A stretch of DNA of 29,892 nucleotides, from the IMG/VR virus record IMGVR_UViG_3300037847_001253, positions 1 to 29,892 of that record; one strand, given 5' to 3'. This document shows positions 1-29,892 of this stretch, one piece after another. How positions within the stretch are numbered: position 1 is the first letter of the stretch; every line of letters starts with the position of its first letter. Origin of the DNA: a virus. The position numbers were made by a program, and so were the translations under genes. Below the pieces are notes generated by a model, which worked only from the letters and a program-made list of their open reading frames with translations, ran no database searches and was not told the DNA's origin.

Positions 1-2203
1 CAACATTATTAACACCACCTAAAACTACATTATTAGTACCAGAACTACCCCCAGTATCCATATCAAAATCAAGAAATGAAAAAGTACTTAAACCATCACC
101 TTCTCTTTGGATTAGGTCTGTTTTGATTATTCCTGTACTGGTAATATTTCCACTACTGATAGTACCGATATTGACTAAGTTTCTACTGCTATCAACGATA
201 TAAGTACCATTTAGTTGATACCCTGAACTATTAACAAATCCTGATGCTGCGTATATGTTGCCTGCAACATGAAGCTTTTGGCTTGGTGAATCAGTCCCGA
301 TACCAACATTTCCACCATAAGGGTTTAATGCTAATTCATCGGTTGTTCCATTTGACCTGCCTGACTGTATCGCATTTGTATCTGTCGTTGCATTAGCATA
401 GCCCATATAAAGACCATATTCGTTAGCATGGTTAACCACAGACCTAAAAGTAGAATTAGATATAAAGTTGCTAAATGTAGACTGTGTGGTTGTGCTACCC
501 CCTTTAACATGAAGCTTAGAACCTGGGGAACTAGTTCCTATACCAAAGTTACCATTAGTGCTTAGACGCATAAATTCAGAACCTTGCTTTCTAAAAATCA
601 TGTGCCTATTAGCAACAGTATCTAAAACTAAACCTTCTGAATTAGCAAAAACACGACCATAATTATTAGAGCCATCATAAAGTTCAAGATCACCACCAAG
701 ATAAAGGTCTTTAAATTTTGCTGCACTTGAACCTAAATCTATTGCGTTATCAGCATTTGCTGCATTTTGACGAGGAAACAAAGAACTATTTCTAAATAAT
801 AAACCTGCTCTATCAGAATAACGAATGTTATCAATAGCAAGATCAGTACCACTATTTGAAAAACTAATAGCTCCTATATTGATATTATTTTTTCTAAATA
901 CTGCTACATCGCCATCAGTTGTATTTCTGTTTAAAAGTAAAGGTGCATCACTAGCTGTAGCAAAACGTGCTTGTCCGTCTGCCATTAATCTTGCACCATC
1001 TCCTGATACTGAAGTAGCAGTAGTACCAACCAAGAAGTTGCCTGTGCTATCTATTCTAGCTCTTTCATTTGCACCATCAGTTTGAAATACTAAAGGTTTA
1101 GATGAGTATGAACGAATCAAAGGGTTTGCAGAGCCATCAAAAGATAAAGCTCCGATTGCTGATGTATCACCCCATTGTAAAGCTACACTACCATTGCCAA
1201 AAGCATTTACTGTACCTGCAACATCTAACTTAACAGAAGGTGAACTAGTTCCTATGCCAACTTTGCCTGAATTTTTTACTGATAAAACTGATTCGTATGC
1301 AGAACCATTCCATCTTTGCCCATCAATAATGTCACCAGCATTACCACCATTTCTTACTCTAAGTGTTGCTTCACTTGCAGAAAATATATTAGTTGATAAT
1401 AGTGTTTGTCCGCTTACTTGTAATTTATGAGTAGGGTTGTTAGTTCCTATACCAACATTACCACCATTAAAATAAGAACTGCCTTCAGAATTTATAAATA
1501 CATTTGTGCTATTACCATCTTCTTTGAGAGTAATTTGTCCATCACCATCGCCACCAACACCAAGCAATACTCTTGATAACCCTGGATTATTTGGGTCATT
1601 AATAGATATATAAGAACTAGCATCTGAATCAGCAGAACCTATAACAGTTAAGCCATGAGTAGGCGAGCTAGTTCCAATACCTACGCTTGATGAAAAATTA
1701 GCTCCACCAGAAACATCTATCCCTGTTGCAGTTGTTTCAAGCTTTTTAACAGCATCATAGTAAAGTTCTACTGATCCATTGTTTGTACAATGTATAAAAC
1801 TTTCACCACTTGCTGCTTGCAATCTAAGTTGTGTTGCTCGTATTAAAAGAGAGCCTGGTCCTTTTTCATCTATAAAAGAATTTGCACCATCAGAATAAAT
1901 TTCTAAATCATTACCATCACCAAAAAAAGCTTTCTCTCCATCTGGAAACGATATACCAGCTCCTGCTGTAAGCATGGCAGATATATAACCACCATTAAAA
2001 CAACAATGACTTGAGCCCATTAATAAGAAGATATGTCGTTTAACAGCTTTACTAATACCAGACTCTTGCATATCTTTGACATGACCTATCTCAGAGTTCA
2101 TGTCTTGCATAGCCTGTTCTATGGTTCTTCTATTTATAGATTCATTAACAGGATCATATTGTGGTGGTACTAAAGGTAATGCTTTGACTGTTTTTTCTGC
2201 CAT
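1..2203 (-). CDS. Second tail fibre protein, partial (C-terminus outside window)
   Basis: This frame opens with ATG at 2203, sharing one base with the stop of the upstream hub gene, and I read about 734 codons without a stop to the window edge, so the C-terminus is missing. After a helical start (MAEKTVKALPLVPPQYDP) comes a stretch with GDGNDLEIYSDGANSFI and VELYYDAVKKLETT, which I know from marine phage structural proteins. It then carries at least five copies of a VGIGTxSPxxKLxVxG-type unit, near 1690, 1460, 1266, 552 and 312. Such units are typical of fibres ending in an S74 intramolecular chaperone, which would lie beyond base 1 if present. Likely role is a virion fibre for host binding. 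The fibre class is well supported; the exact function is inferred. Confidence 0.82.
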   Translation of the reverse strand, partial: MAEKTVKALPLVPPQYDPVNESINRRTIEQAMQDMNSEIGHVKDMQESGISKAVKRHIFLLMGSSHCCFNGGYISAMLTAGAGISFPDGEKAFFGDGNDLEIYSDGANSFIDEKGPGSLLIRATQLRLQAASGESFIHCTNNGSVELYYDAVKKLETTATGIDVSGGANFSSSVGIGTSSPTHGLTVIGSADSDASSYISINDPNNPGLSRVLLGVGGDGDGQITLKEDGNSTNVFINSEGSSYFNGGNVGIGTNNPTHKLQVSGQTLLSTNIFSASEATLRVRNGGNAGDIIDGQRWNGSAYESVLSVKNSGKVGIGTSSPSVKLDVAGTVNAFGNGSVALQWGDTSAIGALSFDGSANPLIRSYSSKPLVFQTDGANERARIDSTGNFLVGTTATSVSGDGARLMADGQARFATASDAPLLLNRNTTDGDVAVFRKNNINIGAISFSNSGTDLAIDNIRYSDRAGLLFRNSSLFPRQNAANADNAIDLGSSAAKFKDLYLGGDLELYDGSNNYGRVFANSEGLVLDTVANRHMIFRKQGSEFMRLSTNGNFGIGTSSPGSKLHVKGGSTTTQSTFSNFISNSTFRSVVNHANEYGLYMGYANATTDTNAIQSGRSNGTTDELALNPYGGNVGIGTDSPSQKLHVAGNIYAASGFVNSSGYQLNGTYIVDSSRNLVNIGTISSGNITSTGIIKTDLIQREGDGLSTFSFLDFDMDTGGSSGTNNVVLGGVNNV

Positions 2204-4080
2204 TATCTTTTCCCATCTGGTCTAATATCTAATCTTAAATCCCCCAATCTCCAACCATAATCACTTGATGTGTTAGATATTTTTAAACTTGCTTGCCTAC
2301 TCCTAGCACGTGTGTTTACAAAAGTAGAGGCAGGAGTAATATCAAATGACCCTAAGTTTTGTTTTGCTTGCAATGGATAATCTCTACCATCTATCTTATA
2401 AGTTACTGTGTTTGTTGAACCGCTTTGATCCCTGAACTCTATATCAGGTATAAGCTGTGATATTAAAACATAATCTTCACCATCAGGATCAAGATCAAAA
2501 TCACTTGACTCTATAAATGCACTAAAGCTTGTACCATCTGCTGCGTGAGCTATCTCATGGTTGTATAGGTAGTTTAAATTAGTATCATCTAGTTTGCCTG
2601 TAGCTAATGGATATATTCTAGTTGGTGCTTCGTTCCATGCAGTTCTTGTAAAGCCATCAGCATTTGTACCAATAGTCCATGTTTGTTCTAAGTAATTGTA
2701 TATAACGTACTTATCAACTTCATTAGAACCTTCTGAACAATAAAACCATATCACTTCATTAAACTCTGGATTGCTACCACCAAACACTTTAAATGTTTGT
2801 TCATAGTTAAAATCACCAAAGATGTGATCTAATACTGTGCATGGCAATCTTTGTGCAGCACCTGTGTAAACATAAAAAGCTCCACGATCCATAAAGAATA
2901 CTTTGTTATCTGCTACGATAGCTGCGTTAGGAGATATCATAGATACACCAGAAGCAACCTCATTAAAGTTAAATATAAATGGTGCACCAACAAATCGCAT
3001 AGATATAAGTCCTGCGTCTGTAAAGATAATTATTTCTTGTCTTGTTCTAACTGCACCAACAATAGTACTGCCTAGTGATAATCTAACACCACCTGCTGAG
3101 TTAGTTGCTGTTGGTGTCCAATCTATGTTTGATTCTGATGTTGAAAATCTAACTAGTAATGGATCAAGTGTAGTAGAACCAATAGGATTACAGCCGAAAG
3201 CAATTACGTGTCTATCAATATCTGACATCATAATTTGTAAAACTTTTACAGGCGGATTGCTTGCACCACCTATAGCAGTTGCTTCTACAGCTCTTGTAGT
3301 TACACCTGCAGATTCATCCCAAACATAGTAACTTCCTAGCCTTACTGCTGCTAAAGCATCATCACCAAAGTTATCTAAGCTCCAAAGTCTTAACTGGTTA
3401 GTGTCATCAATAATAGCAACTGATCCATAAGAACCACTACCCATACTACCTGAACCCCAACCTGATGCTGGCACGTATGTATCTAGTCCTGTGTTTACTT
3501 GATATTGTGCTGTAACTGCACCACCACCATTGCCTGTGTCTGATCCGTTAGCTGCTTTTGGTGTGCCAGGATAACCAGACCCTGCAACCTTTGCAGTTAT
3601 CTTGTAAGTGTTAACATCTACAATCTCATCTATCTGATACTCTTGATTTAATACTGTACCAAATATAACACCACCTAATGATGCAGCACCTGAGTAAGTA
3701 ACAAAATCACCAGCTACTGCTTCATGTCCTGCGTCTGTTACTGTAAGTGTTGTATCTCCTGCAACTGCTGCAAAAGTAGCAGCATTAGTTGTGGTCTTTC
3801 TTATAGGTGTAATGTCGTGATATGTATTACCTTCTTGTATATACAGCTTTTGATGTGTGCCTAAAACTGTATAGTTTGTTTGTCCAATATCCCTATATGT
3901 ATGTATCTTTCGACAAGTACCTATGAAAGCATCTGTTGATTGTTTTTCCCAACCACCGATTCTTTCTGGTCTGCCTTTTCTAAATCTAACCTTATCAGCA
4001 TCAAACCAACCACCTTCATTAGAGTAGTTAGTACCTTCCTTAACAATGCCTGGTCTAAATACATACTTAGCAAGTGTCAT
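2203..4080 (-). CDS. Tail hub / packaged-DNA stabilisation protein candidate (P22 gp10-like)
   Basis: This 625-residue protein begins MTLAKYVFRPGIVKEGTNYS and has KVRFRKGRPERIGGW near residue 30. That opening is common in large beta-rich tail proteins of marine podovirus-like phages, often compared with the P22 gp10 tail hub. The rest is rich in beta strands, Gly, Ser and Thr, with no signal peptide or membrane segment. The ATG overlaps the endolysin stop by one base, and the next gene is a fibre, which fits a hub or fibre-attachment role. The P22 gp10 relation rests on my memory of the family and on the gp4-like gene elsewhere in the window. A structure comparison would be needed to call it firmly. 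Confidence 0.62.
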   Translation of the reverse strand: MTLAKYVFRPGIVKEGTNYSNEGGWFDADKVRFRKGRPERIGGWEKQSTDAFIGTCRKIHTYRDIGQTNYTVLGTHQKLYIQEGNTYHDITPIRKTTTNAATFAAVAGDTTLTVTDAGHEAVAGDFVTYSGAASLGGVIFGTVLNQEYQIDEIVDVNTYKITAKVAGSGYPGTPKAANGSDTGNGGGAVTAQYQVNTGLDTYVPASGWGSGSMGSGSYGSVAIIDDTNQLRLWSLDNFGDDALAAVRLGSYYVWDESAGVTTRAVEATAIGGASNPPVKVLQIMMSDIDRHVIAFGCNPIGSTTLDPLLVRFSTSESNIDWTPTATNSAGGVRLSLGSTIVGAVRTRQEIIIFTDAGLISMRFVGAPFIFNFNEVASGVSMISPNAAIVADNKVFFMDRGAFYVYTGAAQRLPCTVLDHIFGDFNYEQTFKVFGGSNPEFNEVIWFYCSEGSNEVDKYVIYNYLEQTWTIGTNADGFTRTAWNEAPTRIYPLATGKLDDTNLNYLYNHEIAHAADGTSFSAFIESSDFDLDPDGEDYVLISQLIPDIEFRDQSGSTNTVTYKIDGRDYPLQAKQNLGSFDITPASTFVNTRARSRQASLKISNTSSDYGWRLGDLRLDIRPDGKR

Positions 4081-4523
4081 TAAATATTACTCCAGTCCTC
4101 ACCTTCCCAGAGAATAGCTTCAGCATCACGTCTTCTGACTAAGCCTTCGCTTATTTCTCCATTTACTTTATTCCATCTTTTGATTTGACTTGGTACAAGA
4201 TGATAATCACCAGCATTAAGCAACTTTCTTAATGTGCTGTTTGCTAAATTTGTTGGACCTAAATTGTAAGTAAAAGATACCAAAGCATCAAACTGACATT
4301 GTTCTAACGGAACAGTAATGTATTTTTCTACATAACCTTCATACTCTTCTAGTTCTTCATCAAGCCATTCATCTGCTTGTTCTTGTGTACAGGTATCACC
4401 CAATGCTACGTTTTTGGTTTTTCCATACGCAATCGTAGGAACTCCAGCTTGGCACAGGTATGCTTCTAATTTGCAACCTTCAAACTTTTTAATTATTGCT
4501 TTGCCTTCTTGTGACGTTTCCAT
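4080..4523 (-). CDS. T4-type lysozyme endolysin (glycoside hydrolase 24-like)
   Basis: This 147-residue muramidase should cut the peptidoglycan glycan chain at lysis. The catalytic pattern E-x8-C-x5-T is visible as Glu15, Cys24 and Thr30 in KKFEGCKLEAYLCQAGVPT. Most relatives have Asp where Cys24 stands, and Cys at this place is a known natural variant. The family motif FDALVSFTYNLGP follows near residue 78 and RRRDAEAILW near 130. The frame is open further upstream to an ATG at 4625, but an AGGAGG six bases before the ATG at 4523 selects the shorter form. No signal peptide or anchor helix is seen, so a holin is needed for release. It overlaps the outer spanin gene by 35 bases. Confidence 0.9.
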   Translation of the reverse strand: METSQEGKAIIKKFEGCKLEAYLCQAGVPTIAYGKTKNVALGDTCTQEQADEWLDEELEEYEGYVEKYITVPLEQCQFDALVSFTYNLGPTNLANSTLRKLLNAGDYHLVPSQIKRWNKVNGEISEGLVRRRDAEAILWEGEDWSNI

Positions 4524-4881
4524 CTTCATCCTCCTCTTTATCAAGTTCTCGATAATATTCAACAACTGATAAAATTTGTTTAATATACCTTTTTTGTTCT
4601 GCTGTATTGATTGATAAGTTTTCATAGTCTTTTGTACTCAATGCATAGTATGCACGTCTTGGTGCTTTGCCTTGCTCTACTAAATCTAAATATTCTTGCA
4701 TTAGTTCTGGTGTCAGCACTTCCCAATCTACATCAACTAATTGCAGTTCCATCGGCAAGGGTGGATGAAACATTGGTGCTTGTTCTTGTATAGTAACAAT
4801 TTCTACAGGCTTTGTGCTCTGAGGCAGTAATGAACAGCCACTCACAAATATTATGCTACTCAATATTAATTTCTTCATCAT
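4489..4881 (-). CDS. Outer-membrane spanin lipoprotein candidate (Rz1-like)
   Basis: A 130-residue lipoprotein. The signal sequence MMKKLILSSIIFVSGC has a lipobox ending at Cys16, so the mature protein should be lipidated and carried to the outer membrane. The mature start is proline-rich (HPPLPMEL), followed by WEVLTPEL and a helical, acidic C-terminus. The gene starts inside the end of the upstream coiled-coil membrane protein (26-base overlap) and runs into the endolysin gene, the usual packing of Rz/Rz1 spanin pairs. It is longer than lambda Rz1, so the family match is by architecture and context. The first in-frame codon at 4884 is TTG; the ATG at 4881 is preferred. Expected role: fuse the inner and outer membranes at the last step of lysis. 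Confidence 0.72.
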   Translation of the reverse strand: MMKKLILSSIIFVSGCSLLPQSTKPVEIVTIQEQAPMFHPPLPMELQLVDVDWEVLTPELMQEYLDLVEQGKAPRRAYYALSTKDYENLSINTAEQKRYIKQILSVVEYYRELDKEEDEDGNVTRRQSNN

Positions 4882-5263
4882 CAAATTGATCTGGGTTAGT
4901 TAGTGCTATTAGTTCTTCCTTGACACGTTTAGTACCATCATTTACTCTTTTTTGTATTAACCCAGGTTTAGCCAATGCAAGTTTATCTAGGTCATGTTTT
5001 GCGAAAGTGTTACGAAGTTGGTTTACTTCTCGTAATGCTTCCTGTTTTTGCTTTTCTATTATTTGTATTTGTTGTTGTACCTTCTCTGCTTTCTCCAGAT
5101 GATTTTTGATTGATTCGTTCTGTTCTGCTATTTGTGTTTCTAAAACTATTTGATTGCCTTTAAGTGTAGATATTTCATCTAACAATCTATCTATATACCA
5201 AGCACTTGCTGCAATGCTTGACAAAAGTAAACCACCTAATATTACTGCTAACTTTGTTCCCAT
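4856..5263 (-). CDS. Inner-membrane spanin candidate (Rz-like)
   Basis: A 135-residue protein with one N-terminal membrane segment at about residues 5-23, then a long charged coiled coil from about 27 to 95 (LKGNQIVLETQIAEQNESI and onward), and an acidic tail. This is the plan of an Rz-type inner-membrane spanin whose periplasmic coil meets the outer-membrane lipoprotein. The next gene, overlapping by 26 bases, is that lipoprotein, and the endolysin follows. Its ATG overlaps the end of the upstream cyclase gene by 16 bases, so it is probably translated from the same transcript. No sequence-level family match is claimed. Confidence 0.72.
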   Translation of the reverse strand: MGTKLAVILGGLLLSSIAASAWYIDRLLDEISTLKGNQIVLETQIAEQNESIKNHLEKAEKVQQQIQIIEKQKQEALREVNQLRNTFAKHDLDKLALAKPGLIQKRVNDGTKRVKEELIALTNPDQFDDEEINIE

Positions 5264-6990
5264 GTATATACCTTAATTGCTTTGCTTTTACCTTTTACCT
5301 TAATACTTCCTAAAGATTTTAAATTATATGATGATGCTTTCATAGTGCTATCTGCTATTACTAAATTTACACCAAGCTCTTTACAGCTTGATTCCATTCT
5401 TGCTCCAAGGTTTACAGCATCACCTATGGCTGTATAATCAAAGCGTGTTGCACTTCCCATATTTCCTATCACAGCTGGTCCAGAGGATAATCCGATTCCA
5501 ATTTCAATTCCTAAGTCTGCTGCTTCTATGTCGTGTTTTATTTGAATCGCTGTTTTTATAGCAGCATCTTCGTGATTGTCTAAATCAAGTGGTGCATTAA
5601 AGATAGCCATCATTGCATCACCTATGTATTTGTCAACCATGCCACCATTAGCTTGTACTGCACTTGCCTGTATAGTAAGAGCTTTATTCATTAGCTCTGT
5701 TACTTCTTCTGGCTCTAGTCTTTCACTAAGAGATGTGAATCCTCTAACATCAGTAAATAAGAAGGTAGCATATTTTTTTTCTCCTGAAAGTTTTAAAAGG
5801 TCTGGATTATCTTGTAATCTTTTAACCTGTCGTGGATCAAGATAGTGTTCAAATTGTTTTTTGATTTGTTCACGCAACTTATATTGTTCTCTAAATCTAA
5901 AATAAAATTCTTGTGCAGATATAAGTACTGATGATAATAAAGTATAAGTTACATCAATAAGTATATTCTGTTGTATCAAATACCAACCACCATAAGCAGT
6001 CAATCCTATTGTAGTTGTTGCAGCTAAAAGGCTCTCAAGCAAACCGAAATATTTAATCGAAATATATATGACTAAAGAGATTAATATGAATATGAATATC
6101 TCGAATATTAAATGAGAGCCAGGAATCTGTGGGCTTTCGTTTATAAGCATTGATTCAGCTAGTGCTGCTTGTATCATGTGTGGGTTTTTTAATCCATCAC
6201 TTGTGCTTAACTGTGGCATTATGCCTTTAGCTGTAACCCCAACAAAAACAAACTTACCTTCAACATTCATTTCAGATAAAGTTGTTTGTGGTGTATCTAC
6301 CCAGCTAATCCATTTACGACCTACACTATCTACACTAACTGGAGGCAAGCCCTGCACAGCTATTTCTACAACGGCTGATTCTTCTGTTTTGATGATGTAC
6401 GAGTTTGCTTGTACAAGGCTCTTTAAAACTTGTGTACCAAAAGATGCTACCCACCCATCAGGTGTTTGCATCAATAAAGGTAACTGTCTTACTAATCCAT
6501 CTACATCAATAGGTGCAGAAACTACACCCTGTAATGCATTGGTTTTTAGTATATCTATATTTTCTAGAATACCTTGCAACTGAATACCATCTGCTGCTGG
6601 TCCTAAAAATATTGTTCCTTCTGTTGGTGGATATTGATTGTTATCTATTTCAGGCATAGCAATAACGCTAGGCGAATATGATAAAGCTTCTGCAAATATT
6701 TCATCTCCGCCAAACCTATCAGGTTCAGGAAACAAAATAACCCAACCAACTCCGAGTGCTCCTTTGTTTAAAAGATCAACGTGTATCTGTGCTAAGTCTT
6801 GTCTTGGAAATGGATAGCCACCACGTTTCTGTACGTCTTCATCAGTTATATTTAAAATTACAAAGTTGCCTGATGGCTCTGGTGTTTTTACAAAAGCATC
6901 AAATGTCTTTAACTTTAAAATCTCAAGTGGAGTTACTTGAAATGCTAGTGGCAAAATAAATATTGCGATGAACAATAGATATCTTTTCAT
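5248..6990 (-). CDS. CHASE2-domain membrane adenylate cyclase (class III, IIIb-like)
   Basis: A 580-residue sensor enzyme predicted to make cAMP from ATP. An N-terminal hydrophobic helix (4-18) leads into a periplasmic CHASE2 region (about 20-290) with FVILNITDEDVQKRGGYPFPR and FVFVGVTAKG. Three membrane segments follow at about 293-315, 318-340 and 343-360, then a linker helix and the cyclase domain (403-575). Key residues are present: metal-binding Asp414 (FTDVRGF) and Asp458 (GDAMM), purine-selecting Lys454 and Thr520, and transition-state Asn527 and Arg531 (AVNLGAR). The Lys/Thr pair is typical of class IIIb adenylate rather than guanylate cyclases. The gene overlaps the FecR gene stop by one base and the spanin start by 16 bases. 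Bacteria often pair FecR with CHASE2-cyclases; finding both in a phage late operon is unusual. The catalytic domain looks intact. Confidence 0.93.
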   Translation of the reverse strand: MKRYLLFIAIFILPLAFQVTPLEILKLKTFDAFVKTPEPSGNFVILNITDEDVQKRGGYPFPRQDLAQIHVDLLNKGALGVGWVILFPEPDRFGGDEIFAEALSYSPSVIAMPEIDNNQYPPTEGTIFLGPAADGIQLQGILENIDILKTNALQGVVSAPIDVDGLVRQLPLLMQTPDGWVASFGTQVLKSLVQANSYIIKTEESAVVEIAVQGLPPVSVDSVGRKWISWVDTPQTTLSEMNVEGKFVFVGVTAKGIMPQLSTSDGLKNPHMIQAALAESMLINESPQIPGSHLIFEIFIFILISLVIYISIKYFGLLESLLAATTTIGLTAYGGWYLIQQNILIDVTYTLLSSVLISAQEFYFRFREQYKLREQIKKQFEHYLDPRQVKRLQDNPDLLKLSGEKKYATFLFTDVRGFTSLSERLEPEEVTELMNKALTIQASAVQANGGMVDKYIGDAMMAIFNAPLDLDNHEDAAIKTAIQIKHDIEAADLGIEIGIGLSSGPAVIGNMGSATRFDYTAIGDAVNLGARMESSCKELGVNLVIADSTMKASSYNLKSLGSIKVKGKSKAIKVYTWEQS

Positions 6991-8081
6991 TAACCTTGAG
7001 TAATCCTAATTACTGATGATGATCCATTATTTATGGTTATGCTTTTAGATACACCATCTTGTACAATTATTACGCTGTATGCTTGATCTGCACTAAGTAC
7101 TAAATTTACATACTGATTTACGTTTCTAATAATATTTATTTGGTCGCCTTGTAAGATTGTTGTAATCTGTGTTTCAAGGTCTTGTCCTAGTTTTGTACCG
7201 CTTATAGGTATGCCACCCACAAACTGTGCAAGCTCATCTTCTTCTTCCTCTACACCTAGCTCATCTATAACATCTAACAAATCTTCTAGAAAGTTTACAT
7301 TTAAATAATCTATATCAAGTTCTGTAAACTCAAAGTCTGGGTCTTCTTCTAATAAATCTTCAGCTAAATAATCTATATCTAAATCTGTAAACTCTAGATA
7401 ATCATTTTGATTATTTGCTTCTTCTTCTTGAACTAATGCTTCTTCTTTAGGTGGTGAAACAATTAACATATTGTCTATCATGTCTAATGTAATATCTAAA
7501 GTAAGTGGGCTTGTAGGATTAGATTCATATAAGCTTGTTGTTGTTGCTTGATATGGTTTGTCTAATACTACAGAACCTGTAGCAGTAGATACAACTATCT
7601 CTCCACTAGATATGCCATCTATATCTGGCAATAGTATTATTAGTGATCGCCCTAATTCATCAACAGTAACTGTAAAGTCTGTACCTCTAATAGCTATATC
7701 AGCTGTTGGTGTTTTAAGAGAAATATTTTTTTTGTCTATTTTATTTAAGGCACTACTGACAAAACGTATTGTGCCACTAGCAAACTTCAAAGCCATCTTT
7801 GAGTTACTAGGATTAGGATCAAATATATATTCGTCAATTACTAATTTAGAATGTTCAGTTAGTCTTACTATGCTGTCATCTAAAAAAGTTATTGCTATTC
7901 TGCCTTTAGCAGTACGAACATTATCGTATAAGTTTAAGTCAAAATCTAAAGTAGCATCATAAGGCTTATCCCTTACAACCTGCCCATAACCATTTAACTC
8001 TGTTATATCTCCTATAGTATCAGCATGAAGTGGACATACCACCATCATTTTGAATAATACAGATATTATTATTCGATCCAT
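6990..8081 (-). CDS. FecR-domain periplasmic protein with acidic repeat linker
   Basis: This 363-residue protein has an N-terminal signal sequence (MDRIIISVLFKMMVVCPLHA, likely cut near residue 20). A FecR domain follows at about 48-180, with LYDNVRTAKGRIAITFLDDS, LTEHSKLVIDEYIFDP, ASGTIRFVS and TPTADIAIRGTDFTV. No membrane helix follows, so it should be periplasmic or exported. Residues 215-285 form a very acidic linker holding two near-identical units, FTDLDIDYL (231-239) and FTELDIDYL (252-260), 21 residues apart. The C-terminus is Gln/Asn-rich and ends NNGSSSVIRITQG. The start overlaps the curlin-like gene by 62 bases, and the stop overlaps the cyclase ATG. FecR domains act in envelope signalling; here the likely partner is the CHASE2 sensor next door. 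An ATG at 8048 is a less likely start because it would cut into the signal sequence. Confidence 0.87.
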   Translation of the reverse strand: MDRIIISVLFKMMVVCPLHADTIGDITELNGYGQVVRDKPYDATLDFDLNLYDNVRTAKGRIAITFLDDSIVRLTEHSKLVIDEYIFDPNPSNSKMALKFASGTIRFVSSALNKIDKKNISLKTPTADIAIRGTDFTVTVDELGRSLIILLPDIDGISSGEIVVSTATGSVVLDKPYQATTTSLYESNPTSPLTLDITLDMIDNMLIVSPPKEEALVQEEEANNQNDYLEFTDLDIDYLAEDLLEEDPDFEFTELDIDYLNVNFLEDLLDVIDELGVEEEEDELAQFVGGIPISGTKLGQDLETQITTILQGDQINIIRNVNQYVNLVLSADQAYSVIIVQDGVSKSITINNGSSSVIRITQG

Positions 8082-8748
8082 TACTTGTAATCTTTAACCA
8101 ATCTTGTGCAAGAGTACTTGCTTGTGTAATGTTAAATGTATTGCTTGAACCATCTAGATCAAGATAAAAATATCCTGAGTCTGAGGCTGACACTCCACTA
8201 TAACCACTACCAGAAAATGTAATAGAGTTAGAACTACCATTCACATCTACATAGTTTGTAGCATTAGAATAATTGATGTCAAAATCAAATTCGTTTGAAT
8301 CACCAAGAATGATCCAGTCTAAATCTAAATAATCTGCTTCTGCACTATTTGCAATATCTAATGTAAATTCGTTACTTGAACCTGTTACATCTACATTAAG
8401 GTTTGCATAGTCACTTACATTCAATCCTGTTGTATCAAAATCAATATCAAAAACGTTTGAATCACCAGTAAAATCAAATGTCCCTGTAAAGTTAGAACCT
8501 AAAATACCACCAGTAATAAACTTGTTTGATGAACCAATTTGATTAAGATCAAGCGTCATGGTGCTTCCATTTAAAATAGCTGATGTCATTGTGCCAAAGA
8601 TTGCTTCTGTGCCACCAATTAAATTAGAAGAACCAAGCTGCTCAATATCAATACTAGCATTACTACCAGTTTGTTGCACATAGATTTCATTATCAGCATT
8701 AAGATAAATAGAAACTAAAAATATAATTGTTATTAGTTTATTCTTCAT
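8020..8748 (-). CDS. Curlin-like secreted repeat protein
   Basis: A 242-residue protein with a signal sequence (MKNKLITIIFLVSIYLNA) and about nine repeats that centre on a G-[SD]-[SN]-N turn: near residues 28, 39, 72, 95, 123, 149, 171, 200 and 224. Spacing is about 11-33 residues. The first and third repeats keep a curlin look (YVQQTGSN, IEQLGSSN, LNQIGSSN). Later ones alternate hydrophobic residues with Asp (FDIDF, LDLDW, FDFDI) in place of the Gln/Asn ladder. It should form a beta-solenoid or amyloid-like fibre. It follows the CsgG-like gene with an 11-base overlap, which suggests it is the exported substrate. The frame extends to a TTG at 8769, but the ATG at 8748 gives a proper signal peptide. 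Two Cys lie near the C-terminus (230, 242). Homology to CsgA/CsgB is by repeat style and context, not close identity. Confidence 0.75.
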   Translation of the reverse strand: MKNKLITIIFLVSIYLNADNEIYVQQTGSNASIDIEQLGSSNLIGGTEAIFGTMTSAILNGSTMTLDLNQIGSSNKFITGGILGSNFTGTFDFTGDSNVFDIDFDTTGLNVSDYANLNVDVTGSSNEFTLDIANSAEADYLDLDWIILGDSNEFDFDINYSNATNYVDVNGSSNSITFSGSGYSGVSASDSGYFYLDLDGSSNTFNITQASTLAQDWLKITSNGSNNNICIIQNDGGMSTSC

Positions 8749-9586
8749 ATTTCCAATATCCTTTTTCAAAACCTAAGTTTATTAAATTAACAATAGATGT
8801 TTCTATTGCTGCCTGCAAAGCTATTGATTTACTTTCATTCATTGCATTACCTGTTTCAAATTCTACTAATCTTGTATAGTCATCTACATATCTAAACAAA
8901 TCACTATTCAATGCAACAGACAATATAGTTTTAGATGATAGATTTTCTAAAAGAATCTCTCCTGTGCTTACAGAAACAATTCTCAAAGAAACTACTACTG
9001 TATCTTCTCTATATTGTTTTGAGTTACCAATGCCTAAATATCTAGCACCAATACCTCCAGATAATAAATTTGTGTTGTAATCAACAACATTGCCTTCAAC
9101 TATCAAACCAGCAAACAACAAAGGTACTTGCTCAGTTTCATCGTCAAACCTTTCTCTAGTAGAACGTATTATCTGACGTTCTCTAGTAATATGATCTAAT
9201 CCTATTCGTTCTACAACTCTAAAAAATTCTGATTGTTTTAATGCACGTATTAAATAATTTTCTGGTGCTTGTGTAAGTGCTGTAGAAAAATTTGCGTAAC
9301 CATCTACACTTTTTCTTTGTCCTGTCATATCTGTAAACCTATAGACAGCTACAACAGGTTTCTTATAAAAATCTAATGGCTCTACTTCTTTTATTGCTTT
9401 TGTGACTGGTTGATCTATTCTTGCTTCTTGTGAATAACATTGTGCTTCAGAAATAATCGTAACTACATCTTTATAGTCTTCTTGTGGGTTTCCTAAACAT
9501 GGTGATAGATACTGCCAATTAGATGCACAACTACTGACCAAAGCCAAAGTCACCGATAGGGATAGTAATTTCTGTAGTAGTTTCAT
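8738..9586 (-). CDS. csgG: CsgG-like outer-membrane curli secretion pore lipoprotein
   Basis: A 282-residue lipoprotein of about the usual CsgG length, with a lipobox LVSSC ending at Cys20. CsgG forms a ring-shaped outer-membrane channel that exports unfolded curli subunits. Matching segments include VVAVYRFTDMTGQ (78-90), YANFSTALTQAP (97-108), GGIGARYLGIG (177-187), STGEILLENLSSKTILS (207-223) and AIETSIVNLIN (260-270). Asn99 and Phe100 stand where the CsgG constriction has Asn and Phe; the constriction Tyr seems shifted or replaced. The stretch between the lipid Cys and the core is longer than in E. coli and carries Cys30 and Cys50. The C-terminus ends soon after GFEKGYW and is shorter than in E. 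coli. The gene overlaps the CsgF-like gene by 56 bases and the curlin-like gene by 11. Confidence 0.93.
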   Translation of the reverse strand: MKLLQKLLSLSVTLALVSSCASNWQYLSPCLGNPQEDYKDVVTIISEAQCYSQEARIDQPVTKAIKEVEPLDFYKKPVVAVYRFTDMTGQRKSVDGYANFSTALTQAPENYLIRALKQSEFFRVVERIGLDHITRERQIIRSTRERFDDETEQVPLLFAGLIVEGNVVDYNTNLLSGGIGARYLGIGNSKQYREDTVVVSLRIVSVSTGEILLENLSSKTILSVALNSDLFRYVDDYTRLVEFETGNAMNESKSIALQAAIETSIVNLINLGFEKGYWKYEE

Positions 9587-10004
9587 CTAGTGTGTTGTAT
9601 ATAGTTAATGTAATGCTTGTGCCATCGCTGGTCCATGTAATAATATTATCAAACAATTCAAATGAACCTGACTCTGCTGGATTTTCTCCAAACAACTGTT
9701 CAACTAATTGTCTTGATAGCTGTGCAAAAATACGTGATTCAAAGTTACGTATAAATCTTGCAAGTGTTGTGTTCTCAGCATCTCTTTCTAATTCATCTTT
9801 CAAAGCTTGTATCTCAGCTTCTAATGCTTCACGTCTAGTAAATTCTTGGTTTTCTATAGTCAAGTAGTGTGCTGATGTACCTACTCCACTAAAAGAAGGG
9901 CTTTTGAATTTGAATGAAAGTTCATCCGAACTTACGGGATACGAAAAAATTATTAAAAAATATACTGTGTTAAATCCAAAAACCCTAGTCTTTTCTTTGA
10001 TCAT
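9531..10004 (-). CDS. csgF: CsgF-like curli assembly factor
   Basis: A 157-residue exported protein. A signal sequence covers about residues 1-26, and the mature start DELSFKFKSPSFSGVG resembles the FRNPNFGG start of CsgF, the part that plugs into the CsgG pore. A charged helix with possible coil spans about 54-105, followed by a beta-rich end (IITWTSDGTSITLTIYN, TTTEITIPI), the same order as in CsgF. In E. coli, CsgF sits outside the cell on CsgG and couples export to nucleation. The order csgF then csgG matches enterobacterial csgDEFG, but no csgD or csgE is present nearby. The gene overlaps its upstream neighbour by 20 bases and CsgG by 56. The helical region is longer than I would expect for E. 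coli CsgF. Confidence 0.86.
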   Translation of the reverse strand: MIKEKTRVFGFNTVYFLIIFSYPVSSDELSFKFKSPSFSGVGTSAHYLTIENQEFTRREALEAEIQALKDELERDAENTTLARFIRNFESRIFAQLSRQLVEQLFGENPAESGSFELFDNIITWTSDGTSITLTIYNTLDETTTEITIPIGDFGFGQ

Positions 10005-10335
10005 CTCTATCTGCCTTCGCTATTTTATTACTATCTATTAATTGTGGCACACCTAATATAGTTTTTATAAGTGTGTCCTGACGAATTATTTCGTTGTCTA
10101 AGCTACGAATCCTATCAATGAGTGCTACTAGTATGCCATGTTGAGAATCAAGCTTTGTACCTAATCTCTCTTCCATCTGTGTAATAGCAGCATTTACTTT
10201 ATCATCAACAGTATCAAGCTTAGTTTCCATGCCATCAATAATACGCATGATTAGTTTCCAAACAAAAAAACCTAAACCTATTGCTGCAGCTATTGGAAAG
10301 CCCAGCTCAGTTATAAGTCTTATTGCATCATCCAT
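9985..10335 (-). CDS. Small membrane protein with coiled coil (holin-like candidate)
   Basis: A 116-residue protein with one membrane segment near the N-terminus (LGFPIAAAIGLGFFVWKLIM, about 11-31) and then a charged helical coil to about residue 90 (METKLDTVDDKVNAAITQMEERL). It has no signal-peptidase site and would be a single-pass inner-membrane protein. I recall similar proteins in marine phage lysis regions but cannot name a function. It overlaps the nuclease gene by eight bases and the CsgF-like gene by 20. It could be a holin, an antiholin or a membrane anchor. Note that it directly precedes the curli block. Confidence 0.6.
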   Translation of the reverse strand: MDDAIRLITELGFPIAAAIGLGFFVWKLIMRIIDGMETKLDTVDDKVNAAITQMEERLGTKLDSQHGILVALIDRIRSLDNEIIRQDTLIKTILGVPQLIDSNKIAKADRDDQRKD

Positions 10336-10753
10336 CTTCTGGTATGAACAGTCCTTGCTCGATTAATCGTTGTCTGTTGTTCATGTGTTCTTCTTCTACG
10401 TCAGCTTTGCTTTGACCAAAGTAATAAACACATAGATTTTTTTGAACCATAGCTTCATTAATGTTTGTGCCATCAACTATAAGTTCTCCTAAAACTCTGC
10501 CATATTTGCCCTTAGAATCTTTAAGTTTTGTTCTTATTTGAATAAGTTCGCCCTCTTCTACCATAGTTTGAACAAATCCAGCAGCCATTCTACCTCTAGC
10601 TTTTTCATCTTTATTTCTTGTTCTGCACTCTGGTGTGTCTATTCCATATAAACGTACACGACATTTATGCAAAATATTAAAACCTAAATCTAAAGTAACA
10701 TCGATAGTATCGCCATCAACAACTCTATCTACTGTACAACTATACTCATACAT
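10328..10753 (-). CDS. Staphylococcal nuclease-like (thermonuclease family) endonuclease
   Basis: A 141-residue protein covering one SNase OB-fold domain. The motifs are VVDGDTIDV (11-19), RLYGIDTPE (34-42) and KGKYGRVLG (81-89). They supply the calcium-binding Asp residues (Asp13, Asp39), Thr40, and the catalytic Arg34, Glu42 and Arg86 in positions equivalent to Arg35, Glu43 and Arg87 of S. aureus nuclease. No signal peptide is seen, so it should act in the cytoplasm, for example in breaking host DNA or trimming nucleic acid late in infection. It lies between small basic proteins and a small membrane protein, with short overlaps on both sides. Confidence 0.92.
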   Translation of the reverse strand: MYEYSCTVDRVVDGDTIDVTLDLGFNILHKCRVRLYGIDTPECRTRNKDEKARGRMAAGFVQTMVEEGELIQIRTKLKDSKGKYGRVLGELIVDGTNINEAMVQKNLCVYYFGQSKADVEEEHMNNRQRLIEQGLFIPEDG

Positions 10754-10995
10754 TATCTTTTCTTACCTTTATGCAAGCCATGTTTTGCGTGCTGCTTGCC
10801 TGCTCTTGTTGCAGCTCTTTTCTTTTTATTTGCTCTTGCTAATTTGCTTCTACCTTTTGCTGTGGACTTTAATCTATCTATTGTTTTTTTAGGAGCATAC
10901 ACTTCTCCTGTTTCAGATGATTTTTTGCCACTAGGTGTTGTCCATTTTTGTTTAGTCCATTTATCTAAACTTTTTTGTGTAGCAGTTTTAGCCAT
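10753..10995 (-). CDS. Small basic conserved phage protein (DUF5872-like)
   Basis: An 80-residue Lys/Arg-rich protein with KWTTPSGKKSSETGEVYAP in its first half and TRAGKQHAKHGLHKGKKR at its end. This pattern is widely conserved in phages and I associate it with DUF5872, though I cannot check the number here. It has no known function; the charge suggests nucleic-acid binding, perhaps packaged with DNA. It starts on the stop codon of the preceding basic protein and ends on the start of the nuclease gene. Confidence 0.78.
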   Translation of the reverse strand: MAKTATQKSLDKWTKQKWTTPSGKKSSETGEVYAPKKTIDRLKSTAKGRSKLARANKKKRAATRAGKQHAKHGLHKGKKR

Positions 10996-11180
10996 TACTT
11001 ATAGCCTCCACCTGCCTTCTTGTATGCTTTTGCTAACATCTGAGCCTTACGTGCTGACCATTGCCCAGGTCTGCCACCTTTGCTACCTGCTTTAATTCTA
11101 TTAAATATTCTTTTCCTTAGTCCAGGTTTTGTATAATTACCTGATTCATTAACTCTAGATTCTTTTTTACCTCTACTCAT
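10995..11180 (-). CDS. Small basic conserved phage protein
   Basis: A 61-residue protein, MSRGKKESRVNESGNYTKPG onward, with RKRIFNRIKAGSKGGRPGQW and SARKAQMLAKAYKKAGGGY. The pattern recurs in many phages and some bacterial genomes. The function is unknown and the charge suggests DNA or RNA binding. The frame is open to an ATG at 11234, but the ATG at 11180 forms an ATGA overlap with the previous stop and gives the usual family N-terminus, so I chose it. Confidence 0.75.
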   Translation of the reverse strand: MSRGKKESRVNESGNYTKPGLRKRIFNRIKAGSKGGRPGQWSARKAQMLAKAYKKAGGGYK

Positions 11181-11362
11181 CCTAAGAAAGTTGCCAGCCC
11201 TACTGTTGCTAAAATAAAAGGGTAGATAGCCCAAACAAGATTATCTAACTTATCAAATCTTTTTGAGCCATCTTGTAACCTTTGTTCTATAGCTTTATAT
11301 CGAACAGCACATTCTTTTTCATGTGCTTCGATCTTTGCCATAGACTCTTTTACTGTTGCCAT
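11177..11362 (-). CDS. Small tail-anchored membrane protein (holin/XhlA-like candidate)
   Basis: A 61-residue protein with a charged helix (about 5-38, AKIEAHEKECAVRYKAIEQR) and one C-terminal membrane segment (LVWAIYPFILATVGLATFLG, 42-61). The layout resembles XhlA-type lysis proteins. The gene starts on the stop of another small membrane protein, so the two may act as a pair. The role is inferred from layout and position only. Confidence 0.6.
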   Translation of the reverse strand: MATVKESMAKIEAHEKECAVRYKAIEQRLQDGSKRFDKLDNLVWAIYPFILATVGLATFLG

Positions 11363-11523
11363 TATTGTTTTGCTTTTCCTATATTAATGGCTAATACATC
11401 TACTAATTTATATAGCTTCCCTATCCATACATCATCTTTAGGTGTAGGGGTTAGAGCTGCTACTATTGAAGCTACAGTAACAATACTTGTAACTACTGAT
11501 ACTAAATTTAATATAAATTCCAT
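11362..11523 (-). CDS. Small membrane protein (holin candidate)
   Basis: A 53-residue protein: a hydrophobic N-terminal segment (about 3-24, MEFILNLVSVVTSIVTVASI) followed by PTPKDDVWIGKLYKLVDVLA and a basic end. A perfect AGGAGG lies six bases before the ATG. The 'TPTPKDD.W..K.YK..D.LALNIGKAK' pattern occurs in many phage genomes near lysis genes. The single hydrophobic segment and neighbouring tail-anchored protein make it a holin candidate, with no direct proof. Confidence 0.68.
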   Translation of the reverse strand: MEFILNLVSVVTSIVTVASIVAALTPTPKDDVWIGKLYKLVDVLAINIGKAKQ

Positions 11524-11532
11524 AAATCCTCC

Positions 11533-11766
11533 TTATGATTCTGGGTTAGTTATAATTTTCTTTTCTTCAGGCACTTCAACCTTTGGTTTCATTTCGCCTT
11601 CCAAAAACTGTTTGCGACTTTCAAAAAATCTTTTACTTGCAAGCACTTGATCCAAATCAAATAAAAGAACCTTTTCTTTATTTGTTAAATCTTCTAATTG
11701 CTTTTCAGCATATTCCATTTGATTTTTTAAATCGTCTGCGTTTGGTTGTTGAACTTTATCATTCAT
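11533..11766 (-). CDS. Small coiled-coil protein, unknown function
   Basis: A 77-residue, highly charged, largely helical protein (DDLKNQMEYAEKQLEDLTNK) with a Pro/Glu/Lys-rich tail. The frame begins with a TTG at 11781 that lies within the GGAGG ribosome site of the ATG at 11766, so the ATG is the start. There is no family match I recognise. It lies between the tail fibre region and the holin candidates. Confidence 0.65.
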   Translation of the reverse strand: MNDKVQQPNADDLKNQMEYAEKQLEDLTNKEKVLLFDLDQVLASKRFFESRKQFLEGEMKPKVEVPEEKKIITNPES

Positions 11767-11798
11767 ATCAATATCCTCCAAAAATTATGATAGCACAA

Positions 11799-12101
11799 TT
11801 ATAGTGAATTGATATCAAAATCCATATTAACAGATACATCTGTTGGGTTTTCTACTTTATCTTTGGCTCTATAAAAAGTTTTCTGAAAAACCTTTTGTGG
11901 ATATAGTGCTTCTATTTCTTCCTTTGTCCAATTTGCTAATGGTTTATTTGGTCCTTGTATGGCACAGTTATATACAAATGGATATGTTTTTTGAAACTCA
12001 CCTAGACGAGTTGATCCAGAGTATTTGCCTTCAAGCTCCCAAAAAATTACATTGTTTGTTGCATTATCAATATGCGGTATTGCTTTTTCTAAAACGAACA
12101 T
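11799..12101 (-). CDS. Unknown protein downstream of tail fibre
   Basis: A 100-residue soluble protein, MFVLEKAIPHIDNATNNVIF onward, with NWTKEEIEALYP in its second half. The ATG at 12101 shares a base with the fibre stop and has AAGGAG eight bases upstream; the TTG three bases earlier is rejected. Genes in this position are sometimes fibre assembly chaperones or fibre-bound proteins, but I see no family signature, so the role is open. Confidence 0.62.
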   Translation of the reverse strand: MFVLEKAIPHIDNATNNVIFWELEGKYSGSTRLGEFQKTYPFVYNCAIQGPNKPLANWTKEEIEALYPQKVFQKTFYRAKDKVENPTDVSVNMDFDINSL

Positions 12102-14743
12102 CAAATCATCTCCTTAAGACTTTTAACTTCATCTGACAGTTCTTGTATTGCTTTTACTAATACTGGTAATAATTTAGCATAAGACGCTTCTAATCTATCA
12201 GGATCAGCTTTTAAAACTAAGTCTAAATAATCTGACATATCAAAATCATTTTGTACCTCATCTAACTCTTGAGCAATAAAACCTATGTCTTTTTTACCTG
12301 GCATAGAGCCATCTCTTCTATTCCAATCAAACTGTACTGGTCTTAAATTATTTACAAAGTCCATACCAATAGATAGATTCTCAACATTATCTTTATCTCT
12401 CATATCAGATAATGATGATATTGTTGTTACATTACATCTTAGGGCAGTAATGTTAGAGTCACCCAATGTGATCTGATTACTGATAGATGTTGAAGATGGT
12501 TCAGCATTGTAACCAATAACTGTATTGTTAGAACCTGTTAAGTGTGCATCAGCAGCACGATAACCTAAGAAAGTATTATTAGCTCCTGTTGTTAATAATT
12601 TACCAGACTCAAAACCTATAGCTGTATTGTTAGCTCCATTACTTTTATTTAATGAATATGAACCTATAGCAGTATTTTCATCAGCTCCAGCAAAAGCATC
12701 ACCTAATGCAAGATATCCTAAAGCAGTAGCATCATCAACATTAAAACCTGAACCGCCAGTAACATAGTCTAATGAATCATCTCCTTTACCAGCACGCTGA
12801 CCAACAAAAGTATTTCTAAAGTTTACATCAGTATTTCTACCAGAACTCATACCAATAAAACAATTATAAGTATCTGTTCTTGATCCTGTTGAGGACACTC
12901 CTAACATATAACCAGCAGCATCTCCAATACAAATGTTAAAGCTGTAATCATTGCCAGCTAACATAGTGCTGACACCCATACACATATTAATTAAACCTAC
13001 ATCTCCACCATAAGCACCAGCACCTATTCCTACGTTCTGTCCTAATGATCCATCGTGTGAAAGTCCACAAAATGCACCAACAAATGTGTTAAAACTAGAA
13101 GTTGTATTACAACCAGAAAGCGGACCTATAAAAGTATTTCTTTGTGCGTCTGTACATAACTCACCAGTTTGTTGACCTATATGAGTATTGTATTTACCTG
13201 TAGTCAGTAACCTACCACTTCTATGACCTATGATTGTATTTAAGCCACCAGAAGTTAAAGACATACCTGTGAAGTTTCCTATAGAAATGTTATAGCTATC
13301 ATCTGTTAATAATGAATAACTTGCATTACCACCAGTACCATCGCCAGTATCTAAAGCATTAGCTAAGACAGGATTACCAAGACTATCTGTTGCTGTAAAA
13401 GTAAATGTATTGCCTTGATCACCACCTGGTAAAGAAGTAATAGTGTGATCTTTATTACTAAATACTGTAGCTGATCCACATAAAACTTCTGCATTAATGT
13501 TACCACCAAGATCAGGCTGACCTATACCGCCTACACGATTACCATAAATTTTAAATTGTTGACCAACTTTAATGCCACGCATTTCACAAGTAAGTCCTGA
13601 TATTTGCATAGTAACTGTTATGGTTGAACTACCATTTACAGCTCCTAATGCAAAGTTACTTGATTCACCAAAAATTAAACCTGTTGCACCAGTTTGAGCT
13701 ACATCCATAGATTTGTAACCTATAGCTATAAGATCACTTTGTGTTGTATTGGCTTGCAATGTTTCTGAACCAATAGCAATGTTTCTTGCTCCTGTGGTAT
13801 TACTTTCTAATGTATAAGTTCCTAGACCTGTATTATTGCTTCCTAAATTTGCTTCTAAACAATGAAAACCTACAGCTGTGTTTTGTTCCCCTGTAACATT
13901 AAGTGCTAGTGTTTGTGTGCCAACACCTGTGTTGTATTGTCCTGTTGTATTTGCTGTAAGTGATCCACCACCAAAAGCACAGTTACCTATGACTGTATTA
14001 TTTTCTAAAGCATTTGCACCTACAGCTGTACTTGCTGATCCACTAGTTGATGACTTAAGTGCTCTATAACCAATAGCAACTGAATATAAATTAGAACCAG
14101 TAAATGCATTACCAGCTTCAAAGCCAACAACAACATTACCTGTTCCTACTGGATGTGATCCATCTAATTTTATTGTTCCGCCAGATACATCTAAATTACC
14201 AGACAAGGTTAAAGCTGTAATAGCTGACGAACCACCTAGTGCTGCTCCATCTATAGTTCCGCCATCTATGTTTGCAGAAGTTGCATTTAAAGAAGCAAAC
14301 GTTCCAGAGCCTATTGATATACCATCAAAAGAATCTTTTACATTTGCACCAGCACCAATACCATCTGTATATATAGCTTTGTTATCACCATTAGCAATCG
14401 TAACTGTTGTACCGCTTCCTTGCTTAATAGTAATAGATTGACCACCAGTTGTAGCATTTTCTATGATCCAAAATTTAGAGACTGTGTTTGGACCTAGTGT
14501 TACTTCTCTTGTAGCAGTTAAAGCTACACCTGAAGTAATTTTTAAGTGCATTGATCTAACTTGATCTGATACACCATCAGCCATAGTAAATGTAGTGTTT
14601 GAGTCTGCTGACATATTTTTAGTGCCATAGCCTAGAGACTGACCAATTAACTCTAAGTTAACATTAGTCGATGCACCCCAAGTGCCTGACTCATCACCAG
14701 TATTTATTTCTTTTAATCTTAAGTTGTTTAAAAAAGTTGCCAT
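12101..14743 (-). CDS. Tail fibre with C-terminal S74 intramolecular chaperone
   Basis: An 880-residue fibre. The N-terminus (MATFLNNLRLKEINTGDESG) looks like a virion-attachment part. The middle (about 200-770) carries many short units of the form NTxxGxxxL or NTAIGxxS, such as NTAVGFHCLEAN, NTFIGPLSG and NTVIGYNAE, which suggests a trimeric beta-helix shaft. The end (from about 779) is an S74 domain: SDMRDKDNV with Ser779 and Lys784, five residues apart as in the known Ser-Lys cleavage dyad, then NLRPVQFDWN, DIGFIAQELDEV and a final coiled coil (LVKAIQELSDEVKSLKEMI). The chaperone helps trimer folding and then cuts itself off before Ser779. Role: host receptor binding. Confidence 0.9.
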   Translation of the reverse strand: MATFLNNLRLKEINTGDESGTWGASTNVNLELIGQSLGYGTKNMSADSNTTFTMADGVSDQVRSMHLKITSGVALTATREVTLGPNTVSKFWIIENATTGGQSITIKQGSGTTVTIANGDNKAIYTDGIGAGANVKDSFDGISIGSGTFASLNATSANIDGGTIDGAALGGSSAITALTLSGNLDVSGGTIKLDGSHPVGTGNVVVGFEAGNAFTGSNLYSVAIGYRALKSSTSGSASTAVGANALENNTVIGNCAFGGGSLTANTTGQYNTGVGTQTLALNVTGEQNTAVGFHCLEANLGSNNTGLGTYTLESNTTGARNIAIGSETLQANTTQSDLIAIGYKSMDVAQTGATGLIFGESSNFALGAVNGSSTITVTMQISGLTCEMRGIKVGQQFKIYGNRVGGIGQPDLGGNINAEVLCGSATVFSNKDHTITSLPGGDQGNTFTFTATDSLGNPVLANALDTGDGTGGNASYSLLTDDSYNISIGNFTGMSLTSGGLNTIIGHRSGRLLTTGKYNTHIGQQTGELCTDAQRNTFIGPLSGCNTTSSFNTFVGAFCGLSHDGSLGQNVGIGAGAYGGDVGLINMCMGVSTMLAGNDYSFNICIGDAAGYMLGVSSTGSRTDTYNCFIGMSSGRNTDVNFRNTFVGQRAGKGDDSLDYVTGGSGFNVDDATALGYLALGDAFAGADENTAIGSYSLNKSNGANNTAIGFESGKLLTTGANNTFLGYRAADAHLTGSNNTVIGYNAEPSSTSISNQITLGDSNITALRCNVTTISSLSDMRDKDNVENLSIGMDFVNNLRPVQFDWNRRDGSMPGKKDIGFIAQELDEVQNDFDMSDYLDLVLKADPDRLEASYAKLLPVLVKAIQELSDEVKSLKEMI

Positions 14744-14744
14744 A

Positions 14745-14999
14745 TTAGTTTGGTATTATTGTCCATCCTGGTGTTTGTGCATCATTAATAACTTCCCATA
14801 TTAAAGGTTCTGTTATCTGTCCTGTTGCTGAAACTCCAGTTGGTATTACTGTTATTCCTGTTCCTGCTATTACGTTAGCAGTTGTAAATCCTACGCTTGA
14901 TTGTAAGGTGTCTTGTGTAACCTCTATTGGTAACTTGGATACGCTATTTACGAAAGATGTAGCTAAGTTACCGAATACTGGTACAGTAACACCTGCCAT
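14745..14999 (-). CDS. Small virion-associated protein candidate
   Basis: An 84-residue beta-rich protein, MAGVTVPVFGNLATSFVNSV onward, with repeated Thr, Val and Gly and an aromatic end (WEVINDAQTPGWTIIPN). No signal peptide or membrane segment. Its ATG shares a base with the upstream stop, and the tail fibre begins two bases after its own stop, so it may be a fibre-associated or tail structural protein. No family recognised. Confidence 0.62.
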   Translation of the reverse strand: MAGVTVPVFGNLATSFVNSVSKLPIEVTQDTLQSSVGFTTANVIAGTGITVIPTGVSATGQITEPLIWEVINDAQTPGWTIIPN

Positions 15000-15424
15000 T
15001 ATGCAATCCTTATAATCGCATTGTTAGCATCTGCAGGTGGAAATTGTATTGTAAAATCCCCTGCTGTACTGCTTTTGTCTGTTCCAAATGCAAGTACACA
15101 TACTGCTTTATTAGCTGCACTTGTGTTATATATTAATGCACCATTAGCTGTGATAGTTGAACTACCAAATGTAAGATCATTAAAATCACAAACAGCTGTT
15201 TGGTTATCTAATACTGGAGTCACACTTGTTAGTGCACCACCACCAGCTGCATAACCTGTACCTGTTACTTCTTGTGAAGTTGAATATGCAGTCGTTCCTG
15301 CTCCTAAACTTGCTGAACTTGTATAGAGTGCTAGTTTAAAAGCATGAGTTCCTGCAGAAAAATTATGTGTACCCACTAAGATTTCTTGCTTAAATGAATT
15401 ACACATCGCTTGTGCTATTGCCAT
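14999..15424 (-). CDS. Conserved phage structural protein candidate
   Basis: A 141-residue protein of alternating beta strands and Gly/Ala/Thr loops (FKLALYTSSASLGAGTTAYS, ALTSVTPVLDNQTAVCDFND). I recall this type, with TGTGYAAGGGALTS-like text, as a common structural protein near tail genes in many phages. Function unknown; a head-closure, decoration or tail role is possible. It is tightly packed with both neighbours by one-base overlaps. Confidence 0.7.
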   Translation of the reverse strand: MAIAQAMCNSFKQEILVGTHNFSAGTHAFKLALYTSSASLGAGTTAYSTSQEVTGTGYAAGGGALTSVTPVLDNQTAVCDFNDLTFGSSTITANGALIYNTSAANKAVCVLAFGTDKSSTAGDFTIQFPPADANNAIIRIA

Positions 15425-15708
15425 TACAGTCTCCTTATAATATCAGCCATATCACTATGACCTTGTTTTTCTAATAATCCAATAATAGTAGCTCTATCAC
15501 TTTGGATTGCTTGCTTTATATAATAATTTAAAAGATGCTCTATGCTACCTTTAAAAGCTTTTGCTTGTTCTTTTACCATAGGATCAGCACCTTCACTTAC
15601 AGAAATTAATCTTTCCATAATTCTTTCAACCCAAAACTCAGGGTCGTGTCCTTTGTTGTTTGTTGTTGTAACCTTTACATTTGCTACTTCTATTTGTGGT
15701 GTAAACAT
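15424..15708 (-). CDS. Conserved phage protein of unknown function
   Basis: A 94-residue, mainly helical protein, with DPEFWVERIMERLISVSEGA and LLNYYIKQAIQSDRATIIGL. Proteins with this pattern are frequent next to head-tail adaptor genes in podovirus-like phages. It has no membrane segment or known motif. The one-base overlap with the adaptor gene upstream suggests co-translation and perhaps a complex with it. Confidence 0.68.
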   Translation of the reverse strand: MFTPQIEVANVKVTTTNNKGHDPEFWVERIMERLISVSEGADPMVKEQAKAFKGSIEHLLNYYIKQAIQSDRATIIGLLEKQGHSDMADIIRRL

Positions 15709-16349
15709 TAGTTAGATACTCTCCTTACTGGTCCAGTTCTATAATTATCTTTTGTATCTTTACCTTCGCCTAAGTTCTTCAATCTATCAATAGCTTCAGC
15801 AAATCTTTTTTCATAGTTCTGCATTATATCTGGTGATCCTTTCATAAAAGTATATGCTTCAACTAATGAGCCAAACAGTAATGCATTAGGTGCATTTGTT
15901 CCTAACCATGTCTCACCACTTGCTGCTACTGTAATAGATTCTGGTTTAAAAAAATAACTTAATTCAAATCTATAATCTGCATTAGGAGTAGGTGCAATAA
16001 TAATAGAATCATTGTCAAACAATGAATAATACTTTGGTACACCTTGTGTTGCATTATCAGGATATGCTTCTCTAATAAAAGGTAAGTCCTTATACATCAA
16101 ATGTTCTAAGCCTGAGTTATCTACTGCCAAAGAGAATGGTGCAGCAAAGTCTAATGGTGCTGCTAAAAATTCATTACCAGTTGATGATGTGCCTTGTACA
16201 TTCTTTTTATATACAGGCAGGTTTACCATTTTAAAAATACGTTCTTCAGACTGTTTAATAAATAAATCTAAATTATTGACAAAGCTTGTCTCAGTATTGT
16301 TTGTATAATCTTGTATAGCTTGTTTAAGCGTTGTATATGTAAAACTCAT
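15708..16349 (-). CDS. Head-tail adaptor / tail tube-like protein candidate
   Basis: A 213-residue protein. Its N-terminus (SFTYTTLKQAIQDYTNNTET, FVNNLDLFIKQSEERIFKMV) is a helical start that I know from phage adaptor proteins. The centre is beta-rich (YYSLFDNDSIIIAPTPNADY, FELSYFFKPE), and a C-terminal helix ends RRVSN. The gene lies four bases into the zinc-ribbon gene end (ATGA overlap) and close to the gp4-like gene. A role in the head-tail connection is inferred from this setting. Confidence 0.66.
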   Translation of the reverse strand: MSFTYTTLKQAIQDYTNNTETSFVNNLDLFIKQSEERIFKMVNLPVYKKNVQGTSSTGNEFLAAPLDFAAPFSLAVDNSGLEHLMYKDLPFIREAYPDNATQGVPKYYSLFDNDSIIIAPTPNADYRFELSYFFKPESITVAASGETWLGTNAPNALLFGSLVEAYTFMKGSPDIMQNYEKRFAEAIDRLKNLGEGKDTKDNYRTGPVRRVSN

Positions 16350-16642
16350 GTAATTACTTTAACATCTCCTATGTTGCCTTCCATTGGTTGTGTGTGTATT
16401 GCTACTGTAAATAAACTAGTAAAGTCTCCTTGATCTGGTCTAGGATCAAATAAAGCTTCTGGATCAGCAACAACATCTCTGCCAAGCTGAAACTGTGGAT
16501 GATCTGGATCAAAACAAGAATCACAAACACGCAAACCATTTCTAGTTTCGTTCTCTACTTCATATCTCAGTTCAGATAATTTATATGTAAATCCACACCT
16601 ATCACATTCACCTAAAGCTTTTGAACCTTTTGCATAACTCAT
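16346..16642 (-). CDS. Small zinc-ribbon protein
   Basis: A 98-residue protein with two CxxC pairs, CDRC (13-16) and CDSC (40-43), separated by 23 residues, enough to hold one zinc ion. After the ribbon come DPDHPQFQLGRDVVADPEAL and PRPD, a tail pattern I have seen in other phage proteins next to adaptor genes. Possible roles are a structural knuckle in the connector or nucleic-acid binding. The gene overlaps its neighbours by one and four bases. Confidence 0.75.
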   Translation of the reverse strand: MSYAKGSKALGECDRCGFTYKLSELRYEVENETRNGLRVCDSCFDPDHPQFQLGRDVVADPEALFDPRPDQGDFTSLFTVAIHTQPMEGNIGDVKVIT

Positions 16643-17334
16643 TAATACATCCTTAAGTTCGGAGCAAGTTTAATATTAGCTCTTTCTCTTTGTGCACTAG
16701 ATACTTCATCCCATAGCTCCATATACCTTGCTCTAATCATGCCTATTCTTTCTTGAGCTTCAGGTCGCTTACAAGCAATATTATAAGCAAGTGCATAGGT
16801 TAGACAGGGTAAGTATGCTACTGGCACGTCTGCGTTATTTGACGCAGGCTTACCTGTATCTTCTATTCTAGCTATGTAGTCATAAACTAATGTGTATGTT
16901 TCTGCATTATCTGGTGCAGCCCATAATACAATATTGTTAGCTGAACTAGACTTTTCTATATAGAATTGTGTTGGTCTAGACTTTAATAGTTTGTTTGCTA
17001 TGTGACTATATTGTGTTCTAGATATTCTTGTTAGCCTTGTATCTTTTTGTTTATCAGCATCACCTGCATCTGTTCTTAAAGAAACATCTATGATCTCTAA
17101 AGAATCTGCTGGTAATGGATAAGAGCTTGTACCTTCTGTAAGTGCTTGTGTAGCTGTAACAACAGTAAATAGATTTAATCCTTTGTTTTGCCATTCAAGA
17201 AATACTAGATCAAGTGCACGTCTTGCACCTCTGTATTCATAACCACTTCTTAGTTCTATACCGCAAATATCATAAGCTTCTTCCATGATATCGCCTAAGT
17301 CTAAATTAAATGTTGTTGTACCGCTTGTTGCCAT
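16642..17334 (-). CDS. Head-tail adaptor candidate (P22 gp4-like tail accessory factor)
   Basis: A 230-residue protein with the helical pattern LDLGDIMEEAYDICGIELRS, RRALDLVFLEWQNKGLNLFT and a beta section SYPLPADSLEIIDVSLRTD. This order is typical of gp4-type adaptors that bind the bottom of the portal ring. The late helices (YLPCLTYALAYNIACKRPEA) also fit. The large P22-type portal and a gp10-like hub candidate in the same window support the call. P22 gp4 also has hydrolase activity; I see no way to judge that here. Confidence 0.72.
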   Translation of the reverse strand: MATSGTTTFNLDLGDIMEEAYDICGIELRSGYEYRGARRALDLVFLEWQNKGLNLFTVVTATQALTEGTSSYPLPADSLEIIDVSLRTDAGDADKQKDTRLTRISRTQYSHIANKLLKSRPTQFYIEKSSSANNIVLWAAPDNAETYTLVYDYIARIEDTGKPASNNADVPVAYLPCLTYALAYNIACKRPEAQERIGMIRARYMELWDEVSSAQRERANIKLAPNLRMY

Positions 17335-17591
17335 TACTTACCTACTTTCTTCATAGCTTTAGTATGAGCTTGTGTGAAAGTTTTTCCTGCTTTCATTTCA
17401 TCTTTCATTAAGTCCATGTGTGCCTTAGTGTGATGCACAGAATGTTTTTCTAATGTATCTGATTGACGTTTTGTCAAAGACTTTCCGCCTGCACTCATAA
17501 AGCCCATCTTGTTACGAACAGACTTAGGTAACTTCTTAAGACCTTTGCCTTTCTTGCCTTGTGGTACTTCTCTTAACTTTTTATTTGCCAT
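17334..17591 (-). CDS. Small basic conserved phage protein
   Basis: An 85-residue Lys-rich protein with [20 protein letters not shown] and the end [20 protein letters not shown] plus [15 protein letters not shown]. The His/Lys/Met helix at the end is a conserved phage pattern with no known function. Charge suggests binding to nucleic acid or to the acidic inner surface of other virion parts. It begins 11 bases inside the previous small gene. Confidence 0.74.
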
Positions 17592-17709
17592 TCTTTCCTG
17601 CCTTACTTAAAGCTATAGCTATTGCTTGCTTTCTTGGTTTACCTTCTCTTACGAGAGTACTTATATTCTTGCTTACGACTTTTGAACTTCTTCCCTTTTT
17701 GAGAGGCAT
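17581..17709 (-). CDS. Tiny basic conserved phage protein (DUF6496-like)
   Basis: A 42-residue protein too short for ordinary gene finding: [20 protein letters not shown] then [20 protein letters not shown] and GK. It matches a well-known small phage family with text like 'MPLKKGKS...ISKNI..LV.EGKP.KQAVAIAL..AGK', which I associate with DUF6496. It has a good ribosome site (TAGGAG) ten bases before the ATG. Function unknown; it overlaps the next gene by 11 bases. Confidence 0.82.
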
Positions 17710-17770
17710 TTTTCTTTCTCCTACTTGCTGGTGAACTTCTGGTAAGTTTACCGAAGTTTGCTCTCGACAT
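17639..17770 (-). CDS. Possible tiny basic ORF overlapping another gene out of frame
   Basis: A 43-residue reading frame, [20 protein letters not shown] then [14 protein letters not shown] and a basic end. Its ATG shares a base with the upstream stop, like most real genes here, and it fills the only 60-base gap in this run. Its last 71 bases overlap the MPLKKG gene in another frame. It has no clear ribosome site and would depend on coupling. It may be real or may be a leader or chance frame. Confidence 0.4.
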
Positions 17771-18063
17771 TACCATTTTACTTTGTCAGCCCAATATGCT
17801 GCTGACATTTTTCCTTTACTAATATTTTTAGCATGACGAGCTTTAAATGATTTACGTTTTGCTTTCATACGAGCAGACTCACCCTTCTTAGGCTTGCCTG
17901 CTGTCTTTGCACCTTTTTGTCCAAACCGAATAGTTTTGACTTTGCTGCCTTCTTTAGCAACAACGATGTGAGATTTCTTTGGATGATTGGGTGTACGTTT
18001 AGGTTTGTTATATCCAGAAACACCTGCTCGTTTTAAACGAGAGTCTTTCTTTGCTCTAGACAT
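17770..18063 (-). CDS. Small basic conserved phage protein
   Basis: A 97-residue protein with TPNHPKKSHIVVAKEGSKVK and TIRFGQKGAKTAGKPKKGES, then KAKRKSFKARHAKNISKGKM and an aromatic end AAYWADKVKW. The 'KARHAKNI.KGKMSAAYWA.KVKW' ending is a conserved signature in many phages. No function is established. The strong positive charge suggests contact with DNA. Confidence 0.82.
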   Translation of the reverse strand: MSRAKKDSRLKRAGVSGYNKPKRTPNHPKKSHIVVAKEGSKVKTIRFGQKGAKTAGKPKKGESARMKAKRKSFKARHAKNISKGKMSAAYWADKVKW

Positions 18064-18228
18064 TTACTTTACCTTACCGCCACCATACATTCTTTCAACT
18101 CTAGCTTGCTCCATTTCGATGACAGGCTCTTTATTTTTTTTAGCTCCGCCACCCATAGGCATCATGTTGCTACGTAGCATAGCTCTTTTGCCTGCTCCGT
18201 ATTTCATTTTCTTTTTCATATCTTTCAT
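18064..18228 (-). CDS. Tiny Met/Gly/Lys-rich protein
   Basis: A 54-residue protein, MKDMKKKMKYGAGKRAMLRS onward, with NMMPMGGGAKKNKEP and the end RMYGGGKVK. It is too short for ordinary gene finding, but its ATG shares a base with the upstream stop and its stop lies directly before the next ATG. The composition is like other small basic phage proteins with Tyr-Gly-Gly-Gly-Lys ends. Function unknown. Confidence 0.72.
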   Translation of the reverse strand: MKDMKKKMKYGAGKRAMLRSNMMPMGGGAKKNKEPVIEMEQARVERMYGGGKVK

Positions 18229-18521
18229 TATTTGCCTCCTTTGGCTTTAGATTTTTTTGCAGCTTTTTTAGGTGCTGCTTTTTTCTTAGGTGCTTTACCA
18301 GACTTGTAAGCTTCATTTACGTCAGGTGTAGATGGATCATCTCCAACTAACTGTCCTTTAGCATTTCTAGCTCTAACACCATTTAGATCGTCTACTTTTG
18401 CTTGAGCATCAACTAAATCTGGATCAGGTCCAAATACTGATTTCCAGATACCATCTTCTCCTTGCTCTAGTACATAATACTGTGCTGGGAATCCTGCTCC
18501 ATATATAATATATTTATCCAT
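18228..18521 (-). CDS. Small protein with lysine/alanine-rich tail
   Basis: A 97-residue protein in two parts. The first (about 1-72) is folded-looking with YYVLEQGEDGIWKSVFGPDP and AQAKVDDLNGVRARNAKGQL. The last 25 residues are a histone-H1-like Lys/Ala/Pro tail (KKKAAPKKAAKKSKAKGGK). Such tails bind DNA in histone-like proteins, so contact with packaged or host DNA is possible. It lies at the head of the basic-protein run. Confidence 0.7.
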   Translation of the reverse strand: MDKYIIYGAGFPAQYYVLEQGEDGIWKSVFGPDPDLVDAQAKVDDLNGVRARNAKGQLVGDDPSTPDVNEAYKSGKAPKKKAAPKKAAKKSKAKGGK

Positions 18522-18529
18522 AACTGCTC

Positions 18530-18934
18530 CTATGCTTTTAATAAGGTTAATATAATTGTGTATGTATCACCATTAGAGTGACCTGTAGTAGTAAAACTAA
18601 TGTTGCCTGTTTTGTTAACACCTGCATTATTAGGTATGCCACTATAGTCTCTAAAGTCCATATCTCCTAAATCGTTTTCATTTAGTTTAGCTATAAATCC
18701 TGCTGTACCTGATGATACAGAAAAATTTAAAGTTACATCCATACCATTCATATAGTATTGAACTCTTTGTAAAGATACTTCTGAACAAGGCTGACCATTT
18801 GCTAAGTTGCTTAAGCTACTTACTACAACTTTATCAACTGCTGATTCACCTGTACCATCACTTATGTTTGTAAACTTAATTACAGCATTTCTTGGTCCAT
18901 CTTGGATTATCTGTGTTGTTACTGCATCTGCCAT
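18530..18934 (-). CDS. Virion protein candidate (decoration-like)
   Basis: A 134-residue beta-rich protein, MADAVTTQIIQDGPRNAVIK onward, with VQYYMNGMDVTLNFSVSSGT and NISFTTTGHSNGDTYTIILT. I recall this type of protein near capsid genes in T4-like and marine phages as a structural protein without a defined role. An AGGAG ribosome site for the following gene overlaps its end. The position, after the four related proteins, fits a virion component. Confidence 0.66.
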   Translation of the reverse strand: MADAVTTQIIQDGPRNAVIKFTNISDGTGESAVDKVVVSSLSNLANGQPCSEVSLQRVQYYMNGMDVTLNFSVSSGTAGFIAKLNENDLGDMDFRDYSGIPNNAGVNKTGNISFTTTGHSNGDTYTIILTLLKA

Positions 18935-19068
18935 TATTCTTCCTCTACCTCAAATGTTTTATCGCCAGACACACTATTTATTTTATCTCTTGCTGCGTCA
19001 GCATTTGCTACTGATTCATCTAATACTAGTCTGCCTCTACTATCATAAACTTTTACTAAATATGCCAT
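18934..19068 (-). CDS. Tiny partner protein of the paralogue array
   Basis: A 44-residue protein, MAYLVKVYDSRGRLVLDESV then ANADAARDKINSVSGDKTFE and VEEE. Start and stop each share a base with neighbouring genes. It resembles the tiny proteins at 21141-21269 and 22090-22224 in layout: a KVYD/KIYE strand, an Ala-rich helix and an acidic end. Each of these follows one of the large paralogues, so it may cap or modify it. Confidence 0.66.
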   Translation of the reverse strand: MAYLVKVYDSRGRLVLDESVANADAARDKINSVSGDKTFEVEEE

Positions 19069-19997
19069 TAAAAACTCCCTTTTGGTTTTTCTGCAGACAA
19101 CATGAGATAGTCTATATCTAGACTATAAGCTGATGCTACAGTATTGTTTTGTATTGCTACTACCAATGATAGTCCACCTGTTGATGGTGATACCAATGGA
19201 AATATGGAAGAACTATTCCATTTCATAAAACTTGATATAGAACCACCTGGGTATAAATTTCTACCAACTTGTGCTTTTTCACTATTAATAACTTGATTGT
19301 CATAATAGAACTGAAATACTCTAGCTCCACCACTTGAACCCTGTTGTTGCAGACTATTACCTTTACCATGTTCTGAACGTTTGTAAGCAAATGATAATGT
19401 GTGATATTCGCCATCACCTATCTGCCCTGATCCTGAACCCATAAATGGTGGCACAAGAGCAGGATCACTTGAAATTCTGCCTGATATTCCTGGATTACCC
19501 ATAACAAAACCCATATCTGTTTTACCAGCTGCCATTATTGCTTGTGTACCAAAATGTAAAAATGGTGTACTAGCTGCTGGATCAATTAAGCCAAAAACAA
19601 CTAATGCTTTTGTAGCAGCATCATCATTATGTAACTTGAATCTAACTTTACCAAAAAGATCAGTTTCTTCATCTGGTGCATTTAGTGGATCAGCTCCTGA
19701 AGACAAAGCTCCAAAAGGTGCTGTTGCACTACCAGTATCTCCTGCATAATACAAAGCTGTATAGTTAGAAGCTCCACCTGCTGTAGTTAATCTTAAGACA
19801 CCATTCTTTTCACCATTAACAATAGCAGCAGTTCCGCCACCACTTTGTTTCACTTGATATCTATTGGCGTGCAATGTATCAAAGTCATCAAAAAGTATTT
19901 GATTTGCACAATCCCATTCTTTTTTAATCCAATCTGAGCTTGGTAATTCAGATGAATTAGCTACGTTTGTAAATCCTTTATTAAAATTTGTTGCCAT
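19068..19997 (-). CDS. Virion/adhesin-like paralogue 4
   Basis: A 309-residue protein, the most divergent of four related genes. Shared marks are an F-x-K-G-F/N opening (NFNKGFTNVANSSELPSSDW), a D-D-F-D segment with R-Y-x-V after it (LFDDFDTLHANRYQVKQSGG), GVLRLTTAGGASNYTALYY and a closing DIDYLMLSAEKP. Strands such as FGKVRFKLHND and HTLSFAYKR suggest a lectin-like beta sandwich. No signal peptide is present. I infer a virion surface or fibre-related role because the array follows the capsid gene, but no family was recognised. Confidence 0.68.
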   Translation of the reverse strand: MATNFNKGFTNVANSSELPSSDWIKKEWDCANQILFDDFDTLHANRYQVKQSGGGTAAIVNGEKNGVLRLTTAGGASNYTALYYAGDTGSATAPFGALSSGADPLNAPDEETDLFGKVRFKLHNDDAATKALVVFGLIDPAASTPFLHFGTQAIMAAGKTDMGFVMGNPGISGRISSDPALVPPFMGSGSGQIGDGEYHTLSFAYKRSEHGKGNSLQQQGSSGGARVFQFYYDNQVINSEKAQVGRNLYPGGSISSFMKWNSSSIFPLVSPSTGGLSLVVAIQNNTVASAYSLDIDYLMLSAEKPKGSF

Positions 19998-20965
19998 TAT
20001 CTCTCCTGTATTATTGTAAAGCTATCAACAATTAACTTACATTGATTGCCTGCATTAGTATGGTTTCCTAAGAATATACATGGAGTCATCAAACCTGTTG
20101 GCACATTAGCTGCTGGTCTTGGTTGACCGCCAGCTTGGTCGACAGATGTAATGTACCAGTTGTTTTTGCCTGGTCCTTTGATTTGTCCTGAAATATCATT
20201 GTGATATGCACTTAATAATGGTGCTCTCAAGTTTAATATATCAGGATAACTTGAACTCCAAAATCCGCTTACACTTTTTGTTGCACCACCCATTCTATCG
20301 CCTGCACTTCTTAAACCTCTATTCTCTCTGTAAGCTAAATGTAAACTTATATCTTTGTTTACATCAATATCAGTTGTTGGTGATTCACCACCATTACCTA
20401 CTGTCATAAAAGGAGTTGTGGTATTCTGGCAAATATGCATAAAGAAATTGCCAAGAAATGCTGTATTAATATAAGACCAACACATAAAACCATAAGAATC
20501 CTGTACAGGTCCTGCATTGTCTGCAACCATTGCATCAAAATTAGCTGAGTCAGCTAAACCTAACCAAACCTTTGTATTCTTTAAAGTTGCACCAGTTCCT
20601 TCAATTCTAAACTTAGCTTGTACTGCTAAATACTTATCAGGTCTTAATTCAAAACTATTTATACCTGTTGTACCACCAGCATCACCTTTAAGCGATAAAG
20701 CAACAAGATCACCTGCAGCATTGTCAGTTGTCAGCTCTAATGCTCCACCTCTAACATTTTTTATTGCTGCTGTACTTGAAGCTCCGCCTGTTTCTACCTT
20801 TCTTACTTTCCATTGATTTACATCAAAGTCTGTAAAGTCATTGTGATAAACAATGTAATCTGATGGATTACAACCTATAGGCAAGCCTGCAAAGACTGAA
20901 TCTCTTTCAGAGTTATTAAGACCATTGGGAAAGTTTGCACCTCTTTTATTTACTGCATTACTCAC
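19997..20965 (-). CDS. Virion/adhesin-like paralogue 3
   Basis: A 322-residue member of the same set. It starts at a GTG that overlaps the upstream TGA, and no ATG lies near. Shared marks: ANFPNGLNNSERDSVFAGLP opening, YHNDFTDFDVNQWKVRKVE, ALELTTDNAAGDLVALSLKG and LIVDSFTIIQER at the end. Internal strands (YLAVQAKFRIEG, KVWLGLADS) again look like a lectin-type sandwich. It abuts paralogue 4 with a one-base overlap and no tiny gene between. Function unknown; a virion role is inferred. Confidence 0.7.
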   Translation of the reverse strand: MSNAVNKRGANFPNGLNNSERDSVFAGLPIGCNPSDYIVYHNDFTDFDVNQWKVRKVETGGASSTAAIKNVRGGALELTTDNAAGDLVALSLKGDAGGTTGINSFELRPDKYLAVQAKFRIEGTGATLKNTKVWLGLADSANFDAMVADNAGPVQDSYGFMCWSYINTAFLGNFFMHICQNTTTPFMTVGNGGESPTTDIDVNKDISLHLAYRENRGLRSAGDRMGGATKSVSGFWSSSYPDILNLRAPLLSAYHNDISGQIKGPGKNNWYITSVDQAGGQPRPAANVPTGLMTPCIFLGNHTNAGNQCKLIVDSFTIIQER

Positions 20966-21141
20966 GATACATTCTCCTTACCAAATTCACAAAACTTTCT
21001 TTCGTCTTGTACTTTTACTTTTATAGCTTGCACCCAAGCAACTAGACCAGCATCATCAAGATCAAATGATTGTGTATTTACAATTTCTCTTTGACCACCT
21101 GGTTTAAAATTTATTTCTTTTAAAACATATTTAAGTGCCAT
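20962..21141 (-). CDS. Tiny protein in the paralogue array
   Basis: A 59-residue protein, MALKYVLKEINFKPGGQREI then VNTQSFDLDDAGLVAWVQAI and a basic/acidic end. It starts on the stop of the tiny gene upstream and its TGA overlaps the GTG of paralogue 3. It does not look like the KVYD-type tiny proteins. No family recognised. Confidence 0.65.
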   Translation of the reverse strand: MALKYVLKEINFKPGGQREIVNTQSFDLDDAGLVAWVQAIKVKVQDERKFCEFGKENVS

Positions 21142-21269
21142 TATTCTTCTCCTTTTGAAAAGCCAATACTTTTAACTTCGCCTTGTTGTGCAAGCCATGC
21201 TTCTAAAGCAGCTTGATCTGCAAACTCTTCATTTATAGATTTGCCATTTAATTCATATACTTTAAACAT
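21141..21269 (-). CDS. Tiny partner protein of the paralogue array
   Basis: A 42-residue protein, MFKVYELNGKSINEEFADQA then ALEAWLAQQGEVKSIGFSKG and EE. It has the same layout as the other tiny partners: a KVYE strand, an Ala-rich helix, then a short strand and acidic end. The start shares a base with the stop of paralogue 2. Function unknown. Confidence 0.66.
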   Translation of the reverse strand: MFKVYELNGKSINEEFADQAALEAWLAQQGEVKSIGFSKGEE

Positions 21270-22087
21270 TATGACCTTCCTTTACTTTCTTGACCTACCC
21301 AAATGTAATCTACAGACATTGAGTTGGTTGCTGTGTTTAAATTTTTAATTTGCAATGTTGGTGTCATACCATGTGTTTCTCTAGGTAATAATGATAATAA
21401 ACCTAAAGGATCACTTAGATTTAATCTTCTTCTTGCAAAAAGAATATCGTTTATATATGCAGATAAGCTTTTCTCTTTTGCGTTCCATACGATAGATATA
21501 TTAAAGAACTCATCATTAGCTATGTTTGCACTAGCAAATGCATCATTGTTGCCTTCAAAGTTTCCGCCATTATCAAAGTTTGAAAATACAAACAAAGGAT
21601 AAGAACCAATCAATGAATCAAAGAAAAATCCTAAACTATCTTTAGAATCAAATACACCTAAACTAGTGTCAGGAGTATTAAGTCCTATAAATGCTTCAAT
21701 GTTAGAACTACTAATATCACTAAATTTTAGTCTGCAATCAAACCACAAGCTTTCTGATAAATTAAAAAAGAAAGAACCATTGCTTCCACTATTATTGCCA
21801 AGCTGAATATTTACTTGATCACTTGCTGCATTATCATTGGTAATTTTTAAAACACCACCGCTACCATCAACAGGTAATAAGCTTGCAGCTCCTGAACCTG
21901 CTTCTACTTTAGTTATTGTCCAATCATCAATATCATATGCTAGAAAATCTTCAAAGTAAGAATGTTGTTTGTAAGGTACTAAATGACCTAACATTCTGCC
22001 AATAATATCGTTACGATCTGAATCGTTTACTCCTTTTGAAAAATGTACGTTACCAATTTTTCTGGATGCTCTTAAATAATCTGCCAT
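21269..22087 (-). CDS. Virion/adhesin-like paralogue 2
   Basis: A 272-residue member of the set, clearly related to paralogue 3. Marks: NVHFSKGVNDSDRNDIIGRM, SYFEDFLAYDIDDWTITKVE, AGSGAA, GGVLKITNDNAASDQVNIQL and SVDYIWVGQ near the end. The pieces LWFDCRLKFSD, EAFIGLNTPD and NISIVWNAKEKSLSAYINDI are typical of a concanavalin-like sandwich, though this is from pattern only. A GAGGAG ribosome site sits before the ATG. Function unknown; a virion role is inferred from location. Confidence 0.72.
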   Translation of the reverse strand: MADYLRASRKIGNVHFSKGVNDSDRNDIIGRMLGHLVPYKQHSYFEDFLAYDIDDWTITKVEAGSGAASLLPVDGSGGVLKITNDNAASDQVNIQLGNNSGSNGSFFFNLSESLWFDCRLKFSDISSSNIEAFIGLNTPDTSLGVFDSKDSLGFFFDSLIGSYPLFVFSNFDNGGNFEGNNDAFASANIANDEFFNISIVWNAKEKSLSAYINDILFARRRLNLSDPLGLLSLLPRETHGMTPTLQIKNLNTATNSMSVDYIWVGQESKGRS

Positions 22088-22089
22088 GT

Positions 22090-22224
22090 TTACTCCTCAA
22101 CCACCACTTCTACGCCAGCACCTTCATCAGTTATTTCTTTTATCTTAGCTTCTGCTGTGCTTTGATTTGAAGTTGTTAATACTAATTCTTTTGAATCGCC
22201 TACTTCATAAATTTTTATAGCCAT
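22090..22224 (-). CDS. Tiny partner protein of the paralogue array
   Basis: A 44-residue protein, MAIKIYEVGDSKELVLTTSN then QSTAEAKIKEITDEGAGVEV and VVEE. The start shares a base with the stop of paralogue 1 and its last codons supply the GAGGAG site of paralogue 2. It has the strand-helix-strand layout and acidic end of the other tiny partners. Confidence 0.66.
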   Translation of the reverse strand: MAIKIYEVGDSKELVLTTSNQSTAEAKIKEITDEGAGVEVVVEE

Positions 22225-23171
22225 TATGTTACTCTCCTAATTCTTGTTGCGGGCTTAATAATTCCAGCGTGAATGTAATCAACATCACAAGACTTATTAC
22301 CTCCACCACCATGATTCTTAACTGCAACAAAAGGTGTCATACCAGCACTCATGCCCATAATATCATCTGCATTTGGATATACAGCTAAGATCATTTGATC
22401 ATCTTGATTGTCTTCACCAATCCAATATTCTATTCTTGAGTCTATATTTTGTGCACCAACGGATGGTGGTTGTGGAAGTTGTGCTGTTCCTCTATTTCTC
22501 CAAACTATAGATAGTCTAATAAACTTACCACCTGCAGCATTAATACCTAGTGGATTATCTATACCACCTTGCCTATCTGGAATACCATGACTGTCTGTTA
22601 CTCCTCCAGATGACCACATATTTGTACCACCACCTGCTTTTTGATACGCAGCTAAAAATGATAGTGAGGTAAACATAGATATTGATCCTATCATGCAGTT
22701 ATTTGGTATAGCACCAAATGTTGGAAAAGCTGTTTGATCACTTGCAAAACCATAAGCTAATCCTATTGACGCATCTACTGCACTTAATTTTAATCTTGTC
22801 TGATAAAACAAGTCTCCTTGTCTTGGGTCTAAGAAGTTCATCACTCCTGTACCATCATTGTCTTTTACTGTAAAAACTGCAGCGTCATTATTTGCATCAT
22901 CTAGTACAATCTTTACTTGACTGTCATCGCACACAACTGTTGTGCTGCCTGAACCTGCTTCTACTTTTGTAACTTTATATCTATTTGTTTGATCGAAACT
23001 TTGAAAATCATCAAAGTACTCTTCTACTAATCTTGGATCATTGCCAGGATATTCTGGAAAATATCTTGGGCTTATACCATTGATTACACCTTTAGGAAAC
23101 TCAGTAACTGGTTTATTTATATCTTGTTGTAAGCGTCTTAAACTGCTTCTCTTTGTATATGATTTTGCCAT
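22224..23171 (-). CDS. Virion/adhesin-like paralogue 1
   Basis: A 315-residue protein and the first of the four-gene set. Marks: TEFPKGVINGISPRYFPEYP, EYFDDFQSFDQTNRYKVTKV, EAGSGS, VKIVLDDANNDAAVFTV and SCDVDYIHAGI at the end. The segments FYQTRLKLSAVDASIGLAYG and FIRLSIVWRNRG fit a lectin-like sandwich. A very strong AAGGAGG lies nine bases before the ATG, and a terminator and candidate promoter stand upstream, so this gene likely opens a separately expressed operon. Function unknown; a virion component is the simplest reading. Confidence 0.72.
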   Translation of the reverse strand: MAKSYTKRSSLRRLQQDINKPVTEFPKGVINGISPRYFPEYPGNDPRLVEEYFDDFQSFDQTNRYKVTKVEAGSGSTTVVCDDSQVKIVLDDANNDAAVFTVKDNDGTGVMNFLDPRQGDLFYQTRLKLSAVDASIGLAYGFASDQTAFPTFGAIPNNCMIGSISMFTSLSFLAAYQKAGGGTNMWSSGGVTDSHGIPDRQGGIDNPLGINAAGGKFIRLSIVWRNRGTAQLPQPPSVGAQNIDSRIEYWIGEDNQDDQMILAVYPNADDIMGMSAGMTPFVAVKNHGGGGNKSCDVDYIHAGIIKPATRIRRVT

Positions 23172-23226
23172 AATTTCAGTCCTCCTTGGACCAGCGTATT
23201 AAGTAATACACCAAAATTATTATTTT

Positions 23227-23255
23227 AGTGTAACTCTAAAAAAAATTATTGTAAA
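23227..23255 (-). promoter_or_regulatory. Candidate sigma70-type promoter
   Basis: On the minus strand a -35-like TTTACA (23255-23250) is followed after 17 bases by a -10-like TACACT (23232-23227). Both differ modestly from consensus (five and four matches of six). It lies just behind the capsid terminator and about 55 bases before the strong ribosome site of paralogue 1, which is where a promoter would be expected. A phage-specific promoter is equally possible. Confidence 0.42.
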
Positions 23256-23284
23256 TAAGAAAAAGGGGAGCAGAAGCTCCCCTT
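23255..23284 (-). terminator. Intrinsic terminator after the major capsid gene
   Basis: On the minus strand, AAGGGGAGC, loop TTCT and GCTCCCCTT form a perfect nine-pair stem with a four-base loop (23284-23263), followed by a T-run broken by one C (TTTCTTA beyond the stem). It begins eight bases after the capsid stop codon, the classic place to end or thin a head-gene transcript. Confidence 0.88.
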
Positions 23285-23291
23285 ACAAGAA

Positions 23292-24203
23292 TTAACTTGC
23301 TCCTGGTGATCCGAAGATACCTAGTGGATCAGATACTCCAAATGAATATCTTTCTCTAGCTTTGTATCTAACGTTACCAGTATTGAAGTCACCATCCATG
23401 CTTGTTTGCATTGGTGATCTAACAAAATGCTTCATACCATCAGGTATATCGGTGATGAGATAGAAGGAGTTTACATCTGTTAAATAATGATTAACAAAGT
23501 AACCTTCTGGAACAACACCATTAGTTTTGATAGCATTGACATCGTTGTTAGCTGAACCAGGCTGATAGTCTGACTCAAGCAGTCTTGTAGCAACAAACTG
23601 AAGTGCTGAAGGCACAATCAATCTTCTTGCTCTTGCTGCAATCTTAAGTCCTCTTTCATCTGTCCAACCGCCAATTTGAATGATCGCATCTTCTAAAGAA
23701 GCTTCGTTCAAGTCAGCACCAACTGTAGGTCTGTTACTATTTGAACCACCACTTACCAATGGGTGAGCTGTGTTAAATAGTGTTACGCCATCACCTGAGT
23801 TGAATGTTGTAAATCCTGCATTTAAAGGATTCATAGCTTTTACTTGTTTTGTATAAGCCATTGCTCTTGCTAATGCTTTGGTGTATCTACCGCTAAGAGA
23901 AACGTAAAGGTTATCCTCCATTGCTTCTTCTGTAACTGCAAAACCCATTGCAATAGTTTCGTGTGTATATCTAGCCACGAATGATTCTTGAGCTGTATCA
24001 TAAAGAATCGCTGAACCTTCTGCTTTTACTGGTGCTGCACCAAAGCCTGAAAGTTTTAGTTCTTCTTCAAATGATCTATCTGAGTTCTCTGACTCATAGA
24101 TTTGCTCATGTTCATTTTCGTAACCATTGTACTCTTCACCAAACAGGGCATTAAGACCTGGTAATAATTGATGAAGCTGTTGTGCTCTACTTATAGCTGC
24201 CAT
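23292..24203 (-). CDS. Major capsid protein
   Basis: A 303-residue protein, MAAISRAQQLHQLLPGLNAL onward. It belongs to the group of capsid proteins with EEYNGYENEHEQIYE, SFVARYTHETIAMGFAVTEE, NTAHPLVSGGSNSNRP, GLKIAARARRLIVPSALQFV and YKARERYSFGVSDPLGIFGS, the last two being strong signatures. These are Mu gpT-like or HK97-fold major head subunits. Position after portal and scaffold, a good ribosome site (AGGAG) and the terminator directly after it all agree with a highly expressed capsid gene. No protease domain or long delta-domain is obvious; the scaffold seems to be separate. Confidence 0.9.
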   Translation of the reverse strand: MAAISRAQQLHQLLPGLNALFGEEYNGYENEHEQIYESENSDRSFEEELKLSGFGAAPVKAEGSAILYDTAQESFVARYTHETIAMGFAVTEEAMEDNLYVSLSGRYTKALARAMAYTKQVKAMNPLNAGFTTFNSGDGVTLFNTAHPLVSGGSNSNRPTVGADLNEASLEDAIIQIGGWTDERGLKIAARARRLIVPSALQFVATRLLESDYQPGSANNDVNAIKTNGVVPEGYFVNHYLTDVNSFYLITDIPDGMKHFVRSPMQTSMDGDFNTGNVRYKARERYSFGVSDPLGIFGSPGAS

Positions 24204-24215
24204 AATTATCTCCTA

Positions 24216-24803
24216 TTATCCTATACCAGTTGTGTTAAGTAATTGATGTCCTACGTTAAACATAACTAAAACTTCTGGATGAGATTCATCAAAAGCATCT
24301 TCTGGACCATTAACAAAGTCAACAATCTTCAGAGGAAGTGTATTAGTTGTATTAGCTGTAGAAATATCAATGTTATTTCTGCTCAAACCAATAGCAGTAC
24401 TTCCTGCTACTTGGTTTACTTCTACGTTTTTACCAAGATCATCTTGGTCAACCACACCATCGCATTGCATACGCATAACTACGAATGGATCAGATTGTAC
24501 ATAAGCAACAATATTGTCAGCTGCTGTATTAGCAGGATAATATTGTGACTGTCGAAATTCACCTGAAACTGGATCAGTATATGAACATCCTAAAAATACT
24601 CCGATTGGTGTCAACGTTGCTGTACCAGTATCTTTTTGGATAGTGGTATTAGGGTTGTTGTCATGCCATTTTACAAAGTCACCAAAGAATATATCTGTGT
24701 TATATCCGTTAGCAATTTTGTAATGGACTATTTTATCGTTATATGCACATGATACTAATGAGCTTACAGGTCTTGCACCAAATGGTGAACTAACTTGTGC
24801 CAT
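24216..24803 (-). CDS. Head protein candidate next to capsid, unknown role
   Basis: A 195-residue beta-rich protein, MAQVSSPFGARPVSSLVSCA onward, with GVFLGCSYTDPVSGEFRQSQ and ADNIVAYVQSDPFVVMRMQC. I recall this family as a conserved neighbour of the capsid gene in marine phages. It has no signal peptide or membrane helix. A head decoration or capsid-stabilising role is plausible from position and composition only. A good ribosome site (TAGGAG) precedes the ATG. Confidence 0.7.
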   Translation of the reverse strand: MAQVSSPFGARPVSSLVSCAYNDKIVHYKIANGYNTDIFFGDFVKWHDNNPNTTIQKDTGTATLTPIGVFLGCSYTDPVSGEFRQSQYYPANTAADNIVAYVQSDPFVVMRMQCDGVVDQDDLGKNVEVNQVAGSTAIGLSRNNIDISTANTTNTLPLKIVDFVNGPEDAFDESHPEVLVMFNVGHQLLNTTGIG

Positions 24804-24842
24804 ATCTTTCTCCTATGGATAAAAATAAAATTAATCTAAAAT

Positions 24843-25346
24843 TTAATTATCTCGTCCAAAGGTGGTCTTGCTACTTCTTTCATAAACCTCTTTATTCATT
24901 CGAGGATCATTGTCTTTAAAGTACGCATTATCTACTGTATCAATTTGTGATTGTGCTTGCTTATCAAAGTACTCTTGTCTTTGTTTTGCAAGGTCTTCAG
25001 GTATCTTGCACAGTAATTGTCCAGCAACTTCTATGTTCCCTTTCTTTGCCCATTCAGAGTTATAGTCTTGAAGTATCTTTAGTTCTGGATGATCTTCTGC
25101 TTTGCAGGCGACCCATCCTTCTCTAAACCTTCTAGACACATTAGGTGTATCAGCATTTCCTAATAAGGAAGTTCTAATCCATCTAAAGACCCATCCTGGT
25201 TGTGGATCAGGTGCAGGAAGATTAACTGGATTTTCCCAGCTTTGAACTGCTTGTTCTGCCTCTCGGCTCTCTTGCCCTCTAGGGGTACGCACTTGTTCTG
25301 AAGAATCAGTTTGATTCTCATCTACGATTTTTTTATCATCTGCCAT
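24843..25346 (-). CDS. Conserved phage protein between scaffold and capsid genes
   Basis: A 167-residue soluble protein with an acidic, disordered start (about 1-45), then PDPQPGWVFRWIRTSLLGNA, REGWVACKAEDHPELKIL and the helical GQLLCKIPEDLAKQRQEYFD. The Trp/Arg-rich middle is conserved in marine phages as I recall, with no assigned function. Its ribosome site lies in the last codons of the scaffold gene. A head-assembly role is suggested only by position. Confidence 0.68.
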   Translation of the reverse strand: MADDKKIVDENQTDSSEQVRTPRGQESREAEQAVQSWENPVNLPAPDPQPGWVFRWIRTSLLGNADTPNVSRRFREGWVACKAEDHPELKILQDYNSEWAKKGNIEVAGQLLCKIPEDLAKQRQEYFDKQAQSQIDTVDNAYFKDNDPRMNKEVYERSSKTTFGRDN

Positions 25347-25347
25347 A

Positions 25348-26406
25348 CTAATTCTCCTTTAATAATTCAGCGGCATACTGCTCGTTACTAATACCAAGTT
25401 GTCGTGCTAGTCTAACTTGTTCCGCACTAAGCTGTACTTTACGAGGTGTTTTGCCAGTTGTCCTCGATACTGGTGCAACTACTTGTGAAGCCTGCCTGTT
25501 CATAACAGGAGCTTCTTCGACAGGAGCTTTCGCCTCTACTGCTGTAGTCTCTTGTATTCCATAAAAATTTGGAAACTTGTTTTTCATAGCATTATCTAAT
25601 TCAGTATAAAAATTTGGTGAATTAGGATAAAGCCCTTTGCTTGCAAACTCTTCTTCAAGATATGTTGCATAAGCTGTCATGTCTCTATTTCTGTCACTCA
25701 AAAACCATGAGTTGTTAGATAACCATTCTTTTAATGCTGGATTATCATCAACTTCTTGTGTAGGTTGTGGTTGTGCTACTGGTTCTGGTTCTGGTTGTGG
25801 AGCTGGCTGTGCATTAGCTTGCCCTTGATATTGACCAGAATTAATAGCTTCCGCTACTCTTTGAGCATACGTAGGTGCTGTTGCTTTAGCTTGCTGTGCT
25901 TGAGTTAAAAGCTGTGTAGCTGCTGCAATCTTTTTAGGATCACCTTCCTCATTAGCCTTTTCAAGTTGCATAGTTGCAAATTGTAAAACCCAATCAGCAC
26001 CTTGTGATACAGATTTATTTAATTCTTGTGAACCTATATCTACTTGTCTTTGTAGCTGTTCATTTTGCTTCATCAATGTTTTGATTCGTTCAACAGCTTC
26101 GTCTTTTTCTTTGGTTGTTTTTTCTCTTTGTTGTTTCTCTTGTTCTCTTTCGTAAACAAGTTTGTTTATTCTTTTGCCAGCTCTTTCACTATATCCAGCA
26201 ATTTCTTTATCTAACTCTTCGTCAGTAGCTGGTTCTTGCTTTTCTTCTACAACTGGTTCTGGCTCAACTGCTTGTTCCTCATCTTGTACTTCTACTTCAA
26301 TGTCATCAGGAACATTAGCTGTTACATCATGCTTTACACCAAAGAACTGTTCCTCTGGAGAAGATTGTTCTATGTTATCGTTTACGTTTTCTGCTTCGGT
26401 ACTCAT
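25348..26406 (-). CDS. Capsid scaffolding protein candidate
   Basis: A 352-residue, very acidic and helical protein. Residues 1-75 are Glu-rich and likely disordered, about 80-135 form a coiled coil (EREQEKQQREKTTKEKDEAV), 195-225 are Pro/Gln/Glu-rich, and the end is basic and helical (RTTGKTPRKVQLSAEQVRLA). A basic C-terminal helix that binds the coat protein is the plan of scaffolding proteins such as that of P22. The gene lies between portal and capsid, where scaffolds usually sit, and overlaps the GroES-like gene by four bases (ATGA). No sequence family match is claimed. Confidence 0.78.
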   Translation of the reverse strand: MSTEAENVNDNIEQSSPEEQFFGVKHDVTANVPDDIEVEVQDEEQAVEPEPVVEEKQEPATDEELDKEIAGYSERAGKRINKLVYEREQEKQQREKTTKEKDEAVERIKTLMKQNEQLQRQVDIGSQELNKSVSQGADWVLQFATMQLEKANEEGDPKKIAAATQLLTQAQQAKATAPTYAQRVAEAINSGQYQGQANAQPAPQPEPEPVAQPQPTQEVDDNPALKEWLSNNSWFLSDRNRDMTAYATYLEEEFASKGLYPNSPNFYTELDNAMKNKFPNFYGIQETTAVEAKAPVEEAPVMNRQASQVVAPVSRTTGKTPRKVQLSAEQVRLARQLGISNEQYAAELLKEN

Positions 26407-26771
26407 ACTGCTCTGTTAACTCCTTTAGGGTCTTCGACTACACCTTCGATAGTGTCGTCATTAACAATACGAAACTCCTGCCCATAAACATCTATTCTTG
26501 TTCCTGAGTATGGTCTTATGATTACCCAATCGCCAGCTTTACACCAAGGACCAGAAGGGAATCTACTTTTATCTGCATAAGCATCAGCACCAAGCTCTAG
26601 GACTTTACCAATAACTGTGGCAACTTCCTCTTTCTTCTTGCTCTCTGATGTGTATTTGATTATGCCACCCTCAGTCTTTTCTTCGACCTGTGGAATAGCA
26701 ATTAGTATTCTATAACCTTGTGGTTGTGGTATTGACTTAGCTCTCTTCTCAGCACTAATTTTATCTGTCAT
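26403..26771 (-). CDS. GroES-like co-chaperonin
   Basis: A 122-residue Cpn10-like protein. PQGYRILIAIPQVEEKTEGG opens the fold; EGGII (34-38) stands where GroES has its mobile-loop GGIV contact to GroEL. VATVIGKVLELGADAY and AGDWVIIRPYSGTRI follow, as in the GroES core (VVAVGKG, VGDIVIF). Phages such as T4 make their own co-chaperonin (gp31) to fold the capsid protein with host GroEL, and this gene lies three genes before the capsid. Length is longer than GroES (97), with a disordered start of about 15 residues and an acidic end. Confidence 0.86.
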   Translation of the reverse strand: MTDKISAEKRAKSIPQPQGYRILIAIPQVEEKTEGGIIKYTSESKKKEEVATVIGKVLELGADAYADKSRFPSGPWCKAGDWVIIRPYSGTRIDVYGQEFRIVNDDTIEGVVEDPKGVNRAV

Positions 26772-26782
26772 AGCAAAAGTTC

Positions 26783-26986
26783 CTATTCTCTAGTATTTCG
26801 ATCTACCCAATCTAATACTTCTCGTTCAGCAATGGCAAGTCCTTCGATAACTCCTGTAAGTCTTTTGTATTCTGCAAAATCTTTACAGCCACCTCCAGCG
26901 ATACTATCAGCATGATCATTCATAATGTCTCTGAATTTCTTTTTTAAAAACTCAGATAGTGATTGCTGTTTGATATCATTTACCAT
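26783..26986 (-). CDS. Small conserved protein next to portal
   Basis: A 67-residue helical protein with LKKKFRDIMNDHADSIAGGG, CKDFAEYKRLTGVIEGLAIA and EREVLDWVDRN. The 'F.EYK.L.G.I.GLA.AER..LD' text is common next to portal genes of podovirus-like phages. Function unknown; a connector or packaging accessory is possible. It overlaps the portal end by 11 bases. Confidence 0.74.
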   Translation of the reverse strand: MVNDIKQQSLSEFLKKKFRDIMNDHADSIAGGGCKDFAEYKRLTGVIEGLAIAEREVLDWVDRNTRE

Positions 26987-29456
26987 CTTTTATGCTATCT
27001 TCTGCTATTTTTACTCCTAAGTCAACCCCTTTCATGTAATCTTCTCTAGCTTGCTTGCTTTCTGCTTGCTGTGCATCTAGCAAATCGCTAGCAATTTTTT
27101 GTCCTAAGTTTGCACCAGCCATTCCTTCTTGAGATTTAATTCTCATTCTTTCTGTCATTTCTTTCTCTGCTGCTTTAGCAACATCAACAGTAAGCTTGGC
27201 TTTAGCTATCTGCATATCATCGTCATGCTTCTTAGCTTTGATTCGTAACTCTTCTTGCTTCTGCTGAATGATTGGGTCTTGTAGTTGTTCCTGTATCTGT
27301 TCAGCTTGCTGTTGTCTCTGTGCTTTGTTAGTTAGAATGTCTGAAGCTTCAGCAACAAGAACACTCAAACGTTTCTCTAGCTCTGCTGGTAGTGGCTCAC
27401 CCATAGGTGGTAGCTCTATACCAAGCTCATCTTCAATTTGTTTTCTGAACTTAAGTTGTAAATGATCAGTTACATAGCCCATGCCAGCTGCTTGTATTGC
27501 TCCTGCATTTGGACTTTGTTGTAGCAGTTCAAGTATTTCAGGATTCTGTTGAGCAGACATAACTGTTTGTATGTGTGCATCGTGATCCTGATATGGAAAT
27601 GCTTTGACTGGTTTACCACTAAGAATATTCTGTACAGCTGATACTGGATCAACTGGTTTGATATCATCTTGCAATGGTACTATCTCGTCTGTGTCTTTAA
27701 TGCCAAGAACATCAAGCATTTGTCTATGAAGTTCTGGTAAGTTGTACATCTGTGGAGCTGTTTGTGATAACTGCATAGCAGCCTGATACTGCATAATCCT
27801 TTGCGACATAGTTGCTGCATTAGGATCAGAGACAGGTAAGACATCAATTCTTTTATCAAAGTCTGACTTCTTAATATCTTCTTCTTCGCCAGTCTCATAC
27901 GGATACTCTGGATTAGTAAAGTCTCTAACAATATCAACCAAGAGATCAAACTCTCTTCGCATAGAAGCGTGTAGTCTTGCTTGTACTGCACTCATTACCT
28001 TCATGTTTCTTTCCAGCAAAGCTAGTGTAGTACCAACAGGAGCTTGGTTATTCATATCAGATATCTTCATATCAGAGATACTGGCAAACCTTCTGCCCTC
28101 TTCGACTATGTTTTGAAGCAGTTGATACAGAGTTCCACTTGGTTCTTTATATGGAAGAAAAGTGATGTTGTCTTTGATCGCACCGCCTGGAACATCCACA
28201 TCTCTAAACTCACCTGGCATAATTGGAGTATCATCGCCTTTAATGCGAAGACCTCTAGCTTTCAGACCGCCTGGTAAATTAGATAGTGTACCTGCATCAA
28301 CTAACTGTCTTAATATACTGGTAGCTGATTTACTTAAACCACCAATCAAATGCACTAAACCAAAACCATAAAAACCTATACCTGGTAAATACTGGTAGTG
28401 AACAAAGTGATTTCTTTTTTCTTTTCTTGGATCATCTTCATAATAGTTTCTTCTTATGCTTAAGATGATGCCTGATGGATAATCAAGTGTAACTATATAT
28501 GGTAAGGCTATGCCTGATGGCTGCCCTTCAACCATATCTTCAAACCCTGGTAGGTCCAAGTTTACTTGCATCTCTAACAGAGTGTGCCTGTTATCGTATG
28601 CTTGACTGTCTTGTTCTCCTGTAATCTCATCGTATTTCTCTGAGACATCTGTGTTTCTTTCTGCTGCGTCAGGTACGTTTACATCTCTATAAAACCCAGA
28701 GACTTGCATCTTACGTAAATCATTATTGCTTTTCTTCATTACGTGAGTAGCTCTCTCGCAAGTTTCTAAATCAGACGCACCATAGTTAACAACCATATCT
28801 TCTGCTGGAACAAAATGTCCGCATGGTCTTTCTAGGCTTGGATCAAAATATATCTTTCTAAATGCTGACCCTGCCAACGGAAGTGAGAACAGAAGTTTCT
28901 CTGTCTCAGTTCTGTATTCTTTCATTTCATACGTCAGCAAATAGTTTAGATAGTCTTGTACTCGACCTGCTTGCTTTTCTTTATCGTCAGTCATCTTACC
29001 AACGACTTGTGTTCTTACTGGACCTTTGGCTGGAAATATCTCTGATATTGCCTGTGATTGAAATCGCACCACAGCTTCTGACAACATAGGATGGAAAACT
29101 CCACAAGCTCCATTCCAAGGTTCTGTTCTTTCTTCTATCTTTAGACCAAGCTGATCTAAACCTTTGGTGTAACTTTCTTCCCATTCTTTACGAGAATCTT
29201 TGTCAGCATTGAAAGCTGCTACTAAGTCTGACCCAATACCATTAAGGATGTCTTCATTAATGTACTCTGCTAAGTTTTCATAAAACCCTGCATACGCACT
29301 TTGTAGTTCTTCTTGCGGATCAAAATCTACGATCACGCCACCATCGTCAGTTTCGATGGAAACTGCGTCAGGGTTTTCTATTGTTACTTCTATCTCTCCT
29401 TCAGCGGGCATACCTTCTACGCCATCTTGTTCAGGATTCAATTTTTCTATAGCCAT
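26976..29456 (-). CDS. Portal protein
   Basis: An 826-residue portal, near the size of P22 gp1 (725). The portal ring is the DNA entry channel of the capsid. Marks include RTEPWNGACGVFHPMLSEAV (about 110), EIFPAKGPVRTQVVG, LLFSLPLAGSAFRKIYFDPS, ILSIRRNYYEDDPRKEKRNH, HYQYLPGIGFYGFGLVHLIG and a helical stretch APVGTTLALLERNMKVMSAV typical of the stem. From about 690 onward it is a long, Gln/Lys/Glu-rich coiled coil that may form a barrel-like tail as in P22. It follows the terminase end by seven bases. Its 5' neighbours and size favour a podovirus-type head. Confidence 0.88.
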   Translation of the reverse strand: MAIEKLNPEQDGVEGMPAEGEIEVTIENPDAVSIETDDGGVIVDFDPQEELQSAYAGFYENLAEYINEDILNGIGSDLVAAFNADKDSRKEWEESYTKGLDQLGLKIEERTEPWNGACGVFHPMLSEAVVRFQSQAISEIFPAKGPVRTQVVGKMTDDKEKQAGRVQDYLNYLLTYEMKEYRTETEKLLFSLPLAGSAFRKIYFDPSLERPCGHFVPAEDMVVNYGASDLETCERATHVMKKSNNDLRKMQVSGFYRDVNVPDAAERNTDVSEKYDEITGEQDSQAYDNRHTLLEMQVNLDLPGFEDMVEGQPSGIALPYIVTLDYPSGIILSIRRNYYEDDPRKEKRNHFVHYQYLPGIGFYGFGLVHLIGGLSKSATSILRQLVDAGTLSNLPGGLKARGLRIKGDDTPIMPGEFRDVDVPGGAIKDNITFLPYKEPSGTLYQLLQNIVEEGRRFASISDMKISDMNNQAPVGTTLALLERNMKVMSAVQARLHASMRREFDLLVDIVRDFTNPEYPYETGEEEDIKKSDFDKRIDVLPVSDPNAATMSQRIMQYQAAMQLSQTAPQMYNLPELHRQMLDVLGIKDTDEIVPLQDDIKPVDPVSAVQNILSGKPVKAFPYQDHDAHIQTVMSAQQNPEILELLQQSPNAGAIQAAGMGYVTDHLQLKFRKQIEDELGIELPPMGEPLPAELEKRLSVLVAEASDILTNKAQRQQQAEQIQEQLQDPIIQQKQEELRIKAKKHDDDMQIAKAKLTVDVAKAAEKEMTERMRIKSQEGMAGANLGQKIASDLLDAQQAESKQAREDYMKGVDLGVKIAEDSIKDGK

Positions 29457-29463
29457 TCATCTC

Positions 29464-29892
29464 CTAGTAGTAATTAGCTTTTCTATTGTGTTCTAATGGT
29501 TCGTCTTCTTCATCGGACTCTATTGGTATAAATCCGCCTTGTCTAAATCTTAACAGAGCTTGCGTACTGCTATCAACTAAATCGTCATGTTCCATATTAG
29601 GAAAGCCAGCAAACTCTTCAATAACTTCTTCACCCCATCTAGTCTCTGGACACCAGACAACTCCTGAAGCAAATAGATCAGATACTGCATTAACTCTTGA
29701 TATCTTATCGTTCCCTCGACTTGGTGTGTACTCTTGTACGGGTATGCCCATAGCTCTTAGCTCAAAGATAAGTGGCATCCCTGCAGCCTTTGCCTCAACA
29801 ATAAAAGCATCTGGATTGTATTCTCTATACTTCTCCATAGCCCTGCGTTTCAAATCAGGAAACTCTAATCGTTCTTTGTAAGCATCTAATAA
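29464..29892 (-). CDS. Terminase large subunit, C-terminal fragment (5' end outside window)
   Basis: The frame is open to the right edge, so only the last 142 residues are seen. They form the end of the nuclease domain: AFIVEAKAAGMPLIFELRAM, then PSRGNDKISRVNAVSDLFAS, VWCPETRWGEEVIEEFAGFP and NMEHDDLVDSSTQALL. The acidic residues of EHDDLVDS and the Glu of IVEAK fit the metal site of terminase nucleases. The TTG at 29853 is not a start; residues upstream (LDAYKERLEFPDLK) continue in frame. Role: cuts and pumps DNA into the head. Gene order terminase-portal is standard. Confidence 0.9.
   Translation of the reverse strand, partial: LLDAYKERLEFPDLKRRAMEKYREYNPDAFIVEAKAAGMPLIFELRAMGIPVQEYTPSRGNDKISRVNAVSDLFASGVVWCPETRWGEEVIEEFAGFPNMEHDDLVDSSTQALLRFRQGGFIPIESDEEDEPLEHNRKANYY

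Follow-up and report, generated by a model that had tools for sequence, protein, structure and literature searches.

A Six-Gene Curli-Type Secretion Module in an HTVC023P-Related Podophage and Its Proposed Role in Late Export of a Surface Fibre

Why does a phage carry genes for a curli-type export pore next to its lysis genes, and do the genes around that pore work as one system? We addressed this question for a 29,892-nucleotide viral stretch (the window), for which the original prediction had described a five-gene block reaching from the cell surface through the periplasm to cytoplasmic cAMP. Our best reading, to which we assign a probability of about 0.5, is that the window holds a copy of the type VIII (curli) secretion module of marine phages, in an HTVC023P-related podophage, and that its products would carry a curlin-like fibre to the cell surface late in infection, a periplasm-to-cAMP arm being an optional addition. 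The combination of pore, substrate, FecR protein and cyclase had been thought to look new. It was in fact published in 2022 as the module HK-CsgF-CsgG-CsgA/B-FecR-AC of HTVC023P-type podophages and HTVC008M-like myophages, with expression detected in metatranscriptomes (Wittmers et al., 2022; PMC9599517). The window is a further HTVC023P-related member, and its capsid protein is related to those of HTVC023P/027P (about 60%).

Make-up and borders of the module

The five predicted genes lie on the minus strand at the coordinates first given, in the order CsgF, CsgG, curlin-repeat protein, FecR, CHASE2 cyclase. Their overlaps of 56, 11, 62 and 1 bases are exact, the 11-base overlap applying with ATG at 8748 as the start of the curlin-like gene. 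The five-gene boundary has to be redrawn, as the module consists of six genes: HKsm, a small upstream gene, is present at 90/90 CsgG loci, and curli genes come next at 79/79 HKsm loci. The "phage membrane protein" formerly placed outside as the upstream flank belongs to the block, while the spanins on the other side are present as described, together with an endolysin. The features are as follows.

10328..10753, minus strand: SNase-like nuclease, upstream flank (PF00565, 5.9e-14)
9985..10335, minus strand: HKsm, first module gene (phrog_18771)
9531..10004, minus strand: CsgF (PF10614, 1.4e-13; phrog_35372)
8738..9586, minus strand: CsgG, putative outer-membrane lipoprotein export pore (PF03783, 2.6e-48)
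8020..8748, minus strand: CurA, secreted curlin-repeat protein, presumed fibre subunit
6990..8081, minus strand: FecR-domain protein (PF04773, 1.3e-10)
5248..6990, minus strand: CHASE2 class III adenylate cyclase (PF05226, 3.9e-27; PF00211, Guanylate_cyc, 8.7e-20)
4856..5263, minus strand: Rz-like i-spanin, downstream flank (phrog_739, 1.7e-11; 16-base overlap with the cyclase gene)
4489..4884, minus strand: Rz1-like o-spanin (lipoprotein), downstream flank (phrog_812, 1.8e-18)
4080..4625, minus strand: endolysin (phage lysozyme), downstream flank (PF00959, 4e-45); true start probably about 4529

The CsgF, CsgG, FecR, CHASE2 and Guanylate_cyc matches are all above the curated Pfam cut-offs, bearing out the family motifs first reported for these genes; the curlin motif is weak in the single window protein (PF07012, E = 0.015, below cut-off). 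From 11234 to 2203 the window has no intergenic gap. The module would be expressed in one translationally coupled string with its neighbours, which encode the nuclease, the spanins and the endolysin, and this coupling suggests expression late in infection.

HKsm belongs to a family of TM/coiled-coil proteins of 93–116 amino acids that is confined to curli phages among the 50,697 records searched. The window protein has one N-terminal TM segment (GFPIAAAIGLGFFV) and a coiled coil, and is predicted to be a small inner-membrane protein. It is homologous to both small upstream genes of HTVC008M (phrog_18771) and is very probably the published "histidine kinase" of Wittmers et al. (2022). That label is unsupported for the upstream gene or genes of the pelagiphage module. 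Scans of 21 homologues gave no Pfam or NCBIfam match to a kinase domain, and no His is invariant in the family (39/66); we therefore reject the kinase reading. HKsm has no significant Pfam match of any kind (YvrJ was not significant), and its matches to holin families are weak (phrog_1296, 0.0016; phrog_4898, 0.008).

The position of the block bears directly on a role in lysis, which Buchholz (2022) proposed for the CsgGF pore of Melnitz and which the original prediction had listed as lysis timing. The CsgGF pore and a holin-like HKsm would permeabilise the envelope and help to time lysis, leaving the curlin and cyclase secondary. It is true that nuclease genes on one side and spanin/endolysin genes on the other flank the block in the window and in related phages, with coupling to these neighbours, and that HKsm is holin-like in size and TM content. 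However, there is no annotated lysis gene in the approximately 20 kb around the HTVC008M and Melnitz modules, so that lysis timing is not supported as a general function. Moreover, some relatives (L097, L115) carry a holin-like gene of their own next to that for the endolysin, and a pore-only function would make superfluous a curlin gene that is found at 94/94 loci. We consider this reading unlikely.

Conservation and exchange across phages

The co-occurrence and order of the families across phage loci give strong support to the prediction that several linked genes form an envelope system. Gene order and strand are constant in 102 loci spread over several phage backbones, including those of the T4-like HTVC008M and Melnitz, and every module gene is under purifying selection (dN/dS 0.01–0.33). 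On these grounds we reject a chance cluster or a decaying block. CsgF (95/95 loci) and FecR (89/89 loci) are always present, whereas the cyclase is sometimes lost (retained at 71/74 loci) and is never found without FecR. The pelagiphage modules of HTVC008M (KC465899) and Melnitz (MZ577097) share their genes, order and strand with the window. Unlike the window, with its single upstream gene and single curlin gene, they have two small upstream genes and an additional curlin gene located between FecR and the cyclase; they also lie apart from lysis genes.

The module occupies an exchangeable slot whose left border is the SNase-like nuclease, a gene that relatives have whether or not they carry the module. 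The slot alternatively holds an unrelated, Asn-rich secreted block, and the two never occur together. This alternative occupant comprises two secreted proteins, one of them Asn-repeat-rich, and a TM/coiled-coil protein; as secreted proteins are again combined with a TM/coiled-coil protein, it fits a slot for surface structures. The two secreted proteins have no significant Pfam family, and the large one has no match in the phage collection; a resemblance to NIDO is tentative. It contains no recognised pore, which is a further point against a lysis device. The segment from CsgF to FecR is cleanly missing in L115 and L119 relative to L118, indicating that the module is gained or lost as a block. 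The comparison thus supplies handles for further work: a six-gene set with a non-kinase first gene, variants lacking the cyclase or CsgF to FecR, and an unrelated replacement cassette.

Exchange with another secreted block would also fit phage-phage competition, and superinfection exclusion has been proposed for the module (PMC9599517). The fibre or pore, whose surface exposure agrees with this idea, would alter the cell surface against adsorption of competing phages, with cAMP remodelling host surface expression. The coupling to lysis genes, however, implies expression in this backbone at a stage that is late for exclusion, and we regard this function as improbable.

CsgG, CurA and the proposed fibre

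CsgG carries a visible lipobox (LVSSC), and its residues 76–280, the whole pore domain, match structures of E. coli CsgG at 3e-45. The assignment of CurA as a curlin holds at the family level, because 26/36 homologues match PF07012 (best 8.6e-6) and a profile built from the phage CurA proteins picks up curlins encoded next to csgG in bacteria (2.7e-8). AF2, run on alignments excluding the HTVC008M and Melnitz rows, gave an all-beta model of CurA (pLDDT 81.8), consistent with a predicted beta-solenoid and presumed fibre subunit. A Foldseek search with this model returned nothing significant, and VIA-align returned generic beta-helix neighbours. CurA may be exported and form amyloid fibres.

CsgG and CurA are the strongest co-varying pair (distance correlation r 0.91, partial 0.69), as expected of a pore and its substrate, although recombination and gene neighbourhood confound such signals throughout the module. 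This bears on another explanation, in which CsgG would act as an open channel for uptake. Without CsgE, the pore would admit larger nutrients to the periplasm (PMC7029224, PMC9599517), and FecR and cAMP would tune host metabolism. We identified no gene resembling CsgE among those of the module, and the CsgG match extends across the pore domain; both points agree with this idea. Such a channel nevertheless leaves CsgF and the conserved curlin protein at every locus unexplained, and the CsgG-CurA co-variation favours export; we judge it highly improbable.

In the export reading that we prefer, CsgG would form a nonameric outer-membrane pore with CsgF sitting on it, and CurA would be secreted through this pore and form a fibre of beta-solenoid fold on the surface of infected cells. 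The main benefit would probably be the fibre itself, which might make neighbouring hosts aggregate, capture them or mask the surface, with cAMP as an optional control arm. Against this reading, Melnitz gave no clumping under the culture conditions used (Buchholz, 2022). The module occurs widely among marine phages, some of which infect SAR11 and OM43 bacteria, groups described as lacking curli (PMC9599517, PMC9004378). If the late surface fibre is real, phages would be remodelling contact between host cells in the plankton.

The FecR-domain protein and the cyclase

The AF2 model of the FecR protein comprises a signal-peptide-like N-terminus, a signalling fold at about residues 20–210, an acidic disordered linker and a short C-terminal beta region of low confidence. 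The fold matches the PupR signalling domain (Z 15.9 over 137 residues), and this periplasmic fold is shared with the FecR/PupR anti-sigma regulators; a FecR profile had no match among PDB sequences. In contrast to those regulators, the phage protein has no detected cytoplasmic anti-sigma domain and has the signal-peptide-like start instead, its FecR domain beginning about 20–50 residues past the start codon with no other Pfam domain ahead. No sigma factor or TonB-dependent transducer was seen in the window. FecR would be a soluble protein that acts on the pore from the periplasm; going by its position and fold, it might stand in for the missing CsgE.

The cyclase has an N-terminal TM segment, a periplasmic CHASE2 domain, one or more further TM segments and a cytoplasmic cyclase domain (CHASE2 at residues 11–306; hydrophobic segments at 4–22 and 294–324). 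It matches class III cyclases in the PDB (3.7e-27) and has the two metal-binding Asp residues (D414, D458), the transition-state Arg (R531) and the adenine-specifying Lys (K454) of that class. All four are invariant in 30 homologues, although the type of catalytic domain varies between phages. FecR would present the state of the pore or substrate to CHASE2, and the cyclase, in most phages but not all, would produce cytoplasmic cAMP to be read by a host receptor. A phage-encoded receptor was rejected, as 16 phage records (15 with the module; some fragments) had zero cNMP-binding matches. The FecR-CHASE2 distance correlation (0.68–0.78) is inseparable from an effect of physical neighbourhood. 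Seven loci retain FecR without the cyclase, so driving cAMP cannot be FecR's only role and the cyclase is not the essential end point first proposed.

Bacterial csg operons resemble the phage module in having adjacent CsgF and CsgG with curlin-repeat proteins nearby, but FecR, CHASE2-cyclase or HKsm, all present in the phage module, were found at 0/25 of these loci (within about 9.5 kb). Conversely, among the 80 nearest bacterial CHASE2 class III cyclases, 18 adjoin a FecR-domain gene, as in the phages, and none adjoins curli genes. These counts indicate that the phage module joins two bacterial systems. FecR-domain/CHASE2-cyclase pairs also occur in Campylobacterota clusters (PMC9239204), and in S. 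meliloti the outer-membrane barrel NsrA acts upstream of the CHASE2 cyclases CyaK/CyaD (PMC7529298, PMC13001267), an arrangement like that proposed here except that the outer-membrane partner is not CsgG. Given these bacterial pairs and NsrA, the originally proposed line from outer membrane through periplasm to cAMP is plausible. If it is true, phages would encode, in the FecR-cyclase arm, an envelope sensor of a rare kind that produces a host second messenger.

A curlin-repeat model gave 31 matches on FecR proteins, all in the last 60 residues and none above 4.1 bits; a curlin-like tail is only a lead. A fuller scheme, which we offer tentatively and think somewhat unlikely, is that phages fused curli export with a FecR/CHASE2-cyclase sensor, in which FecR would gate CsgG in place of CsgE, report to the cyclase and dock curlin through its tail, the whole forming a cassette slot-exchanged with an Asn-rich fibre system. 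In bacteria, the FecR partner of the cyclase is often a much bigger protein than in the phages, with open frames of 1,000–2,900 amino acids.

Gene identities and prior description of the module

The coordinates and overlaps of the five genes first recognized from sequence match ours exactly, and a sixth gene lies directly upstream of them:

5248–10004, minus strand: CsgF, CsgG, curlin-like CurA, FecR-domain protein and CHASE2 class III cyclase
9985–10335, minus strand: HKsm, a small TM/coiled-coil membrane protein

CsgF, CsgG, FecR, CHASE2 and the cyclase all pass Pfam cut-offs; the curlin-like protein alone misses its own (E 0.015). The curlin repeat was matched in 26 of 36 CurA homologues (best 8.6e-6), a phage CurA profile retrieved bacterial curlins adjoining csgG (2.7e-8), and the predicted structure of CurA is regular and all-beta (pLDDT 81.8). 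CsgG from the window could be aligned with E. coli CsgG structures across the pore domain. Phage FecR lacks the anti-sigma part and has an acidic middle part predicted to be disordered; its fold resembles the PupR cell-surface-signalling domain (Z 15.9) and, more weakly, the cell-surface anchoring domain 5ix9 (Z 6.8).

The original prediction, whose observation we confirm and whose interpretation is partly supported, erred in regarding the addition of a substrate, a FecR protein and a cyclase as new. Wittmers et al. (2022) found nine HTVC023P-type podophages, as well as HTVC008M-like myophages, to carry a type VIII secretion module of CsgF, CsgG, CsgA/B, FecR, in many cases another curlin, and an adenylate cyclase. 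One or two genes labelled 'histidine kinases' stand ahead of it, and the module is globally distributed and expressed in metatranscriptomes (PMC9599517). CsgF/CsgG had been noted in pelagimyophages in 2020 (PMC7029224) and in Melnitz in 2022 (PMC9004378); gene order in HTVC008M and Melnitz is the same as in the window. What our comparison adds is the sixth gene, whose kinase label is doubtful, natural variants without the cyclase, exchange of the slot's contents, and the finding that the two source systems are separate in bacteria.

Linkage, selection and the sixth gene

Order and strand were without exception in 102 CsgG loci. In this sample, which leans towards close relatives of the window (best 80 matches per search), CsgG was accompanied by CsgF in 95/95, CurA in 94/94, FecR in 89/89 and the cyclase in 71/74 loci. 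Seven loci had FecR without the cyclase, and no CsgG locus had the reverse. The presence of FecR in every locus, together with the optional cyclase, suggests that FecR serves the pore first. Co-variation was strongest between CsgG and CurA (r 0.91, partial 0.69, with gene neighbourhood as a confounder), as expected of a pore and its substrate.

Every module gene is under purifying selection (dN/dS 0.01–0.33). Cyclase residues D414, K454, D458 and R531 are invariant despite catalytic domain types that differ between phages, which argues that cyclase activity is selected. Cyclases from three groups of loci (L154, L132 and L141; L026 and L063; L142) have other class III catalytic types joined to a similar CHASE2 part; their catalytic domains appear to have been swapped, always with retention of the catalytic residues.

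HKsm was found at every CsgG locus where the upstream DNA reached far enough (90/90), and in a separate HKsm-anchored search curli genes came next in 79/79 visible cases. Among 50,697 phage records it occurs in curli phages only. HTVC008M has two copies, both phrog_18771, in agreement with the 'HK, sometimes two' of Wittmers et al. (PMC9599517). Aligned homologues (~80–116 aa, one TM and a coiled coil) gave no kinase family match and share no invariant histidine (His in 39/66). The published label 'histidine kinase' is therefore very probably a misannotation.

Exchange at the module's position

No intergenic gaps occur between 11234 and 2203, and the block is therefore physically coupled to an SNase-like nuclease gene upstream and to genes for spanins, endolysin and one virion protein downstream. 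A role in lysis timing is less likely, because the T4-like phages HTVC008M and Melnitz have no annotated lysis gene within roughly 20 kb around the module.

The nuclease-to-virion-protein interval was visible in 28 relatives: 13 carried the full module, two lacked the cyclase, two had HKsm only, ten had a different block and one had something else. The different block is found at:

L097:3988–7666 (a comparison locus): alternative block; also in L093, L099, L100, L120, L122, L126, L127, L140 and L156

It encodes two proteins that start with signal-peptide-like segments, one an Asn-rich repeat protein (~373 aa) and the other acidic (~745 aa), together with a small TM/coiled-coil protein. It had no informative Pfam match and was present in ~100 viral contigs; the 745-aa protein had no match in 50,697 phage records. 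Curli-module genes were found at 0/80 alternative-block loci within the DNA fetched. Absence from close relatives, together with decay, had been considered evidence against a linked system; some relatives do lack the module, but by clean cassette exchange with no decay. In L115 (1858–2741) and L119, HKsm is kept and CsgF-CsgG-CurA-FecR is cleanly absent compared with L118, representing a natural deletion or a pre-insertion state. As L115 and L119 are 99.95% identical over the stretch, they are perhaps one population.

Bacterial counterparts and a proposed mechanism

FecR, cyclase and HKsm were all absent from 25 bacterial curli loci (~9.5 kb each side). Conversely, the loci of the 80 nearest bacterial CHASE2-cyclases contained neither CsgG nor CsgF nor HKsm. 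A FecR open frame lay <700 bases from the CHASE2-cyclase in 18 of these 80 (same strand in 13). Judged by gene content, the phage module joins two bacterial systems, curli and FecR/CHASE2-cyclase. Many FecR-domain frames near bacterial CHASE2-cyclases are giant, often 1,200–2,900 aa (L168, L170, L184, L187, L195, L216 and others), which suggests large FecR surface proteins as cyclase partners in bacteria.

The proposed line from surface to cAMP has real precedent, although precedent is no demonstration: FecR proteins adjoin CHASE2-cyclases in Campylobacterota (PMC9239204), and in S. meliloti the OM barrel NsrA acts upstream of CHASE2 cyclases (PMC7529298, PMC13001267). Plasmid-borne CyaD1, without CHASE2, gives constitutive cAMP (PMC5498481). 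In the phage, the module would be expressed late together with the lysis genes, and CurA would be exported via CsgG/CsgF to form a surface fibre; clumping was not seen with Melnitz (PMC9004378). FecR may sit where the pore faces the periplasm; CHASE2 would read it, and cAMP would be made. The receptor is presumably the host's, because no phage-encoded cNMP-binding protein was found.

The phage carrying the module

Capsid protein identities (~60% to HTVC023P and HTVC027P, 70% to Synechococcus phage MinM2) place the window among relatives of HTVC023P-type podophages. The window is an entire IMG/VR virus record (29,892 bases); as it is classed linear, it probably covers only part of the genome. 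It also encodes, all on the minus strand:

12101–14743: tail-spike-like protein, with numerous NTAIG/GxNNT repeats and Peptidase_S74 as its C-terminal chaperone
19068–23171: four adjoining proteins (272–322 aa) whose starts look alike
26403–26771: GroES-like co-chaperonin (Cpn10, E 1.4e-9), between capsid-region genes and portal

Two of the four adjoining proteins are weakly similar to each other (E 7e-4), and the four may be virion decoration proteins that arose as paralogues and then diverged.

Follow-up and report, generated by a model that had tools for sequence, protein, structure and literature searches.

The analyzed window, a virus record of 29,892 bp, seems to be a fragment from a marine, HTVC023P-like podovirus. 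Its portal protein shared approximately 42% identity with those of the pelagiphages HTVC023P and HTVC027P, both podoviruses, and 39% with those of the Roseobacter phages CRP-901/902. The window carries a cassette of consistently minus-strand genes in the order CsgF–CsgG–curlin–FecR–CHASE2/cyclase. Here, csgF and csgG are located upstream of a curlin-like ORF, the only curlin ORF seen in the cassette of this fragment. A spanin and an endolysin are encoded downstream of the CHASE2-cyclase gene, and tail-fibre genes were found near the cassette on the same contig. The following features were assigned:

5248..6990, minus strand: CHASE2 sensor and class III nucleotide cyclase (PF05226, 3.9e-27; PF00211, 8.7e-20)
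6990..8081, minus strand: FecR-domain protein (PF04773, 1.3e-10)
8020..8081, minus strand: curlin 3' end and annotated FecR start, overlapping by 62 bp in different reading frames
8020..8748, minus strand: curlin-like repeat protein of 242 aa, first ATG at 8748 and stop ending at 8020
8023..8061, minus strand: C-terminal stretch CIIQNDGGMSTSC with two cysteines (mature C212 and C224)
8023..8694, minus strand: mature beta-solenoid of 224 aa, predicted strand-arc-strand repeats round G-[SD]-[SN]-N turns (AlphaFold2 and repeat register)
8695..8748, minus strand: putative Sec signal peptide, residues 1-18 (MKNKLITIIFLVSIYLNA), read from the sequence
8738..9586, minus strand: CsgG outer-membrane curli export pore (PF03783, 2.6e-48)
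9531..10004, minus strand: CsgF, pore-associated curli factor (PF10614, 1.4e-13)
9985..10335, minus strand: protein of 116 aa with a membrane segment and a coiled coil, directly upstream of csgF

Neither CsgE nor CsgC was seen in the window cassette, and a scan for promoters and terminators gave nothing exceeding chance. The CsgG protein matched E. coli CsgG structures (E 3.1e-45) and its lipoprotein-type Cys20 was invariant. It was not nearer to the pore of the Caulobacter holdfast anchor (HfaB/HfaA), with scores of 168.1 bits with the CsgG model versus 18.4 bits with HfaB.

The FecR-domain protein is composed of an N-terminal hydrophobic leader of the signal type, the FecR domain, a disordered acidic linker and a small all-beta C-terminal domain. 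Its AlphaFold2 model was poor overall (pLDDT 67, pTM 0.48) with low confidence in the linker and only moderate confidence in the all-beta tail. Since a leader is present and an anti-sigma region is not visible, we infer that the likelier role of this protein is that of a periplasmic partner of CHASE2. Its C-terminus (6990-7200) carries a conserved beta-rich tail, QDGVSxxVxINGGxSSxITIxQ, which is curlin-hairpin-like in some homologues. A role of the tail as a curlin-like docking hairpin was also considered and rejected: some homologues scored well, whereas the window (P 0.14) and the cellular FecRs did not. The catalytic motifs of the cyclase (FTDVRGFT, VDKYIGDAMMAIF and FDYTAIGDAVNLGARME) look intact.

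The order csgG, curlin, fecR, cyclase was found in all 122 unique viral loci that were complete for the four genes. A second curlin between fecR and cyclase was recognised in none of them, with the fecR–cyclase gaps of more than 300 bp in 20 of the 122 loci screened by motif count only. Two short contigs binned as Rhodobacteraceae (L209) and Planctomycetaceae (L264) are probably phage contigs as well, because they carry the phage-type module with upstream coiled-coil genes; the curlin of L209 is more acidic still (15.6% Asp).

The curlin-like ORF and its repeats

The curlin-like ORF directly follows csgG with an overlap of 11 bp; the reading frame also stays open from a TTG start at 8769, ahead of the first ATG. 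By inspection, the N-terminus MKNKLITIIFLVSIYLNA is a putative Sec-type signal. It is followed by the mature start DNEIYVQQTG, of which D, E and Q8 were invariant across 28 homologues. At the other end of the protein, C212 and C224 were invariant in 28 of 28 aligned homologues, and the pair may form a disulphide-closed cap. A similar C-terminal Cys pair is also present in a Caulobacteraceae curlin. The frame relation between curlin and fecR was the same in 131 of the 132 unique loci, but the fecR start codon was placed at an overlap of exactly 62 bp in only 43 of them. From the shared DNA (8020-8081), one frame would give the invariant Cys tail and another the FecR leader.

Direct search identified 28 viral relatives of the protein and profile search at least 570. 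The first viral locus sets contained 98 length-matched homologues, with 28 sequences, the window included, at less than 90% mutual identity. With the fecR overlap left out, dN/dS of the curlin gene was 0.08 against the nearest distinct homologue, and the family median was 0.03 (60 pairs). Because of this homologue set and the dN/dS of 0.03-0.08 the ORF is no chance ORF; it is real and under strong purifying selection. The repeat number is fixed and each repeat is conserved position by position, with a mean column identity of 76% in the 28-sequence alignment.

The earlier note had described a curlin-like repeat protein adjoining a phage CsgG, with about nine G-[SD]-[SN]-N turns. This description was confirmed, except that the exact turns number eight (residues 39, 72, 95, 123, 149, 171, 200 and 224; spacing 22-33 aa) and are preceded by a shorter ninth one (QQTGSNAS). 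By shuffling, 0.17 exact turns are expected, with a maximum of three in 5000 shuffles. The early repeats retain the Gln-containing curlin pattern Q-x-G-S-S-N, and the strands FDFDI and LDLDW are present, both as noted before. Equally, the signal-type leader and the place after csgG agree with the proposal that the protein is a likely exported cargo. Its score with Pfam PF07012 (Curlin_rpt) was 15.7 bits, below the cut-off of 20.7 bits, which the homologue of phage Melnitz exceeded (26.0 bits). Sequence search against the PDB gave chance antibody matches only.

The structure prediction suggested in the earlier note was run with AlphaFold2 on the 28-sequence alignment. It confidently predicted a beta-solenoid (pLDDT 84.9, pTM 0.84) with regular strand-turn-strand units to the end. 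Repeat proteins of the CsgA/CsgB type consist of strand-arc-strand units of about 23 aa in tandem, each with a conserved Asn in the turn, and the window protein agrees with this pattern. In the viral structure library the first three matches of this model were phage 'Curlin associated' proteins with a probability of 1.00, and Foldseek against the PDB found no match below E 0.001. A second-look structure aligner returned beta-helices of the SufB/SufD type among solved structures (Z 18.4, 199 residues, rmsd 2.7) as well as pectate-lyase beta-helices. As a clue to function these matches were rejected, the architecture alone being shared.

Position of the acidic residues

For the register the turn G was set to 0. 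Positions -6, -4, -2, +5, +7 and +9 (hydrophobic or Gln) point inward and the others are polar. The assignment follows the alternation and the register N-$-Psi-$-Psi-$-Q published for curlin (PMC10192328), not model coordinates. In it, Asp/Glu occupied 17 of the 56 outward positions of the window curlin and 1 of the 48 inward ones. Across the curlin family the numbers were 449 of 1456 and 37 of 1248, respectively (Fisher p 1e-91). Short rows of outward Asp were found at two positions, -3 (repeats 3, 4, 6 and 7) and +8 (repeats 3-5). The turn Asn (+3) was retained in 8 of 8 turns. In the 16 positions of the Gln columns (-2, +9) we counted four Gln, eight hydrophobic residues and one acidic residue. 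Such losses appear to fit the degenerate curlin class known from bacteria, in which Gln/Asn columns turned hydrophobic (PMC10192328), and not canonical curlin, where each repeat has Gln in its two zipper positions.

The idea of an Asp ladder in place of Gln/Asn was thus not borne out: Asn is kept, Gln has mostly become hydrophobic and Asp lies outward. An acidic surface, in line with the acidic solenoid proposed earlier, was supported, and the net charge was -12.1 per 100 aa. The curlins of the myophages HTVC008M (-13.5 and -10.0) and Melnitz (-12.9 and -11.0) and the chromosomal curlin of Hyphomonas (-11.3) were equally acidic, and those of Caulobacteraceae ranged from -6.2 to -9.8. Acidity as a phage-specific trait was rejected on this basis. 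Nor was support found for the claim that the protein is unlike known curli. Sleutel et al. 2023 (PMC10192328) reported the bacterial CsgA R15.5, in which Asp+Glu make up 20% and form outward ladders, in addition to the degenerate class. Judged from the sequences, the two invariant C-terminal Cys and the aromatic content, 10.3% in the window curlin versus 3.2-5.7% in the compared myophage and cellular relatives, are more distinctive than acidity.

Curli operons in bacterial chromosomes

The same gene order, csgF-csgG-curlin(s)-fecR-CHASE2 cyclase, was present in Hyphomonas sp. TMED17 (on a 705-kb contig) and in two Caulobacteraceae MAGs:

L185:7336-13359: chromosomal curli operon of Hyphomonas sp. 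TMED17
L186:7423-13443: chromosomal curli operon of the first Caulobacteraceae MAG
L187:7402-13459: chromosomal curli operon of the second Caulobacteraceae MAG

In both neighbourhoods that were checked (L185 and L186), ordinary metabolic genes flank the operon. The cellular homologues in this layout were recovered by a viral-seeded profile with E values from 4e-22 to 1.9e-47. The Hyphomonas curlin has 504 aa and 19 G..N turns, and the Caulobacteraceae MAGs carry two curlins. In contrast to the window curlin, the chromosomal ones contain more Gln and do not overlap with fecR. When the phage curlin profile was run against 385 Alphaproteobacteria and 398 genomes of a single order, it gave only one MAG, already known. 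This search misses the Hyphomonas curlin, which was found by a local HMM, so that a lack of matches in it carries little weight.

In the abstract of Wittmers et al. 2022 (PMC9599517), FecR and the cyclase are said to be absent from bacterial curli operons. Our data show that bacterial curli operons with both genes exist, in at least these three MAGs as binned. They are consistent with the proposed alphaproteobacterial origin. The shared gene order of the chromosomal operons suggests that FecR and the cyclase were acquired from bacteria as part of the module and were not added by phages. If so, the cyclase would be a testable curli-linked sensor.

Proposed function of the module and comparison with known systems

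Taken together, the ORF very probably encodes a curlin-repeat subunit, CsgA/B-like and of the degenerate class, that belongs to a type VIII (curli) secretion module carried by the phage. During infection it would be exported by Sec to the periplasm, as its leader implies. In view of the gene linkage and the homology of CsgG to the E. coli protein, the unfolded chain would then pass the phage CsgG/CsgF pore. Outside the cell it may fold to an acidic solenoid and stack, so that the infected cell would bear curli-like material. Its outward Asp rows are likely screened by Ca2+ and Mg2+, in which seawater is rich. The FecR-domain protein and the CHASE2 cyclase probably monitor the state of the periplasm or surface and raise cAMP. 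Candidate benefits for the phage are that neighbouring hosts aggregate and are captured, that superinfection is blocked, or that release is controlled.

Several points stand against a curlin subunit, namely the Pfam score below the cut-off, the loss of most Gln zipper positions, the lack of CsgE/CsgC in the cassette and the observation that clumping was not seen in Melnitz-infected cultures (PMC9004378). Moreover, a Cys-closed C-terminus and a fixed repeat number could block end-to-end stacking. Somewhat unlikely in our opinion, the protein might then be a discrete, non-polymerising secreted solenoid (coat, plug or adhesin) that derives from curlin and forms no amyloid fibre; a hydrophobic, aromatic core would make it stable as a monomer, and its Cys-closed C-terminus would cap the stack. 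The fixed length with every repeat conserved position by position (76% mean column identity) would suit such a protein, as would the invariant Cys pair, the largely lost Gln columns together with the aromatics (10.3% vs 3.2-5.7%) and a cassette in which, unlike in HTVC008M and Melnitz, a second canonical curlin was not seen. However, bacterial curlins of the degenerate class with lost Gln columns are known (PMC10192328), the Cys pair also occurs on a cellular curlin adjoining a second curlin, and CsgF is retained. We consider it unlikely that in this podophage lineage the single curlin, having lost most of its amyloid zipper and acquired a Cys-closed end and an aromatic core, is exported by the curli pore to act as a discrete, acidic solenoid at the surface. 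If true, this would be a curli secretion system whose cargo has ceased to be amyloid.

In the direction of the metal-binding or salt-dependent solenoid proposed in the earlier note, the acidic rows could also be read as those of a calcium- or salt-dependent solenoid like the RTX beta-rolls, which would fold only after export into seawater. Outward Asp at -3 (repeats 3, 4, 6, 7) and +8 (repeats 3-5) would stack approximately 4.8 A apart, and the net charge of -12 per 100 aa as well as the ions of seawater are in line with this. It is nevertheless quite unlikely: RTX nonapeptides (GGxGxDxUx) were absent on reading the curlin, and an RTX Pfam match was not obtained even at E 10. Furthermore, the equally or more acidic R15.5 CsgA forms fibrils even in EDTA, and Ca2+ only promotes bundling into more fibrillar aggregates (PMC10192328). 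Very improbable is a virion protein unrelated to secretion (a tail fibre or spike-like beta-helix). The beta-helix resembles phage tailspikes in structure search and tail-fibre genes are nearby on the contig, but the protein carries a putative N-terminal signal peptide, its gene is constantly linked to csgG/fecR/cyclase, and homologous curlins are found in chromosomal operons.

As a curlin subunit, the window protein is an ordinary addition to the already described phage curli module, because phage curli gene sets and acidic outer faces in bacterial curli are already known. The locus represents a compact phage curli module with one well-defined candidate cargo. This module, with CsgA/B, FecR and cyclase among its genes, was reported by Wittmers et al. 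2022 (PMC9599517) for HTVC023P-type podophages and pelagimyophages and found to be widespread in the ocean. The window and this pelagiphage type VIII secretion module share the order CsgF-CsgG-CsgA/B-FecR-adenylate cyclase and the occurrence in marine podophages, whereas the window lacks a second curlin gene between FecR and cyclase. Wittmers et al. also place a 'histidine kinase' upstream of csgF, a name given by these authors and no mechanistic requirement of curli export. In the window this place is taken by the 116-aa protein, in which Pfam and NCBIfam revealed no kinase domain.

Among the myophages, HTVC008M gp016 ('curlin-associated protein' with a CsgB note) matched the window curlin with 4e-14 and Melnitz gene 101 ('curlin associated repeat protein') with 6e-16. 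Identity was 32-34% over 96% and 67% of the length, respectively. Both share the position after csgG and the charge density, but have fewer aromatics and no C-terminal Cys pair. Both phages carry a second, Gln-richer curlin; that of HTVC008M (L108:5639-6964), annotated as hypothetical, has an N-terminal PA14 domain. Buchholz et al. 2022 described Melnitz as lacking csgA/csgB, although two curlin associated repeat proteins are annotated in the record deposited for this phage. For the CsgG/CsgF of myophages, sibling capture or lysis control were proposed by Zaragoza-Solas et al. 2020 and Buchholz et al. 2022.

With R15.5 and the degenerate CsgA of bacteria (PMC10192328) the window curlin shares the predicted strand-arc-strand solenoid and the Asn column. 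The outward Asp/Glu is common to R15.5 and the replacement of Gln by hydrophobic residues to the degenerate class. R15.5 has 15.5 regular repeats with intact Gln ladders, whereas the window curlin consists of approximately nine irregular ones.
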